Source: Gemmobacter aquarius (GTDB taxonomy: Bacteria; Pseudomonadota; Alphaproteobacteria; Rhodobacterales; Rhodobacteraceae). Taken from it: a DNA stretch of 64,000 nucleotides. The stretch lies in the NCBI RefSeq assembly GCF_003060865.1, contig NZ_CP028918.1:2530001-2594000 (forward strand). The letters are read 5' to 3'. Each line of letters begins with the position of its first letter. Positions within the stretch are counted from its first letter, which is position 1. The notes beneath the pieces are model-generated. The model had not been told where the DNA came from. It searched no databases and worked only from the letters and a program-made list of their open reading frames with translations. A program made the position numbers and the translations under genes. Of the stretch, positions 1 to 64,000 are shown one piece after another.

Positions 1-289
1 GCCGCCCGATCCGCGCCGCCGAGATTGCCGCCGCGCACATCGGGCAAGGCTCCAGTGTCACGTAAAGGTCATGCCCCACCAACCGCTCCGACCCCAGCGC
101 CGCACAGGCCGCGCGTATCGCCAGCACCTCGGCATGGGCCGTCGGATCGCACAACTCGCGCGTCCGGTTCCCCGCACGGGCCACGACCACGCCACCCCGC
201 ACGACCACAGCGCCCACCGGCACCTCGCCCCGCGCCGCCGCCGCCTGCGCCTCGTTCAGCGCCACATCCATGAAAGACCGGAATTCCAT
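1..289 (-). CDS. tadA: tRNA-specific adenosine deaminase, 5' part (window edge)
   Basis: The minus-strand reading from the ATG at 289 begins MEFRSFMDVALNEAQ and runs off the window. It carries the zinc-binding HAE motif (PTAHAEVLAIR) and the EPCPMCAAAI motif of the CDA fold, which coordinate zinc and hold the catalytic Glu. TadA deaminates A34 to inosine in tRNA-Arg(ACG). About 96 of the usual 150-160 residues are visible. It is co-directional with the glycosyltransferase/nucleotidyltransferase cluster upstream, with a 53-bp gap, but is probably not functionally related to it. Confidence 0.93.
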   Translation of the reverse strand, partial: MEFRSFMDVALNEAQAAAARGEVPVGAVVVRGGVVVARAGNRTRELCDPTAHAEVLAIRAACAALGSERLVGHDLYVTLEPCPMCAAAISAARIGR

Positions 290-342
290 GCGCCAACTTA
301 CGGCGACCATGCCGGGCGTCAACAGCCCTCGTCGCACGGGCC

Positions 343-1797
343 TCAGGGCAACGGCGTCAAAATCACCCGAACGGCAGCCACGGGCAGCGCCGCGTAACTC
401 TCGCGTTCAGCTTCCGTCGCAGTGGGCCGCAAATGCCGGGCAGGACGGCTTGCCAGCCACAACGGCCCCGCAGCCCCTTCGGGCAGCGCGAGTGTCGCCG
501 CCAGACGCAACCGCACCGCCCCCTTGGGCCGCAGCGCAGACGTATAACGCAGGCGCGCCACATGCCCCGTGGCGGTATGCAACTCCAGACATAACCGCCG
601 CGGCCGGTCAGGCAGCACCACCGCCAACTCCAGCTCCAGCCGGATGCGCCCCACCCCTTCGGCAATCCGGCCCAGCAGCAGGTCCAGCCCCGCCTCGCCC
701 GCCCCTTCTCCCCGCCCGCCGTAGCGCAGGCGCAAGGGCCGCTCCCCCTCGTCAAATCGGCGCTCGCGGGCAAGCCGCACCTGCTTGACCAGCCCGCGCG
801 CCAGCCTGACCGGCACCGACCACTGGCTTCTGGGCCGCGCCTCGAGCATCACGGGCACCCGCGCGATCCCCGCAGGCGACGCCTGCGCCAAGGCAGAAAG
901 CACCGCCTCGGGCACAGCGCCGCCCAAAGGCCCGGCCACATAGCTCAGCGCGATCAGCGCGGGCAAGCTGCCGCCCCCGGCCCCGATCAGCCACAGCGCC
1001 CGGTCCCAATCCACCCCGCCCTTCGCAATCGTCGCGGCGCAATCCACGATCCAGTCGCTGTGCACATGCGCGTCCAGCCCGCTGTGCCAAAGCGATGTCG
1101 CAAGCAGTCCGGCGGGGTCGGGGTACAGCACGGGCTGGCCCAGAACGGCCCCGCTGCACGCCCCCTGCCACAGCGCCGCATCGACGCCTTGGCTGTCCCG
1201 CCCCATCGCCAGACGGTGCAGATCGATGTCCCCGAACCGCCCCGCCTGAAAGTTGACCGACCGCAGATGCCCCGCCCGCGCCCGCAGCGCAAACAGGCTT
1301 TCGCCGGTCGTGGGCCGCCAGCCCTGACCGTGAAGCGTATCGATCGCCAGGCCGACCTGCCCCGCAGGCACAAGAATGTCGAGGTCATGCGCCAGCCGCG
1401 CCCCCATCGCCTCGGGATGGGCCGCGATCCTTGCGCCCCCCTTCAGCAGCATCACCGTAACCCCGCGCTCGGCCAGCCGCGCCAAAGCGGGCAGGTTGTC
1501 GGCAAAGGCCATGCGCGACCGCGTCCACAATTGCCGCTGCAAACCCGCCAGACGCGGATAGGCGGGCAGATCGGCCAACCCCGCACGCCCGAACCGCGCC
1601 GCAATCCCTGCCAGCAAACGGTGGTCGCGAAACGTGGCATCGTCCAGCACGCGGTCAGCCAGCCAGACCCCGAACGCCGCCCGCGCCTCGGCCGCATCGC
1701 TATGGGCCGCAGCCCGCAAGAGCAGGTCAAGATCGCCCCTCGGCCACGCCCAGCCAAGGCGCGGAAAGTGCCGCGTGGCAGCGATACGCCGCATCAT
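343..1797 (-). CDS. nucleotidyltransferase family protein (NTP_transf_5-like)
   Basis: A 484-residue protein. The ATG at 1797 overlaps the stop of the upstream glycosyltransferase by 4 bp, indicating translational coupling; an upstream extension is open but would overlap that gene. The region VMLLKGGARI followed by LAHDLDILVP matches the signature of the uncharacterised nucleotidyltransferase family PF14907 (an LLKG motif, then D-x-D). Such enzymes accompany HprK-like kinases and PqqD-like proteins in some peptide-tailoring clusters, where they act on phosphorylated products. Residues after about 330 match no domain I know. Family assignment is good; the substrate is unknown. Confidence 0.75.
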   Translation of the reverse strand: MMRRIAATRHFPRLGWAWPRGDLDLLLRAAAHSDAAEARAAFGVWLADRVLDDATFRDHRLLAGIAARFGRAGLADLPAYPRLAGLQRQLWTRSRMAFADNLPALARLAERGVTVMLLKGGARIAAHPEAMGARLAHDLDILVPAGQVGLAIDTLHGQGWRPTTGESLFALRARAGHLRSVNFQAGRFGDIDLHRLAMGRDSQGVDAALWQGACSGAVLGQPVLYPDPAGLLATSLWHSGLDAHVHSDWIVDCAATIAKGGVDWDRALWLIGAGGGSLPALIALSYVAGPLGGAVPEAVLSALAQASPAGIARVPVMLEARPRSQWSVPVRLARGLVKQVRLARERRFDEGERPLRLRYGGRGEGAGEAGLDLLLGRIAEGVGRIRLELELAVVLPDRPRRLCLELHTATGHVARLRYTSALRPKGAVRLRLAATLALPEGAAGPLWLASRPARHLRPTATEAERESYAALPVAAVRVILTPLP

Positions 1798-2465
1798 GTC
1801 CCGCCCCCGCCTTCTGCCATCGCCCGCCGTCGCATCAAGGCGCGTCGGGCGACCTCGATATAGCCACGGTCGCGCAGCGCATCGCGGCCAAAGGACAGCG
1901 ACCCGCGATGCACGCGGCGCAGCGCCACCACATCGGGCAGCTCTTCGGCACAAAGCCCGGCGTGGCGAAACCGCGCCAGCCAGTCGAGCATATCCCCCCG
2001 CAACCCCGGCATGTCCTCGATCGGCCCGATCCGGTCAAACACCCCGCGCCGTATCACCAGCGTCGGGCGCAACATCCCGCTTTGCACCATGGGCCGGTGC
2101 AGCGGGTCATCCGAAGCAAATGTCCTGACAGCCCCCGAGACGATCTCGACCTCCGGCCGCGCCAGAAGCACCGCGATCTGGCGCTCCATCTTGTCGGGAA
2201 ACCAAAGATCGTCCGCGTCCAGCAGCGCCACCAGCGGCGTATCGGTCGCAGCGATCCCTGCCATGCAGGCCGAACCCGGCCCCGCATTGGCCTGACGGAT
2301 CAGCACCGCACCGGCGCCCGCCGCCACCTCGGCCGTCGCGTCGGTCGATCCGTCATCCACCACCACGATCCGGCGCGGCGGCACGGTTTGCGCGCGGGCC
2401 GAGGCGATGGTCTGCAACAAGGTGCTTGCCGCGTTCCACGCCGGAATGACGACCGAATACTCCAT
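1794..2465 (-). CDS. family 2 glycosyltransferase
   Basis: A 223-residue GT-A fold protein starting MEYSVVIPAWNAAST. VVVDDGSTDAT (nucleotide-sugar binding) and LLDADDLWFP (DxD-type metal site) are clear GT2 hallmarks. No membrane segment is seen, so it should act at the cytoplasmic face. The start is the ATG at 2465; longer readings lack GT2 sequence. It lies 19 bp after the second glycosyltransferase and overlaps the nucleotidyltransferase by 4 bp, so it belongs to the same operon. The acceptor cannot be inferred. Confidence 0.85.
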   Translation of the reverse strand: MEYSVVIPAWNAASTLLQTIASARAQTVPPRRIVVVDDGSTDATAEVAAGAGAVLIRQANAGPGSACMAGIAATDTPLVALLDADDLWFPDKMERQIAVLLARPEVEIVSGAVRTFASDDPLHRPMVQSGMLRPTLVIRRGVFDRIGPIEDMPGLRGDMLDWLARFRHAGLCAEELPDVVALRRVHRGSLSFGRDALRDRGYIEVARRALMRRRAMAEGGGGT

Positions 2466-2484
2466 CACAAAAACCCGCTTTCCA

Positions 2485-3216
2485 TCAGGGGGCCAGCGCG
2501 AAATCGGGCTTGACCAACCGCAACGCCGGATCGGCCGCCCGCCGCCTGACCGAAAGATGCAGCGCCCGCACGAAATAGCGCCGCACCTCGGCAAGGTCGC
2601 GGGTCATGTTCGCGCCGTGCTGCAAGTAATAGACGCAAACCGTCGCGGTCTGCTCGAACCGGAGTCCCGCCTCAAAGACGCGCAGCAGGTAATCGGTATC
2701 CTCGGCCTGCCGGAAACTCTCGTCCACCCTGCCGACACGCTCGATCACGCGCCGCCGCATCAGGGCGGCCGACAGGCTGATCCCCACCACATCGGCCCGC
2801 CGCGCCCCCTCGGTCGGCGCAAGCCGCGCGTAATCCAAAGCGTCCACAAGCAGCATCCGCCCATAGGTCAGATCAAGCTCGGGCCGGTCCCGCAGCACCG
2901 CCGCATCCGCCGCGATCCGCCCCGCGGGCATCACATCGTCGGAATCGAGGAAGCTCACCAGATCATGCCGCGCCGTCAGCGCCGCAAGCCCCGCATTGCG
3001 CGCCGCCGCAACCCCCGCATTGGCCTGCCGCACCACCAGCAGATTGGCATGATCCCGTGCCAGCGCGGCCAAGACTGCGGGCGTCCCGTCCTGCGACCCG
3101 TCATCGACCACGATCACATCGATCTCGTCCACGGCCCCCTGCCGCAAGACCGACCCGATCGCATGCGGCAAGAACGCCGCGCGGTTGTAAGTCGGGATGA
3201 TGACCGCCGTCCTCAT
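2485..3216 (-). CDS. family 2 glycosyltransferase
   Basis: A 243-residue GT2 protein starting MRTAVIIPTYNRAAF. It has VVDDGSQDGT, an AGVAAARNAGL helix and the acidic SFLDSDDVMP motif, then an RVDESFRQAEDTDYLLR region typical of the C-terminal half of the GT2 catalytic domain. The ATG overlaps the stop of the upstream HprK-like gene by 4 bp. It is clearly distinct in sequence from the neighbouring GT2, so two different sugars or linkages are likely. Confidence 0.87.
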   Translation of the reverse strand: MRTAVIIPTYNRAAFLPHAIGSVLRQGAVDEIDVIVVDDGSQDGTPAVLAALARDHANLLVVRQANAGVAAARNAGLAALTARHDLVSFLDSDDVMPAGRIAADAAVLRDRPELDLTYGRMLLVDALDYARLAPTEGARRADVVGISLSAALMRRRVIERVGRVDESFRQAEDTDYLLRVFEAGLRFEQTATVCVYYLQHGANMTRDLAEVRRYFVRALHLSVRRRAADPALRLVKPDFALAP

Positions 3217-4253
3217 GCCGCGCCGCCTTCGATGAACTCCCGCAGGAAACCGGCCACTTCCACCGGATCAGGCCCCAGATGCAGCACATGGCACGGCAAC
3301 ATCCGCGTCAGCCGCGCGATAAAGGCCACCGACCCGCCCCGCTCGCCCGTGTTCTGCGACAGGCTCGAAGGCGCCAGCGCCAGAAACGCCTCGCGCGGCG
3401 TGGCAGGTGCCAGACGGCTTGGTCCGACCCCTGCCACCTTCGGCAAAAGGATCGCCCGCAACCCGATCCGCGCAGGCATCCCCGCCCCCGTCAGCGCGCG
3501 CAGCGTGAACTGGTGCTTTTCCTGCCAGTTCAGCGGCGGCGCAGGGTCGAGATACCGGCCAAGACCAAGCCGCCCGAACCCCGCGGGATCCTGCTTGAGC
3601 GTGTTGAAAACCGGCATCGCCACCGGCCCCGCATCAAGCGCCGCCAGCACGTAATCGTCCCCGACCGTCGCAAGCCCCGCCAGCACCCCCGCAATCACCG
3701 TACCCGATTTCCCCGACCCGCCCGCACCGGCCAAAAGCACGCCTGCATCCCCGCACGCCAGCGTTCCGGCATGCACCAACCCGCGGTCCGCACCGGCAAG
3801 CGCCCAGTGCAAAAACGCCCGCAGCGGCGCGCCCCCGTCCCACGGCGGCCGCGACCCGGGCGTCTCCATCCACTGCACCCCGACACGGGCCGCGCGGTCA
3901 TAGACCTGCCAGAACCCGTATTCCGGCATGTAAACCAGCCGGAACGGCGTAGGCTCCAGCGCCATCTCGACCTCGCGCGCATGGTAGAACGCGTCGGCCC
4001 AGCGCAGCCCCCGAAACGGCGATGCCGCGTCCACCACCGCAATCCGCACCGCTTCCCCGCAGCCCTGCCCCGCGCCTTGCAGCAGTGGCGCGGCCCCCTC
4101 CAGCCAGCCGGGCAGGTTCGAAGCCACCGAAAAACGCACCCCGCCGGCATCGAAAGCCAGACGCTCCGGCAGCCCGGCAAAAACTGCATCGAACTGCGCC
4201 AGATAGTCCGCGATCCCTTGGGCAATGTCGCGGAACCGCAGCGCCTGCACCAT
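3213..4253 (-). CDS. HprK-related kinase
   Basis: A 346-residue protein. Around residues 172-182 GAGGSGKSG is a Walker A loop of the HPr kinase/PEPCK type, followed by TVGDDYVL, which resembles the HprK strand that holds a catalytic Asp. The N-terminal 150 residues do not look like canonical HprK, so this is the diverged kinase-like family that travels with PqqD-like proteins rather than the PTS regulator. In paeninodin-type lasso-peptide clusters a related enzyme phosphorylates the precursor peptide. The start and stop codons overlap both neighbours by 4 bp. Confidence 0.75.
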   Translation of the reverse strand: MVQALRFRDIAQGIADYLAQFDAVFAGLPERLAFDAGGVRFSVASNLPGWLEGAAPLLQGAGQGCGEAVRIAVVDAASPFRGLRWADAFYHAREVEMALEPTPFRLVYMPEYGFWQVYDRAARVGVQWMETPGSRPPWDGGAPLRAFLHWALAGADRGLVHAGTLACGDAGVLLAGAGGSGKSGTVIAGVLAGLATVGDDYVLAALDAGPVAMPVFNTLKQDPAGFGRLGLGRYLDPAPPLNWQEKHQFTLRALTGAGMPARIGLRAILLPKVAGVGPSRLAPATPREAFLALAPSSLSQNTGERGGSVAFIARLTRMLPCHVLHLGPDPVEVAGFLREFIEGGAA

Positions 4254-4678
4254 CAGCCCCGCGACGCATCCGCCGCAGGGGCCGGACTATGGGGCCAGCC
4301 CATGTCGGCATCCACATCATGGATAGGATCGGCAAGGATCAAATCCGAAAGATCGTCGAACACATCCACGACCGGCGCTTCGGCCAAAGCCGCAAGCCTC
4401 GCCGCATCGCCGGCACCCATGTTCTCAGCCGTCTCGGCACTCGGCGCGATCAGACCCAACGCGACCAACCGCTCAAGGAACGGCGCAAGCCCCGCCGCGT
4501 CGCGCATCCCCGCCGCGATCTGCGCGCTGCCGACCCCCGCCATCAGCAGCGACCACACCGCCGACGCCGCCCCGTTCATCCCGAAATACTGCCCCGAGGC
4601 CAGATTCAGAACCACTGCGTCCCCGTCGAAATCCTCGGAAATGATATCCCGGCTTGCCGCTGCGTACCGTCCGGTCAT
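4253..4678 (-). CDS. PqqD-like peptide-binding protein
   Basis: A 141-residue protein. Residues 1-85 (SRDIISEDFDGDAVVLNLASG, then YFGMNGAASAVWSLL) match the PqqD fold, the RiPP recognition element that binds leader peptides and presents them to tailoring enzymes. A TTG-initiated extension to 4732 is possible, but the ATG at 4678 has an AGGG element just upstream and gives the usual N-terminus. An acidic 50-residue tail follows. Overlap with the HprK-like gene (ATGA) points to joint expression and action. Confidence 0.78.
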   Translation of the reverse strand: MTGRYAAASRDIISEDFDGDAVVLNLASGQYFGMNGAASAVWSLLMAGVGSAQIAAGMRDAAGLAPFLERLVALGLIAPSAETAENMGAGDAARLAALAEAPVVDVFDDLSDLILADPIHDVDADMGWPHSPAPAADASRG

Positions 4679-4802
4679 GATACCCTGCACAAATGACAAG
4701 CAAAACCGCGCCCCGATAGGCGCCGTTATCAAACGTTAACATTTTTCCAGCCATTCACAAGGACCGCAACGAAACCCGACCGGCAGGCGCACTTAAGCGC
4801 AA

Positions 4803-4833
4803 GGTGGCGCAGCGCCAAAAGCCCCACGCCACC
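4803..4833 (-). terminator. stem-loop after the small secreted protein gene
   Basis: GGTGGCG (4803-4809) pairs with CGCCACC (4827-4833), just after the stop codon of the 91-residue protein. Only a short T-rich stretch follows on the minus strand, so it may be an attenuating stem that lets some transcription pass into the PqqD-like gene rather than a strong terminator. Confidence 0.4.
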
Positions 4834-4845
4834 CCGCAGGTTAGA

Positions 4846-5121
4846 TTAGTTGTTGCCAACCAGCGCGATCACGAGGCCGGAGCCGATGCCTGCCGGAGCG
4901 CCCATCTGGCCCGCGATCGTGGCGGTCATAGCGCCCGAACCCAGCGAACCGATGGCGGTGGCCGACAGGTCGGCCGCATCTGCGAGAATGCCTTCGAGCA
5001 GCGAGACCGACGCGGTCGGGACGGGATCAGCGGCCGGATCGGGGAAAACTGCCTGAGCGAGAGCGGCGTTGCCGATTGCGACACCAGTCACAAAGGCCGT
5101 CGAAGTAAGAAATTTATTCAT
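4846..5121 (-). CDS. small secreted Gly/Ala-rich protein, candidate substrate of the adjacent cluster
   Basis: A 91-residue protein starting MNKFLTSTAFVTG at the ATG at 5121, with AGGA seven bases upstream. The first 24 residues form a Sec signal peptide with a likely cleavage site after NAALAQA. The mature part is about 67 residues: a helical LLEGILADAADL segment, then Ser/Thr/Gly-rich SATAIGSLGSGAMTATIAG, ending LVIALVGNN. There is no cysteine. I recognise no family. It is the first gene upstream of the PqqD/HprK/glycosyltransferase cluster, on the same strand and separated from it by a stem-loop, the layout of a highly expressed precursor gene. That role is inference. Confidence 0.6.
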   Translation of the reverse strand: MNKFLTSTAFVTGVAIGNAALAQAVFPDPAADPVPTASVSLLEGILADAADLSATAIGSLGSGAMTATIAGQMGAPAGIGSGLVIALVGNN

Positions 5122-5901
5122 TCTAGCGTCCTGTTTCACGGCGACGCCCCTCGCGCCTCCGCTGTTTTCTGATCCGAGGGCGACCATTCCCACCGGTCGA
5201 AGCCGGGGAATTCTTGATGCCGAACCCGACGACCCGCTTCCACCCCAAGGCGTCATTGCGGTAGTACCGCTGGATCGGCGAACATGTTCTTCTGCGGCCC
5301 CAACCGCAGCACGCCAGGCACCGGCGCATGATAAAATTATAATATGGGGCAATACCGGCAATCCATCCCCTCGCTTCTTCGCTATACCCCGACAGACCGC
5401 CTATACTTTATGCTGGCACAAACTCAACCAAGGGTGTGCACAATATTAAAAGTGCGCCTGCCGAAACGCTTCCGGCGATCGATTCAAAAGTGCCGGATCA
5501 CCCATCTTTAGATTTTATGCGAACTATTGACATTGCCCCCGAAGCACAAATTCGCAAGAATCTACGTTGCAGGCATGATTGCGCCCACCTATACATAATC
5601 ATGGCCACCACTGACCTGTCGGCCATTCACTGCCTTAACTGCGACTGGCCCCGGCACGCGCCGGGGCACCTTTCGCCAAAGCGTGACCGTTCCGAAATCG
5701 TCGCGCTCGGAACCATCTTCGGCGCATCGGGCGCCGGTCGCAAACCAGCCCGGGCGGATAAACCTTCGATGGGAAAATCGCGCAAAGTTTCAGCATACTA
5801 TCTTTTACGCTAAAATCTCTGTAATAATATTACCCCTTCTTGCGAATTCGTGATTCATCTGCATTCATCATTGGCAATTATGAAAGAGAGAATCACGTTA
5901 A
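5122..5901. other. 780-bp gene-free stretch with divergent promoters
   Basis: No convincing reading frame on either strand. It is more AT-rich than its surroundings, particularly 5300-5450 and 5780-5900. A perfect stem-loop, GCCCCGGC-ACGC-GCCGGGGC, lies at 5648-5667 with a weak T stretch on the plus strand and could end a small RNA reading rightward. The ends must hold the promoters of the secreted-protein gene (minus) and the response regulator (plus). Confidence 0.6.
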
Positions 5902-6528
5902 ATGAAAAAGGAACTCAAGGTTCTGGTCGCCGACGACCATCGTCTCATTGTCGACATGATGGAAGTATTTCTGACAACCGAAGGCGATTTCAAAGTCCAG
6001 ACCGCGAACACTTTGGCACGTGCGATCGATATCGCCACGGCCGACCCTGACTTCGACGTAATCCTGCTCGATCTTGACATGCCGGGAATGAATGGCCTGA
6101 CCGGTTTCGAACGCATGATTGCGGCGGCACCGGATACCGCCGTCGTTCTGTTTTCGGGCAACGTCCGCCTCGAAGCGCTGGAAAAGGTGATGCGTCTCGG
6201 CGTCCGCGGCTACATTCCCAAGACCTTGGCCACCAAATCCCTTATCAGTGCGATCCGCTTCGTCGCGGCGGGCGAGACATACTACCCTGCCGATATGCTG
6301 CGAACGATGGTCGCGCCGCGGCAGGACTCCCCCGCGTCAAAGCTGTCCGGGCGCGAATGTGATGTGCTGCGCGAACTGGTCTCGGGGTCGACGAACAAGG
6401 AAATCTCGTCGCGCATAGGCGTTCCGGAAACGACCGTCAAAATGTGCGTCCGGTCGGTCTGCCAGAAGCTCGAGGTGTCGAACCGCACGCAGGCCGCCAT
6501 GGCCGCCGTAGCGCGAGGTCTGGTCTAG
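5902..6528 (+). CDS. NarL/LuxR-type response regulator
   Basis: A 208-residue protein. The N-terminal receiver domain (about 6-125) has the acidic pair in VADDH, the phosphoacceptor Asp in ILLDLDMPGMNG and the conserved Lys in GYIPKTL. The C-terminal HTH (about 143-205) has LSGRECDVLRELVSG and NKEISSRIGVPETTVK. No histidine kinase gene is nearby, so it is an orphan regulator whose input is unknown. It is divergent from the secreted-protein gene and could control it; that is inference from position only. Confidence 0.92.
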   Translation: MKKELKVLVADDHRLIVDMMEVFLTTEGDFKVQTANTLARAIDIATADPDFDVILLDLDMPGMNGLTGFERMIAAAPDTAVVLFSGNVRLEALEKVMRLGVRGYIPKTLATKSLISAIRFVAAGETYYPADMLRTMVAPRQDSPASKLSGRECDVLRELVSGSTNKEISSRIGVPETTVKMCVRSVCQKLEVSNRTQAAMAAVARGLV

Positions 6529-6544
6529 ACCCCGCGCCACGCAG

Positions 6545-7333
6545 TCAAGCTGCGACCTTCGGCTCGAACGTGATCGCCATACCCCAAGGATCGGTCACCT
6601 CGGTCTCGGCGGGCGGGCTGTCGGCAAGGATGCTAAATCCCGCAAGACCCGTGCCATAGGTGCGCGCCCCCGCCCCCCGGCTGCTCCACACGTTGGTCGC
6701 GATGTGGTGGTGATACCCGCCCGACCCGTAGAACGCCGCGCCCGGATAATGCGCCATCACCGGAAACCCGAGCCGGTCGCGGTAAAACGCCTCGGCCTGC
6801 GCGACATCTCCGACCTGCAAATGGATATGCCCGACCACCGTGCCTTCGGGCGCGCCCCGCCACGGGCCACGGGCTGCCGCGGCAAGATCGTCGATATCCA
6901 GCGGGTCGGTCGACATCTTGATCTTGCCATCCGCCCCGGTCCAGCGCTCACGCGGGCGGTCGGTGTAGATCTCGATGCCATTACCCTCCGGATCGGCCAG
7001 ATAAAGCGCCTCGCTCACCAGATGGTCCGATGCCCCCTGCACCTGCAAGCGGCGGTCAAAGGCATGGTGCACCCACGCCCCCAGATCGGCACGCGCAGGC
7101 AACAGAAAAGCGGTGTGGAACAGTCCCGCCTCGCGCTTCGAACTCCGGCGCGCGGCAGGGTCGGCGATCAGCTCGACCAGCGTCCTGCCGCCTACGCCAA
7201 GGCGGGCATGGCTGCCATCGCCCCCCAGCTTTTCCAGACCAAGGGCAGAGATGTAGAAATCGGCGACCTTGGCCAGATCATTGACGACAAGACGGACAGT
7301 GCCGATCTCGAAGGGCGCGGCGGCGGTAGACAT
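6545..7333 (-). CDS. VOC family protein with two glyoxalase/dioxygenase-like modules
   Basis: A 262-residue protein starting MSTAAAPFEIGTVRLVVND. Two betaalphabetabetabeta modules are seen: one around 10-125 ending in the metal-ligand strand NGIEIYTD, and a second around 160-250 with HIHLQVGDV. This is the architecture of extradiol ring-cleavage-like VOC proteins. The start is set by the module boundary. It lies 34 bp after doxX on the same strand, so the two probably form an operon with the LysR regulator upstream. Substrate unknown. Confidence 0.85.
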   Translation of the reverse strand: MSTAAAPFEIGTVRLVVNDLAKVADFYISALGLEKLGGDGSHARLGVGGRTLVELIADPAARRSSKREAGLFHTAFLLPARADLGAWVHHAFDRRLQVQGASDHLVSEALYLADPEGNGIEIYTDRPRERWTGADGKIKMSTDPLDIDDLAAAARGPWRGAPEGTVVGHIHLQVGDVAQAEAFYRDRLGFPVMAHYPGAAFYGSGGYHHHIATNVWSSRGAGARTYGTGLAGFSILADSPPAETEVTDPWGMAITFEPKVAA

Positions 7334-7367
7334 GGCAGTTCTCCTCGGATGGGACCAACGGGGCAGA

Positions 7368-7790
7368 TCAGCGGGCAGATTTGCCCAAAGCATAGGCGCC
7401 ATCCCCCAGCAGGGCCAAAGCCCAAAGGGTGATCGCCCAGAAAGCAGGGAATTCCCAGCCGCCGTTCGGGTTCGAAAAGAAGAAGCCGGCGGCGAAATGC
7501 GGGGTATAGATCGACCCGAGCAGCACGACCGACAGGCCAAGCGCGACGATGCGGGTCTTGAAGCCCGCGATCAGCGCAAGCCCGCCAAGCAGTTCAGCCG
7601 CGATCACCAGATAGGCAAGCGGTCCGGGAAGCCCGATCGACTCGAAAAACCCTGCGGTGCCTGCGGGTGTGAAGACAAAGATCTTCAGCCCTGCATGCAG
7701 CAGGAACCAGACCCCCGAGGTCACGCGCAACAGCGTGGCGGCAAGATCGGCGTTCGAGGCGGAAGACGTGGAAAGCGAAGCGGTGGTCAT
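7368..7790 (-). CDS. DoxX family membrane protein
   Basis: A 140-residue protein with four hydrophobic segments (about 22-40, 58-76, 82-100 and 118-136). LLRVTSGVWFLLHAGLKIF at the first helix and ELLGGLALIAGFKTR are typical of the DoxX/quinol-oxidase-like family. The ATG at 7790 is chosen because the family sequence starts a few residues later. Many such genes sit beside VOC or redox genes, as here. Function is not established for this subfamily. Confidence 0.85.
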   Translation of the reverse strand: MTTASLSTSSASNADLAATLLRVTSGVWFLLHAGLKIFVFTPAGTAGFFESIGLPGPLAYLVIAAELLGGLALIAGFKTRIVALGLSVVLLGSIYTPHFAAGFFFSNPNGGWEFPAFWAITLWALALLGDGAYALGKSAR

Positions 7791-7896
7791 GGCGATGATC
7801 CTTGTTGGTAACGATGCGGGATAGATAACGCACACCCGTCCGCTACATAATCCCGCCCTTCAGAAGGATATTGCTTCCGATTTGGAATAGATGCGC

Positions 7897-8781
7897 CTAG
7901 CCACGGTAGCGGGCGGTCAGAAAATCGACCAACACCCGCACCTTCGCGGCAAGGTGGCGTCCGGGCGGATAGACCACATAGATGCCGCCGAAATCCTGCG
8001 CCAGATCGGCAAACAGCGCCGTGGTGCGGCCCGCGGCAAGGCTCTCGGCCACGACGAAATCGGGAACATTGGCGATGCCCAGACCGGACTCGGCGGCCAG
8101 CAGGCAGGCTTCGGCATTGGAATAGCGCAAGCGCCCCTGCAGCGGTACGCTCACCGTTCCGGCGGGCGTGTCGAACCGCCATTGCAGCGGGTCGCGATAA
8201 TTCGAGTCGATGATGCAATCATGCGCGGCAAGGTCACGCGGATGCACCGGCACGCCACGACGCGCCAGATAATCCGGCGACGCGACGGTCACGATTCGCA
8301 TGCCGCACAGCTTTCTGGCGATCAGACTGGAATCGACCGGGCGCCCCGCCCGTATCGCCGCATCGAAACCCTCGTCCACCAGGTTCACCACGCGGTCGGA
8401 AAAACTTACATCCAATGCGATATCCGGATAGGCCACCGCAAAATCATTCAGCGCAGGCACAAGCTGGACGATGCCAAAGGTCAGCGGCGCAGTCAGCTTC
8501 AGCACGCCACGCGGAGCAGAGCTGCGGCTTTTGACCAGCGCGTCGAGACTGTCGAAATCTTCCAGAAGCCCCCGCAACCGGTCGAAATAGGCCTGCCCCA
8601 CCTCGGTCGGCGCAAGCGCGCGCGTCGTGCGGTTCAACAGCCGCACCCCAAGGTCGGCTTCCAGCCGCGACACCAGTTTCGAGGCCTGCCCCGACGATGT
8701 GCCAAGCCGCCGCGCGGCACCGGAAAAACTGCCCGTCTCCATCACGGCGACGAACATACGGTCGCAGTCGAGCCGGTCCAT
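7897..8781 (-). CDS. LysR-type transcriptional regulator
   Basis: A 294-residue protein. An N-terminal winged HTH (DRMFVAVMETGSFSGAARRL, then SGQASKLVSRLEADLGVRLLNRTTR) is followed by an effector-binding domain (about 90-290) with ALPLL-like strands. The ATG at 8781 has GGAG six bases upstream and gives the expected N-terminus; an ATG four codons earlier is the alternative. It reads in the same direction as doxX and the VOC gene downstream, with a 106-bp gap, so it may regulate them but is not in the usual divergent layout. Confidence 0.92.
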   Translation of the reverse strand: MDRLDCDRMFVAVMETGSFSGAARRLGTSSGQASKLVSRLEADLGVRLLNRTTRALAPTEVGQAYFDRLRGLLEDFDSLDALVKSRSSAPRGVLKLTAPLTFGIVQLVPALNDFAVAYPDIALDVSFSDRVVNLVDEGFDAAIRAGRPVDSSLIARKLCGMRIVTVASPDYLARRGVPVHPRDLAAHDCIIDSNYRDPLQWRFDTPAGTVSVPLQGRLRYSNAEACLLAAESGLGIANVPDFVVAESLAAGRTTALFADLAQDFGGIYVVYPPGRHLAAKVRVLVDFLTARYRG

Positions 8782-8841
8782 TCCACACTCCATCGAAAGG
8801 ATCGCTGCAATGCTGCCCGCTTTCCTTCCAGTCTGGAAGGC

Positions 8842-8870
8842 AAAAAAGGGCCGGGCGCACAGCCCGGCCC
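8842..8870 (-). terminator. Rho-independent terminator
   Basis: On the minus strand the stem GGGCCGGGC / GCCCGGCCC (8848-8870) with a five-base loop is followed directly by six T residues (8842-8847). It lies 26 bp past the stop of the small membrane protein gene and upstream of the lysR start, so it should end the upstream transcript. Confidence 0.85.
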
Positions 8871-8895
8871 CTGTCGTCAAAGGTCGATGAACCGC

Positions 8896-9267
8896 TCAGA
8901 CGGTCTTGAACAGGTTCACAGCCCAGCAGACCGCACCGGCCAGCACGGCCAACTCGGCAAAGGGAAAGATGATGCCGATGCCTTCGCCAACCGCCCCGCT
9001 CATCAGCAAGAACAGACCCACCAGCAAGACCAGCGCACCGATCTGGTGCAACCAGAAATGAAGCGTGGCCAGCACGCCACCGGCCAGCGCCGGAACCAGC
9101 CGGTAGCCAAGGCCAAACACCGTCATCAGCGTAAAGCCCAAAAGGTTGATATGGGCATGGACAGGCGCAAGCGTATGGTCGCCCGACCCGCCCATGAAGC
9201 TGCCCAGACCGATCCCGACAAGCAGATACAGACTACCGATCACCATGAAGTTGCGAGAGATATTCAT
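8896..9267 (-). CDS. small membrane protein resembling part of heme-copper oxidase subunit I
   Basis: A 123-residue protein with four hydrophobic helices, starting MNISRNFMVIGSLYLLVG. HAHINLLGFTLMTVFGLGYRLVP resembles a single conserved block of cytochrome oxidase/nitric oxide reductase catalytic subunits, with possible heme-ligand-like histidines, but is far too short for an oxidase. Stand-alone proteins of this kind are common in Rhodobacteraceae. The ATG at 9267 gives the first helix intact. A strong terminator follows the gene. Confidence 0.75.
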   Translation of the reverse strand: MNISRNFMVIGSLYLLVGIGLGSFMGGSGDHTLAPVHAHINLLGFTLMTVFGLGYRLVPALAGGVLATLHFWLHQIGALVLLVGLFLLMSGAVGEGIGIIFPFAELAVLAGAVCWAVNLFKTV

Positions 9268-9383
9268 AGTTCCACGTCCCTGTTGACGGCGGATCATTGC
9301 CCGCCTGACGCTAACTATACTTAAGATAAGCGGCGTTTCATCCGAAAATATCGGTTTCCGACGCCCGCCCTGAAACCGCCGCT

Positions 9384-10763
9384 TCAGACGCGGCGGCCCC
9401 ACAGGTCGTAATCGCTGGCTTCCTCGACCGTGACAGCCAAAATGTCACCGGGCATCAGGGTCTCGAAATCCTCGTCGATGAACAGGTTGCCGTCGATCTC
9501 GGGCGCGTCGGCCATGGTGCGGCAGGTGGCGCCTTCGCCGTCCACCTCGTCCACGATCACCTGCAAGGTGCGACCGACCTTGGCTTCCAGCTTGGCCTGC
9601 GAAATCGCCTGCGCCTTTTCCATGAAACGCTCGAACCGCTCTTGCTTGACCTCTTCCGCCACATGGTCGGGCAGCGCGTTCGACCGCGCCCCGGCGACAT
9701 TCTCGTATTTGAAGCAGCCGACCCGGTCGAGTTGCGCCTCGTCCAGCCAGTCGAGCAGCGTCTGGAACTCGGCTTCCGTCTCGCCGGGGTAGCCCACGAT
9801 AAAGGTCGAGCGCAGCGTGATATCGGGGCATTGCGCCCGCCACGCGGCGATCTCGTCCAGCGTCTTGGCCGCAGCGGCAGGCCGCGCCATGCGGCGCAGC
9901 GTGTCGGGGTGGGCATGCTGGAACGGAATGTCGAGGTAAGGCAGCACCAACCCTTCCGCCATCAGCGGAATCAGGTCGCGCACATGCGGATAGGGATAGA
10001 CGTAATGCAACCGCACCCAGGCCCCCAACCGCCCCAGCTCGCGCGCCAGATCGGTGATATGCGCCCGCACCTCGCCGCCCTTCCAAGGCGAAAGGTCATG
10101 GCGGCGGTCCAATCCATAGGCCGAGGTGTCCTGCGAAATCACCAGCAACTCGCGCACGCCCGCTTCGACCAGCTTTTCCGCCTCGCGCAGCACGGCATGG
10201 GCCGGACGGCTGACCAGTTTGCCGCGCATGTCGGGAATGATGCAGAACTTGCAGGCGTGATTGCAGCCCTCGGAAATCTTCAGATAACTGTAATGCCGCG
10301 GCGTCAGCGAAACGCCCGTCGCGGGCAAAAGATCGATGAACGGATCGGGCGACGGCGGCACGGCCTTGTGCACGGCATCGAGCACGGATTCGTATTGATG
10401 CGGTCCGGTCACGGCCAACACGCGCGGATGCGCGCCAGTGATGTAATCCGGCTCGGCCCCCAGACAGCCCGTGACGATCACCCGCCCGTTTTCAACCAAG
10501 GCCTCGCCGATGGCTTCCAGACTTTCGGCCTTGGCACTGTCGAGAAAACCGCAGGTGTTTACGATGACCGCATCCGCGCCCCTGTAATCGGGGCTGATCG
10601 CATACCCCTCGGCCCGCAGGCGCGTCAGGATGCGTTCGCTGTCCACCAGCGCCTTGGGACAACCAAGCGACACCATGCCGATGGTCGGCTGTCCGGCACG
10701 GCGCGTGTCGGGCACCGCTGCGCGCGCAAGATCGGGGCGAAGGTTCGGCGGGTTCTGGGTCAT
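9384..10763 (-). CDS. rimO: ribosomal protein S12 methylthiotransferase
   Basis: A 459-residue radical SAM enzyme that methylthiolates Asp of ribosomal protein S12. The N-terminal UPF0004 domain has [15 protein letters not shown] and [13 protein letters not shown], whose cysteines help hold the auxiliary cluster. The radical SAM motif is CNHACKFC (CxxxCxxC). A C-terminal TRAM domain begins around 395. The combination and the IPDMRGKL wording match RimO rather than MiaB. The start [10 protein letters not shown] at 10763 fits the family length. Confidence 0.96.
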
Positions 10764-10830
10764 GGCGGCCCTCCTTGAAGCGGGCGCTATAGCGCAACGG
10801 CGGGCTTTGCGAAAGGCCAGTGATCGCACC

Positions 10831-10859
10831 GGTGATCCGGCGGAGCGGCGTGCCGCCGC
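10831..10859. repeat. 29-bp dispersed palindromic repeat, copy 1
   Basis: The sequence starts GGTGATCCGGCGGAGCGGCG and contains the inverted arms CGGCGGAGCGGCG / GCCGCCGC. The reverse complement recurs at 45061-45089 with one mismatch in 29. It is followed by a hairpin with G6/C6 arms (about 10896-10911). It sits between rimO and the DUF2948 gene. Confidence 0.7.
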
Positions 10860-10976
10860 AAGCCATTATCTCGCCTTCGGCTCGGCGAAGAAGGGGGGCT
10901 TGTGCAGCCCCCCGTCGCGGTTCCCGCTCCTCCCCCTCGCAGGATATTTGTTCCAGCGTGAAAGGGCAGCGCGGTG

Positions 10977-11453
10977 TCAGAGCCCGTGGTCGGGCGCCTT
11001 GCCCGACGGGGCGAGGTAGGGGCGGGTCACGTCCTGCAAGGTCAGATCCAGCGCCTCGACCTCGATCTCCACCGCGCCGTCTCCGGCAAGGACAAGTGTC
11101 AGCTTCCCCGCGCCATCCATCCCCGCCGTCCAGCCAAGCGACAGGACGGACAACACAAGATCCTTGTCCTTCCGGTCGAACCCGAAAGAGCGCACCGCCG
11201 TGACACCATCCACGACCAGCAGCGCACGCGCCCGTTCGTAGCGGCGCCCCGCGGTTTCGGCGGCGGCGCGGTCTTCCCAGCGGAAACGGTTCAGCAAGCA
11301 GGCAAAGCGTCGCTTGGCCTGCTGCCACGTCATGTCGGGCGCCTGCAGCACCGCGTCCTGCACCAGCGCCGATATCACCGGCAGGTCATCGGCCCCCTGC
11401 GCCAGCAGTTTCAGCGGCGCGTCCTCGCCATCTTCAAAGCGTGCATCCGTCAT
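10977..11453 (-). CDS. DUF2948 family protein
   Basis: A 158-residue soluble protein with MTWQQAKRRFACLLNRFRWED, characteristic of the DUF2948 family found beside murA in Rhodobacteraceae. The ATG at 11453 overlaps the stop codon of murA, so the two are translationally coupled. No catalytic motif is visible and the function is unknown; conserved coupling to murA suggests a link to cell-wall synthesis. Confidence 0.85.
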   Translation of the reverse strand: MTDARFEDGEDAPLKLLAQGADDLPVISALVQDAVLQAPDMTWQQAKRRFACLLNRFRWEDRAAAETAGRRYERARALLVVDGVTAVRSFGFDRKDKDLVLSVLSLGWTAGMDGAGKLTLVLAGDGAVEIEVEALDLTLQDVTRPYLAPSGKAPDHGL

Positions 11454-12724
11454 CAGTTGCCCGTGATCCGTTCGATCTGCGCGCCGCAGGCCGAGAGTTT
11501 CTCTTCCACCCGCTCGTAACCCCGGTCGAGGTGGTAGACGCGGCTAACCACGGTTTCGCCCTCGGCCGCCAGACCGGCGAGGATCAGGCTGACGCTGGCA
11601 CGCAAGTCGGTCGCCATGACCGGCGCGCCCTTGAGTTTCTTCACACCCGTCACCGTGGCCGTCCCGCCATGGACATCGATCTTGGCCCCCATGCGGATCA
11701 GTTCGGGCGCATGCATGAAACGGTTCTCGAAGATCTTCTCTTCCAGCACCGAAACCCCGTCAGCCGTGCACAAAAGCGCCATCATCTGCGCCTGCAGGTC
11801 GGTCGGGAAACCGGGGAAAGGCTCGGTCGTCACATTAACCGCCTTGACCTCGCCGTTCTTGCGGCTGACCTTCAGCCCCCGCGCGGTTTCGCTGACCGAC
11901 ACGCCTGCCTGATCCAGCTTTTCGGCAAAAGCGCCCACCAGTTCCATCCGCCCACCCAGCAGTTCAACCTCGCCCCCGCAGATCGCCGGAACCAGCATAT
12001 AGGTTCCCAATTCGATCCGGTCGGTCACGACGGGATGGGTCGCGCCATGCAGACGGTCGACGCCCTGCACGGTGATGGTCGACGTGCCCTCGCCCTCGAT
12101 CTGGGCGCCCATCTTGCGCAGGCACTGTGCCAGATCGACGATTTCGGGTTCGCGCGCCGCATTCTTCAAGACGGTCGTGCCCTTGGCCAGCGTGGCTGCC
12201 ATCAGCGCATTCTCGGTCGCCCCGACCGAGACGAAGGGAAATTCGACAACCGCGCCCTTCAGCCTGCCGCCGGGCGCCTTGGCATGAACATAGCCGTCGC
12301 GCAGGTCCAATTCGGCCCCCATCGCCTCGAACGCCTTCAGATGCAGGTCGACCGGCCGCGCCCCGATGGCACAGCCCCCCGGCAAGGACACGATCGCATG
12401 GCCATCACGCGCCAGCATCGGCCCGAGCACAAGGATCGAGGCGCGCATCTTGCGCACGATGTCGTAATCGGCGGTGTGGTTGGTGATGGCGTGGCTCGAC
12501 ATGGCCAGCACCTGCCCGTCCTGCAGGCCTGCAACCTCGGCCCCCAGCGATTGCAACAGCTGGGTCATGGTGCGGATGTCCGACAGTCGCGGCGCATTGG
12601 TCAGCGTCAGCGGCTCTTCCGACAGCAGCGTTGCCGGCATAAGCGTCAGACAGGCGTTCTTGGCCCCCGCGATCGGGATCACCCCGTTCAACGCCCCGCC
12701 ACCCTTTACTACGATCGAATCCAT
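11453..12724 (-). CDS. murA: UDP-N-acetylglucosamine 1-carboxyvinyltransferase
   Basis: A 423-residue enzyme of the first committed step of peptidoglycan synthesis (enolpyruvyl transfer from PEP to UDP-GlcNAc). The start [14 protein letters not shown] at 12724 is the family N-terminus. [11 protein letters not shown] holds the conserved Lys-Asn, and [15 protein letters not shown] contains the PEP-binding Cys targeted by fosfomycin. Asp-containing GTDLR-like [10 protein letters not shown] is near 370. It is coupled downstream to the DUF2948 gene and preceded by a small basic protein gene. Confidence 0.97.
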
Positions 12725-12734
12725 CAGGCCTGCC

Positions 12735-12914
12735 TCATCCGCTCTTGTCTTCACCGTCACGCACGGCCCCGCCCTGATCCCCTTTGGCCCGCGCCTGCGC
12801 CTTGCGCCGCGCCATATTGGCCTTGAGCGCCGCCTTCAACCGCGCATCCCGCGACGACTTGGCTGTCACGCGCGGCGGTTTTCCGGTGCTGGTGTCCTCG
12901 GGTTCCGCGTTCAT
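12735..12914 (-). CDS. small basic hypothetical protein upstream of murA
   Basis: A 59-residue protein starting [20 protein letters not shown], with a central Lys/Arg/Ala-rich helix ([20 protein letters not shown]) and a polar tail. The stop is 10 bp before the murA start, which suggests co-transcription. The translation is cleanly read in one frame, with charged composition unlike antisense shadows. No domain is recognised; a nucleic-acid-binding role is possible from charge alone. Confidence 0.6.
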
Positions 12915-13092
12915 TCGCCCCCTCTATACCAAGCCGCGTCACGGGTCCAGATTGCGCCGCGGGCGGCACGCGCAACGGCAGGTACGGCATCGCAAAAGAG
13001 CGGCACATCGGCACTGGAATTCCTCTTGCACCCATCCGGGAATGCGTCTAATCACCCGCCACGCCAAGCGGAAACCCGCATTCGGCCCCGGC

Positions 13093-13167
13093 GCTGCAGT
13101 AGCTCAGTGGTAGAGCACTCCATTGGTAATGGAGAGGTCGAGAGTTCAATCCTCTCTTGCAGCACCA
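13093..13167 (+). tRNA. tRNA-Thr(GGT)
   Basis: A class I cloverleaf: acceptor GCTGCAG / TTGCAGC, D arm with AGCTCAGTGGTAGAGC, anticodon stem CTCCA/TGGAG enclosing TTGGTAA (anticodon GGT), T arm GAGAG-TTCAATC-CTCTC and an encoded CCA end at 13165-13167. Its 3' end is the integration site of the island to the right; the gene itself is intact because the inserted element restored the 3' sequence. Confidence 0.96.
13145..13167 (+). repeat. att site, left copy (tRNA-Thr 3' end)
   Basis: The last 23 bp of the tRNA gene, from the T loop through CCA, recur without mismatch at 31627-31649. This is the classic footprint of site-specific integration by a tyrosine recombinase into a tRNA gene. Confidence 0.9.
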
Positions 13168-13259
13168 CCTATCCCTTTGATCACAAAAGAAACCCTTGCA
13201 TCATTGGGCGACATCCCATTTCGATGTTACAAAGTTCGTTACAAAGTGCGTTGTGTGGC

Positions 13260-13826
13260 ATGACGAGGAAGGTGCTCTATCTGCTCGAGCGCGACGGCCG
13301 CTACTACGCCCGGATCGTTGTGCCACCACGCCTCCGACCCTTTCTCGAGAACAAGACCGAACTCAGAATGCCCCTCGGTGCGGACTATAGAGACGCGGTC
13401 AAAACGCTACATGCCGCTGTAGCAGAACTTCAATTCCGGCTCAGACAGGCCGAAATACGCGCGGCAGACAAAGGTGTGGTGGCGCCGCGGTCGCCTGCGT
13501 CGTTTCCCCTGTCTGACGAGCAAATGGCTCTCCGGCTCTACAGCATCCGCTTGGAACATGACCAGAAGCTCCGTCGCGCGACCTCTAGCTATGCATCCAT
13601 CAGCGTAGACGACCTTCAGATGTTTCGCCTGAAGCAGGGCTTGGCCGGGCAACTCTCCGATCCGGATCTGCTGGAACTCGTCGGCCAGCCGATCGAGTAT
13701 TTCCGCAATCGTGGCCACACATCCGTCGAGTTCGGAACTTCGGCATGGCGCAAGCTGGCGATGACCCTTTGCGTGGCTGAATACGAAGCCCTCGCACGGG
13801 TCGCCGAACGGGACGAAGGAGCGCCC
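13260..13826 (+). pseudogene. tyrosine integrase, N-terminal fragment
   Basis: Starting MTRKVLYLLERDGRYYARIV, this reads like the N-terminal DUF6538/SAM-like region of phage-type tyrosine recombinases (RYYARIVVPPRLRPF, then the ADYRDAVKTLHA helix). About 190 residues are present. The frame then passes into inverted IS66 sequence near 13827 and stops at 13877. The C-terminal catalytic domain with the R-H-R-Y residues is absent. It lies 92 bp inside the tRNA-Thr att site and was presumably the island's integrase. Confidence 0.75.
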
Positions 13827-14246
13827 GAGGCCATCGCGGTATTTGGCGATGTAGGCAACGGCCTCGCCCAAGGGTGACTTTGCTGATGCCCGGGCGCGGT
13901 GATGGACCAGCCAGTCGTCGATGCGGGCGAGGATCGGGGCGGAGCGGTCTTGCCGGACGGCCAGTCGGGCGTCGGGGTCGCTGTCGCGGATCTCGGCCTT
14001 GATGACATAGAGATTGCGGATGAGAGCCACGCCTGCCTCGGCAATCGGAGCGGGTTCGCCGCGGGTGATCTCGATCAGCTTGTGGCGCGCGTGCGCCCAA
14101 CAGTATCCGGGCTGGATGCCCAGACCGATCCGGTCCGCTGCAATCAGTCGGTTGTAGCCGGCATAGCCATCGACTTGCAGGATGCCGCCGAAGCCCTGCA
14201 ATATCCGCTCGGCATGTTGGCCCACGACAATCTTGCTGAGTCTCAA
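13827..14246 (-). pseudogene. IS66 family transposase (TnpC) fragment
   Basis: The minus-strand translation contains FGGILQVDGYAGYNRL, GYCWAHARHKLIEI and SPLGEAVAYIAKYRDGL, all hallmarks of the central IS66 transposase domain. About 140 of the usual 500 residues remain; the downstream end stops where integrase sequence begins, and the upstream end meets a stop near 14250. No terminal inverted repeats are identifiable. It interrupts the integrase. Confidence 0.8.
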
Positions 14247-14329
14247 GGGCTACGCTTCTGGCTTGTCAGGCCGCTCAGGTTGTATCGACCCAGTGAAGAT
14301 CTGCCCATGCGCCAAAGGAGCAGGTTGCG

Positions 14330-14441
14330 ATGCGTGTGACGATGGACAACAGCATCAAGCTTTGGACGGCGAAGCGTTAAGCGGCGCTGGTGGTCGAGAT
14401 AATCCAGGGCAAGACGACGATGGCAGGCTAACCGGGCCAAC
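14330..14441 (+). pseudogene. DUF1153-type transposase helix-turn-helix fragment
   Basis: The plus-strand reading from 14330 gives MRVTMDNSIKLWTAKR, stop, AALVVEIIQGKTTMAG, stop. This matches the start of the small HTH (DUF1153-like) protein of IS elements, which normally reads WTAKRKAALVxEIIQGKTT. Two in-frame stops and the short length show it is dead. It lies between the IS66 and IS3 remnants. Confidence 0.6.
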
Positions 14442-14770
14442 AGATGCACGACTGCTTCGCGCTTCGCGACTGGCGTCACCATTTCTTTGGCAGCGGATCG
14501 TTCTTCGCCGCCATGTCCAGAATTTGCTGGGCAAGCAGACGCTTCAGCTTGGCATTCCCGTCTTCAAGCGCCTTCAGCCGCTTGGCCTCGGACATCGTCA
14601 TCCCGGAATATTTCGCCTTCCGCGCATAGAACGTGCCTTCCGCCATCCTATGCTTGCGGCAAAGATCAGCACACTTCGCGCCTGCCTTATGCTTCTGCAA
14701 GATCCTAATGATCTGCGCTTCGGTTCGGATCGTTCGCTTCATCGTCCACCCCTTCCTTGGGGCAGCCTCT
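14430..14770 (-). mobile_element. IS3 family (IS407-type) remnant
   Basis: Contains the left end (a CCTTGGGGCAG-type terminal sequence near 14755-14767), a complete orfA and only the first 15 or so residues of orfB (MVTPVAKREAVVHL, from 14482), overlapping the orfA stop as in active IS407-type elements. After that the frame no longer resembles a DDE transposase and the right end is missing. The element cannot transpose. Confidence 0.75.
14476..14742 (-). CDS. IS3 family transposase OrfA
   Basis: An 88-residue protein starting MKRTIRTEAQIIRILQKHKA. ADLCRKHRMAEGTFYARKAKY is the HTH_Tnp_1 helix-turn-helix and SEAKRLKALEDGNAKLKRLLA is the leucine-zipper-like coiled coil, both typical of IS407-type OrfA. 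It ends LPKKW, as the family does. It binds IS ends together with the OrfAB fusion, but orfB is deleted here, so it is an orphan. Confidence 0.85.
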   Translation of the reverse strand: MKRTIRTEAQIIRILQKHKAGAKCADLCRKHRMAEGTFYARKAKYSGMTMSEAKRLKALEDGNAKLKRLLAQQILDMAAKNDPLPKKW

Positions 14771-15086
14771 CGTCGTTGATGGAGGAAAATCTCGAAGCAG
14801 GTCAGATCCGGTCCCAAGCAGCGTCAACCAAAAGCGCGCACTGTGTCCCTCCGTCACTCTATCGCTCGCAGTCGGCCCAAAGCGGACGGCTGAAGGACCC
14901 CGTGTTTAAATCCGGAGCAGCCGCTTCCGATGCACAAGCTTTGTTTCTTCGCGGCGAACCGGCGTTTATGGGTGTTCGTTCGTGGGAGTCAAAAAAATAT
15001 CTTGGCTTTGTCGAAATCCCGTTTGGTTGCGTGTCATCCTTTCAGAAGCCTCCGTCCCGGACGCTTCGGACAGATCGGAGGCACCC

Positions 15087-15524
15087 GTGTCCAGCACTTC
15101 CCTCTCCCTCCCGCGTCCGCCGCTCTGGTTCCATGCGGCCAGCATCGGCGGCATCGCGTGGAACGTCTTTGGCGCGGTCCAGTTCGCGGGGTCCGTCACG
15201 GCCACCGAAGCCAGCCTGATCGCCTCGGGCCTGACGGCTGAACAGGCGGCGGTAATGACCGGCTATCCGGGCTGGATGACCCTTGCCTTCGCCATCGGGG
15301 TGTTCGGCGGCCTCGCCGGAGGCGTGCTGTTGCTCCTGCGCCGGCGCATCGCCCTGCCGGTGCTTGCCGTCTCGCTGGTGGCCTATGTCGCGCTCTGGAC
15401 CGGGGATGCCGTCCATGGCGTCTTTGCGGCGATGGGCCTGCCGCAGGTCGTGACCCTGACCGTCGTCGTGGCCATCGCGGCCGCGCTCTTCCTGCTCGCT
15501 CGCCATCCGGCGGCGAGGGCCTGA
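15087..15524 (+). CDS. four-helix membrane protein, hypothetical
   Basis: A 145-residue protein. The GTG at 15087 is chosen because CGGAGG lies six bases upstream; longer readings start in IS-flanking sequence. Four hydrophobic segments are seen (about 15-32, 55-75, 80-98 and 112-132). LTAEQAAVMTGYPGWMTLAFAIGV lies between the first two. I recognise no named family. It precedes the YCII and sigma factor genes by 46 bp and is probably part of the same operon, possibly responding to the same stress. Confidence 0.75.
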   Translation: MSSTSLSLPRPPLWFHAASIGGIAWNVFGAVQFAGSVTATEASLIASGLTAEQAAVMTGYPGWMTLAFAIGVFGGLAGGVLLLLRRRIALPVLAVSLVAYVALWTGDAVHGVFAAMGLPQVVTLTVVVAIAAALFLLARHPAARA

Positions 15525-15570
15525 CTTTATCTTCCTTCGTGATAACCTGAAACCAAAAGGAGACCTCCCG

Positions 15571-15939
15571 ATGCAATTCATGCTCATTCTGACCGAAACA
15601 TCCCGAGACCACGCCCGCCGCAATGATCCGGCACAGGCGGGTGAGTATTGGGGCGGGTGGAGCGCCTTCATCGCCGCCATGGCGCAGGCCGGAATCGTCG
15701 TCAACGGCGACGGCCTGCAAGGACCGCACACTGCCACGACCCTGCGCGTCCGCGATGGCAAGCGGGTGGTCGAGGATGGTCCCTTTGCCGACACCAAAGA
15801 GCAGCTTGCCGGCTATTTCATTGTCGAGGCGCCCGATCTCGACACCGCGCTGGATTGGGCGGCAAAGGCTCCGTCGGCGCTCACCGCCGCGGTCGAGGTG
15901 CGCCCCGTGCTGCCGCCCATGCCCGCAACCGGGCAGTGA
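15571..15939 (+). CDS. YCII/DGPF domain protein
   Basis: A 122-residue protein starting MQFMLILTETSRDHARR after AAAAGGAG. VVEDGPFADTKEQLAGYFIVEAPDLDTALDWAAKAP is the DGPF/YCII signature (quoted in part: DGPFADTKE). Such proteins are the usual partners of group-42 ECF sigma factors. The stop codon overlaps the GTG start of the sigma gene, indicating coupling. The biochemical function is unproven; a ferredoxin-like fold with a conserved Asp/His pair is known for the family. Confidence 0.9.
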   Translation: MQFMLILTETSRDHARRNDPAQAGEYWGGWSAFIAAMAQAGIVVNGDGLQGPHTATTLRVRDGKRVVEDGPFADTKEQLAGYFIVEAPDLDTALDWAAKAPSALTAAVEVRPVLPPMPATGQ

Positions 15940-17174
15940 CAGGCCAGACCGGCCTGCAAAATGCCCGCCGGGCCGCCGAACTGGCGGCCCGCGCAAGCTA
16001 TGGCAGGCTCCTCTCGGTATTGGCCGCGCGCGACCGTGACATAGCCGCAGCCGAGGACGCGCTGTCCGAGGCACTACTGGCAGCACTACGGACATGGCCG
16101 GAAACCGGAGTGCCTCTGAACCCCGAAGGCTGGCTTGTGACAGCGGCCCGCAACCGGCGCAAGAACGAAGCGCGGGCACAGGCTGTGCGCCGCGCGGCAG
16201 AGCCCGCTCTGATCCTTCAGTTCGATACGACGGCGGCCGAAGGTCCGATCGGCGACGACCGGCTGCAACTGATGCTCGTCTGCGCCCATCCCGCGATCGA
16301 TCGGGCAGCGCGTGCGCCCCTGATCTTGCAGACCGTGCTAGGCCTTGACGCGGCGACCATCGCCCGCGCCTTTCTGGTCGAACCGGCAACGATGTCGCAG
16401 CGGCTGGTCCGGGCCAAGGCGCGCATCCGCGACGCCGGTCTGCGCTTTGCCATACCCGCGCCGGACGAGATGCCCGAACGTCTGGGCGCGGTGCTCGACG
16501 CCATATACGCAGCCTTCGGGCAGGGCTGGGACAACCTCGACACCCCCGACGCGCCCGAGGCGCTGACCGGCGAGGCGCTCTGGCTCGCCCGCTTGGTGGC
16601 TGACCTGATGCCGCAAGAACCTGAGCCGAAAGGGCTTTTGGCGCTGATGCTCTATTGCAACGCACGCCGCCAAGCCCGCCGCGATGCGGACGGGCGCTTC
16701 GTGCCGCTCGACCGGCAGGACACCCGCCTGTGGGACCGCAGCCGCATCATAGAGGCCGAGGGGCTGCTGACCACCGCCGCCCGCGCCGGCCGTTTCGGGC
16801 GCTATCAATGCGAGGCGGCGATCCAGTCGGTCCATGTCCAGCGCCCATTAACCGGGCAGCTGAATCTTGCGGCGCTGCGGACGCTCTATGACCTCTTGGT
16901 GTCGCAATCCGACAGCATCGGCGCAAGGATCAGCCGCGCCGTGGTGCTTGCAGAATTGGGCGAGGTCGACCAAGCGCGCAATGAACTTGATGCCTTGCCG
17001 ATGGACCGGGTGCGCAACCACGCCCCCTGGTGGGTGGCCAAAAGCCGCATCGCCACCCTTTCCCGACAGGCGAATGCTGCCACCGACGCCCTGTCGGTCG
17101 CCATATCGTTGACCGGTGACTCGGCAGTCAGAAGGTTTCTCATCGAACAACGCGAAGCGTTGGAAGCGGGTTGA
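15936..17174 (+). CDS. ECF sigma factor (ECF42-like, with C-terminal extension)
   Basis: A 412-residue protein starting at a GTG that overlaps the YCII stop. Sigma region 2 lies around 15-80 (AAEDALSEALLAALRTWPE, then NPEGWLVTAARNRR) and region 4 around 110-165 (ATIARAFLVEPATMSQRLVRAK). A long TPR-like C-terminal domain (about 185-410) is typical of ECF42 (DUF6596) factors, in which it replaces an anti-sigma factor as controller. The upstream YCII gene is the expected partner. Confidence 0.9.
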   Translation: MTGQTGLQNARRAAELAARASYGRLLSVLAARDRDIAAAEDALSEALLAALRTWPETGVPLNPEGWLVTAARNRRKNEARAQAVRRAAEPALILQFDTTAAEGPIGDDRLQLMLVCAHPAIDRAARAPLILQTVLGLDAATIARAFLVEPATMSQRLVRAKARIRDAGLRFAIPAPDEMPERLGAVLDAIYAAFGQGWDNLDTPDAPEALTGEALWLARLVADLMPQEPEPKGLLALMLYCNARRQARRDADGRFVPLDRQDTRLWDRSRIIEAEGLLTTAARAGRFGRYQCEAAIQSVHVQRPLTGQLNLAALRTLYDLLVSQSDSIGARISRAVVLAELGEVDQARNELDALPMDRVRNHAPWWVAKSRIATLSRQANAATDALSVAISLTGDSAVRRFLIEQREALEAG

Positions 17175-17368
17175 GGGCACGTTCGGCTGCCCTCGCTGGA
17201 AAGGCAACCTGAGCGACAGAAGTATCGCCCCAGAAAACACAATGCATGACCGCATTCCGCCCGTAGCAACTGGCGAGAACGTCACCCGTTTCCCACAAAT
17301 TCCCCATCGCCCCGCTCGCTATTCTTGAAGCATCGCACATCGACGTGCGATTGCATCAAGGAAACGAC

Positions 17369-17791
17369 ATGAGCACCACACCCTAAGCCGACAGCCGCCT
17401 CGCCAAATACATCGACCGGCGGATCAACGAGCTTCATCATAAGACCCAAGCCGAAATCGCCCGCGAGGCTGGTTTTCCGAATGCAAACTTCATTTCGATG
17501 CTCAAGACGGGCAACGCGAAGCTGGCGCTCGACAGGGTGCCTGCGTTCGCAAAGGCGCTCGAAGATGATCCGGCTGTGATCATGCGGCTTGCGATCGAGC
17601 AGACGCACGGCCTCGAAATGCTGAAGATGATTGCCGATCTTCTGAGTGAAAGCCTGACAGACAACGAGCGCGCCTGGCTCAAATTGATCCGCGAGTCATC
17701 GTCGAATACCGATCCCGCACCTGCTCGGACGATCACTCGGGTGTTGAAGCTCTTCCTGCATGACGTCGAAGCTGATCCGATAGCCAAGTAG
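17369..17791 (+). pseudogene. HTH DNA-binding protein interrupted by a stop at codon 6
   Basis: After GGAAACG, the ATG at 17369 gives MSTTP and then TAA (17384-17386). The same frame continues for 134 codons with a good HTH protein: KTQAEIAREAGFPNANFISML (helix-turn-helix) then GNAKLALDRVPAFAKALEDD and a helical C-terminus. No alternative start lies between the stop and the HTH; the ATG at 17498 would remove it. The sequence is otherwise undamaged, so this is a single nonsense change (GAA or CAA to TAA is likely) or an internal-start variant. A perfect terminator stem follows. Confidence 0.7.
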
Positions 17792-17810
17792 ACGATCATC
17801 GCTCTGCCAA

Positions 17811-17844
17811 CCCGACAGGACGGTGGTCGTGCGGTCCTGTCGGG
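17811..17844 (+). terminator. strong stem-loop after the HTH gene
   Basis: CCCGACAGGAC (17811-17821) pairs perfectly with GTCCTGTCGGG (17834-17844) around a 12-base loop, 20 bp after the HTH stop codon. Only a weak T run follows, but stem strength and position support a terminator. Confidence 0.7.
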
Positions 17845-18377
17845 TCTATCGAATCCCCGCGCCTGGAGCATAGCTGGCATCGAAACAGGTGCCATAATGG
17901 GGGTTACAGGCGCTGACATGGGGTGGTCAGAAAGCTGCCACCATGGTTGGTCCGAGGCTTCCACTCGCACCAAACACGGGTCTGCCAGTTGACGAAAAAG
18001 AAGAGTGAAAACCTCAAGCGATCAAGAAAACAAGGCGATTGATATCTTTCGACAACCATATGGTGCTGCACCGATTTTACGAGGATTTGTAAACCGGACA
18101 GCTATGCACCTATTGCAATGGTCCGTCAGATGAGACCGGCTTGGCTGGAGCTGATCGTTTGGTCCTCCCTCAGGGCGAACACGAGGAAGAGCGTGCATAG
18201 AAAGCTACATCGCTGGATGTGCACACACGTATTCCTTCCGATGTAGCTGAACGCGGATATGGCTTTCGGCGCAAATCCTGTTTCGCGGCCCTTGGCCTTG
18301 GTGCCGCCGAAACTCCCATCCGGGGTGCAGGCGCTTTCATCCCATAGGGTCTCACAGCATCACCCCGACGAGCGACA
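17845..18377. other. gene-free stretch before the distal end of the CRISPR array
   Basis: Nothing reads convincingly on either strand. GC content is lower around 17990-18120. The stretch 18317-18345 contains CATCC, GGGTGC and CGC in the order and rough spacing of the CRISPR repeat but with gaps; a decayed repeat is conceivable, not shown. Confidence 0.5.
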
Positions 18378-18406
18378 CCCAAGGGGAGATCGGATATGGG
18401 GAACGC
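18378..18406 (-). repeat. decayed distal CRISPR repeat
   Basis: The 29 bp ending GGGGAACGC at 18406 share 13 of the last 16 positions with the repeat, while the first half has diverged. The next 32 bases (18407-18438) end exactly at the first intact repeat, so the spacing equals one spacer. Degeneration of the leader-distal repeat is normal for CRISPR arrays. Confidence 0.7.
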
Positions 18407-18438
18407 GGGCGTTGGAGAAGATAGTGTCTTCTCCAGAC

Positions 18439-21400
18439 CGGTTCATCCCCGCGGGTGCGGGGAACGCCGCGAACCAGGCAACGATCCCGTCCCAGTTGTC
18501 GGTTCATCCCCGCGGGTGCGGGGAACGCTAGAAGTCAAGGCCAAGCGCATCGGCGGCAATCGGTTCATCCCCGCGGGTGCGGGGAACGCCGTGTCGAGTT
18601 CGGAAATAGCCGCCTCTGCTGCGGTTCATCCCCGCGGGTGCGGGGAACGCGTGAAGTGCGATAACGGTTGCATCGCTGGCCACGGTTCATCCCCGCGGGT
18701 GCGGGGAACGCCTGGGGCGGCATCCCGGCTGCGGTCTGTTTGCCGGTTCATCCCCGCGGGTGCGGGGAACGCGTCAGCTCGATTGCGCCGCCCTTGCGCT
18801 GCCCCGGTTCATCCCCGCGGGTGCGGGGAACGCCCCGCAAACCCGGGCGGCTTTCGTTTCCGCGTCGGTTCATCCCCGCGGGTGCGGGGAACGCCCAGTA
18901 ACTGCCGTTGAGGTAGTAGCGGGTTTCGGTTCATCCCCGCGGGTGCGGGGAACGCCGGCTGTGGGGCAGGGGGTGGCATGATGACCCCGGTTCATCCCCG
19001 CGGGTGCGGGGAACGCGTCAACTGCCAGACAGGGTTTTCGCCCTGCGCCGGTTCATCCCCGCGGGTGCGGGGAACGCGTCAACTGCCAGACAGGGTTTTC
19101 GCCCTGCGCCGGTTCATCCCCGCGGGTGCGGGGAACGCCCCCAGACCACCTAGCAGCCCCGCCCATGGCGCGGTTCATCCCCGCGGGTGCGGGGAACGCA
19201 TCGTCAGCGACACGCCCAGACGCTGGGCGACCGGTTCATCCCCGCGGGTGCGGGGAACGCCGCATTCGCTTAACGCCGTTGGGGTTTGGTTCCGGTTCAT
19301 CCCCGCGGGTGCGGGGAACGCACGGCCAAAGTGCGGGTGAACGGCATTGCGGGCGGTTCATCCCCGCGGGTGCGGGGAACGCGATAAGCTGGGCGTCTAC
19401 GCGTCCTCGATGTTCGGTTCATCCCCGCGGGTGCGGGGAACGCTCCGGTCTGCGCATGAAGTCATTGGCGCGGACCGGTTCATCCCCGCGGGTGCGGGGA
19501 ACGCTGATAGGTGCCTGTGCCGTCATGCGTTGCCCCCGGTTCATCCCCGCGGGTGCGGGGAACGCATCTGCCCCTGCGCCATTTTGGAAACCGTGCCCGG
19601 TTCATCCCCGCGGGTGCGGGGAACGCAGGTGCAACCACCGATCAGACCCCCGGTAAAGCGGTTCATCCCCGCGGGTGCGGGGAACGCGTTTTCAGTTCCG
19701 CCACACATTCCGCCTTTGACGGTTCATCCCCGCGGGTGCGGGGAACGCCTGTTTTGGTCTGGACCAAAGCGCCGCATATCCGGTTCATCCCCGCGGGTGC
19801 GGGGAACGCGGCGGGAACGGCATCGCCGCCCCCGCCCATGGCGGTTCATCCCCGCGGGTGCGGGGAACGCTTATCCCGAACGGCTTTGTCCGCCGCCGTT
19901 TCCGGTTCATCCCCGCGGGTGCGGGGAACGCGAGACCGGGCACCATGCGCTTGAGATCAAGACCGGTTCATCCCCGCGGGTGCGGGGAACGCGCCACGTT
20001 CACACTCGAGCTAAAGGCCGTCACCGGTTCATCCCCGCGGGTGCGGGGAACGCCGTCCGGCCATGGCGTCTACCGCGGTGGCGATCGGTTCATCCCCGCG
20101 GGTGCGGGGAACGCAAGTGGCTGCCGATGCGCCGGCAAGCCCCCGGCGGTTCATCCCCGCGGGTGCGGGGAACGCAATTGAGAGAGTTGAGATTGCCGAG
20201 CCTGAATCGGTTCATCCCCGCGGGTGCGGGGAACGCGTGCGGCCACAAGCCCCAATCAAGACGAATTTCCGGTTCATCCCCGCGGGTGCGGGGAACGCAT
20301 CTGGGCGCTGGCGATGAACAGCACGGCGTCCGGTTCATCCCCGCGGGTGCGGGGAACGCTTGGGATTGAAGCGTTTACGGAGCAGATCAGGCGGTTCATC
20401 CCCGCGGGTGCGGGGAACGCGGCGATGCCGACCAGTTGACGACCATGCGGGCCGGTTCATCCCCGCGGGTGCGGGGAACGCGGCGGCTTCGGCTTCGGTT
20501 GCGTTCGCCTTGGCGGTTCATCCCCGCGGGTGCGGGGAACGCGTGCCGGAAATCACCTGGTCGATCGACGGGTCCGGTTCATCCCCGCGGGTGCGGGGAA
20601 CGCATGGGACACTGGGCGTTCTGCGCCCCAGTGGACGGTTCATCCCCGCGGGTGCGGGGAACGCGCCGTTGCCGAAGCCATGGCCAAGGCCAAGGCCGGT
20701 TCATCCCCGCGGGTGCGGGGAACGCGCGTGGAGGGTCTGAGATGTCATTCCTTGCCCCGGTTCATCCCCGCGGGTGCGGGGAACGCGTCCGAAGCCCTAC
20801 CTCGATTGCCGAGGTCAACGGTTCATCCCCGCGGGTGCGGGGAACGCAGGCCGCACGTCCGGCCATCGCGCTCAGCAGGCGGTTCATCCCCGCGGGTGCG
20901 GGGAACGCCGCCTCGCCCGCGTTCACATCAGGACGATAGGCGGTTCATCCCCGCGGGTGCGGGGAACGCCAGCGCGATGATCGTCAGACCCAGATCGACA
21001 CCGGTTCATCCCCGCGGGTGCGGGGAACGCTCCTCAGCCTCGCCGTGCGTGGCTGCGCGGTCCGGTTCATCCCCGCGGGTGCGGGGAACGCTATCACTAC
21101 GAGCACGATGTCGAGATCGAATTCGGTTCATCCCCGCGGGTGCGGGGAACGCCAGGCATCAGCGCCACGGTCGCTTGCGTGTCGCGGTTCATCCCCGCGG
21201 GTGCGGGGAACGCGCGGTGCGCGCCAGCACGATGATATCGGCCTCCGGTTCATCCCCGCGGGTGCGGGGAACGCCGGCAACCCGTCATCGATCCCCAGCG
21301 CAAGTCCGGTTCATCCCCGCGGGTGCGGGGAACGCCATCCAGCGCACGGGAGACGCGAGCCGCATTGCGGTTCATCCCCGCGGGTGCGGGGAACGCTGGC

Positions 21401-22372
21401 TCTGGCCGGAAATGTTCGGCGACAAGGCCGGTTCATCCCCGCGGGTGCGGGGAACGCGCCGAAAGAGAACATCGAGGCGTTGCTGACGTCGGTTCATCCC
21501 CGCGGGTGCGGGGAACGCGGCGATTCCGACAGGGTCACCGCGACCAGCGCCGGTTCATCCCCGCGGGTGCGGGGAACGCCAGGATAGATCAACGCCGGCA
21601 GCGCAGGCTGCCGGTTCATCCCCGCGGGTGCGGGGAACGCACATCCCCGACCGACGCATCCCAGCACGACAGCGGTTCATCCCCGCGGGTGCGGGGAACG
21701 CCTCAGCACCACCAGGCGCGACAGATCCTGCGACGGTTCATCCCCGCGGGTGCGGGGAACGCACGATCGTCAACCATAGCGCATCGACCGCCAGCGGTTC
21801 ATCCCCGCGGGTGCGGGGAACGCCGCTTACCCGGTCCAGAAGTTCAACGATGATGCGGTTCATCCCCGCGGGTGCGGGGAACGCTCGGGCGAGTTGTTGT
21901 CGGCGACGAAATCAACCGGTTCATCCCCGCGGGTGCGGGGAACGCATCGCGGCCTTGGTCTGGTCGAAGCGGTGCCTCGGTTCATCCCCGCGGGTGCGGG
22001 GAACGCCCGCTGGGGTGTGTGGCAATGAACCTGCCCTGCGGTTCATCCCCGCGGGTGCGGGGAACGCTCGGCGAATGGCTGAAGGCCAACGCCGCCGCCC
22101 GGTTCATCCCCGCGGGTGCGGGGAACGCCGTGATCTCGATCAGGCAGTTGGCGGTAATCTCGGTTCATCCCCGCGGGTGCGGGGAACGCGGCGCGCCTCG
22201 ATCATCAGACCAGCACCCAATCGGTTCATCCCCGCGGGTGCGGGGAACGCACATCCCCGACCGACGCATCCCAGCACGACAGCGGTTCATCCCCGCGGGT
22301 GCGGGGAACGCTTTCAGCGGCCGGATCAGATCGCCGTTATAGGCGGTTCATCCCCGCGGGTGCGGGGAACGC
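18439..22372 (-). CRISPR. type I-E CRISPR array: 65 repeats, 64 spacers
   Basis: A 29-bp repeat (plus strand starts CGGTTCATCCCCGCGGGTGC and ends GGGGAACGC) recurs every 61 bp with apparently no variation. One period is 62 (spacer 20237-20269 has 33 bases), all others 32. The repeat is the reverse complement of the GAGTTCCCC...ATAAACCG type used by I-E systems, so crRNA is read from the minus strand: stem CCCCGC-ACCC-GCGGGG and 8-base handle ATGAACCG. The leader therefore lies at the high-coordinate end, next to cas2. Spacers 19017-19048 and 19078-19109 are identical, as are 21641-21672 and 22251-22282. Confidence 0.98.
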
Positions 22373-22431
22373 TCTTCGTGTAGGGCATTGATGCACCACG
22401 GTTTTCACGATGTCAAAGAGCGCACCGATTT
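22373..22431 (-). promoter_or_regulatory. CRISPR leader, at most 59 bp
   Basis: The only sequence between the cas2 stop codon (22432-22434) and the leader-proximal repeat (22344-22372). It is less GC-rich than its surroundings. Being so short, any separate crRNA promoter must overlap the 3' end of cas2, or the array is read through from the cas operon. Confidence 0.7.
22381..22393 (-). promoter_or_regulatory. IHF-like site in the CRISPR leader
   Basis: On the minus strand CATCAATGCCCTA matches the IHF consensus WATCAANNNNTTR at all but two defined positions. It lies 9-21 bp from the first repeat. In the E. coli I-E system IHF binds at that distance and bends the leader for Cas1-Cas2 integration. 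Confidence 0.5.
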
Positions 22432-23659
<1,228 letters not shown>

Positions 23660-23663
<4 letters not shown>

Positions 23664-24378
23664 GCGCGCCGGATCAACATCAGGCCGCAGCCGTAAGACT
23701 TGGCTCGGCCAAACCCCTGCATCACGCAGTCGAGGAACAGGGCGGGGTCCGCGACTTCGAGACGTCCGGAGAGATCGAGGATGCCGAACTGCGGCTTCTT
23801 CTTCGGGTTCCGGTTTCCGGGCAAGGCGACGGTGGAGTAATCGGCAACTTCGGCACCGATCAGACGGAAACCTGAACGCGCGCCGAGGCCGGACAGCCAG
23901 TCGGTCGCGGCGGCCTGCGCCAGCTCCATTCTTTGCTCGGGGCGGGCGCTGCGCTCGCCTTTGGGCAGGTTCGACTGGCCGGTGACCCCATTCAGACGGT
24001 CCATCACCAGATCGATATGGCGTTTTTGTTCTTTGCCCGTTGCGGAAACTGTCCCCTTCTTTTCCGTCCGCGTGGCGTTGGCGCGTAGCGCGAAGGTCAA
24101 CCGATCACCCTGCCCCAGCGCGGGAGCGAAGGGCTTGACCTCGGGCCGTTCGAACAGCTCCGACTCCTGCGGCGGACGGGCCGAAAGGGTCAGGAACACC
24201 CCCTCGCCTTCCGCGCGCCAAAGAAAATCGCGCTGCCGGTCCGGGCCGTCGGTGAAGACCGCCCAGAGCAGACGGTGGTGGGCATCCAACCGACGCCCAT
24301 GGTCTTCGGGATTCAAGAGCGCCCCGAGCGCGCGGGCCGAGGGCGACCGCGACAGTTTCAGGCGCGAGAGATAGAGCG

Positions 24379-24382
<4 letters not shown>
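23660..24382 (-). CDS. cas6e: crRNA-processing endoribonuclease Cas6e (CasE)
   Basis: A 240-residue protein starting MTLYLSRLKLSRSPSARAL. The N-terminal ferredoxin-like domain has DAHHRLLWAVF, with the catalytic-type His of Cas6e, and the C-terminal GFGRAKSYGCGLM loop is the glycine-rich G-loop of RAMP proteins. It cuts the repeat at the base of its hairpin and stays in Cascade. The ATG at 24382 overlaps the cas5 stop. Confidence 0.96.
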
Positions 24383-26649
<2,267 letters not shown>

Positions 26650-26653
<4 letters not shown>

Positions 26654-28119
26654 GCTGCCTTGCCCTTTTTTGCCGGTTTTTCCATGCCAAGGCGGGTGAA
26701 CAATTCCCCGCCCGCCTTGCCGTAACCCTTGAAGGTTACCCCGAGATAACCCCGTGCCTGAACCACGCGGGCGATCTGGTCGGTTTCGCGCTGGTCCAGC
26801 CCCTGCAACGCCAGATCGTCGAACTGGCTGAGGGCATGGCGCTGAAGGTGACCCAGCCATTGCACTGCCACTTCGGCAGGTGCCGAGCCGGACTTCAACG
26901 CGTCAAAGCAGGTCAGAAAGTCGGCTTCCGTTCGAAGGTAGAATGCCTCGCGCTCTGCCTCGCGCGCCTCACCGCCCGCTAGAACCGGTTCCAACGCGCC
27001 GCGCAACGCCAAGGCGGCCTGTTCCGCAGCAAGGATCATGCCCTGCACCATCACCAATGCGACAGGCGGCAGATCGACGTAGGGTTGGGAGGACAGGGTG
27101 AAATCGCGGGCCTTCATGTTGTCCATCGCCCAACCGGCAACCAGCACGGAGACCTGCGCCCTGCGATCCCGGCTTTGCCACGCCGTCAGACAAGCCGCGC
27201 AGTCGCGCAGGCCATCGGCCGATCCGGCAAGGATGCCGAGCCAATGGCGATAGCCGAAAAGACCGGCGCGGGGGTGGACGGGCAGCAGCTCTTCGCCCGC
27301 CTTCATGCGGTAATAGGGGGTCAAGGGGTGGACCCAGCCGCCGTAATTGGTGCCAAAGGGGCGCTGGACCACGCCCGTCACACCCGCGCCATCCGCCACG
27401 AGCCGCAGACGGCGCGGCATTCCAAAGAACGCCTCGACCCCGAAACTTCGCCCCTCGGGCGGATGGGTCACCGCGCCCTTGTCGGATACACGGGTCGCCC
27501 GCATCCACGGCAGATCTATCATCTGGCCGGGCACACCGTCGGGCACATTGGCCCAGACCATATCCCAAAGCCCGCGCCCCGGATCGACCAGCGTCACCAG
27601 CGGCCCGCCCCCCCGGATCGAGGTCCGGTTGCCTGCCCCGCCCGCCGGCGCATGGGCCTGAAAGGTGTAAAGCGCCATCGCGGCCAAGGCCGGATCGAGC
27701 GCGGTGTAACGGTCACGGTGGACCATCAGATCGGCATTGTTGCGGGCGGTATTGGTCCCAGCGCTGTCGATGAACAGCATGTCCGCGGGGTTCGCGTCTC
27801 CCTCCAGCGGATCAAGGTCTTGCAGGAACAGCGGCCCCTCGCCCAGCAGGTTGAAGGCGGGGGCATAGGCGGCCAGCCGAAGGCGCAGACGGGCCGGATC
27901 GGGTTTGCGGCGGTCGTCCCAGTCTTCGACATGGGCGGGCGGATCGGCCAGATAGACCAACCCGATCAGCAATTCCAGACAGGCAAGGTTCAAATCAGCC
28001 CGCGGCCAATCGGGCCGGATCACATCACTGTCGGCCATCTGCCACGGCGCGATCACACGGCGCGATCCGTCTTTCAGGATGACTGGAATCCAAGGATCGT
28101 CAATCAAGTTCAGGGACAA
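26650..28119 (-). CDS. cse1: Cascade large subunit Cse1 (CasA)
   Basis: A 489-residue protein. MSLNLIDDPWIPV (TTG start at 28119) matches the family N-terminus and has GGAGG eight bases upstream; GTG at 28125 or 28170 are alternatives. NLLGEGPLFLQDLDP and the AGGAGNRTSIRGGGPLVTLV region correspond to loops used for PAM recognition and Cas3 recruitment. The C-terminal four-helix bundle lies after about 370. It is 155 bp from cas3 and begins the run of overlapping genes. Confidence 0.95.
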
Positions 28120-28197
28120 GCACACGTCCTCCACACAATCTATAGGTGCAAGAAACCAAGCTTGCGGCACTCTGTAAAGCGACTAAATATCCCGTCA

Positions 28198-28214
28198 GTG
28201 ACAGATTCAGTCAC
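28198..28214. promoter_or_regulatory. inverted repeat between cas3 and cse1
   Basis: GTGAC-AGATTCA-GTCAC, a 5-bp perfect dyad, lies in the 155-bp gap before the Cascade genes. That gap is the only sizeable one in the cas locus, so a second promoter here is likely. The dyad could be an operator; this is inference only. Confidence 0.3.
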
Positions 28215-28274
28215 CCTGCGGGGTGGTCAGGTCATTTTTTTCGCTGGGCATCACATTTCAGATTGATCTGCCCG

Positions 28275-30740
28275 TCAGGCGAACCGAAGCCCGAAACCCG
28301 CACTGTAGCTTAATCCGTCACAGATCGTGCCATCGTCCGCGACGGGGCAGATCGTGACGCTGTCGCGGCGCCAGTCCGGCCAATCTTTCTTGGCCGCCGC
28401 TATGGCGGGATGCGCCTGATCCGGCAAAGGCAGCGCATCCAGACGGGATTTGCGTGCCGAAACCTCGGCCATCGGCCATGATCCACCCCATGGTGTAACG
28501 CGACCGTCCCTTATCTGAGCAAGGGCAAGCGTGCGGCTCGCCTCACCAAGACGCGTCGGGTAATCGGCGTCTCGTCCATCCCCGCTGCCTTCGCGGTAGG
28601 ACTTGCTCAGGTCGATCCGGTTTTGCCAAGCGTGCGACTTGTGGGCCATCGCCTTGCCCTCGGCCTCGCGGTCCGCCTTTTCAAGCGGCGATGGAACATC
28701 GGCGGCTTCGGGTCCGTGAACCGTCTCGATCAGGCCGCGCAAGCCTGACGGTGCGACGATCTGGCCCACGGAAAACAGGTGCTTGGCCGTGCGCCATTGC
28801 AGCCCCTGCGGATAGGTATAGGCGCCCTTGTCCAGCACCCGCATCAGCCATTGCCCATCGGTTACTTGGGCCGGATCGGGCGATAGGACGTGCAGCACGG
28901 GTGCTGGCACAGGACGCGCAACGGCGGGCCGTTGCGCCATGTGCCGCCACAGACGGCCCGCGCGCTGGATCAGCCCAGCCATGGGCGCAAGGTCGCTGAC
29001 CATCACGTCAAAATCAAGGTCGAGGGAACTTTCCAGAATTTGCGTGCCGACAAGCACACGGCCCGCGCGTCCCTGTCCCGTCTTGCCGAACCGTGACAGG
29101 GTGGCCTGTTCGATCCGCTTTCGATCCGTCAAGGCAAAGCGCGCGTGCAGCAGGTCGGCTTCTATTCCTGCCGAACGCAATGCCTGAACCGCCGCAATGG
29201 CATCATCCACCGCGTTGCGGACCCAGACACAGGCCGCCCCGCCCCGCGCCAGATCGGTCAGCAGGGAAATTACCGCCCCGGCGTCGGGCAGGCGTTCCAC
29301 ACGAACCGGCCCCCTTGCCCCGGTTTCCTGAGGCAGATCCCGTCGCGCGGCACCGCCCGCAATCGCCAGGGCCGGATAGGCAGGGTCGTCCTCGCCGCCG
29401 CCGTATGTCGCCATCAGCTTTTTGCGCAACGCCAAGGGAAGCGTGGCCGTCAGCAGGATCGCCGATCCCCCCGCCTGCCGGTGCAGGTGCAAAAGCCGCT
29501 CCAGCACCTCGGCGATGTAGGGTTCGCCGAGTTCGTGGACCTCATCGACGATCAGAATCTTCGAGGACAGGGCGAAATGGCGCAGGGTGTGGAACTTGGT
29601 CGGCAAAGCCGCCAGCAGGGCCTGATCGATGGTGCCGACCCCGACATCGCCCAGCAGCGCCTTTCGCCGCCCATCGGCCAGCCAAGCCGTGCAAGACGGG
29701 TCTTCCGGCGCGTTTTCCTGCGCGTCGATCAGATCACGAAATTCATCCGACAGCCCTGCCTTGCCATGCGCGAGCGTCAGCATCGGCGGGGCGTCGAACA
29801 AGCGGCCGATGACGCCCTCATGTTTCAGCCGGTTGAACATCGCGTCCGATGTGGCCGTGGTGGGCAGGGCCACGAACAGCCCGCGCCCCTTGCCCGCGCA
29901 AAGCATACGCTGTGCGAGGATCAGCGCCGCCTCGGTCTTGCCCGCGCCGGTTTCATCTTCGATGACCGCAAGCATCGGCCCATCCGGCAAGGATATCTCA
30001 GCACATGCCGATTGCATCGGCCGCAGGTCGAACCCGAACAGCCGATCAGCTTTTGGCCCGACTCCGGCAAGACCGGCCTTTTGCACGGCAACCCCAGCTT
30101 TTGCACGCGCCCGTGTCAGGTATTGGGCCAAGGGCATCACGCTTCCCTCGGCAGGAAACCAATCGGGGTTCGATCCGACCCAATCCGCCGCCGACACCAG
30201 CCCGGGCAGCCACCACGACAGCGCCAACGCCTCTTCGCGCGAGACCGCCTCCAATGACGCCACAGGCCAAAGGTCAAGAAAGGCCGCAATGACGGCGCGC
30301 GCATCACGAACGGCCTCGGCGCCGGTTACCGAAAGCACATGATCGTCGTTGCCGGTCCATTTCGACGGTTGGCCATGATGCCCCGCCACCGCCGCGTAGA
30401 GTGGTTCGCGTCGCAACCGTTTCGATCCAAGGCGTCCGGCCAGAACATCGTCATGCGCGTTCAACAGGACTTCGGTCACACACCAATGCGAATTCGACTG
30501 GTAAGGCTGCCCCCGCAGCATCTTGCGAAACTGATCGTTCACCTTGCCCAGATCGTGCAACGCGGTCAGCAGCACAAGCGCATCACGCAGAGCGGCGTTG
30601 AAACCGAAGCGGGCAATCAGGATTTCGGCCACAGCGGCCACGTCAAGCATGTGGTAGACGGCAGAGTGTTCGGGATCGTTAGGGGTCGCGGGGCTTTTGC
30701 CCGGCCATGACAGGAGTTTTTCCAATAACAGACACCTCAT
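28275..30740 (-). CDS. cas3: CRISPR-associated helicase-nuclease Cas3
   Basis: An 821-residue protein. The N-terminal HD nuclease domain has HSAVYHMLDVA, TALHDLGK, AGHHGQP and SAADWVGS. The SF2 helicase follows with DETGAGKTEAAL (Walker A), ILIVDEVHEL (DExH box), LLTATLP (motif III) and QRAGRLWR (motif VI). The C-terminal domain lies after about 650. It unwinds and degrades target DNA after Cascade recruitment. The ATG at 30740 puts the HD motif at the usual distance. Confidence 0.97.
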   Translation of the reverse strand: MRCLLLEKLLSWPGKSPATPNDPEHSAVYHMLDVAAVAEILIARFGFNAALRDALVLLTALHDLGKVNDQFRKMLRGQPYQSNSHWCVTEVLLNAHDDVLAGRLGSKRLRREPLYAAVAGHHGQPSKWTGNDDHVLSVTGAEAVRDARAVIAAFLDLWPVASLEAVSREEALALSWWLPGLVSAADWVGSNPDWFPAEGSVMPLAQYLTRARAKAGVAVQKAGLAGVGPKADRLFGFDLRPMQSACAEISLPDGPMLAVIEDETGAGKTEAALILAQRMLCAGKGRGLFVALPTTATSDAMFNRLKHEGVIGRLFDAPPMLTLAHGKAGLSDEFRDLIDAQENAPEDPSCTAWLADGRRKALLGDVGVGTIDQALLAALPTKFHTLRHFALSSKILIVDEVHELGEPYIAEVLERLLHLHRQAGGSAILLTATLPLALRKKLMATYGGGEDDPAYPALAIAGGAARRDLPQETGARGPVRVERLPDAGAVISLLTDLARGGAACVWVRNAVDDAIAAVQALRSAGIEADLLHARFALTDRKRIEQATLSRFGKTGQGRAGRVLVGTQILESSLDLDFDVMVSDLAPMAGLIQRAGRLWRHMAQRPAVARPVPAPVLHVLSPDPAQVTDGQWLMRVLDKGAYTYPQGLQWRTAKHLFSVGQIVAPSGLRGLIETVHGPEAADVPSPLEKADREAEGKAMAHKSHAWQNRIDLSKSYREGSGDGRDADYPTRLGEASRTLALAQIRDGRVTPWGGSWPMAEVSARKSRLDALPLPDQAHPAIAAAKKDWPDWRRDSVTICPVADDGTICDGLSYSAGFGLRFA

Positions 30741-30879
30741 TCACAAAAGGCTTGCGGCACGCAAGCGCGCACCCCTGTCATGCCTGCCGATATTCCAAAC
30801 GTGACCGTCGTTCAGTGGTGCCCTTTAGTCAAACCACACTTCGAAGAATGCTTGATCAAAATACCGCAAGGATTGCCGA

Positions 30880-31338
30880 CGCTATAGAAAGCCGTCCTTT
30901 CCTTCGACCTGCAGTCTACCGCGAACCGGTAATCTCGCGGTAGAACGCCTCATGCACCCATGCGATGAAGGCGGCGTCAGTTGGCGACGCGAGGCGATCC
31001 TCGCGATATCTCCAGTAGATCTCGCGCTGCACGATGACTTGCGCCCGAGCTTCTAGTGCAAAGGCGCGCGTTTCTTCAGCATGTTCTGCTCCTGCCAGCG
31101 ACGCCTAGACGTAGCGCGGGCGAATGTTATGCCCTTAGATCGGGTTCGCGTAGTGACACTTCATGACGCGGAAGAGGTCCACCAACTCGGTGACGCTGTC
31201 TGGATGGAGACCACGGCCGAGAGCATCAGCCGCGCGTTGCTGCTCGACCGCAAGGTCAGCAAGCTTCGCCGGAACCCGTTCTTCGAACAGGCACGGCTCG
31301 ATGCGTCCGGGTGTTTCGATCCCTTTATCGATACTTAA
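30880..31338 (-). pseudogene. Fic family protein, decayed N-terminal part
   Basis: Reading the minus strand from 31338 gives SIDKGIETPGRIEPCLFEER, then LADLAVEQQRAADALGRGLH, VMKCHYANPI, stop (31135-31137), GHNIRPRYV, stop (31105-31107), ASLAGAEHAEET, ALEARAQVIVQREI and AAFIAWVHEAFYREITGSR, stop at 30916; a shift then gives LQVEGKDGFL. This follows the N-terminal region of Fic AMP-transferases (normally NLIEGHNTRPRDIE). The catalytic HPFxDGNGR motif is absent. Both internal stops replace expected Glu codons. Confidence 0.7.
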
Positions 31339-31626
31339 TCTCCTCTAAATCGCTGATCTTTAAATGAAAAACGTGCTGAAACGAAGGAAATCATCGATAT
31401 CTTGTTTCGATCTTCGTGCCCGCACCTGACTGACACCAGCTCGACAAAGCGAAGCTTCCGAAATCAAGCGCCGAAACAGTATCGAAACTGCGTTGACGAC
31501 AGCGCCTTCCCCCGTAATTCTGCGGCACAACAGCCAATTACGGTGAAGTTTCTTGCTCAGATTAACGTCCGTCACAATGTTACAAAACCACACCTAAGTT
31601 ATTGATTTGTTTGATGTATGATGGAA

Positions 31627-31649
31627 TTCAATCCTCTCTTGCAGCACCA
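31627..31649 (+). repeat. att site, right copy
   Basis: An exact 23-bp copy of the tRNA-Thr 3' end, including the CCA, with no tRNA around it. It marks the right junction of the island. The preceding base differs from the tRNA copy (A instead of G), which sets the left limit of identity. Confidence 0.9.
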
Positions 31650-31739
31650 TAAAACCCCTTGATTTCATATAAGCATTTGGTCCTAATGGATTTGTGCCGC
31701 CCCCACTAGTGCATATGGGTGGTGCAGATGAGACATGCC

Positions 31740-31820
31740 ATGCCTAATCCTGAACCGATCAACGGGACGTACTACCTGCGTCTCCATGTCCCCCGCGACA
31801 TTGCAAAGGTAGCGTCGTAG
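31740..31820 (+). pseudogene. second tyrosine integrase, 26-residue stub
   Basis: The reading MPNPEPINGTYYLRLHVPRD, then IAKVAS and a stop, matches the opening of DUF6538-type tyrosine integrases (a G-x-YYLRLxVP motif). It lies 90 bp after the right att copy, the same position and orientation that the island integrase has after the left copy. The rest of the gene is gone. It differs in sequence from the first integrase. Confidence 0.55.
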
Positions 31821-31904
31821 ACGATGCCGAAGACCGTCAGGGCGGGCTAGGTTGTGCGACCTGCGCTGCGGATCGGGGTCATGCGATGGCCTTCGATCGG
31901 CCAG

Positions 31905-32270
31905 TCAAAGGTGGTGTTCGTGACGGGTGCCAATGCGATGCGCGGGCATGTCGCGCAGCGACGGGGCTGGGTGCGCTGGATGCCATGACAAGGCTGCACG
32001 ATGCAAAAAGAGCTTTCGCGCATCTGGCGCGATGAAGGCGTGACGATGATCCTTGTCTCCCATGACCTCGAGGAAGCGATCTTTCCTGCCGACAGAGTGC
32101 TGGTCATGTCGAAGGATTCGCTGGATGCGCCAAGCCTCATCGAGATCGGGCCAAGCCGTCCGCGCGACCGCAGCACAGCGGATTTCGTGGCCCTGCGGCC
32201 AAGGCTGGTGGCCGAGTTCGGGCTGCCACGAGGACGTGGCGGCGCGTGTAGAAGGTCGCCAGACCTGTTG
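31905..32270 (+). pseudogene. ABC transporter ATPase fragment (nitrate/sulfonate/taurine type)
   Basis: GLGALDAMTRLH (D-loop region, ending near 31999) is followed, after one extra base, by MQKELSRIWRDEGVTMILVSHDLEEAI (H-loop, from 32001; quoted motif ILVSHDLEEA), then DRVLVMSK and PSRPRDRSTADFVALR. The single-base shift, a damaged Walker B region (SDGLGALD for DEPLGALD) and loss of the Walker A half show this is a relic. It lies beyond the island, next to the second integrase stub. Confidence 0.6.
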
Positions 32271-32520
32271 CAACGGATGAACCGCATTCGTTCGGGAACG
32301 GCGCGTTGCGAGCGGCCGATACCGCCGCTACGTGCCAAGTCGGTCAACAGCCAGGTGCGAGCCAGACACTGCAGCCTCTGACCGACAAAGACCCAACGAT
32401 GAACGGTTCAGGCGGTATCCGCCGCGCCGCCTGCCCAAAGCTTGCGTGCCAACCAGATACAAAAAGGGTAAATGCGCTCTGGAGAATGGCCACCAGCGGT
32501 AATTTCGCGCTCCTCAAGGT

Positions 32521-33450
32521 TCAATAGGCAATGACGATCACGACTGTATCGGCATATTGCCCCGTCACCGCACGCTGACCGCCAAACACGCGACCATAGA
32601 TCGTCAGGGGTTCGGTTGTCCCGGTTCCGGCACCTATCGCAGTCGAACCGGCAGCCAGCGTCCATGGTGCCGACATTCCGGCGTCGTGAAACAGCCCATA
32701 GGCCAACCCGCCCGCTCCGCTGGTCATCATGCGGCCAGTGGCGGTCGACGACTGGCCGCCGTCCAGACCGATGCTGTAGCCTACGCCATTCGTGCAGGAC
32801 ACCGAAAGCATCGCCGCACTGTCGATGGGGTCGTTGATCGTTCCGGTCGACAGGCCAAAGTCCATCGGGCTTGCAAAGACCGTGCAGCTGGCCGTAACCG
32901 TGGCGCTGACCGTGAAGCCGTTTACGTCGCCTGCCTGTGTGCATCCGCCTTGGCCATAGGAAAAAGCGACATCCGCCGGACCCGTGAACCGGCTGACATA
33001 GTTGCCCGCAGTTGCCATCGCACCGCTGTCGGTGATTTCGGCATAGACAAGCGGGTCGACCGTTCCGGCCCCGGTGGCATCCAGCTCCAGATCGCGCTCC
33101 AGCCGGTCGATAAGCTGCCCCCCCGCCGAGGCTGCAGCACCCTGTGTCAACTGGTAGCCGAGCCTGTCCATCTGCGCCCCCTGCAAGAAGCGCGGCGACA
33201 GGCCGCTTGACCCCCCGCCACTGCCCGCGCCGATATGTAGGCAAGTCTGCACGGTGGCCCCCGGTTCGCCGCCCGAACAGGATACCAGCGCCGTACCGAA
33301 GGTGGTGTTGTCGAACCCGTCGCGCAACGAGACCTGCCCGAGGACCAGCGGGTCGATAGCGACGCTGCACAGCAAAGCCGCCTGTGCGGCTGCGGCACCG
33401 CACGAACACACCGCCACCACCGACGCGCCAAGATAGCCATGCACCGTCAT
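32521..33450 (-). CDS. two-domain spore coat U protein, CsuE-like pilus tip
   Basis: A 309-residue secreted protein. A signal peptide (MTVHGYLGASVVAVCSCGAA) is followed by two SCPU domains: one from LLCSVAIDPLVLGQVSL with its own Cys pair, and a second from SCTVFASPMDFGLSTGTIND ending VTGQYADTVVIVIAY, the donor-strand-like end. In Acinetobacter the csu operon ends with such a two-domain tip adhesin (CsuE). The start overlaps the usher stop by 4 bp. This is the last gene of the pilus operon. Confidence 0.82.
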   Translation of the reverse strand: MTVHGYLGASVVAVCSCGAAAAQAALLCSVAIDPLVLGQVSLRDGFDNTTFGTALVSCSGGEPGATVQTCLHIGAGSGGGSSGLSPRFLQGAQMDRLGYQLTQGAAASAGGQLIDRLERDLELDATGAGTVDPLVYAEITDSGAMATAGNYVSRFTGPADVAFSYGQGGCTQAGDVNGFTVSATVTASCTVFASPMDFGLSTGTINDPIDSAAMLSVSCTNGVGYSIGLDGGQSSTATGRMMTSGAGGLAYGLFHDAGMSAPWTLAAGSTAIGAGTGTTEPLTIYGRVFGGQRAVTGQYADTVVIVIAY

Positions 33451-35864
33451 TCGCACAGCACCGGATCGATCACGACCTGCTCTCCGTCGGGATCGGGCGC
33501 ATAGGCAAAGCGCGCATGGCACGCACCGGATGCCGTCGTGGCGGTCAGGTCGTTTCGCGGTTTCAACCCCTCGATCCAGACCTCGCCATCATACCCGACC
33601 GGCACACTGTCCCCCCCGCGCAGGCTGACCGATGTTCCGACCGGCAGGAACGCACCCGCAGCGTCGCGCAGCACGACAAGGGCCGACATGTCCGTGCCGC
33701 CGCCAAAGGAAAGCGAAACGCCAGACTGCCGCATCGGCACGACATCCATCGCGGTCGCGTTTACCCAAGCCGTGGGCGGCAGGGTCAGCGGATCGATGGA
33801 CAGCCGGTTTACCTGATAGGATCGCAGATCACCGACCAGCGCCTTGCCGTTGCGACCTGTGACGGCGACGGGCCGGTTGTTCAGGCTGACCGGAATGCCG
33901 GGTACCCCGACATCGACGATCGCAAGGCCATCGGCGATCCTGCGTGCCGCAAAGACGCCGCCGCCACCCAGAACGACGGACCCCGTCGCCGTACCCTTCG
34001 CCGAAACCGCGCTGTTTTGGTTCCGCAAGGTCAGCTCGCTGCGCGCGTAGCGTCCCTGATGCGTCACCCCGAAGGAAGCGCTTCTTGCCGACTGCCGGTC
34101 GTAAACCGCAAGACGATAGCCCAGATCTCCGACCTCCTGTCCGGCATGGCGCGACAGATTGGCCTGATTTTCCAGCCCCCGTGGCGTAAGTCCCGTCTGG
34201 ATGTCCACGCGGCGATCCGCGCCAAAGGGGAAAGACAAACCGACCGTCAGACCGGAATTCGACCTGTCGGACAAATCGAGAAAGGTGTTGATCCGGACCG
34301 ATCCCCCGTCAGACCCGATGGATCGCGCATAAGAGGCTGACAAGACTACGGCTTCCCCGGCCTGCCGTTTCGTCTGGACCAGTGAAAGGCTAGCAAAGCC
34401 CGTGCCGGACCCGAGCGGCACCGACAGCGAAAGCGCCCGCTCCAGATCGGCTGCGCGGTAGCCGGTCGGATCGTCTGTACCCCCCTGCCGTTCCGACAGA
34501 TATGAGCCGAGGTCCAGAAATCCCCCTAAACGCCGCCGTTCGGTTGCGCGGATATCGACCCCGGCCACCCTTGTGCGCAGGGCCACGGCGACCAGTTGCC
34601 CGCCGGACAGGTCGGTCTGGCTTTGCGCGACCGACAGGCCCAGTTCGGCACGATCGAACACCGCCATATCCACCCCCGCCCCGACCAGCAAAAGATCAGA
34701 CGCCGCTGCGACATGCCCCCCGACGGTCATCCAGTCGCTTATCCCGTAGCGCAGGCTGGCCGACCCGATGCGCTCGGACCCGTAATCGAGGTTCGTCCGG
34801 CCATAGTCCTCACGTGGAAAGCCGATTTGCAGCGCGTAATCCGCGACACCCTTTCGCAGCAGGTTCCGGGTGGAAAAGAACGGCACGCGGTTGACGTATT
34901 CCCGACCGGACGCGTCACGCAGCACAAAGACTGCCTCTCCCTGCGGTGTCACCATGGGCAGGTCGCCCAGCACGAAAGGCCCGGCATCGACCTTGCCCGA
35001 CCAGGCCTTTACGTTGTTGACAAACACATCCAGCGCCGACGGCAACACCGCCACGCCGGAATAGGACAGTTGCGGATCGGTCAGAAACGACGGATCAAGC
35101 GAAAAGTCGCGCCGCACCTGAACCCCGGCCATCCGCAGCGCCGAACTCCAGCTTGGCCCAGCCGACACGAAATCTCCCAATGTCAGCATCAGCATCCGGC
35201 TGCGGGCGACATGGACAAAGCGCGTGTCATGGCGCGTCCATGCGACCCCGGCATCCGCATCCGCATCCGCATCCGCATCCGGCCTGCTGGCCGCCCCCGT
35301 GACCGACAAGACCCCGATTGGCGAATAGGCCCGCAACTCAAGACCGGCATAAAGCGAGCCGACGCGCATTCCCTCGGCGGCGATGTCGTCACCCAGACCG
35401 GCGGCGAGCTGGTAATTGAGCACCATTCCCCAGCCCGACCCGGCAACAGGCGCCTCTTGGGGCGGATGGGCCAAAAGCACACGCGGCACCAACATGGCCG
35501 TGGGCACGTCGATCTCTATGGTCTGGCGCGCCGCGTCATAGACCGGGGTCGTCAGCTCCGACAGACGGATCTGGCGTCCCATGCTTGCCGGAACCTCGAT
35601 TCCGGCATCCGCCAGATCGGCACGCGAAGCCGACAACGCCCCGGTGGCCTTCACAAGCGTAAACGTGCAGATGACGCCCGTATCGCGGCCATTCAGCATA
35701 ACCAGAAGCTCGAGCTGCTCGGTCTCCTCCATGCCTATGACCGTGCCGAAGGTCTCGTCAAACGACTGCGCTGCGACGGGGCGCGCACAGGATATGATGC
35801 CGATCATCACTGCAAACGCGGCCCGAGTCTGCCCTGCATACCTCCGGTCCAGCCATGCGATCAC
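33447..35864 (-). CDS. archaic (Csu-type) fimbrial usher
   Basis: An 805-residue outer-membrane protein. The GTG at 35864 has GGAG eight bases upstream and gives a signal peptide ending ARPVAAQS. The usher N-domain (about 30-130), a beta-barrel with LTLGDFVSAGPSWSSALRMAG-type strands, a plug and a C-terminal domain ending GEQVVIDPVLCE are all present at the length of the CsuD family. It assembles and secretes the pilus. An in-frame hexanucleotide repeat encodes (Asp-Ala)5 near residue 200. Confidence 0.85.
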   Translation of the reverse strand: MIAWLDRRYAGQTRAAFAVMIGIISCARPVAAQSFDETFGTVIGMEETEQLELLVMLNGRDTGVICTFTLVKATGALSASRADLADAGIEVPASMGRQIRLSELTTPVYDAARQTIEIDVPTAMLVPRVLLAHPPQEAPVAGSGWGMVLNYQLAAGLGDDIAAEGMRVGSLYAGLELRAYSPIGVLSVTGAASRPDADADADADAGVAWTRHDTRFVHVARSRMLMLTLGDFVSAGPSWSSALRMAGVQVRRDFSLDPSFLTDPQLSYSGVAVLPSALDVFVNNVKAWSGKVDAGPFVLGDLPMVTPQGEAVFVLRDASGREYVNRVPFFSTRNLLRKGVADYALQIGFPREDYGRTNLDYGSERIGSASLRYGISDWMTVGGHVAAASDLLLVGAGVDMAVFDRAELGLSVAQSQTDLSGGQLVAVALRTRVAGVDIRATERRRLGGFLDLGSYLSERQGGTDDPTGYRAADLERALSLSVPLGSGTGFASLSLVQTKRQAGEAVVLSASYARSIGSDGGSVRINTFLDLSDRSNSGLTVGLSFPFGADRRVDIQTGLTPRGLENQANLSRHAGQEVGDLGYRLAVYDRQSARSASFGVTHQGRYARSELTLRNQNSAVSAKGTATGSVVLGGGGVFAARRIADGLAIVDVGVPGIPVSLNNRPVAVTGRNGKALVGDLRSYQVNRLSIDPLTLPPTAWVNATAMDVVPMRQSGVSLSFGGGTDMSALVVLRDAAGAFLPVGTSVSLRGGDSVPVGYDGEVWIEGLKPRNDLTATTASGACHARFAYAPDPDGEQVVIDPVLCE
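35251..35280. repeat. hexanucleotide repeat (GCATCC)5 in the usher gene
   Basis: Five perfect tandem copies of GCATCC, encoding alternating Asp-Ala on the minus strand. The unit is a multiple of three, so slippage would change loop length without breaking the frame. Confidence 0.9.
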
Positions 35865-35922
35865 TTGATCTTTCTCCAAAAGAGGCCGCCGCAAAGCCTG
35901 CAGCGGCCCTTTGTTTCAAAGT

Positions 35923-36354
35923 TCAGGGCGCTCCACCAAAACAAAGCGGGACAGATTGGCGCACCGTGAAAGCCACTTGCGGTTCACTGCCTGCCGGCTT
36001 TGGCAGCTTGTCGATCAGCACGCGGTAACACTCCTCGCCACGCACCGGCTTCTTCGACTTTCGCACCAGCCGGATCGTGATTTCCTGATTGCCCTTCATC
36101 CGCATGGATGGCGGGCTTGCCGTGACATCCCGCGTCGGCTCAAGCTCGTTGCGGCCGTTCTCGTTATGCCATCGCATCACTCGAACCTGACCATCCGAAA
36201 CCCCGGACCCGGACGACATCACCGTCAAAGTCGCGACGCGCTCTGTTGCCGGAACGCGCAATCGTGTCGGACTGACGCTGAATTCGTCTGCTGCCGCGAC
36301 TGTGGCCGCTGCCAGCGTCAGGACCAGTACCATGCGGGCGATGAGGTGTCTCAA
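35923..36354 (-). CDS. periplasmic pilus chaperone, N-terminal domain only
   Basis: A 143-residue protein. A signal peptide (MRHLIARMVLVLTLAAATVA) is followed by the first immunoglobulin-like domain of PapD/CsuC-type chaperones: FSVSPTRLRVPATERVATL, then EITIRLVRKSKKPVRGEECYRV with the subunit-anchoring basic residues, and QVAFTVRQSVPLCFGG (the G1 strand). It stops right there, where relatives continue for another 90-100 residues with the second domain. Only 58 bp separate it from the usher start. The chaperone therefore looks halved. Confidence 0.8.
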   Translation of the reverse strand: MRHLIARMVLVLTLAAATVAAADEFSVSPTRLRVPATERVATLTVMSSGSGVSDGQVRVMRWHNENGRNELEPTRDVTASPPSMRMKGNQEITIRLVRKSKKPVRGEECYRVLIDKLPKPAGSEPQVAFTVRQSVPLCFGGAP

Positions 36355-36839
36355 TTGGTATAAGTCACCGTCATGACCACCGAATCCGAATAGCTGCCGA
36401 TTGTCGCGCTTTCCGGAACCGTCGTGGTTGCAAAAAGCGCGGCCGAATACGTCGAGTCGGCATTGTCGGTCAACGGCATGCCCGTGTCGGTGACAATCGC
36501 CGTGGCCCCCGAGGTCAGGGTATAGGCAAGGAACTCGGCACCCGTCGACAGCTTCATCCGCCGCGGCACGACACCCGCCAAGGCATTGCTCCCCACCCCG
36601 ATGGTGATCGTCGGAGCGGTCGACCCCGCATTACAGGTGACCGTGATCGTCGCCGGATCGCTTTGAATGGGCGTCCCGAAGGTATCGGTCGGAAAACTGA
36701 GTGTCCCCGAAGCAACCGTGCAGGTCTGAACAACATTCAGATTGACAGCCAAGGTGTTGGTGGCCGTGTCGGCGAAACTGGGCGAGACGAAAGCAAAAGC
36801 CACAAATATCCCCAAGGGGAAGCGCAATCGGACAGACAT
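36351..36839 (-). CDS. spore coat U domain pilin, CsuA/B-like
   Basis: A 162-residue secreted protein. A signal peptide (MSVRLRFPLGIFVAFAFVSP) and one SCPU domain with VVQTCTVASGTLSF and ITVTCNAGSTAP (Cys pair), ending ESATIGSYSDSVVMTVTYTN, the conserved C-terminal strand. This is the major subunit type of archaic chaperone-usher pili. It is the first gene of the operon and overlaps the chaperone start by 4 bp. Confidence 0.88.
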   Translation of the reverse strand: MSVRLRFPLGIFVAFAFVSPSFADTATNTLAVNLNVVQTCTVASGTLSFPTDTFGTPIQSDPATITVTCNAGSTAPTITIGVGSNALAGVVPRRMKLSTGAEFLAYTLTSGATAIVTDTGMPLTDNADSTYSAALFATTTVPESATIGSYSDSVVMTVTYTN

Positions 36840-37228
36840 GTCGGTACTTTCTGTGCCAAGGGCGGGCTGCCCTCGCGGTATCGCAAAGAAATCGATGCGA
36901 GCGTCAGACGATGCGCCCTGTCACGGTCTATGTCAAACTTTGCGGCCCCCTACCGAGGAATGGATGCCGCTCTATGCTCCAAAGCATGTTCCGCGCATTT
37001 TTCGCATCACCAATCGATACTTCCGATCCTTCGGCCATCGAATGAGGCCGGAAACCCCTGCCTCGAACGGTCCGGTTTGCGGGGATCGGATCAGGCCCGA
37101 ACCGCGCCACCATTCCCCAAAACGCCCGGCCCGCCCGGGCCCCGCGCATTTCGCGCGACCAGATCCGCCCGCCTGCGCTAGACTGCCCGCGAACCGCAAA
37201 GCCATCACATCCCGGCCAACAGCACGCC
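36840..37228. other. gene-free stretch upstream of the pilus operon
   Basis: Intergenic between two divergent transcription units. It should hold the pilus operon promoter (minus) and that of the MmcQ-like gene (plus). No operator or terminator is recognised. Readings across it in several frames are low-complexity and unconvincing. Confidence 0.5.
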
Positions 37229-37546
37229 ATGCCAGACCCCGCCACCTTCCGCACCCTCGCCCTCTCTTGCGAGGGCACGACCGAAGCCCTGCATTTCGAC
37301 AGGCGCGCCTTTCGCCGGCGGGTCATCTTCGCCACATTGGCACCGGATGGCGCCTCGGCCAACCTGCGCCTCGCGCCAGACCAGCAAGCGCACTGGTGCA
37401 GCCTCTTGCCGCACGCCCTCCGACCCGTCCCGAACAACTGGGGCGCGCGCGGCTGGACAACGCTCGACCTCACCACACTCGACGCAGCCGAGGCCGCCCT
37501 TCTGCTCCGCCTCGCATGGCAAGGCGCAGGCGGCAAAAGCCCCTAG
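37229..37546 (+). CDS. MmcQ/YjbR family protein
   Basis: A 105-residue protein starting MPDPATFRTLALSCEGTTEA. RRAFRRRVIFATLAPDG and AHWCSLLPHALRPVPNNWGARGWTTLDL (quoted in part: VPNNWGARGWTTL) are the family's signatures. The CyaY-like fold is thought to bind DNA, but the role is unclear. It ends in a 4-bp tail-to-tail overlap with rlmB. Confidence 0.88.
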   Translation: MPDPATFRTLALSCEGTTEALHFDRRAFRRRVIFATLAPDGASANLRLAPDQQAHWCSLLPHALRPVPNNWGARGWTTLDLTTLDAAEAALLLRLAWQGAGGKSP

Positions 37547-38319
37547 CGCACCGAAGCGGCGTAAAGCCCCACCGCCGCCGCGTTCGACACGTTCAGCGAC
37601 CCGAACTCGCCCGCGAACGGTATCCGCGCCACCACATCACAGGTCTCGCGCGTGCGGTCGCGCAGGCCCGGCCCCTCGGCCCCCAGAACCAGCGCCACCG
37701 CACGGCTGCCCGCGCCCGCCAAGGCATCCGCCAGCTCGACCGTCCCGTCGCCGTCCAGCCCGATCAGCACATAGCCCATCTCGCGCAACTCGCCCATCGC
37801 ATCGGCAAGGTTCGTGACCCGAAGATAGGGCTGCCGCTCCAGCGCCCCGCTCGCCGTCTTGGCAAGCGCCCCGGTTTCCGGTGCCGAATGGTGGCGCGGG
37901 GCAATCACCGCCCGCGCCCCGAACACCTCGGCCGACCGCAGCACGGCCCCCACGTTATGCGGATCGGTCACACGGTCCAGACAGACGACCAAAGGCTTGC
38001 CCGCCCCCGAAATCGCCACATCGGCCAGCTTGCCCCAGTTCAACGGCCGCGCCTCGAGTGCGGCACCCTGATGCACCGACCCCTCGTCGATCGGCACGTC
38101 GAAGCGGCGCGGATCGGCAATCTCCGGCTCCATGCCACTTTCGGCAATCGCCTCGGCCAGCCGGTCCGCCGCGTTGCGCGTGACGACCAGCCGCAGCTTT
38201 TCCCGCGCGGGGTTCACCAGCGCATCGCGCACCGCGTGAATGCCGAACAGCCAGACGGTTTCCCGCGCCTCGGCCCGCCGTCCGCGTTCCTTGTCCACCA
38301 CCCATGTCGGTTTCTTCAT
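37543..38319 (-). CDS. rlmB: 23S rRNA (guanosine-2'-O)-methyltransferase RlmB (G2251)
   Basis: A 258-residue SpoU-class enzyme starting MKKPTWVVDKERGRRAEARE. WLFGIHAVRDAL opens the substrate-binding domain. The SPOUT motifs are DPHNVGAVLRSAEVFGA, LVLGAEGPGLRDRTRE and IPFAGEFGSLNVSNAAAV, whose trefoil knot binds S-adenosylmethionine. Longer readings on this strand run into a repeat-rich region and are rejected. The nearby tRNA-Tyr gene is a common neighbour. Confidence 0.95.
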   Translation of the reverse strand: MKKPTWVVDKERGRRAEARETVWLFGIHAVRDALVNPAREKLRLVVTRNAADRLAEAIAESGMEPEIADPRRFDVPIDEGSVHQGAALEARPLNWGKLADVAISGAGKPLVVCLDRVTDPHNVGAVLRSAEVFGARAVIAPRHHSAPETGALAKTASGALERQPYLRVTNLADAMGELREMGYVLIGLDGDGTVELADALAGAGSRAVALVLGAEGPGLRDRTRETCDVVARIPFAGEFGSLNVSNAAAVGLYAASVR

Positions 38320-39482
38320 CACACGGCCTCCGGCATAATCATCCCCCCTTCCATGCCCGCACCCGCCTCTCCGATGCAAGCCGCTTTTCCCGCGCAACGC
38401 CCCTGCCGCCCGCATCCCGCGCAGGCCGCCCCTCTCGCAAACCCGGACCCCAAGCTCCGCCCAAGCGCAGCGCAAGCCGCCTCGGCATCCTGCGCGCAAC
38501 CCCGACCCCAAGGCCCAAACGCAAAGCGCATCCCTGCCCAACCCCACCGCCCGCGCCCGCTGCGAAAGCCCGCGCCGCCGCCCCGTCGCGAAAATCCGAC
38601 CCCATCGCCCGACCAGAAAGCCAAACGCGCGCCGCCGGTCCGGCCCGTACCCCACCAGGCAGCCCCACTCGCAAACCCGTCTCCAGAACCGGATGACCGT
38701 CTCGAAAATCCACCCCGCCTCGGCATCCCTGCCCAACCCCACCGCCCGCGCGCGCCCCGAAAGCCCGCGCCGCCGGTCCGGCCCGTACCCCACCAGGCAG
38801 CCCCACTCGCAAACCCGTCTCCAGAACCGGATGACCGTCCCGAAAATCCACCCCGCCTCGGCATCCCTGCCCAACCCCACCGCCCGCGCCCGCCCTCGCG
38901 CTAGGCCTGACACCACACCCAAGCGCGCCCCACCCTCTCGCCCGCGCCATTTACGCAGGCCAATCTCCCAAAGCCCCGATCAAAGAAGCGATGCGCGCGC
39001 CCAGCGCCATCCGCGCCTCGCAAAGGCACCCGATTTACGAATCATACCCCCAAAGCCAGACACCCCACCCAAACGCAGCGCGCCCCGCCAAGCCGCCCTG
39101 GTTGCGGGCCGATTGCCCAAAGCCCAACGCAAAGCGCATCCCTGCCCAACCCCACCTCGCACAGCCGATCAGGCAGCTCCTCGCGCAAAGGCATTGCCAA
39201 AACCACACGCCCCTCCCGAAAGCCCCCGCCCCCACCCCCGCCCACCGCCTCGCACCCCGTCGCGGAAAGCCGACCCCACCGGCCACCCCGCCCCCTCGCA
39301 AGCCTGCCAAAGCGCCGCCCGTCCCGCCCTCGGCACCCGTCGCGCAGCCGCGACCCGAAAGCCCGACCGCAGACCGAAACGCGCCATCATCCCGCCCCGC
39401 CACCCCGCCCCGAAACCCGCCCGATTTCCCCGCTTTCCGCCTTGACGCCCCTTTCCCCCTCGGCTATCCCCCGCCTCGCGTC
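38320..39482. other. 1.2-kb C-rich, repeat-containing spacer
   Basis: Long readings exist in several frames of both strands, all low-complexity Pro/Arg/Ala or Gly/Arg, with none resembling a known protein. The plus strand is strongly C-rich and G-poor. Besides the 138-bp tandem repeat at 38631-38890, a CATCCCTGCCCAACCCCA block recurs at 38529, 38724, 38862 and 39137. I regard the region as non-coding. Confidence 0.6.
38631..38890. repeat. 138-bp direct repeat, two near-identical copies
   Basis: Copy 1 (38631-38768) and copy 2 (38769-about 38890) both begin GCCGCCGGTCCGGCCCGTAC and differ at about one position over 120 bp. The unit is 46 codons, so all frames stay open across it. A more diverged copy lies around 38515-38610. 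Confidence 0.85.
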
Positions 39483-39566
39483 GGGCGACGAGCTGCAAGG
39501 TGCGGCAGCGGACTGTAACTCCGCCGGGGAGACCCACGCCTGGTTCGATTCCAGGGTCGCCCACCA
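39483..39566 (+). tRNA. tRNA-Tyr(GTA), divergent class II tRNA
   Basis: Acceptor GGGCGAC / GTCGCCC, anticodon stem GCGGA/TCCGC around CTGTAAC (anticodon GTA), a long variable arm GGG-GAGA-CCC as in bacterial tRNA-Tyr, T arm CCTGG-TTCGATT-CCAGG, discriminator A and encoded CCA. Position 8 is G instead of the near-universal T, and the D arm folds best as GCTGC-AAGGT-GCGGC with one wobble pair. The location beside rlmB is typical for tRNA-Tyr. Confidence 0.85.
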
Positions 39567-39589
39567 TCCCTTCCTCTGCTAGGGATGGT
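39563..39589 (+). terminator. stem-loop after tRNA-Tyr
   Basis: ACCATCCCT (39563-39571) pairs with AGGGATGGT (39581-39589). The stem includes the tRNA's CCA end and has no T run after it, so it could act in 3'-end formation rather than as a classic terminator. It lies just before the next start codon. Confidence 0.35.
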
Positions 39590-39592
39590 GGC

Positions 39593-40387
39593 ATGACAAC
39601 CGACGCATCCTTCCGCTTCACCCACGCCATCACCCGCCGCCCCGCGGCCAGCATCACGCATGGTCTGCGCGCCATCGACACCGGCACCCCCGACCTTGCC
39701 ACGATGCAGGCCCACCACGCCGCCTACACCGCCGCACTGCGCGCCACCGGCGCCACTGTCATCGAACTTGCCCCCCTTGACCCCTACCCCGATTCACTCT
39801 TCGTCGAAGACACCGCCCTCTGCCTGCCGCAGGGCGCCATCCTCATGCGCCCCGGCGCCCCCACCCGCCTCGGCGAAGCCGCCGCGATGGAACCCCACCT
39901 CCGCGCGATCTACTCCACGGTGCACGTCATCGAAGCCCCCGCCACCATCGAGGGCGGCGACATCCTCGTCACGGGCCGCGAAATCCTCGTGGGCACCTCG
40001 GCCCGCACCAATGACGCAGGCATCGCAGCCCTGAACGCCATCACCGCGCGCTGGGGCTACAGCCTGCGCCGCGTGCAAACCCCGCCCGGCGTGCTGCATT
40101 TCAAGACCGACTGCGCCCTGCTCGACGCCACCACGATCCTGTCCACCGAACGCCTCGCCGCCTCGGGCTGCTTTGCGGGCTACGACCTCATCCACACCGC
40201 CCCGGGCGAAGAAGCCGCCGCCAACGTCATCCGCTTCAACGACACCGTCCTGATGCCCGCAGGCTTTCCCGCCACCAAAGACCGGCTGACCGCCGCAGGC
40301 TACCAGGTCACCGAAATCCCCAACACCGAATGCGCCAAACTCGACGGCGGCATGTCCTGCCTCTCGCTGCGCTTCACCCCGTCCTGA
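39593..40387 (+). CDS. dimethylarginine dimethylaminohydrolase-like protein
   Basis: A 264-residue protein of the arginine deiminase/amidinotransferase fold. Visible are DSLFVEDTALCLP (substrate Asp/Glu), TIEGGDILV, LHFKTDCALLD with the catalytic His, and DGGMSCLSLRF near the C-terminus with the catalytic Cys. These fit DDAH, which converts methylarginines to citrulline; arginine deiminase is less likely at this length. The ATG at 39593 follows the tRNA-Tyr stem-loop. Confidence 0.85.
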   Translation: MTTDASFRFTHAITRRPAASITHGLRAIDTGTPDLATMQAHHAAYTAALRATGATVIELAPLDPYPDSLFVEDTALCLPQGAILMRPGAPTRLGEAAAMEPHLRAIYSTVHVIEAPATIEGGDILVTGREILVGTSARTNDAGIAALNAITARWGYSLRRVQTPPGVLHFKTDCALLDATTILSTERLAASGCFAGYDLIHTAPGEEAAANVIRFNDTVLMPAGFPATKDRLTAAGYQVTEIPNTECAKLDGGMSCLSLRFTPS

Positions 40388-40393
40388 GTGTCC

Positions 40394-41254
40394 ATGTTCA
40401 ACATCATAGCCATCGCCCAATCGGGCCGCCTGCAATACGAAGCCATCCTGCTCGCCGCCTCGCTCCGCGCCAGCGACCCCGCCTTCAAGGGCCGCCTGAT
40501 CTTCGCAACCCCCATGGCAGGCCCGCTCTGGGATCACGACCCAAGCGTCACCGACCCCGCCACCCTGTCCCTCCTCGCAGCCCTCGGCGCGGAAATCCTG
40601 CCCTTCACCAGCCGCCACTTCGGCAGCCTCTACCCCTATGGCAACAAGATCGAGGCCCTCGCCCTCCTCCCCGACGAACCCTTCCTGTTCCTTGACACCG
40701 ACACGCTGGTCACGGCCCCGCTTTCCACCCTGCCTTTCGACTTCACCCGCCCCTCCGCCTCGATGAACCGCACAGGCACCTGGCCCACGCCTGAACTCTA
40801 CGGCCCCGACCGAACCGAAATCTGGAAATCCCTCTATGACCGCTTCGGCCTCGACTTCGCCTCCAGCCTCGACCAAAGCCAACCCGACGACTACTGGCAG
40901 CGCTACCTCTATTTCAACGCAGGCTGGTTCTTCGCCGCCAGCCCCCGCGCCTTCGGGGCAACCTTCCTGAAATACGCCACCGAGATCGCAGCCAAACCCG
41001 GCCCCGCCCTCGCCTGTCAAAGCCTCGATCCGTGGCTCGACCAGATCGCCCTGCCCTTGGCGATCCACGCCCACGGCGGCGGACGCCCCGGCCCCGAACT
41101 CGCGCCGCTCGACAGCACGGCCACCTGCCACTGGCGCCTTTTGCCGCTGCTCTACGCCCGCGAATCCGACGCGGTGATCCGCCATGTCGAAACCATTGCA
41201 AACGCCCCGCCGATCAAGGCGGTGCTGCAAGCCTACCCCCCTTCAAACGCATGA
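40394..41254 (+). CDS. glycosyltransferase-like protein, hypothetical
   Basis: A 286-residue protein starting MFNIIAIAQSGRLQYEAILL (GTG two codons earlier is possible). PFLFLDTDTLVTAPL has the DxD motif after a hydrophobic strand, as in GT-A enzymes of the GT8 type, and YFNAGWFFAASPRAFG resembles the GT8 FNxG region. Substrate unknown. It follows the DDAH-like gene by 6 bp and overlaps a tiny downstream gene by 4 bp. Confidence 0.7.
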   Translation: MFNIIAIAQSGRLQYEAILLAASLRASDPAFKGRLIFATPMAGPLWDHDPSVTDPATLSLLAALGAEILPFTSRHFGSLYPYGNKIEALALLPDEPFLFLDTDTLVTAPLSTLPFDFTRPSASMNRTGTWPTPELYGPDRTEIWKSLYDRFGLDFASSLDQSQPDDYWQRYLYFNAGWFFAASPRAFGATFLKYATEIAAKPGPALACQSLDPWLDQIALPLAIHAHGGGRPGPELAPLDSTATCHWRLLPLLYARESDAVIRHVETIANAPPIKAVLQAYPPSNA

Positions 41255-41367
41255 TCTACCAAGGCAAGGGCCACGAAGTCCGCGCCCTCTTCGACCGCAA
41301 CGACCTGCCCCGCCGCGAACAGGCGATCCGCAACACCATCAAACGCTCAGGGTTGTGGGTGCGCTAG
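41251..41367 (+). CDS. 38-residue hypothetical protein
   Basis: MIYQGKGHEVRALFDRNDLP, then a basic helix (RREQAIRNTIKRSGLWVR). The ATGA overlap with the preceding glycosyltransferase-like gene supports translation by coupling, and the charged composition differs from the Pro/Arg-rich antisense readings nearby. No family recognised. It could also be a detached C-terminal segment of the upstream protein. Confidence 0.45.
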   Translation: MIYQGKGHEVRALFDRNDLPRREQAIRNTIKRSGLWVR

Positions 41368-41532
41368 GCCACCAGACGCAGACAAAACCAAAAGCATGTG
41401 CCAAGGGACGCGCCCGAACCGCGGGGCGGGGGCACGTCTGCATGCGCCCGCCCCCCAATCAGACTCGGCGGGGCAGGTCGGGCGCGTCCCGATGCTCGGG
41501 GCATCGGGGCAATCCGCATCGTTCCCTCAGCC

Positions 41533-42147
41533 CTACCCCCGCAACACCGGCCAAACCACGGGCCAAAGCGACAGCACCAGCAGCCCCGCCATCGTCCAGT
41601 TGAACGCCCGAAGCCGCCGCGCATCGGTCAAAAACCGCGCCACCTCGCGCCCCAGCACCGTCCAGACCGAAACCGAAGGCAGGTTCACCGCCGCAAACAC
41701 CACCGCCACCAGCGCCATGGCCCAAACCCTTTGTCCCCCGTCCACTTCGGGCGCATAGACCGATGTCGCCGTCAGCGCCATCGCCCAAGCCTTGGGGTTC
41801 ACCCATTGAAACCCCGCCGCCTGAAGGAACGAAAACGGCACGCCCCCCGCCTTGCCCTCCTCCGGCGCCGCCGACCGCGCGATCCGTCCCGCCAGCCACA
41901 GCATATAGACCACCGCCGCCGCCTCGAGCACCCGCGCCAAAACGGGCACCGCCACGAACACCTCGCCAACCCCCATCCCCACCAGAAACACCATCAGCGC
42001 ATGGCCAAGGCTGATCCCCAGCATATGCGGCACCGTCCGCCGAAAGCCGAAATTCGCCCCCGATGCCATCAGCATCATGTTGTTCGGCCCCGGCGTGACC
42101 GAGGTCACAAAGGCAAACCCCACCAGCGCCACCAGCGTCTCCTGCAT
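41533..42147 (-). CDS. LysE/RhtB family amino acid exporter
   Basis: A 204-residue membrane protein with six hydrophobic segments. It starts MQETLVALVGFAFVTSVTPG; SVTPGPNNMMLMASGANFGF is the LysE family signature, and FQWVNPKAWAMALTATS is the second conserved motif. The ATG at 42147 gives the family N-terminus; one at 42180 adds 11 residues. It is divergent from an Lrp-type regulator 138 bp away, the usual control arrangement for such exporters. Confidence 0.92.
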   Translation of the reverse strand: MQETLVALVGFAFVTSVTPGPNNMMLMASGANFGFRRTVPHMLGISLGHALMVFLVGMGVGEVFVAVPVLARVLEAAAVVYMLWLAGRIARSAAPEEGKAGGVPFSFLQAAGFQWVNPKAWAMALTATSVYAPEVDGGQRVWAMALVAVVFAAVNLPSVSVWTVLGREVARFLTDARRLRAFNWTMAGLLVLSLWPVVWPVLRG

Positions 42148-42284
42148 CCCCTGCCCCTTCACCCTTGCCCAAATACTCATCTTGCATCCGCCCCGCCGCG
42201 CGCCGCAGGCCTGCACAATAACTGGCCTAGAAACCGCCCAATGAAATTGCAAACCTGCCGATTTTGGCGCATCATTCACAACAA

Positions 42285-42737
42285 ATGACACAAATAGACG
42301 CTACAAACGCCCGCATATTGCGCGAACTCCAGCGCGATGGCCGCATCAGCAACCTCGATCTGGCCGACCGCATCGGCCTGTCGCCCTCGGCCTGCCTGCG
42401 CCGCGTGCAAGACCTCGAACGCCGCGGCGTGATCAGGGGCTACCGCGCCGTGCTCGATCCGGCCAAGACCGGCACCGGGTTCGTGGCCTATGTCACGGTC
42501 GGCCTCAACACCCACACCAAAGCCGCGCAAGAGGCCTTCGAACGCTCCGCCTCCCGCGCCGCCGAAGTGCGCGAATGCCACAACATCACCGGAACGGTCG
42601 AATACCTGCTCCGCGTCGAATGTGCCGACCTCGCCGCCTACAAGCATTGGCACACCGAGGTTCTGGGTGTTCTGCCGCAGGTCCAGTCCATCACCACCTA
42701 TGTCGTGATGGGCAGCCCGAAAGACGACCGCGCCTGA
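42285..42737 (+). CDS. Lrp/AsnC family transcriptional regulator
   Basis: A 150-residue protein starting MTQIDATNARILRELQRDGR. An N-terminal HTH (SNLDLADRIGLSPSACLRRV) is followed by the RAM ligand-binding domain (VAYVTVGLNTHTKAAQEAFE; NITGTVEYLLRVECADLAAY). It probably senses an amino acid and controls the divergent lysE-type gene. RNA or protein partners not visible. Confidence 0.94.
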   Translation: MTQIDATNARILRELQRDGRISNLDLADRIGLSPSACLRRVQDLERRGVIRGYRAVLDPAKTGTGFVAYVTVGLNTHTKAAQEAFERSASRAAEVRECHNITGTVEYLLRVECADLAAYKHWHTEVLGVLPQVQSITTYVVMGSPKDDRA

Positions 42738-42990
42738 CACGGGGCCGCCCCCCGATCAGGCTCATGCCGCCCTGAAGGACGGCATGAGCCTGCGTGCCGA
42801 CCCGTCAGAAAACCAGCACGCCCCGCGCCCCGATTTCACGCTTGCCCGTATATCCTCGGGGGAGGGGGGGGGGCGCGGGGGGCAGACGGCCCCCCGTTTC
42901 CGCAGCCGGCAGGAAGAAATCCCCAACAAACCCCTAACTGGCCGCGCAAAAAGCGTGCATCGGTTGTGCATTTAACTCCCCATCAACCAC

Positions 42991-43404
42991 TCACTGTGCA
43001 AACACCCCCTCCATCGTCGGAAACCCCTTGAACTCCAAAGGGTTACCCGATGGATCGCGGAAAAACATGGTCCACTGCTCCCCCGCCTCGCCCTTGAACC
43101 TGACCGAAGGTTCCAGCTCGAAAACCACCCCCGATTTCCGCACCCGATCCGCCAAAGCCTCCCAGTCCGGCAACAGCAAAACCACCCCGAAATGCGGCAT
43201 CGGCACCAGATGGTCGCCCACCTTTCCGGTACGCTCGTTGGCAAAGGGCAGGCCCAGATGCAGGCTCAACTGATGCCCGAAAAAGTCGAAATCCACCCAT
43301 GTCGCCGCCGATCGCCCCTCGGAACACCCCAGAATCGCACCATAAAATCTCCGCGCCTCGTCAAGGTCGCGCACATGCAGCGCAAGGTGGAACGGCGTCA
43401 GCAT
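42991..43404 (-). CDS. VOC family protein (glyoxalase-like)
   Basis: A 137-residue single-domain protein. MLTPFHLALHVRDLDEARRF is the first module with the His metal ligand, and MFFRDPSGNPLEFKGF holds the C-terminal Glu ligand. The arrangement is typical of uncharacterised glyoxalase/fosfomycin-resistance-fold proteins. It stands alone between convergent and divergent neighbours. Substrate unknown. Confidence 0.9.
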   Translation of the reverse strand: MLTPFHLALHVRDLDEARRFYGAILGCSEGRSAATWVDFDFFGHQLSLHLGLPFANERTGKVGDHLVPMPHFGVVLLLPDWEALADRVRKSGVVFELEPSVRFKGEAGEQWTMFFRDPSGNPLEFKGFPTMEGVFAQ

Positions 43405-43587
43405 CGTCTCTCTCCCATGGTTTCAGCCAAGCTACACCTGCCAGAGACGCCGACAAGAGTAACCCGTACTCCCGCCCCGCCTCGCCACGAATGCGCCCGT
43501 CTTTTCAGGCACATCCCCCTTCCCACAAGGGTATCGCTGGCCTAGACTCCGCCCCAATTCCAAGCCAAATCCACAGGGAGTCCCCCC

Positions 43588-44873
43588 ATGACCACCGACC
43601 GCCAGCTCGCCTTCGACACCCTCGCCATCCACGCCGGCACAGCCCCCGACCCCGCCACAGGCGCGCGGCAAGTGCCGATCTACCAGACCACGGCTTACGT
43701 GTTCCGCGATGCCGACCACGCGGCCAAGCTGTTCAATTTGCAGGAAATCGGCTACATCTACTCGCGCCTCACCAACCCCACGGTCTCGGCCCTCGCAAAC
43801 CGTGTCTGCGCGCTCGAAGGCGGCGCGGGCGCGATCTGCTGCTCCTCGGGCCATGCCGCCCAGATCATGGCGCTCTTCCCGCTCATGGCCCCGGGCCGCA
43901 ACATCATCGCCTCGACCCGTCTCTACGGCGGCACCATCACCCAGTTCAGCCAGACCATCAAACGCTTCGGGTGGAGCGCGAAATTTGTCGACACCGACGA
44001 CCTCGACGCCGTGAAAGCCGCCATCGACGATGACACCCGCGCGATCTTTTGCGAAACCATAGCGAATCCGGGCGGTTACATCACCGACCTCGACGCACTC
44101 GCCGCCATCGCGAACGGCGCAGGCATCCCGCTGATCGTCGACAACACCACCGCCACCCCTACCTCTGCCGCCCGATCGAGCATGGCGCGACCCTCGTCGT
44201 CCATTCCGCCACGAAATACCTCACCGGCAACGGCACCGTGACAGGCGGCGTGGTGGTCGACAGCGGCACATTCGACTGGTCGGCCTCCGACAAATTCCCC
44301 TCGCTGTCGCAACCCGAACCCGCCTACCACGGCCTCGTCTTCCACCCCACGCTCGGCGGGATGGCCTTCACCTTCCACTCCATCGCCATCGGGTTGCGCG
44401 ACCTCGGCATGACGATGAACCCGCAGGGTGCCCACTACACCCTGATGGGGATCGAGACCTTATCGCTCCGCATGCAGCGCCATGTCGAAAACGCCGCCAA
44501 GGTCGCCGAATGGCTGGAAAAACACCCCAAGGTCTCGGCCGTCACCTATGCCGGCCTGCCCTCTTCGCCCTACGCGCACCGCGTGCCCAAGATCACCCCC
44601 AAAGGCGCCGGCGCGCTTTTCACCTTCGCGCTCAAGGGCGGCTATGACGCCTGCGTCAAGCTGATCGACAGCCTCGAACTCTTCTCCCATGTGGCCAACC
44701 TCGGCGACACCCGCAGCCTCGTGATCCACTCGGCCTCGACCACCCACCGCCAACTGACCCCCGAACAGCAGGTCAAGGCCGGAGCAGCTCCCGATGTCGT
44801 CCGCGTCTCCATCGGCATCGAAGACGTCTCCGACATCATCGCAGACCTCGAACAGGCCCTCGCCAAGGTCTGA
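43588..44873 (+). pseudogene. metY: O-acetylhomoserine aminocarboxypropyltransferase with one frameshift
   Basis: The first part starts MTTDRQLAFDTLAIHAGTAP, with the PLP-site wording YSRLTNPTVSALANRVCALEGG. After VDNTTATP (near 44158) the frame changes, and the rest resumes with YLCRPIEHGATLVVHSATKYLTG, containing the PLP lysine, to a normal end EQALAKV. Adding one C in the C-run at 44155-44158 would restore a 428-residue MetY, which makes homocysteine from O-acetylhomoserine and sulfide. The loss is either a real inactivation or a sequencing error. Confidence 0.85.
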
Positions 44874-44905
44874 CGCGAAAAACCGGCCCCCCCTCCGATA
44901 ATTTC

Positions 44906-44948
44906 AAAACCCTGTGGGGGGTGCCGAAAACCCTGTGGGGGGGTGCCG
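44906..44948. repeat. tandem 21/22-bp repeat with G-runs of 6 and 7
   Basis: AAAACCCTGTGGGGGGTGCCG (44906-44926) is followed directly by the same unit with one more G (44927-44948). It lies downstream of metY, not in a gene. Confidence 0.85.
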
Positions 44949-45060
44949 GTCACGCAACGCGCCCAAGGGGCACGCCACCGAACAGACCGGCAAAGGGGGG
45001 CCACACGGCCCCCCTATCTGCTTTCGGCCCTGCCCCGCAGGGACGAAAGCTCAGGTCAGC

Positions 45061-45089
45061 GCGGCGGAACGCCGCTCCGCCGGATCACC
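45061..45089. repeat. 29-bp dispersed palindromic repeat, copy 2
   Basis: Reverse complement of the element at 10831-10859 with 28 of 29 positions identical. It is preceded by a G6/C6 hairpin (about 44995-45015), as copy 1 is followed by one. It is located between metY and the SIMPL gene. Confidence 0.7.
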
Positions 45090-45112
45090 GACGGAACGGC
45101 AAGATCTGCAAA

Positions 45113-45814
45113 TCACTGCTTGATCTCAAAGACCATCGTGACCGAGGCCGTCAGCCCGACCTCGCCCCCCTCGACCGGGACCGCCTTGGCCATATCGGCC
45201 TCCATCCGGTACATCGGCATCGGCATCGGCGGCATGTATCCCCCCGCCTCGGTGATCGACACCACGCGCCCCAGCTTCAGCCCCGCAGCGCCCACCATCA
45301 ACTCGGCCCTCGCCTTTGCGGCCTGCACCGCCTCGATGCGCGCCTTGTCCATCGCAGGTTCCGGATCGTCCAGCCCGAAGCTGATCCCGTTCAGCGTATT
45401 TGCCCCGTCGGTGATCGCCGAATCCAGCACCTCGCCCAGCGTGTCCAGCGCGCGCACCCGCACCGTCAGCACGTTCATCGCCACATAACCCGCGATCTTC
45501 GGGGGCTGCGTCCCGTCATTCTGCTGCCAGTTCGGGTTCAGCGACAGGTTCGACGTCTGCACGTCGCGGTCCGCAATCCCCGCCGCCTTCAGCCGCGTCA
45601 CCACCGCTGCCAGCGCGGCCGAATTGGCATCCATCGCCGCCCCTGCCGTCTCGCCTTGCGTGGTTACGCCAAGCGAGATCGTGGCCAGATCGGGCGCCGC
45701 CTCGGCACGGCCCTCGCCCGTCACGGTGATGGTGGCGGGCAAACGCTCCTCTGCCAGCAATGGGCTGGCAATCGGCAGGAAAACGGCAAGACAAATAGTT
45801 GCAAGAACGCGCAT
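45113..45814 (-). CDS. SIMPL domain (DUF541) secreted protein
   Basis: A 233-residue protein with a signal peptide (MRVLATICLAVFLPIASPLL, cut near AEE). ATITVTGEGRAEAAPDLATI and RAELMVGAAGLKLGRVVSITE are the SIMPL/DUF541 signatures. The family includes periplasmic oxidative-stress-linked proteins such as YggE; function not settled. The ATG at 45814 gives the intact signal peptide. It is divergent from the PilM-like gene. Confidence 0.92.
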   Translation of the reverse strand: MRVLATICLAVFLPIASPLLAEERLPATITVTGEGRAEAAPDLATISLGVTTQGETAGAAMDANSAALAAVVTRLKAAGIADRDVQTSNLSLNPNWQQNDGTQPPKIAGYVAMNVLTVRVRALDTLGEVLDSAITDGANTLNGISFGLDDPEPAMDKARIEAVQAAKARAELMVGAAGLKLGRVVSITEAGGYMPPMPMPMYRMEADMAKAVPVEGGEVGLTASVTMVFEIKQ

Positions 45815-45975
45815 TTGATCAACTCCTTGATGCACGCCACTCTGGCGCGACGAACGGCGCAGCGACAAGCCATTTGCCCGTGTTTTCCTTCCCTTCGGCG
45901 AAAAGCTGCTATAACAGGAAATCAACTGGCAGCGGTGCATTTCCGCAAAGCCGCAATCCGTGCTAGACCCGCGAA

Positions 45976-48934
45976 ATGAAACCAAGTTTTGCCCTGAACT
46001 TCACTGACGACAGCGTGGCGCTCCTGCACCGCACAAAGCGCGGCTGGCTGGAAATCGGGCGCAGCGCTTACGACACGCCCGACCTGCCCGACGCCATGGC
46101 CTATATGCGATCGACAGCCCTCGGCCTCGCTCCGCAAGGGGTCACGACCAAACTCGTCATTCCCGCCTCGCAGGTGCGCTATTTCGATATCGAGGCTCCC
46201 GGCCCGTCCGATAGCGACCGTCGTGCCCAGATCGCAGCCGCCCTCGACGGACGCACCGCTTACGCCGTGGACGACCTCGTCTTCGACTGGTCGGGCACCG
46301 GCCCGACCTTCCGCGTCGCCGTCGTCGCCCGCGAAACCTTGGCCGAGGCCGAGGCCTTTGCATCGGCGCACCGCTTCACCCCCTTGTCCTTCGTCGCCTT
46401 GCAAGAAGACGGAACCTTTGCAGGCGAGCCTTGGTTCGGCCTGACCGAGCACGCATCCGGCGCGCTCGCAAGGGGCGAGACCGTGGAACGAGATGCCGAA
46501 GCGATCACCATCCTGTCCCGCGCCCTGCCGCGCCGCCCCGCCACAGTCGAAGCGGTTGCGCTGTCCGCAATCGACCCGCCCACTCCCACCTTGCCGGTGA
46601 ATGATCCGGCACCCGAACCGGCACCCGAACCGGCACCGCGGCCGGAACCCGAACCCGAACCTGTCGTGGAACCCGACCCGATCCCCGGCCCCGCCCCGCG
46701 CCCGATGCCCGATCCGGTCACCGAACCTGCGCCGGAGCCAGAACCGGAGCCAGTGCCCGAACCGGTTCCCGCCACGGTCCCAGAACCCGCGCCCGAACTG
46801 CCCGACCCCGAGCCGCTGCAAATTCCCCAACCCGATGTCACACCCGATCCGGGCCCGGACTTGCCGCCGCCCGCCGAAATGCCCGGTTTCGATCCGGTCT
46901 CCGAACCGGTGACCATGTCGGCCGCGCCTGCCCCCGCAGCAGACCCCCCTGCAGCAGACCCCCCGCAGCAGACCCAGACGAAGCGCCGATCGCGCTCGAT
47001 GTCGAAGAAGAGGATCCGCCCGCGCCCCCTCCCGCGCCCAAACCGCGCGCGATGCCGACCAACGTTACCGAAAATTCCCTGCCGCCAGATGACGGGTCGG
47101 CGGCCCTCGCAGGCGCATTCAGCAGCCGCCGTGTTCCTGCACTGGCCGGTGCGACCGCCGCCGCCGCGCAGAACATGGCACGCCGCCTTGGCGCGGCTTC
47201 GCGCAATGCAGCCCCGGCCCCGCCGGCAGCACCGCGAAGTCCCAAGTTCGGCTTTCCGGAACATGCCGAACCGGCACCGCCCCGACCTCCGGCGCCCCGA
47301 CCTCCAACGCCCCGAGCTACGGCGCCCCGCCCGGCGGTCCAGCCAATCGGCCAGCAGCCGATTACACCGGCGGCCGCCCCGCCAGTCGCCCCGCCAGTCG
47401 CCCCGCCGGTCGCCGACAAGATTGCCGCCAAGATCACAGCGCAGCCAATCGGCACGCCGCTGCCAGCCTCACCTGCCGCCCGCGTCACGCGTCCGGCCAC
47501 CGCCGCTGCACCGCGCAATGGCCCGCGCAGCCTCACCGCTCCGGTCAGGGGCAAGCCGCGCTACCTCGGCCTTGTCCTCACCGGGCTTTTGCTGGTTGCG
47601 CTCGCGCTCGCAGCCGCCGTCTCCAGTTACTATTCCGCCAGTTCCGACACGGCGGAACCCGCAGCCGATGCCATTGCCTTGACCTCGAACACCGATGCCC
47701 CCGCTGCGGTTCCCGACGGCACGAACGCGGAAAGCCAGCCCCTTCCCAGCGTCGATGACGAAATGCTCGCCGACGGCCAAGACATCGACGCTGGCGCCGA
47801 CATCACAACTCCCGGCGGTGCTGATGCCGTCGCGGTGGTCACAGCCGCCGCCCCGCCCCGGACTGCCGCTTCCGCCACGGCCCCCGCGATGCAAGCCGCC
47901 ATCACCGGCAACGACGAAATCTACCTTTCATCCGCCGATATCGCCCCCTCCGCCATCGACGCCGCAGCCCTTCCCCCTCCCCAGACGCGCGGCGATCCGC
48001 CACCGAACGCGCCGCTTCCCCCGCCCGCCTTTGGCACCGTCTACAAATTCGATGCCGATGGCCTGATCGTCCCCACGCCCGAAGGCATCATCACCCCCGA
48101 AGGCGTGAAGCTGACCGCAGGCAAACCGCCGGTCGTCCCCCCGACGCGCCCAGCCGATCTTGCCCCGCCCCCGTACCGACCGACCCTGCGCCCGCGGCTG
48201 ACCAGACGCAGGTCTTTCCCGCCGATCCTGCCCTGCGCGGCAAGCGCCCCGCTCCGCGCCCCACCGAACTCGCCGCAGCGCCCGAAGCCGAATCCGCAGC
48301 CACAGACGGCGAAGCCACAGACGCCGCAGCGACAGACGGGGCCTCTCTCGCCCCGCAGGCCGACAGCCGCCTGTCCGGCATCCGCCCGCAGCCCCGCCCC
48401 GCGTCCATCGCCGCCGCCCCCGCCCAAGGCCCGTCGACCTTTGCGCTCGTCACACCCGATGGCGCAGTGTCGCCGCTCGGCGGTCTTGCCCTGTCGCCGC
48501 GCCCGGTTGCCCGCCCCTCGGCCATCGCAAGCGCCGTCGAAGCCGCCGTCGCCGCAGCAGCCGAGCAGCCCGATCCAGTCCCCGAAGCCATCCCGGCAAC
48601 CGCCGAACCTGCACTCGTCGACGATGGCAACGTAACGCCCGAAACCGAACAGGAACCGCAACTCGCCAGCGCCGCCCCGTCGATCCCGACCACGGCGAAT
48701 GTGGCCAAGGAAGCCACCGACAAGAACGCGCTCAACCTGTCGAAGATCAACCTGATCGGCGTTTACGGCAGCCAATCCAACCGCTACGCCCTCGTGCGCC
48801 AGCCCAATGGCCGCATCGTCAAGGTCGGCGTCGGCGACCGTATCGACGGGGGACGTGTCGCGGCCGTCACCGACGGCGAGATCCGCTACGAGAAGCGCGG
48901 CAAGATGGTCGTCCTCGCCATGCCGCGCGGCTGA
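45976..48934 (+). pseudogene. PilM/GspL-like and PilP-like membrane protein with two frameshifts
   Basis: Three frames together make one protein of about 985 residues. Frame 1 starts [20 protein letters not shown], a PilM/GspL-like cytoplasmic domain ([16 protein letters not shown]), then Pro/Glu repeats. It passes near 46935-46980 into a second frame ([18 protein letters not shown]) with a transmembrane helix ([20 protein letters not shown]). Near 48161-48172 a third frame takes over and ends with a PilP-like domain (KINLIGVYGSQSNRYALVR). Both shifts fall in C-runs. It may form part of a pilus or secretion platform, but no such genes are near. Confidence 0.7.
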
Positions 48935-49062
48935 ACGCAGGCAACGGCCGCAACCTTTGCGCGTGACCTCGGGCCAGAAACCCCGCAGACTGCGCCCGTC
49001 AAACCGCAAAAACGATAAAGGCCGAACCGGCCAGTCGTAAGAACGCAGTAGTGGATTATCGA

Positions 49063-50991
49063 ATGGAAGGTCTTCTTCTTCAGGCCAGCATGTATCTCGG
49101 GGCTGCGGTGCTGATCGTGCCCTTGGCCGTGCGCTTCGGTCTCGGCTCGGTACTCGGCTACCTTGCGGCAGGCATCCTTGTCGGTCCGGTGCTGGGGCTC
49201 GCAGGAACCGAAACCAAAGACCTCCAGCATTTCGCAGAATTCGGCGTCGTGCTGATGCTGTTCCTTATCGGTCTCGAACTTGAACCGAAAACCCTCTGGG
49301 ACATGCGCCACCGCCTGATCGGCCTCGGCGGCGCACAGGTAGGGCTGACCACCCTTGCCATCGCCGCAGTGCTGATGCTCATGGGCCTCGTCTGGCAGGT
49401 GGCGCTCACCCTCGGCCTTGTCATGTCGCTCTCGTCGACCGCCATCGTGCTGCAAACCCTGACCGAAAAGAACCTGATGCGAACCGCGGGCGGGCGCTCG
49501 TCCTTTTCGGTCCTCCTCACCCAAGACATCGCGGTCGTCCCGATGCTCGCTTTCCTGCCGCTTCTCGCACTTCCGGCTGCGGCGATCACCGGCCCCACCG
49601 CCCAGCAATTCGGCGTGACCAATGCCGAAACCACCGTCACAGCCGCCACCAATGCCGCTGCCCCCCTCCTGAGCCTCGTCGACAAACTGCCAAACGCGGC
49701 CGTCACCGCCCTGACCCTCGCCATCGTCGCAGGCATCGTGCTCGCAGGCCACTTCCTGACCCGCCCCGTGTTCCGCTTCGTCCACGCCTCGCGCCTGCCC
49801 GAAATGTCGACCTTCATCTCGCTGCTCATCGTCTTCGGCATCGCCTTTTCCATGATGCTCGTCGGCCTCTCCCCCGCCTTGGGCACCTTCGTCGCCGGGG
49901 TAGTTCTGGCCAACTCGGAATTCCGCCACCAGATCGAGGCCGACATAAAACCCTTCAAGGGCCTCCTCCTCGGCCTCTTCTTCATGACCGTGGGCATCGG
50001 CATCGACACCCATACGCTATTCAGCGAACCCGTCACCGTCCTCGGCCTCACACTGGGTCTGATCGCGGTCAAGGCCGCCATCCTGTTTGGTCTGGGCCTC
50101 GTCTTCCGCATGCGCGGCCAAGATCGCATCCTCTTCACTCTCGGCCTCGCACAGGCAGGCGAATTCGGCTTCGTCCTCGTCTCCTTTGCCCGCCAGCAAA
50201 GCATCCTGACGGCCAGCAACGGCGAACTCGCCCTTCTCGTCATCAGCCTGTCGATGCTGCTGACCCCGCTCTTGTTCTTCGGCTACGAACACCTCTCCAC
50301 CCGCCTGCGCGCCCGCACCCCAGAACAGGCACCCGACGAGATCGATGAAAAGGGCCGCGTCATCATCGCAGGCATCGGCCGCTTCGGTCAGGTGGTGAAC
50401 CGCCTCGTCCGCATGTCGGGCCTGACCACGGTGGTGCTCGACTCAGACGCAGGCACCATCGAAACCATGCGCCGCTTCGGCGTCAAAGGCTTCTTCGGCG
50501 ACCCGACCCGCCCCGAACTGCTCGATGCGGCAGGCCTTGCCACCGCATCGGTTCTGGTGGTCGCGGTCGATGACAAGGAAAACGCCACCAAGATCGTCCG
50601 CTTCGCCCGCAGCCAGCGTCCCGACCTGCATATCGTGGCCCGCGCCCGCGACCGCGTCCATGTCTACGAACTCTATCAGGCTGGTGCTTCCGACATCGTG
50701 CGCGAAACCTTCGACAGCTCCGTCCGCGCAGGCCGCTACGTCCTCGAAAACATGGGTTTCACCGAATACGAAGCCGCCAAACTGTCGCAAACCTATTTCA
50801 AGGTCGACCGCGCCGCGATGCGCGATCTGGCCGAGGTCTGGGTCCCCGGCCAGCCCGTCCACTTGAACGACGCCTATGTCGAACGCGCCAAGCAACTCGA
50901 CCGCGACCTCGAAACCGCCCTGATCGAAGAGTTGTACGAGGTCAAGCCGATGGCCAGCGACGAAGACCCGCCCAAAGCCTCAAGCGCCTGA
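49063..50991 (+). CDS. Kef-type potassium/proton antiporter
   Basis: A 642-residue protein with about 12 membrane helices of the CPA2 family ([33 protein letters not shown]), then a TrkA-N domain from about 430 ([20 protein letters not shown]), an NAD-binding regulator. This matches KefB/KefC, though the glutathione regulation site cannot be judged. A GTG start at 49051 would add four residues. The gene ends in a 12-bp tail-to-tail overlap with cobT. Confidence 0.92.
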
Positions 50992-51996
50992 AACGCCCGC
51001 CTCGGCAAAGGTCATCATGCCGGAATGGCAGGCGAGGGCGCCCTTGACCACGCCGATCGCCAGCGCCGCGCCGGACCCTTCGCCCAGCCGCAGGCCCAGC
51101 GACAACAGCGGCTCCTTGCCAAGCGCCGCCAGCAGCTTGCCATGCGCGCCCTCGGCACTCACATGGCCCGCGATGCAATGGTCAAGCGACCCCGCCACGG
51201 CCTTTTCCAACACGGCTGCCGAAGCGGTGCAGATGAACCCGTCCAGAATGACCGCAATCCGCAAACTCCGCGCCCGCGCAATCGCCCCCGCCATGGCAGC
51301 CAGTTCGCGCCCGCCAAGGCAGCGCATCACCTGAAGCGCATCGCCCAATAGTGGCCCATGCAGCGCCAGCCCCGCATCGACCGCCCCCGCCTTGCGCGCC
51401 AGCCCCGCATCGTCGACACCCGTGCCACGGCCCACCCAATCGGCCCCCGCCCCCCCGAACAGCGCCGCAGCCAGCGCCGCCGCAGGCGTGGTGTTGCCGA
51501 TCCCCATCTCGCCCACCACCAGCATATCTGCCTCGGGATCGACCGCTGCCCAACCCGTGGCCAACGCCGCCACCACCTCGGCCTCGGTCATCGCAGGCGC
51601 TACGGTGAAATCCGCCGTGGGTCGGTCCAGATCAAGCGCATGCACCGACATCGCCGCGCCGAAAGCCTTGGACAACTGGTTGATCGCCGCCCCGCCCGCA
51701 CTGAAATTGCCCACCATCTGCACGGTCACTTCCGCCGGAAAGGCCGAAACCCCCTGTGCCACCACCCCGTGATTGCCCGCAAAGACAATCACCTGCGGCC
51801 GTTCGCAGTGCGGCCGGTCCGTGCCCTGCCAACCCGCCACCCAGATCGCCACATCCTCCAGCCGCCCCAACGCCCCCGGAGGTTTCGTCAACTGCCCGTT
51901 TCGCGCCACCGCTGCCTGAACCGCCTCGGCATCCGCAGCGGGCATCGCCTTCAGAACAGCAGAAAACTCGGCAAGCGAGGCAAAAGGCGCGGTCAT
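50980..51996 (-). CDS. cobT: nicotinate-nucleotide--dimethylbenzimidazole phosphoribosyltransferase
   Basis: A 338-residue enzyme that makes alpha-ribazole phosphate for the cobalamin lower ligand. [40 protein letters not shown] and [14 protein letters not shown] are family signatures, and [19 protein letters not shown] holds the catalytic Glu. The ATG at 51996 is 84 bp from the divergent cobS start, so both share a regulatory region; no cobalamin riboswitch fold is seen there. Confidence 0.96.
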
Positions 51997-52080
51997 GGCA
52001 TGTTCTCTTTCATTGAACCCAACTCTCCCCATGGGCTACCTAGAACCATAGCCAAAGGCCAGTCGGGAAAGGACACTTCC

Positions 52081-52848
52081 ATGCGACCCCGCGACACAGA
52101 CCCCGCCCGCCTCGCCACCCAAGACCTCGTATCCGCCTTCGGCCTCCTTACCCGCCTGCCGGTTCCCCAAGGCTGGCCAATGCGCGGCGCCGCCTCGGCC
52201 TGGGCCTGGCCCATCGTCGGCCTTGTCGTTGGCCTGATCTCGGCCACCACAGGCTCCGTCGCCCTTGCTTCCGGCATGCCCGCAGGGGTCGCCGCCGCCA
52301 TCGCCCTCGCCACCGCCGCCATCGTCACCGGCGGCCTGCACGAAGATGGCCTCGCCGACACCACAGACGGCCTTTTCGGCGGCTGGACCCGCGAGCGCCG
52401 GCTCGAGATCATGAAAGACAGCTCCATCGGCAGCTACGGCACGCTTGCCCTCGTCTTCACCGCGCTGGCCCGCTGGTCCGCCCTCACCGCTCTCATGGCA
52501 ACCGGCCACCACTGGCAGGCGCTCGCCGCCTGCGCCGCCCTTTCCCGTGCCCCCATGGCGGTGCTGATGGCCACCCTGCCCAATGCCCGCGGCTCGGGCC
52601 TTTCGGCCAGCACCGGCGTTCCCTCGGCCAGCGTCGCCCTCGCCGCCATCGGCGTCGCGTCCTTCATCGCCCTGATCACGACGGGCGCAGCCACCCTCGC
52701 CCTGCTGCCGGTCGCAGCCCTCACCGCCCTGGCCGTGGCGCTGATCGCCAAATCCCGCATCGGCGGCCAGACCGGCGACATCCTCGGCGCGACACAACAG
52801 CTCACCGAAACCGCCGCCCTCGTCACCGCCGCCGCCCTGCTGCCCTGA
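52081..52848 (+). CDS. cobS: adenosylcobinamide-GDP ribazoletransferase
   Basis: A 255-residue integral membrane enzyme joining adenosylcobinamide-GDP to alpha-ribazole. LVSAFGLLTRLPVPQGW and GGLHEDGLADTTDGLFGGWT (metal-binding Asp residues) with ERRLEIMKDSSIGSYG are the CobS motifs. About six hydrophobic segments follow. It is divergent from cobT, which supplies its substrate. Confidence 0.96.
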   Translation: MRPRDTDPARLATQDLVSAFGLLTRLPVPQGWPMRGAASAWAWPIVGLVVGLISATTGSVALASGMPAGVAAAIALATAAIVTGGLHEDGLADTTDGLFGGWTRERRLEIMKDSSIGSYGTLALVFTALARWSALTALMATGHHWQALAACAALSRAPMAVLMATLPNARGSGLSASTGVPSASVALAAIGVASFIALITTGAATLALLPVAALTALAVALIAKSRIGGQTGDILGATQQLTETAALVTAAALLP

Positions 52849-52930
52849 CCCTTCTTCTCGGCCCAAATATCCTCAAGGGGTGAGGGGCGGCAGCCCCGAG
52901 GGGACAGAATGTCCCCTTGCGACAGCGAAC

Positions 52931-52966
52931 AAAAGAAAAAGGCCGCAGGATCGCTCCCACGGCCTT
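52931..52966 (-). terminator. Rho-independent terminator of carD
   Basis: On the minus strand AAGGCCG and CGGCC arms around a 15-base loop are followed by TTTTTCTTTT (52931-52940). It lies 22 bp past the carD stop. Confidence 0.85.
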
Positions 52967-52987
52967 CCCCAGTCCATCAAGCGAAAC

Positions 52988-53497
52988 TCAGGCAGCGCGG
53001 CCCGTCAGCACCGAACCCACGGTCTTTTGCGCGCCGGCCTCGTCCACACCCGAAACCGCCGCCACTTCGCGCGTTAGACGCTCCAGCGCCGCTTCGTAAA
53101 GCTGCCGCTCGGAATAGCTCTGTTCGCGCTGGTCGTCGGTGCGGTGCAGGTCGCGCACCACTTCGGCAATCGACAGCAGATCACCCGAGTTGATCTTCTG
53201 CTCGTATTCCTGCGCGCGGCGCGACCACATCGCCCGCTTGACCCGTGCCTTGCCCTTCAGCGTGTCCAAGGCCTTGGTCACGATATCGGGCGACGACAAT
53301 TGCCGCATCCCGATTTCGGTCGCCTTATGCGTCGGCACGCGCAGCGTCATCTTGTCCTTTTCGAACGAGATCACGAACAGTTCGAGATGCAGCCCCGCGA
53401 TCTCCTGCTCCTCGATCGAGATGATCCGGCCGACGCCATGCGCCGGATACACCACGAATTCGTTGGGACGAAAATCAGGCTTCTTGGTCTTGGTCAT
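52988..53497 (-). CDS. carD: CarD family transcriptional regulator
   Basis: A 169-residue protein. FRPNEFVVYPAHGVGRIISI is the RNA polymerase beta-binding (RID/Tudor-like) domain and MTLRVPTHKATEIGMRQLS follows; the C-terminal helical domain has RVKRAMWSRRAQEYEQKINS, with the Trp used to stabilise open promoter complexes. In Alphaproteobacteria CarD promotes rRNA and housekeeping transcription. Neighbours fdxA, S4 protein and helicase are typical. Confidence 0.95.
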   Translation of the reverse strand: MTKTKKPDFRPNEFVVYPAHGVGRIISIEEQEIAGLHLELFVISFEKDKMTLRVPTHKATEIGMRQLSSPDIVTKALDTLKGKARVKRAMWSRRAQEYEQKINSGDLLSIAEVVRDLHRTDDQREQSYSERQLYEAALERLTREVAAVSGVDEAGAQKTVGSVLTGRAA

Positions 53498-53813
53498 TCA
53501 ACGTTCCTCGAAGGGACGCCCGCCTCAGGCGACAAAAAAAACCGATCGCACCCTTTCAGGTCCGGCAAAGCGGTCAGATTGTCACAAGAAGACCCCACTC
53601 AGGCGAGCAGCGCTGAGCCGGGGACAGGCTTCCGTGCTTGTATCTATCAGCCTTGTATCACAAAAATGCCGTGATTCCAACTGCGCCGAACGGGCCGCGC
53701 CCCGTCGGATGCCTTGATTTATAGCAATAATCCACAGCTATGCATCAATTGCATGGCACAAATGCCGAATCAGGCATCGCGATTCGCTCTGCCTGAAACC
53801 GGAAAGCGGGCGA
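53498..53813. other. 316-bp intergenic stretch between carD and fdxA
   Basis: Contains the carD promoter on the minus strand. The sequence around 53660-53780 is relatively AT-rich. A nine-base A run (53534-53542) lies next to a short GCC/GGC dyad. No gene or RNA recognised. Confidence 0.4.
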
Positions 53814-54152
53814 TCAGTTCCCTTCGCCCGCGGTTTCCGAGAAATACTTGGCCAGTTTGCCCGTCTCGCCATCCCGCTCGGTCGCTTCCAGCAGCGGGTC
53901 TTTCTTGACGGTGATCACCGGCCACATCTCGGAATATTTGCGGTTAAAGGCCACCCATTGGTCCATATCCGGCTCGGTATCGGGGCGGATCGCGTCGGCA
54001 GGACATTCCGGTTCGCACACACCGCAATCGATGCACTCGTCCGGATGGATGACCAACATGTTCTCGCCTTCGTAAAAGCAGTCCACCGGACACACTTCCA
54101 CGCAATCCGTGTATTTGCAGGCGATGCAATTATCGATCACCACATAGGTCAT
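53814..54152 (-). CDS. fdxA: seven-iron ferredoxin
   Basis: A 112-residue protein starting [20 protein letters not shown]. The first cluster ligands [14 protein letters not shown] fit a [3Fe-4S] site and [12 protein letters not shown] a [4Fe-4S] site; the C-terminal extension to FSETAGEGN is standard for FdxA of Proteobacteria. It is a low-potential electron carrier; partner unknown. Conserved next to the S4 protein and carD. Confidence 0.95.
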
Positions 54153-54200
54153 GGACGAACTCCTCGAATATCGCTGGCCTGACTAAGCCGCTTTTGCGGA

Positions 54201-54533
54201 TCATTCAAGCGGGGCAGTTGCCGCATCTTCGCCCCCGGGCGCGTCAAGATCGAGATAGAGCGTCCCCGCCTCGGTCGCAGGCCCGCGCCGGTAGCCCAGC
54301 GCAGTCACCCTGATCACGCGGATACGCGAACCCAGCGGAAAGGTCAGAACATCGCCGATCCCCACGCCATGCCCCGCCTTGCGCGTCGGCTGGCCGTTGA
54401 TCCGCAGATGTCCGTCCTCGGCCAGTTCGGCGGCAAGGGCGCGGCTCTTGAAGAACCGCGCCTGCCACAGCCACTTGTCGATCCGCAGCGTCGGGCGCTG
54501 CACAGCACTCGGCCTTGCAGAAGGGCCGGCCAA
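54201..54533 (-). CDS. S4 domain RNA-binding protein (Hsp15-like)
   Basis: A 110-residue protein. RIDKWLWQARFFKSRALAAE and HLRINGQPTRKAGHGVGIGD form the S4 fold as in HslR/Hsp15, which rescues stalled 50S subunits carrying peptidyl-tRNA. The start of the protein is 1 bp after the helicase stop, so they are co-transcribed. Confidence 0.9.
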   Translation of the reverse strand: MAGPSARPSAVQRPTLRIDKWLWQARFFKSRALAAELAEDGHLRINGQPTRKAGHGVGIGDVLTFPLGSRIRVIRVTALGYRRGPATEAGTLYLDLDAPGGEDAATAPLE

Positions 54534-54534
54534 A

Positions 54535-57480
54535 TCAGCTCCGGTTCTTCAACGCCGCCAGCACGGCAAAGGGGTTATCCGGATCGATGGGCTTTTCCAC
54601 ACGCGGCGGACGGGCCTCGTATTTCTGCGCGCCCTGCGGCTTGCCGCCCCGATCGCCGCGATCCTCGCGCCGGTCAGGCTTGCCGCCGCCGCCTTTGTTG
54701 CCATCGCGGTTTCCGTCACGGTTGCCGCCCTTGTTGCCATCGCGGTTGCCACCGTCACGATTACCCTTGTAGCCACCGCCACCCTTGCCCTCGCCCCCAC
54801 GGTCCCGACGCTCGCCTTGCGGACGATCGCCCGCAGGCGCCGCCCCCTCGGCAGGCTTATCACCTTCGACCTTCGGCGCACGGTCGCCACGCGGCGCACC
54901 GCGTTCGGGGCGCGCTCCACGCTCGGGCCGCACGAAACGCGGCTTGGGCGCCCATGTGAACGTATAATAGCTCTCCATCTCGACCGGAGCCGCCTCTTCG
55001 CCCTCTACCACCTCGGGTTCCGGCGCGGGCGGCGGGGCAAGCACCGATTCCCCCTCGGGGATGGGTGCTGTCGACGTGCTTTGCACAGGCAACACCACTT
55101 CGGCCTTTGCCTTTGGCCGCTCGGCCTTTTCGCCCTTGTAGCCCAGCCCCGCCATAAGGTCGGCGAACTGGTCCAAGGTCATGCCGGTTATCGACAGCAT
55201 CTCGGGCGCGGCCTCAAAGCCCGCGCGGCTGTCCTTGGCGCGCAAAAGGTCGGCCAGACGTTCCAGCATGTCGATGCGAATCGCCCGCGTCCCCGCCGGA
55301 TGATACCCCGACAGCGTGTAATGCTGCTTTGGCACCTCGGTGATATTGGGAATCGTCACCAAACCCGGCGGCGGACTTTCGGGGAATTCATCCAACCCGT
55401 TCGCCAGCGACCACAGCACCAGACGCAACCGAGTCGGCGCGGGCTTGAGCAGCGCAGGCAAAAATACCGTAAACTGCCCGAAGCGCACGCCATGCTTTCG
55501 CAGCGCGCCACGCGATTCCTGATCAAGTTGCTTGACCTCTTCGTTCACCGCATCGCGCGGCAAAACACCCAAAGCCTCGACCAGCCGGAAGGCAAAGCCC
55601 CGCGCCAACCCCGTCAACGCCTCGTCGCGGCTCATCGCGGCCAAAGGCTCGAACAGCGCCGCCGTCTTGCGGTCGATGAAATGCTGCAACCGGCGCTTCA
55701 CCTTTTCGGCGACATCCGGCCCCGCTTCGTCGTCCACGAAAGGCTCGACCGACGCCCGCAGCGTTTCCGGCCCCTTCACCAGCTTGCCGACCGCCGTGGT
55801 TCCCCACATCAGCCCGCCCTGCTCGGTGAAATCCATTTCCGTGTCGGGCGCGTTGTAAAAACGGTCCGCCCGCAGATGGAACTCTGGCTTCAGCGCCTGC
55901 ACCGCTGCCTGACGCAGCGTACGGGCTTCATCGGGGGACGAGGACGCGTCCTGATGGAAGCGGAACCCGTCCAGACGGCCGACGAACTCGCCTTCGACCG
56001 TCACTTCACCCTTGTCATTCACCTCGGCCACGAGGGTCTCCTTCTGCTTCAACCGCCGCATCAGCACAGACGTGCGCCGGTCAACAAATCTTTGCGTCAG
56101 CCGCGCATGGAGCGCATCCGACAGGCGGTCTTCTACAGCGCGAGTTTCCTCGCGCCAATGTATTTCGTCATCCACCCAGCCTTTGCGTTGCGCCACATAG
56201 GTCCAGGTCCGGATATAGGCCAGCCGTTTCGAGATCGCGTCGATATCGCCCTCGGTCTTGTCGATGCGCTCGACCGCTTTGGCAAGCCAGTCTGTCGGCA
56301 CCTTTCCGGCCTTCAGGAACTCGAACAATCGCTGCAAAAGCGTTGCATGTTCCATCCCCGAAGATGAACGGAAATCAGGCACGCGGCACACATCCCAAAG
56401 CAGCCGCACATCGGCGGGCGACCGCACACGGTCGCACACTTCGGGCATCTCTCCCAAGATTTTCAGCGTGGTCAGATCATCCGAATCCCGCGCCCGCGTC
56501 AGCCATTCGTTGCTCGTCGGCTCCTCAAGCGCCCGGATCAACCGCTCGACCGTCCCGAACTCTAGCCGTTCGTTGCGCCAATGCAGTTTCTTGACCGGCT
56601 GGAATCGGTGGTTTTCGATGGCCTCGACCACATCTTCATCCAACGGCCGCGCCTCGCCCGTCACCCCGAAGGTGCCGTTATCCGTATGCCGCCCTGCGCG
56701 GCCTGCGATCTGCGCCAGCTCCCACGGAAACAGCGCCCGCATCCGCCGCCCGTCGAACTTGGCAGTGCTGGAAAAGGCGACATGGTGGATATCGAGGTTC
56801 AGCCCCATCCCGATGGCATCGGTCGCCACCAGATAATCCACATCGCCGTTCTGGTATAATTCCACCTGCGCGTTGCGCGTGCGCGGGCTAAGCGCCCCCA
56901 TCACCACCGCACAACCGCCCTTTTGCCGCCGGATCAGCTCGGCAATCGCATAGACATTTTCGACACTGAACCCGACAATTGCGCTTCTCGGCGGCATCCG
57001 GCTTATCTTTTTCGAACCTGTAAAGGTCAGCGTCGAAAAGCGGTCGCGCTTCATGAACTGCGCCCCCGGCACCAGCGCCGCAATCGCAGACCGCATCGTG
57101 TCGGACCCGAGGAACAGCGTCTCGTGCAACCCCCTCGCCCGCAGCAGGCGGTCGGTGAACACATGCCCGCGCTCGGGGTCGGCGCAAAGCTGGATCTCGT
57201 CCACCGCCACGAAATCGGCGCCGATCTCCAGCGGCATCGCCTCGACCGTGCAGACCCAATACTGCGTCCGCTCGGGCACGATCCGCTCTTCGCCCGTCAC
57301 CAGTGCCACCACCGAAGGCCCGCGCTGCGCCACGCAACGGTCGTAAACCTCGCGCGCCAGCAGCCGGAGCGGCAGGCCGATCACCCCCGTCCGATGCGCC
57401 AGCATCCGCTCGATCGCATAATGTGTCTTGCCGGTATTCGTCGGCCCGAGGACCGCCGTGACCCTCGCGGTCGTTGCCAT
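54535..57480 (-). CDS. Suv3-like SF2 helicase with Gly/Arg/Asn-rich tail
   Basis: A 981-residue protein. AVLGPTNTGKTHYAIERML is the Walker A with the Suv3 wording, FVAVDEIQLCADPERGH the DExQ box, VATDAIGMGLNLDI motif V and QIAGRAGRHTDNG motif VI. A long central domain is followed by a disordered tail (about 850-965) with repeats of GNRDGNKGG, likely RNA-binding. Related to mitochondrial RNA helicase SUV3; common in Alphaproteobacteria. It heads the helicase-S4-fdxA run. Confidence 0.9.
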   Translation of the reverse strand: MATTARVTAVLGPTNTGKTHYAIERMLAHRTGVIGLPLRLLAREVYDRCVAQRGPSVVALVTGEERIVPERTQYWVCTVEAMPLEIGADFVAVDEIQLCADPERGHVFTDRLLRARGLHETLFLGSDTMRSAIAALVPGAQFMKRDRFSTLTFTGSKKISRMPPRSAIVGFSVENVYAIAELIRRQKGGCAVVMGALSPRTRNAQVELYQNGDVDYLVATDAIGMGLNLDIHHVAFSSTAKFDGRRMRALFPWELAQIAGRAGRHTDNGTFGVTGEARPLDEDVVEAIENHRFQPVKKLHWRNERLEFGTVERLIRALEEPTSNEWLTRARDSDDLTTLKILGEMPEVCDRVRSPADVRLLWDVCRVPDFRSSSGMEHATLLQRLFEFLKAGKVPTDWLAKAVERIDKTEGDIDAISKRLAYIRTWTYVAQRKGWVDDEIHWREETRAVEDRLSDALHARLTQRFVDRRTSVLMRRLKQKETLVAEVNDKGEVTVEGEFVGRLDGFRFHQDASSSPDEARTLRQAAVQALKPEFHLRADRFYNAPDTEMDFTEQGGLMWGTTAVGKLVKGPETLRASVEPFVDDEAGPDVAEKVKRRLQHFIDRKTAALFEPLAAMSRDEALTGLARGFAFRLVEALGVLPRDAVNEEVKQLDQESRGALRKHGVRFGQFTVFLPALLKPAPTRLRLVLWSLANGLDEFPESPPPGLVTIPNITEVPKQHYTLSGYHPAGTRAIRIDMLERLADLLRAKDSRAGFEAAPEMLSITGMTLDQFADLMAGLGYKGEKAERPKAKAEVVLPVQSTSTAPIPEGESVLAPPPAPEPEVVEGEEAAPVEMESYYTFTWAPKPRFVRPERGARPERGAPRGDRAPKVEGDKPAEGAAPAGDRPQGERRDRGGEGKGGGGYKGNRDGGNRDGNKGGNRDGNRDGNKGGGGKPDRREDRGDRGGKPQGAQKYEARPPRVEKPIDPDNPFAVLAALKNRS

Positions 57481-57492
57481 ATCAACTCTCTG

Positions 57493-58053
57493 TCAGAGGT
57501 CCTGCCCCGCCGCCTCGGCCTCGAGCCGCTGGACGGAGTCCAATACCCCGCTCAGATGGGGATGTATAGCCAAGGCCGCCTTGTAGACCTCGAGCGCCTT
57601 TTCCGGTTGGTCCAACTCCTCGAAGATCATGCCCAGACCTGCCAAGGCCCCGAAATGTCTCGGGTTCAACGTCAGCACACGGGCAATGTCCTGCACTGCA
57701 GGCCCAAGCTCTCCCATCTGGTAATAGCACGTGGCCCGCGCGTTCCAGCCCTCGGCGAAATCCGGCGCATGGTCGGTAAGCGCCGTCAGATGCTCGACCG
57801 CAGCCGGCAGATCACCCGCCGCCATCGCCTCGCGCCCGCGCTCCAGCAGCAGATCCATCGCGGGCGACCCCGATTTGGACCATTCGTTCCAGATTTCCTG
57901 CTCGATCCGCTCGGATGCCTGCACGTCCGATGATTTCAACTCGTCAAACAGCTTGTCCAGTGCCGCACCGTCCGCAAATGCCGGCGCGGCCCAAGCGAAA
58001 ACCGCGACAAGTGCCGCAACGATATGGTTGTGGAATGTGGCCCGCGCTTTCAT
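57493..58053 (-). CDS. secreted TPR protein
   Basis: A 186-residue protein with a signal peptide (MKARATFHNHIVAALVAVFA, cut near AFADGA). Three tetratricopeptide units are readable: AMAAGDLPAAVEHLTAL, DFAEGWNARATCYYQMGEL and HFGALAGLGMIFEELDQPEKAL. Likely a periplasmic scaffold. It lies 12 bp upstream of the helicase start on the same strand. Confidence 0.88.
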   Translation of the reverse strand: MKARATFHNHIVAALVAVFAWAAPAFADGAALDKLFDELKSSDVQASERIEQEIWNEWSKSGSPAMDLLLERGREAMAAGDLPAAVEHLTALTDHAPDFAEGWNARATCYYQMGELGPAVQDIARVLTLNPRHFGALAGLGMIFEELDQPEKALEVYKAALAIHPHLSGVLDSVQRLEAEAAGQDL

Positions 58054-58128
58054 AACCTAATAGGTAACGCAACCGCCGTGAAACGCCAGACGTTCTCTGG
58101 TCACGACACAGCGATAAGGACCACAAAC

Positions 58129-58416
58129 ATGAGCCAAGTGATAGATGCCGCCGTCCAAGCCCTCGGCGCGAAACTGACCAGCCCGCTCGACGGCGTGGCC
58201 AAATTCGTGATCGAAGGTGAAGGCGCCGTGATGATCGAAGGCGCCACCGTCCGCGCCGGAGACGAACCCGCCGATGTGACCCTGACCGCCAGCACCGAAA
58301 CCTTCCGCGCCATCCTCGACGGCGACCTGAACCCCACCACCGCCTTCATGACCGGCAAACTGTCGGTCGACGGCAGCATGGGCCTTGCCATGAAGCTCGG
58401 CTCGGTTCTGGGATGA
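58129..58416 (+). CDS. SCP2 sterol-binding domain protein
   Basis: A 95-residue protein starting MSQVIDAAVQALGAKL after AAGGACC. FVIEGEGAVMIEGATVRAGD and ILDGDLNPTTAFMTGKLSVDG are the SCP2 signatures; the fold makes a lipid-binding tunnel. It overlaps the downstream hydrolase start by 4 bp (ATGA), suggesting a lipid-related pair. Confidence 0.92.
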   Translation: MSQVIDAAVQALGAKLTSPLDGVAKFVIEGEGAVMIEGATVRAGDEPADVTLTASTETFRAILDGDLNPTTAFMTGKLSVDGSMGLAMKLGSVLG

Positions 58417-59375
58417 CCGCCGCCGCGCAAGCCCCCGCAAGCTATCCCGCCGCCCCGTTCCACGCGGATGTGGCGCAGGGTCCGGCGGGTGGCTACGCGC
58501 TCTGGCTGACCGCGGCCGACGGTGTGCGACTGCGCCTCGGCATCTGGCCCGAAGGCAGCAAGGGCACCGTCCTCATCCTGCCCGGTCGCACCGAATATAT
58601 CGAGAAATACGGCCGCGCCGCCGAAGACCTGCGCCGCCGCGGCTATGCCACCGCGGTACTAGACTTCCGCGGCCAGGGCCTTGCCGCACGCCCAAACGCC
58701 GACCGGATGCTGGGCCATGTCGACCATTTCGACGAATACCAGCGCGACCTAGCGGCGATGCTTGCCGCCGCCCGCGCGCAGGGCCTGCCCGAACCCTTTT
58801 ACATGATCGCCCATTCCATGGGCGGCTGCATCGGATTGCGCGCCCTGATGAACCGCTTTCCCGTCAAGGCGGTGGTGCTGTCCGGCCCGATGCTCGGCGT
58901 CAACCTTGCCCCGTGGATCAAACCCTTTACCGGGGCCGTGGGCGCGATGCTCGGCCCCTTCCGCCAGACCTACCGCTATGCGCCGGGCACCAGCGCGCAG
59001 GCCTACCTGCTGTCCGCACCCGCCCATGGCAACATGCTGACCTCGGACCATGACATGTGGGACTATATGCGCCATCAGGTCGCCACCCACCCCGACCTCG
59101 CGCTTGGCGGTCCAAGCCTTGGGTGGGTCCATGCCGCACTTCAGGAATGTGGCGCGCTCTCGAACCTGCCCGCCCCCGACGTGCCTTGCGTCACAGCGCT
59201 TGGCACCGCCGAAAGGGTCGTGGCAACCCTGCCCGTGCACCTCCGCATGGCAGGCTGGAAAAATGGCCGCCTGGACCTCTACGCAGGTGCCGAACACGAG
59301 GTGATGATGGAAACCCCAAGCCACCGCGCCCGCTTCTTCGACAGCGCAGCCGCGCTTTTCGCCGCCCACCCCTGA
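58413..59375 (+). CDS. alpha/beta hydrolase, lysophospholipase-like
   Basis: A 320-residue protein. TVLILPGRTEYIEKYGRAAED and FRGQGLAARPN form the oxyanion and cap region typical of PldB-type enzymes. MIAHSMGGCIGLRAL holds the nucleophile Ser, and LYAGAEHEVMMETPSHR the catalytic His. It probably hydrolyses monoacyl lipids. Coupled to the SCP2 gene upstream. Confidence 0.9.
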   Translation: MTAAAQAPASYPAAPFHADVAQGPAGGYALWLTAADGVRLRLGIWPEGSKGTVLILPGRTEYIEKYGRAAEDLRRRGYATAVLDFRGQGLAARPNADRMLGHVDHFDEYQRDLAAMLAAARAQGLPEPFYMIAHSMGGCIGLRALMNRFPVKAVVLSGPMLGVNLAPWIKPFTGAVGAMLGPFRQTYRYAPGTSAQAYLLSAPAHGNMLTSDHDMWDYMRHQVATHPDLALGGPSLGWVHAALQECGALSNLPAPDVPCVTALGTAERVVATLPVHLRMAGWKNGRLDLYAGAEHEVMMETPSHRARFFDSAAALFAAHP

Positions 59376-59654
59376 CCCGTTTTCTGACGCAGAAAACGGA
59401 ACGGAATTTCACGAAAATTCCGCGACCCCACCGCTGCGCCCCGAAATCTGCGTCAGATTTCGCCTCTCCCGCCGTCAGACAACGCCTTGGACCACGTTTC
59501 CGACATTGCGCCGAACTGCCCCCCACCGACAGGTTTGACCGCAGGTTCGCATCCATCGACCGATTCCGGCAGCGCGCGCCCCGGCAGCGCGCGCCCCGGA
59601 ATTTGCGTCAAATTCCGCCGCGAAATCTGCGTCAGATTTCGCTTCCCCCCGCCG
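59376..59654. repeat. palindrome cluster and decayed copy of the anbu 3' end
   Basis: Five short palindromes: GTTTTCTG-ACG-CAGAAAAC (59379-59397), GGAATTT..AAATTCC (59403-59421), CGAAATCTG-CGT-CAGATTTCG at 59442-59462 and again at 59621-59641, and GGAATTTGCGTCAAATTCC (59598-59616). After the 59442 copy, GCCGTCAGA and CGCCTTGGACCA...TCCGACAT...GAACTGC (to about 59530) and GGTT(T)GACCGCAG...ATCCATCGAC (to about 59565) repeat, with mutations and a gap, sequence within the 3' end of the adjacent anbu gene. Confidence 0.7.
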
Positions 59655-60380
59655 TCAGATGTTGATCTGGACGAACCCGTCGCGCAGCGCCTTGGACCAG
59701 GCCTCCGACATCGCGCGGAACTGCTCGTCCCCCGCCTCGATCCGCCGCTTCTGCGTCACCCGCAGCGCGTCCTTCTCGATCACCGCCAGATCGAGCGGCA
59801 TCCCCACCGAAAGGTTCGACCGCAGCGTCGAATCCATCGACAACAGCACCGCCTTCTGCGCGTCTGCCAGACTGGTCGAGGGCTTCACCACACGGTCCAG
59901 AATAGGCTTGCCGTATTTGTGCTCGCCGATCTGCAAGAACGGCGTGTCCTCGGTCGCCTCGATGAAATTCCCCTCGGGATAGATCAGGAAAAGCCGCATC
60001 GCGCCGCCCCGCCGTTGCCCCGCCACGATCATCGACGCCGAGGCCCCCTGCTCCATCACCGCCAATTTCTCGTCGATCTCGCCGCGCACGCGGGCCAGCA
60101 TATTGCCCACCATATCGGCCACCTTCAGCAGCGTCGGCGCCTTCAGGATCGACGTCTCCTCGGTGCTCTCGGGGTCTTCCACCGCCTCGCGCAGCCGTGC
60201 GATGGTGGTTTGCGTCACCGACAGGCTGCCCGCCGTCATGATCGCGATCACCCGCTCGCCGGGGTCTTCGAAGGTGAACATCTTGCGATAGGTCGAAATA
60301 TTGTCGAGCCCCGCATTGGTGCGGGTATCCGACAACAAAACCATGCCATCGTTCAGTAGCAGCCCCACGCAATAGGTCAT
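59655..60380 (-). CDS. proteasome-type protease Anbu
   Basis: A 241-residue protein starting MTYCVGLLLNDGMVLLSDTR. The Thr after the initiator Met would be the N-terminal nucleophile, and SDTRTNAGLDNIS with MTAGSLSVTQTTIARL matches the Anbu (ancestral beta subunit) branch, related to HslV and the 20S beta subunit. It assembles as open helical rings. Three usual partners lie upstream on the same strand, 31 bp from the transglutaminase stop. Confidence 0.92.
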   Translation of the reverse strand: MTYCVGLLLNDGMVLLSDTRTNAGLDNISTYRKMFTFEDPGERVIAIMTAGSLSVTQTTIARLREAVEDPESTEETSILKAPTLLKVADMVGNMLARVRGEIDEKLAVMEQGASASMIVAGQRRGGAMRLFLIYPEGNFIEATEDTPFLQIGEHKYGKPILDRVVKPSTSLADAQKAVLLSMDSTLRSNLSVGMPLDLAVIEKDALRVTQKRRIEAGDEQFRAMSEAWSKALRDGFVQINI

Positions 60381-60411
60381 TCCGGCCTCGTTCTAAACTT
60401 CCGTAAAGACC

Positions 60412-61218
60412 CTATTGCTGCACCTGACGGACCGCAACCTCCACATCCAGGATTTCCTGCCCGTTGCCCCGCGCAATCCCGCGGATCGGGGCGGCATCCA
60501 CCGCATCGAACCCCGACCCGAGCCTGATATACTTGTCGTCCGGACAGCAACGGTTCGCCGCATCGAACCCGACCCAGCCAAGCCCCGCCACGAACAATTC
60601 CGCCCAGGCATGCGCCGCCTCGGGGGCATCGCCGTCGCTGGCGAACAGATAGCCCGACACATAGCGCGCAGGCGTTCCCACATGCCGCGCACAGGCGATC
60701 AACGCCTGCGCCTGATCCTGACACACGCCCTGCCCCTGCGCCAAAGCCTCGGCGGCGGTGGTCTTGGCCGTGGTGGTACCGGGCACATAGGCAATCGCAT
60801 CCGAGACCAGCGCCGAAAGCCGGTGCGCCATCGCCAAAGGCCCGTCCTCGCCCAGCGCCCGCGCCGCCAACGCCGCCAGCGCCGCATCAGCCTGCGTGGC
60901 CAGCGTGTCACACAGATACACTTCCGCCGGCACCAGCTCGCGGTGCCCGCGCAACACCCCCGCCAGATCGACCGTCTCGACCGTGCCGGTCACGCGCACC
61001 TCGATCTCGCTCACCGGTCCGGGCACGGTCCAAGCCTGCACGCGGTCACCCGCCCCGTCGCGGAACGCCCCCCCCGCCAGTCCGTCCGTCACCGTAACTC
61101 CCCAGTCGCGCACCCTTTGCCCGTCAAAGGTCGAAGGCACCAGCCGGTGGCTTTGCACCACCCCCCGCACGGGCCGGTCATAGCGGTAGCGGGTGACATG
61201 GTCGACCGACAGCAGCAT
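60412..61218 (-). CDS. transglutaminase-like protein of the Anbu operon
   Basis: A 268-residue protein. The N-terminal beta domain (SVDHVTRYRYDRPVRGVVQS) is followed by the papain-like core with the triad Cys in GQGVCQDQAQALI, His in AAHAWAELFVAGLGW and Asp in GFDAANRC. Conserved partner of Anbu; may hydrolyse or cross-link peptides, substrate unknown. Its start shares one base with the alpha-E stop. Confidence 0.93.
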   Translation of the reverse strand: MLLSVDHVTRYRYDRPVRGVVQSHRLVPSTFDGQRVRDWGVTVTDGLAGGAFRDGAGDRVQAWTVPGPVSEIEVRVTGTVETVDLAGVLRGHRELVPAEVYLCDTLATQADAALAALAARALGEDGPLAMAHRLSALVSDAIAYVPGTTTAKTTAAEALAQGQGVCQDQAQALIACARHVGTPARYVSGYLFASDGDAPEAAHAWAELFVAGLGWVGFDAANRCCPDDKYIRLGSGFDAVDAAPIRGIARGNGQEILDVEVAVRQVQQ

Positions 61219-62168
61219 CAGCGCATATCCCCGCTCAGATAGGTGTCATGCACGACCGCGCCCAGCGCCGCCGTCTCGCGGATGAAGCGCGACAGGAAAT
61301 CGTGCAACCCCTCGTCGAAGATATCCTCGACCTTGGTTTCGGCCAAGCCGTCGCGCATCGCCCGCGCCTGCGCCTGCGCGTCGGTCGTCGCGCCATAGTG
61401 CTTTGCCAACCGGTCCAGATGCCCCGCCAACCCGTCGACGCAGGTGACCAGCGACCGCGGGCATTGCGGGTTCAGAATCAGGAAATGCGCTATCTTCGCC
61501 GCCGTCACCTCTCCCCCGTAAGCCCAGTGAAACGCCCGATGCGCCGACATGGCGCGCAACAGCGTGGTCCACTGATAGTTGTCCAGCCCCGTGCCCACGA
61601 AATCGACCCGCGGCAACAGCACGTAATATTTCACATCCATCAAACGCGCGGTGTTGTCCGCCCGTTCCAGATGATAGCCAAGGTTCAGGAAATCCCACCC
61701 GTCATTGCGCAGCAGCGTGGCATCGATCGCCCCGCGCACCATGGCGGAATGGCGCATCGTCCATTCGGTCAAGCGGCTCAGCTCCAGCCCGCTGCGCGGC
61801 TGCCGCTCCAGCTGCCGTAACTCCTGATAGGCCGAATTCAGCGCGTCCCACACCTGCGAGGTCAGCGCGGTCCGCACGATCCGCCCGTTCTCGCGCGCCT
61901 GCGTGACGCATGAGGCGACCGACGAAGGGTTGTCGCGGTCAAAGAACAGGAAACTCTCGATGTTGCGCTGCACCGGATCGCCATATTTCCGGGCAAAGGC
62001 ATCGTAGTTGCCGCTCGCCTGCAACAGACTGTCCCATTCGTTGCGATACCCCGCCGCACTCGGCAACAGCGCGATCCGCGCCCCCACCTCCAGCAGCCGC
62101 GCGGCAGTCTCGGCCCGCTCCATCGAACGGGCAATCCAGTAAAGGTTGTCTGCGGTCCGGCTAAGCAT
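61218..62168 (-). CDS. alpha-E domain protein of the Anbu operon
   Basis: A 316-residue helical protein starting MLSRTADNLYWIARSMERAE, the alpha-E signature, with GYHLERADNTARLMDVKYY and an acidic helical end. It is found fused or next to circularly permuted ATP-grasp proteins in the Anbu and related operons and is thought to be part of a peptide-ligating system. Function not proven. Confidence 0.93.
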   Translation of the reverse strand: MLSRTADNLYWIARSMERAETAARLLEVGARIALLPSAAGYRNEWDSLLQASGNYDAFARKYGDPVQRNIESFLFFDRDNPSSVASCVTQARENGRIVRTALTSQVWDALNSAYQELRQLERQPRSGLELSRLTEWTMRHSAMVRGAIDATLLRNDGWDFLNLGYHLERADNTARLMDVKYYVLLPRVDFVGTGLDNYQWTTLLRAMSAHRAFHWAYGGEVTAAKIAHFLILNPQCPRSLVTCVDGLAGHLDRLAKHYGATTDAQAQARAMRDGLAETKVEDIFDEGLHDFLSRFIRETAALGAVVHDTYLSGDMR

Positions 62169-62171
62169 CGG

Positions 62172-62564
62172 CTAGTTACCCCAAACTATAAAATACAGCG
62201 TAACTAATTGCATACAGACACAAAGCCAAACCAAGTTTCTAAGGCTTGAAATCGACCCTTTTAGCTTTTCTTGAAATGTCATGATTTGGGTTGCAAGCCC
62301 GTATGTGCTCGCTACGTCTTGCCTCGTATGGGCGATCAACCTGTCCTTGGTATCACCATCTAACCTGTAAGGCTCAACGCGCTTAAGTGGATCTGAAAAA
62401 GCGCCAAGATCCTCATGAAGGATGTTTTGGCCTAAAGCATCTGACAACTTCTTGGCATAATCCACATCGTCTTTATGAATTTCACGAAGCAGTTTGGTCG
62501 CTCTCGTATAGGCTTCTTCGGCGAGTTCGCTCTCGCTTTTTGAACTTGATTCTTGAGCAATCAT
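62172..62564 (-). CDS. small tail-anchored protein inserted in the Anbu operon
   Basis: A 130-residue protein starting MIAQESSSKSESELAEEAYT. About 100 residues of charged helix (RATKLLREIHKDDVDYAKKL; FQEKLKGSISSL) end in one membrane helix (LVWLCVCMQLVTLYFIVW), a tail-anchor layout. No family recognised. It is 6 bp after the ATP-grasp stop and 3 bp before the alpha-E start. The gene is markedly AT-rich, with TTT, AAA and AAT codons its neighbours avoid, indicating recent acquisition. Confidence 0.8.
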   Translation of the reverse strand: MIAQESSSKSESELAEEAYTRATKLLREIHKDDVDYAKKLSDALGQNILHEDLGAFSDPLKRVEPYRLDGDTKDRLIAHTRQDVASTYGLATQIMTFQEKLKGSISSLRNLVWLCVCMQLVTLYFIVWGN

Positions 62565-62570
62565 CTCACA

Positions 62571-63983
62571 TCACTCCGCCAGCACCCAGGTATCCTTGAC
62601 GCCCCCGCCTTGGGACGAGTTCACCACCAAGGACCCCTCCTTCAACGCCACCCTTGTGAGGCCCCCGGGCACCAGCTCGATCCGCTCGCCCACCAGACAA
62701 TAGGGCCGCAAATCCACATGGCGCGGCGCCACCCCCTCGGCCACGAAGGTGGGCGTGGTCGAAAGCGCCAGCGTCGGCTGGGCGATGTAATTGCCGGGGT
62801 CTGCCATGATCCGGTGCCGGAAATTCTCGACCTGCTCCTTGGTCGATTTCGGCCCCACCAGCATCCCGTAGCCCCCCGACCCGTGCACCTCCTTGACCAC
62901 CAATTCGCCAAGGTTCGACAGCACGTATTTCAGATCGTCCTCCTTGCCGCATTGCCATGTCGGCACATTGTTGAGCAAAGGCTCCTCACCCAGATAGAAC
63001 CGGATCATCTCGGGCACAAAGGTGTAAACCGCCTTGTCATCTGCCACCCCCGCCCCCGGCGCGGAACAGATCGCCACCCCCCCCGAGCGGTAGACATCCA
63101 TCAGCCCCGGAACGCCCAGCATGCTGTCGGGCCTGAAACACAACGGGTCGATGAAGGCATCGTCGATCCGCCGGTAAACCACATCCACGCGGCGCGGCCC
63201 CTCGGTGGTCCGCATGTATAGAAACTCGCCCTGCACGAACAGATCCTGCCCCTCGACCAGCTCGATCCCCATCAGATCGGCAAGGAACGAATGTTCGTAA
63301 TAGGCAGAATTGAAATGCCCCGGCGTCAGCAGGACCACCACAGGTTCGCCCGTGCATTTCTCGGGCGCGACACTCGCCAAGGTGCGGCGCAGCAATTCGG
63401 GGTAACGGTCCACCGGCTCGATCCGGTTCTCGCGGAACAGGTCGGGAAACATCCGCATCATGATCTCGCGGTTTTCCAGCATATAGGAAACCCCGCTCGG
63501 CGTGCGGCAATTGTCTTCCAGCACGAAGAACTCGTCAGGCCCCGTCCGCACCAGATCGACGCCCACGATATGGCTGTAAACCCCCTTCGGCGGCTTGATC
63601 CCCGCCACGGCCTTTTCATAGGCCTCGTTCTGGTAGACCAGCTTCGACGGCATCCTTCCTGCCCGCACGATCTCGCCCCGCCCGTAAATATCGACCAAAA
63701 AGGCGTTCAACGCCCGCGCCCGCTGCTTGATCCCCTTTTCCAGCTTGCCCCATTCGGCAGCGGTAAAGACCCGCGGAAACATGTCGAACGGAATCAGCCG
63801 GTCCGGATCGCCGCCCTCGCCGTAGACGGCAAAAGTGATCCCGATCCGGCGAAACAACTGCTCGGCCTCGGCCTGCTTGAGGCTCCGCAACTCGGCAGGC
63901 ATCGCCTGCATCCAGTCTTCCAGCCGCGCATAGGGCACGCGCACGCCGCCGCCCTGATACATCTCGTTGAAATAGTCCGTCAC
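62571..63983 (-). CDS. circularly permuted ATP-grasp protein of the Anbu operon
   Basis: A 470-residue protein (GTG start at 63983; the ATG seven codons later is possible). FDMFPRVFTAAEWGKLEKGI and VLEDNCRTPSGVSYMLENRE are family motifs, and KEVHGSGGYGMLVGP with the nearby acidic residues forms the ATP-grasp site. Relatives ligate amino acids or peptides. It begins the Anbu operon as far as the window shows. Confidence 0.94.
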   Translation of the reverse strand: MTDYFNEMYQGGGVRVPYARLEDWMQAMPAELRSLKQAEAEQLFRRIGITFAVYGEGGDPDRLIPFDMFPRVFTAAEWGKLEKGIKQRARALNAFLVDIYGRGEIVRAGRMPSKLVYQNEAYEKAVAGIKPPKGVYSHIVGVDLVRTGPDEFFVLEDNCRTPSGVSYMLENREIMMRMFPDLFRENRIEPVDRYPELLRRTLASVAPEKCTGEPVVVLLTPGHFNSAYYEHSFLADLMGIELVEGQDLFVQGEFLYMRTTEGPRRVDVVYRRIDDAFIDPLCFRPDSMLGVPGLMDVYRSGGVAICSAPGAGVADDKAVYTFVPEMIRFYLGEEPLLNNVPTWQCGKEDDLKYVLSNLGELVVKEVHGSGGYGMLVGPKSTKEQVENFRHRIMADPGNYIAQPTLALSTTPTFVAEGVAPRHVDLRPYCLVGERIELVPGGLTRVALKEGSLVVNSSQGGGVKDTWVLAE

Positions 63984-64000
63984 CCGTCTCGCCCCCGCAC

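What the first reader, a model, noticed from the sequence alone, without database searches (positions are those of the whole stretch)
13145..31649. Complete type I-E CRISPR-Cas system on a tRNA-Thr integrative island
An exact 23-bp copy of the tRNA-Thr 3' end at 31627-31649 defines an 18.5-kb island with an integrase relic at the expected inner edge. All eight cas genes are open and the 65-repeat array looks uniform, while integrase, transposases, HTH and Fic cargo are broken. This suggests selection kept the immune system after the island lost mobility, and that I-E immunity arrived here by site-specific integration rather than by descent.
Basis: partly seen in the sequence, partly recalled or inferred. 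Interest (0 to 1): 0.75.

Follow-up and report, generated by a model that had tools for sequence, protein, structure and literature searches.

The report
CRISPR-Cas on a decayed tRNA island
A complete bacterial immune system sits in a worn-out mobile element plugged into the end of a tRNA gene, and relatives in the same bacterial group often carry the same kind of immune system next to other tRNA genes, which suggests that it spreads by docking there.

Summary
The 23-bp repeat (13145-13167, 31627-31649) has two copies in the whole genome at up to 3 mismatches; all eight type I-E cas genes are open; the array has 65 identical repeats; the integrase beside the tRNA is truncated.

Seventeen of 18 genus-mates could be read at this tRNA-Thr. 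In three (two of them near-identical) DNA like the window's right flank abuts the tRNA, so the cas island inserted between tRNA and flank. That flank is itself an integrase relic, not core genome.

Two inferences fail or stay open. An open sigma-factor operon also survives. In two genus-mates with I-E, synonymous divergence of cas matches that of core genes: old residence in the genus, or exchange within it, fits better than a distant donor.

Beyond the window, I-E loci of this group sit at tRNA 3' ends more often than chance. Within 6 kb of cas, 19 tRNAs face it and 1 faces away (81 loci, window excluded). Six loci, window included, have a far-side repeat of the tRNA 3' part; the other five carry an open-frame integrase.

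Single cases are published (Vibrio, Paracoccus yeei). The window is a new member of a known kind; the recurrence may be new.

The parts
13093..13167 (+). tRNA-Thr (GGT), integration target; its last 23 nt are the left copy of the repeat
   Evidence: ARAGORN; beside aroA in the 17 genus-mates with an aroA hit
13145..13167 (+). left copy of the 23-bp direct repeat (attL)
13260..13877 (+). truncated DUF6538-type tyrosine recombinase (N-terminal part only; start approximate)
   Evidence: Pfam DUF6538 E=2.6e-5, below cut-off; full-length relative at the same tRNA in G002
13407..14246 (-). partial IS66 transposase overlapping the end of the integrase frame
   Evidence: Pfam DDE_Tnp_IS66, profile 116-245 of 284
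14476..14817 (-). transposase HTH fragment (HTH_Tnp_1)
15082..17174 (+). open cargo: small membrane protein, YCII-like protein, sigma factor with DUF6596
   Evidence: open frames; Pfam for the sigma factor; the other two names recalled
17370..17791 (+). HTH regulator relic with an early stop; open relative behind tRNA-Thr in G002
   Evidence: family name recalled
18398..18438 (-). array trailer: half repeat and a 32-nt unit that contains an inverted repeat
   Evidence: read from sequence
18439..22372 (-). CRISPR array, 65 identical 29-nt repeats, 64 spacers of 32-33 nt
22373..22431 (-). 59-bp gap between array and cas2, the probable leader
   Evidence: leader role inferred
22432..22719 (-). 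cas2 (I-E)
   Evidence: TIGR01873
22716..23663 (-). cas1 (I-E)
   Evidence: TIGR03638
23660..24376 (-). cas6/casE; start chosen by match, open frame begins at 24445
   Evidence: TIGR01907
24379..25068 (-). cas5/casD
   Evidence: TIGR01868
25065..26150 (-). cas7/casC; start chosen by match, open frame begins at 26318
   Evidence: TIGR01869
26156..26620 (-). cse2/casB; start chosen by match, open frame begins at 26860
   Evidence: TIGR02548
26650..28170 (-). cse1/casA/cas8e
   Evidence: TIGR02547
28275..30740 (-). cas3 (HD nuclease plus helicase)
   Evidence: TIGR01587, TIGR01596
30890..31340 (-). Fic-like relic with stops
   Evidence: frames; family recalled, no call hit it
31627..31649 (+). 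right copy of the 23-bp direct repeat (attR)
31650..31810 (+). relic that looks like the start of an older, different integrase; relatives of it follow tRNA-Thr directly in G013, G018 and G007
   Evidence: integrase nature recalled from its sequence, no call hit it

Best explanation
This is an immobile integrative element at tRNA-Thr(GGT). A DUF6538-type tyrosine recombinase integrated it into the tRNA 3' end, between the tRNA and an older relic, leaving a 23-bp repeat. It carried, or later received, a complete type I-E CRISPR-Cas cassette, a regulator and a sigma-factor operon. The integrase was later truncated where IS66 debris now lies, fixing the island. The cas operon presumably works as ordinary I-E immunity: Cas1-Cas2 add spacers at the cas2-proximal end, Cas6 processes the transcript, Cascade finds targets and Cas3 cuts. 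More widely, I-E cassettes of Rhodobacteraceae and neighbouring Alphaproteobacteria repeatedly ride such elements to the 3' ends of different tRNA genes. Shown: att repeats, cas-less junctions in relatives, integrase truncation, purifying selection between genus-mates, excess of facing tRNAs. Inferred: the act of integration, the order of events, present activity, and whether this cassette came with the island or was captured.
For: Two-copy exact repeat. Right-flank-like DNA joined to tRNA-Thr in G013 and in the near-identical pair G018/G007. Full-length integrase of the same start plus related HTH gene at the same tRNA in G002. The tRNA is a hotspot: downstream DNA differs among most of the 17 genus-mates read, 2 of 17 show a second copy of the tRNA 3' end at about 9 kb, and restriction-modification genes sit there in G013, G010 and G017 and by inference G011. 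cas dN/dS 0.02-0.25. Wider set: within 6 kb of cas, 19 tRNAs facing and 1 away in 81 loci without the window, p = 4e-5; 18 and 0 in 67 alphaproteobacterial loci. Within 3 kb, 16 tRNAs (15 facing) against 3.2 expected from 20 other stretches of the same genomes. Far-side repeats of the tRNA 3' part with an open-frame integrase beside one end in L004, L017, L052, G081 and L036.
Against: Cas synonymous divergence from genus-mates equals that of core genes, so nothing shows a distant donor. Similarity to G011 covers only array to cas3 (18439-30743) and nothing else of the island; in G011 the cassette's cas3 side adjoins the core gene hom, which in this genome lies 1.8 Mb away. So cassette and island may have separate histories. 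17 of the 30 alphaproteobacterial loci with at least 2.5 kb left and 5 kb right flank have no facing tRNA within 6 kb. The window's own tRNA is 5.3 kb from the array. A filtered-out tRNA call (L038, 101 nt, no CCA) faces away at 1.3 kb; with it the count is 19 to 2. No test of expression or activity.
Confidence: 0.8

Rival explanations
1. The I-E cassette has been inherited vertically in the genus, lost in most members, and was moved inside this genome into an island that already stood at tRNA-Thr. The island did not deliver it.
For: Synonymous divergence of cas parallels core: window-G011 0.52 against 0.56, window-G009 0.79 against 0.85, G009-G011 0.83 against 0.76. Window, L002 and L003 group in the Cas1 tree, support 91, unstarred. 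The similarity to G011 covers only 18439-30743. In G011 the cassette stands beside the core gene hom.
Against: Only 3 of 19 genus genomes carry Cse1, which needs many losses. The order of relatedness is mixed: in the Cas1 tree the window is sister to G009, and cse2 and cas6 are nearer to G009 at synonymous sites, while the other six cas genes and the core are nearer to G011, which fits exchange rather than pure descent. The sisters' sites cannot be fully read: G011's contig starts 124 bp before its array and G009's starts about one spacer before it. Sister I-E loci elsewhere use different tRNAs, for example L012 Glu and L015 Leu.
Confidence: 0.35
2. The tRNA association is only the general preference of genomic islands for tRNA genes; I-E is ordinary cargo without any special link.
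For: At this tRNA-Thr genus-mates carry restriction-modification and other cargo instead. In E. coli 18 of 41 defence hotspots lie in tRNA loci (PMC10121019, passages seen).
Against: It does not compete with site-specific integration; it only lowers the special claim. No comparison with other cargo or other CRISPR types was made here.
Confidence: 0.55
3. The 23-bp repeat is a chance or unrelated tRNA fragment and the cas locus is a stable part of the chromosome.
For: The right flank is not core genome and the region is rearranged relative to relatives.
Against: Exact 23 bp ending at the tRNA 3' end, none in shuffles, integrase relic at the inner edge, and tRNA-adjacent relatives of the right flank in cas-less genus-mates.
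Confidence: 0.03

Closest known systems
GI-24 of Vibrio cholerae (17-kb island with type I-E; PMC6360697, passages seen)
   Same: I-E operon plus array on an integrase-bearing island with att sites; similar size; shown there to excise
   Different: In the passages seen it lies between VC0289 and VC0290, no tRNA is named, and it has an integrase that acts; here tRNA-Thr and a truncated integrase; different cas gene order
Type I-E locus of Paracoccus yeei CCUG 32053 (PMC6209633, passages seen)
   Same: Related bacterium, I-E system between two tRNA genes; the same place holds a prophage or an integrase gene in other strains
   Different: No att repeats reported in the passages seen; single case
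Defence islands at E. coli integration hotspots (PMC10121019, passages seen)
   Same: tRNA-located hotspots with alternating defence cargo, as at this tRNA-Thr
   Different: There the I-E locus itself is described as part of the core genome, not on a mobile element
Type I-E CRISPR-Cas as in E. coli K-12 (recalled)
   Same: Gene order cas3-cse1-cse2-cas7-cas5-cas6-cas1-cas2, 29-nt repeat of the same kind, 32-nt spacers
   Different: Island location; own repeat loop and array

Membership tests
Type I-E CRISPR-Cas | Signature cse1 and cse2 with cas3, cas5, cas6, cas7, cas1, cas2 | tested here: met
   all eight hit; cas3 passes core and HD domain models but not PRK09694
Type I-E CRISPR-Cas | About 29-nt palindromic repeat and 32-nt spacers next to cas2 | tested here: met
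   29 nt, 63 of 64 spacers are 32 nt
Type I-E CRISPR-Cas | AAG-like PAM and working interference | tested here: inconclusive
   one phage dnaN match with AGG at the PAM place, 28 of 30 bases in the aligned part, 28 of 32 over the spacer, E = 0.1; 5 other spacer patterns without hit
tRNA-targeted integrative element | Direct repeat of the tRNA 3' end on both sides | tested here: met
tRNA-targeted integrative element | Own integrase next to an att site | tested here: met
   present but truncated
tRNA-targeted integrative element | Site without the island in relatives | tested here: met
   G013 and the near-identical pair G018/G007: homologous flank directly after the tRNA, over about 110 bp only
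Mobile (excisable) island | Excision or transfer | not testable with these tools
   integrase truncated, so not expected from its own enzyme
CRISPR-associated transposon | tnsABC and tniQ with a reduced cascade lacking cas1, cas2, cas3 (recalled) | tested here: not met
   cas1, cas2 and cas3 are present; the island ORFs scanned gave only IS66 and HTH_Tnp_1 transposase fragments; no direct search for tns genes

The most novel reading that the evidence does not exclude
In Rhodobacteraceae and related Alphaproteobacteria, type I-E CRISPR-Cas is mainly a circulating cargo of tRNA-docking integrative elements. Several integrase types (DUF6538-type, the arm-domain P4-like type, others) have each carried it to the 3' ends of many tRNA genes (14 tRNA types in this sample, the window's included); most of the vehicles' integrases then vanish and the immune locus stays, so that a tRNA facing the cassette is the lasting footprint.
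Probability: 0.55. Interest if true: 0.62.

Novelty: new member of a known kind. Interest (0 to 1): 0.48.

Why it matters
It gives a concrete carrier for the patchy spread of a familiar CRISPR-Cas subtype in one bacterial group, and a simple footprint (a tRNA whose 3' end faces the cassette) by which the route can be tested across genomes. It also shows an immune locus that outlived the mobility of its vehicle.

Tried and rejected
Tried: (1) a fully empty tRNA-Thr site at core genome. None usable: downstream DNA differs among most genus-mates read, and the DNA shared after tRNA-Thr by G001, G007, G018 and G014 has in this genome only a 656-bp, 74% match elsewhere; 7.2 kb after tRNA-Thr in G013 has no match here at E 1e-20. 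(2) Core right of 31650: synteny with G011 resumes at about 37.4 kb; that DNA lies about 206 kb (G005), 238 kb (G007) and about 2 Mb (G002) from aroA, so a rearrangement separates the flanks. (3) Protospacers: the array against phages gave one credible short match (E = 0.1), to a conserved motif of a phage beta-clamp gene, besides two matches that look like repeats of other arrays; near search of plasmids none; six spacer patterns in viral contigs gave hits for that one only, 3 contigs; no strong self-target in the capped list. (4) An integrase profile from DUF6538-type relatives found only the window and L058, so ten single frames were scanned with Pfam.

Dropped before counts: 3 tRNA calls inside arrays or cas genes, and 5 without CCA end or T-loop motif (2 facing, 3 away, of the away ones L038 at 1.3 kb). 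L022 was left out of some counts as near-duplicate of L019. The 81 loci are the best 80 of 96 Cas1 matches plus G081. A first table (46 loci) had left out L053, the one tRNA facing away within 6 kb; one search put it back. The 13 loci titled otherwise than Alphaproteobacteria or without class gave 0 facing and 1 away within 6 kb, too few to judge. Core frames c1 and c7 look like wrong reading frames and inflate core dN; aroA alone gives dS 0.73 (G011) and 0.83 (G009).

Considered and rejected: CRISPR-associated transposon; relic cas; chance repeat.
Full report
What is there. The window lies on a 3.69-Mb contig of a 4.2-Mb genome; the nearest named I-E relatives are Rhodobacteraceae. aroA (11453-12760, -) is followed by tRNA-Thr(GGT) at 13093-13167 (+). 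The last 23 nt of this tRNA recur exactly at 31627-31649. The window has no third copy at up to 3 mismatches, shuffles give none, and the whole genome has only these two. Between them lie a truncated integrase, an IS66 and an HTH_Tnp_1 fragment, open frames for a membrane protein, a YCII-like protein and a sigma factor with Sigma70_r2 and DUF6596 domains, an HTH relic, the CRISPR array (65 identical repeats, 64 spacers, 62 distinct), eight cas genes and a Fic-like relic (family recalled). So 'everything but cas is broken' is too strong.

Was the island inserted here? The window's genome and the 17 of 18 genus-mates with an aroA hit keep tRNA-Thr beside aroA (G015 had no aroA match). I read the DNA behind tRNA-Thr in these 17, for two of them only 0.8 and 2.4 kb. 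It differs among most of them. Exceptions: G018/G007 (98% over 17.6 kb), G010/G017 (85% over 3.7 kb), G011/G013 (88% over 1.8 kb), and G001/G007/G018/G014, which share DNA further downstream. So the site is a hotspot. Two of 17 show a second copy of the tRNA 3' end, at 9.4 kb (G011) and 9.1 kb (G017). Of nine frames from nine genus-mates scanned there, four are tyrosine recombinases (G011, G010, G002, G017; G010 by its DUF6538 domain, its integrase domain being under the cut-off) and one is a type ISP restriction-modification enzyme (G013). Type I methylase and specificity subunits are at the site in G010 and a type II methylase in G017; a second type ISP enzyme is inferred for G011, because two of 74 proteins matched and its DNA aligns to that of G013. 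Twenty proteins of seven genus-mates were scanned one by one against PADLOC; the other 16 gave no hit. The G002 element carries a full-length relative of the window's truncated integrase and a relative of its HTH gene; it has no Cse1.

I compared the first 110 bp right of 31649 with the DNA directly behind tRNA-Thr in 15 of the 17 genus-mates. G013 and G018 beat all 300 shuffles and G007 had 1 of 300 as good; G018 and G007 are near-identical, so this is two cases. G002 also beat all 300, but there the DNA is its own integrase leader. The other 11 gave 7 to 225 of 300. The shuffles keep single-base composition only. The stretch looks like the start of another integrase, now a relic in the window (recalled, no family hit). 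So the cas island entered between the tRNA and an older relic: tandem accretion. The right flank is not core: beyond it lie a stretch like an ABC ATPase (recalled; matches in seven genus-mates) and usher-type pilus genes. Synteny with G011 resumes at about 37.4 kb, in G005, G007 and G002 about 206 kb, 238 kb and 2 Mb from aroA.

Descent or transfer? Cse1 occurs in 3 of 19 genus genomes and 6 of 101 genomes searched, 5 of them over the family cut-off. G011 and G009 have the cassette at 78-83% DNA identity, on contigs other than their aroA contig. In G011 its cas3 side adjoins the core gene hom, which has a match in all 19 genus genomes and in this genome lies at 0.745 Mb, 1.8 Mb from the island; no tRNA was found on that side in 43 kb. 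The array sides end with their contigs. For G009, 18 kb behind tRNA-Thr hold no cas. So G011 has it elsewhere; G009's site is unresolved. Eight cas genes give dS 0.52 (window-G011), 0.79 (window-G009) and 0.83 (G009-G011); core genes give 0.56, 0.85 and 0.76 (14 core genes with G011, 7 with G009; some core frames are doubtful; aroA alone 0.73 and 0.83). Against simple descent: cse2 and cas6 are nearer to G009 at synonymous sites (0.38 against 0.54; 0.85 against 0.99), the pooled dN is lower to G009 (0.054 against 0.062), and the Cas1 tree puts the window with G009 (support 91), then G011 (91), neither starred. So the cassette has roughly the age of the genus and has probably been exchanged within it; a distant donor has no support. 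The window and G011 arrays share 0 of G011's 128 spacers by exact match; each of the three arrays has its own repeat, differing in the hairpin loop (in G011 one of 129 repeats varies, in G009 only 5 repeats are on the contig). dN/dS of the cas genes is 0.02-0.25, measured between genus-mates.

A wider pattern. A tRNA scan of 44 of the named I-E loci suggested that tRNAs near I-E loci point at them. I asked for 41 of the 80 loci to be extended; 40 gained up to 18 kb per side. The count runs over all 80 plus G081 and the window, keeping tRNAs with CCA end and T-loop motif. Without the window, within 6 kb: 19 facing, 1 away (81 loci, p = 4e-5); with a doubtful call that the filter dropped, 19 to 2. 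In 67 alphaproteobacterial loci without the near-duplicate L022: 18 facing, 0 away. At all distances without the window: 25 facing, 3 away. In the 67, facing density falls from 7.9 per 100 kb at 0-1 kb to 0.3 at 10-28 kb. Twenty other 20-kb stretches, one from each of 20 of these genomes on the cas contig, hold 4 tRNAs in 400 kb; within 3 kb of cas there are 16 (15 facing) against 3.2 expected. Fourteen tRNA types are used, the window's included; eight loci have the tRNA 161-720 bp from cas3 or the array, not counting L022. Of 30 alphaproteobacterial loci with at least 2.5 kb left and 5 kb right flank, 13 have a facing tRNA within 6 kb and 17 do not.

Island ends. I searched the far side of cas for a copy of the tRNA 3' end for 28 facing tRNA calls, two of which were later dropped as false. 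Six loci have a convincing one: window 23 bp, 18.5 kb; L004 (Thioclava) 16 bp, 18.1 kb; L017 (Thetidibacter) 14 bp, 26.7 kb; L052 (Yoonia) 14 bp, 19.0 kb; G081 16 bp, 15.2 kb; L036 (Celeribacter) 20 bp exact within a copy of the 3' part of tRNA-Cys, 21.3 kb. Control stretches of the same loci reached at most 9-17 bp; for L017 the control also reached 14, so this case rests on ending exactly at the tRNA end and on the integrase beside it. L004, L017, L052 and G081 have an open-frame integrase with arm domain (P4-like is my name for it) within 200 bp of the far repeat; L036 has an integrase next to the tRNA; L041 has one between array and tRNA-Gly without a found repeat. In L058 a 22-bp copy of tRNA-Ser's 3' end lies about 570 bp before cas3, a tandem case like the window. 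For the other facing tRNAs no far repeat beyond control was found; for many the contig ends too early to see the far side.

Literature. Searches of the held library found single precedents: Vibrio GI-24, a 17-kb I-E island with att sites that excises, and other CRISPR types at tRNA sites in Vibrio (PMC6360697, passages), and Paracoccus yeei with I-E between two tRNA genes (PMC6209633, passages). E. coli defence hotspots are often tRNA loci, though its I-E locus is called core (PMC10121019, passages). The listings of these searches showed no paper titled or abstracted as a recurrent tRNA link of I-E in this group; that is a statement about these searches only.

Verdict. The finding is real. The locus is an I-E system on a fixed tRNA-Thr island: a known kind of thing. 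The recurrence across the group is the part worth following.

Noticed in passing
L002-L081, G081: tRNAs near alphaproteobacterial I-E loci almost always face the cas locus (18 facing, 0 away within 6 kb without the window and L022), over many tRNA types.
   Followed up: yes
window 31650-32230 and 37439 onward: Second integrase-like relic and an ABC ATPase-like remnant right of the island; synteny resumes at about 37.4 kb and that DNA is far from aroA in relatives: a chromosomal rearrangement next to the island.
   Followed up: partly
window 18439-22372; L137; L138: The three genus-mates' arrays differ in the repeat's hairpin loop although Cas1 is 96-97% identical; G011's array has 129 repeats, 128 of them identical.
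   Followed up: no
window 18895-18926: Spacer matching a beta-clamp gene of a Paracoccus phage, 28 of 30 aligned bases, with AGG at the PAM place; three viral contigs carry close variants.
   Followed up: partly
window 15082-17174: Open sigma-factor operon (DUF6596 sigma factor with a YCII-like protein) on the island.
   Followed up: no
window 18391-18438: The array trailer ends in a half repeat after a 32-nt unit that contains an inverted repeat, possibly a terminator.
   Followed up: no
window 32408-36839: Accessory chaperone-usher pilus genes (SCPU, usher, PapD) right of the island.
   Followed up: no
L137 1-124: In G011 the array's far end stops 124 bp from the contig start; the G011 cassette stands beside the core gene hom.
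   Followed up: partly
G004: A genus-mate assembly of about 1.5 Mb listed as 96% complete, far smaller than its 3.2-4.7 Mb relatives.
   Followed up: no
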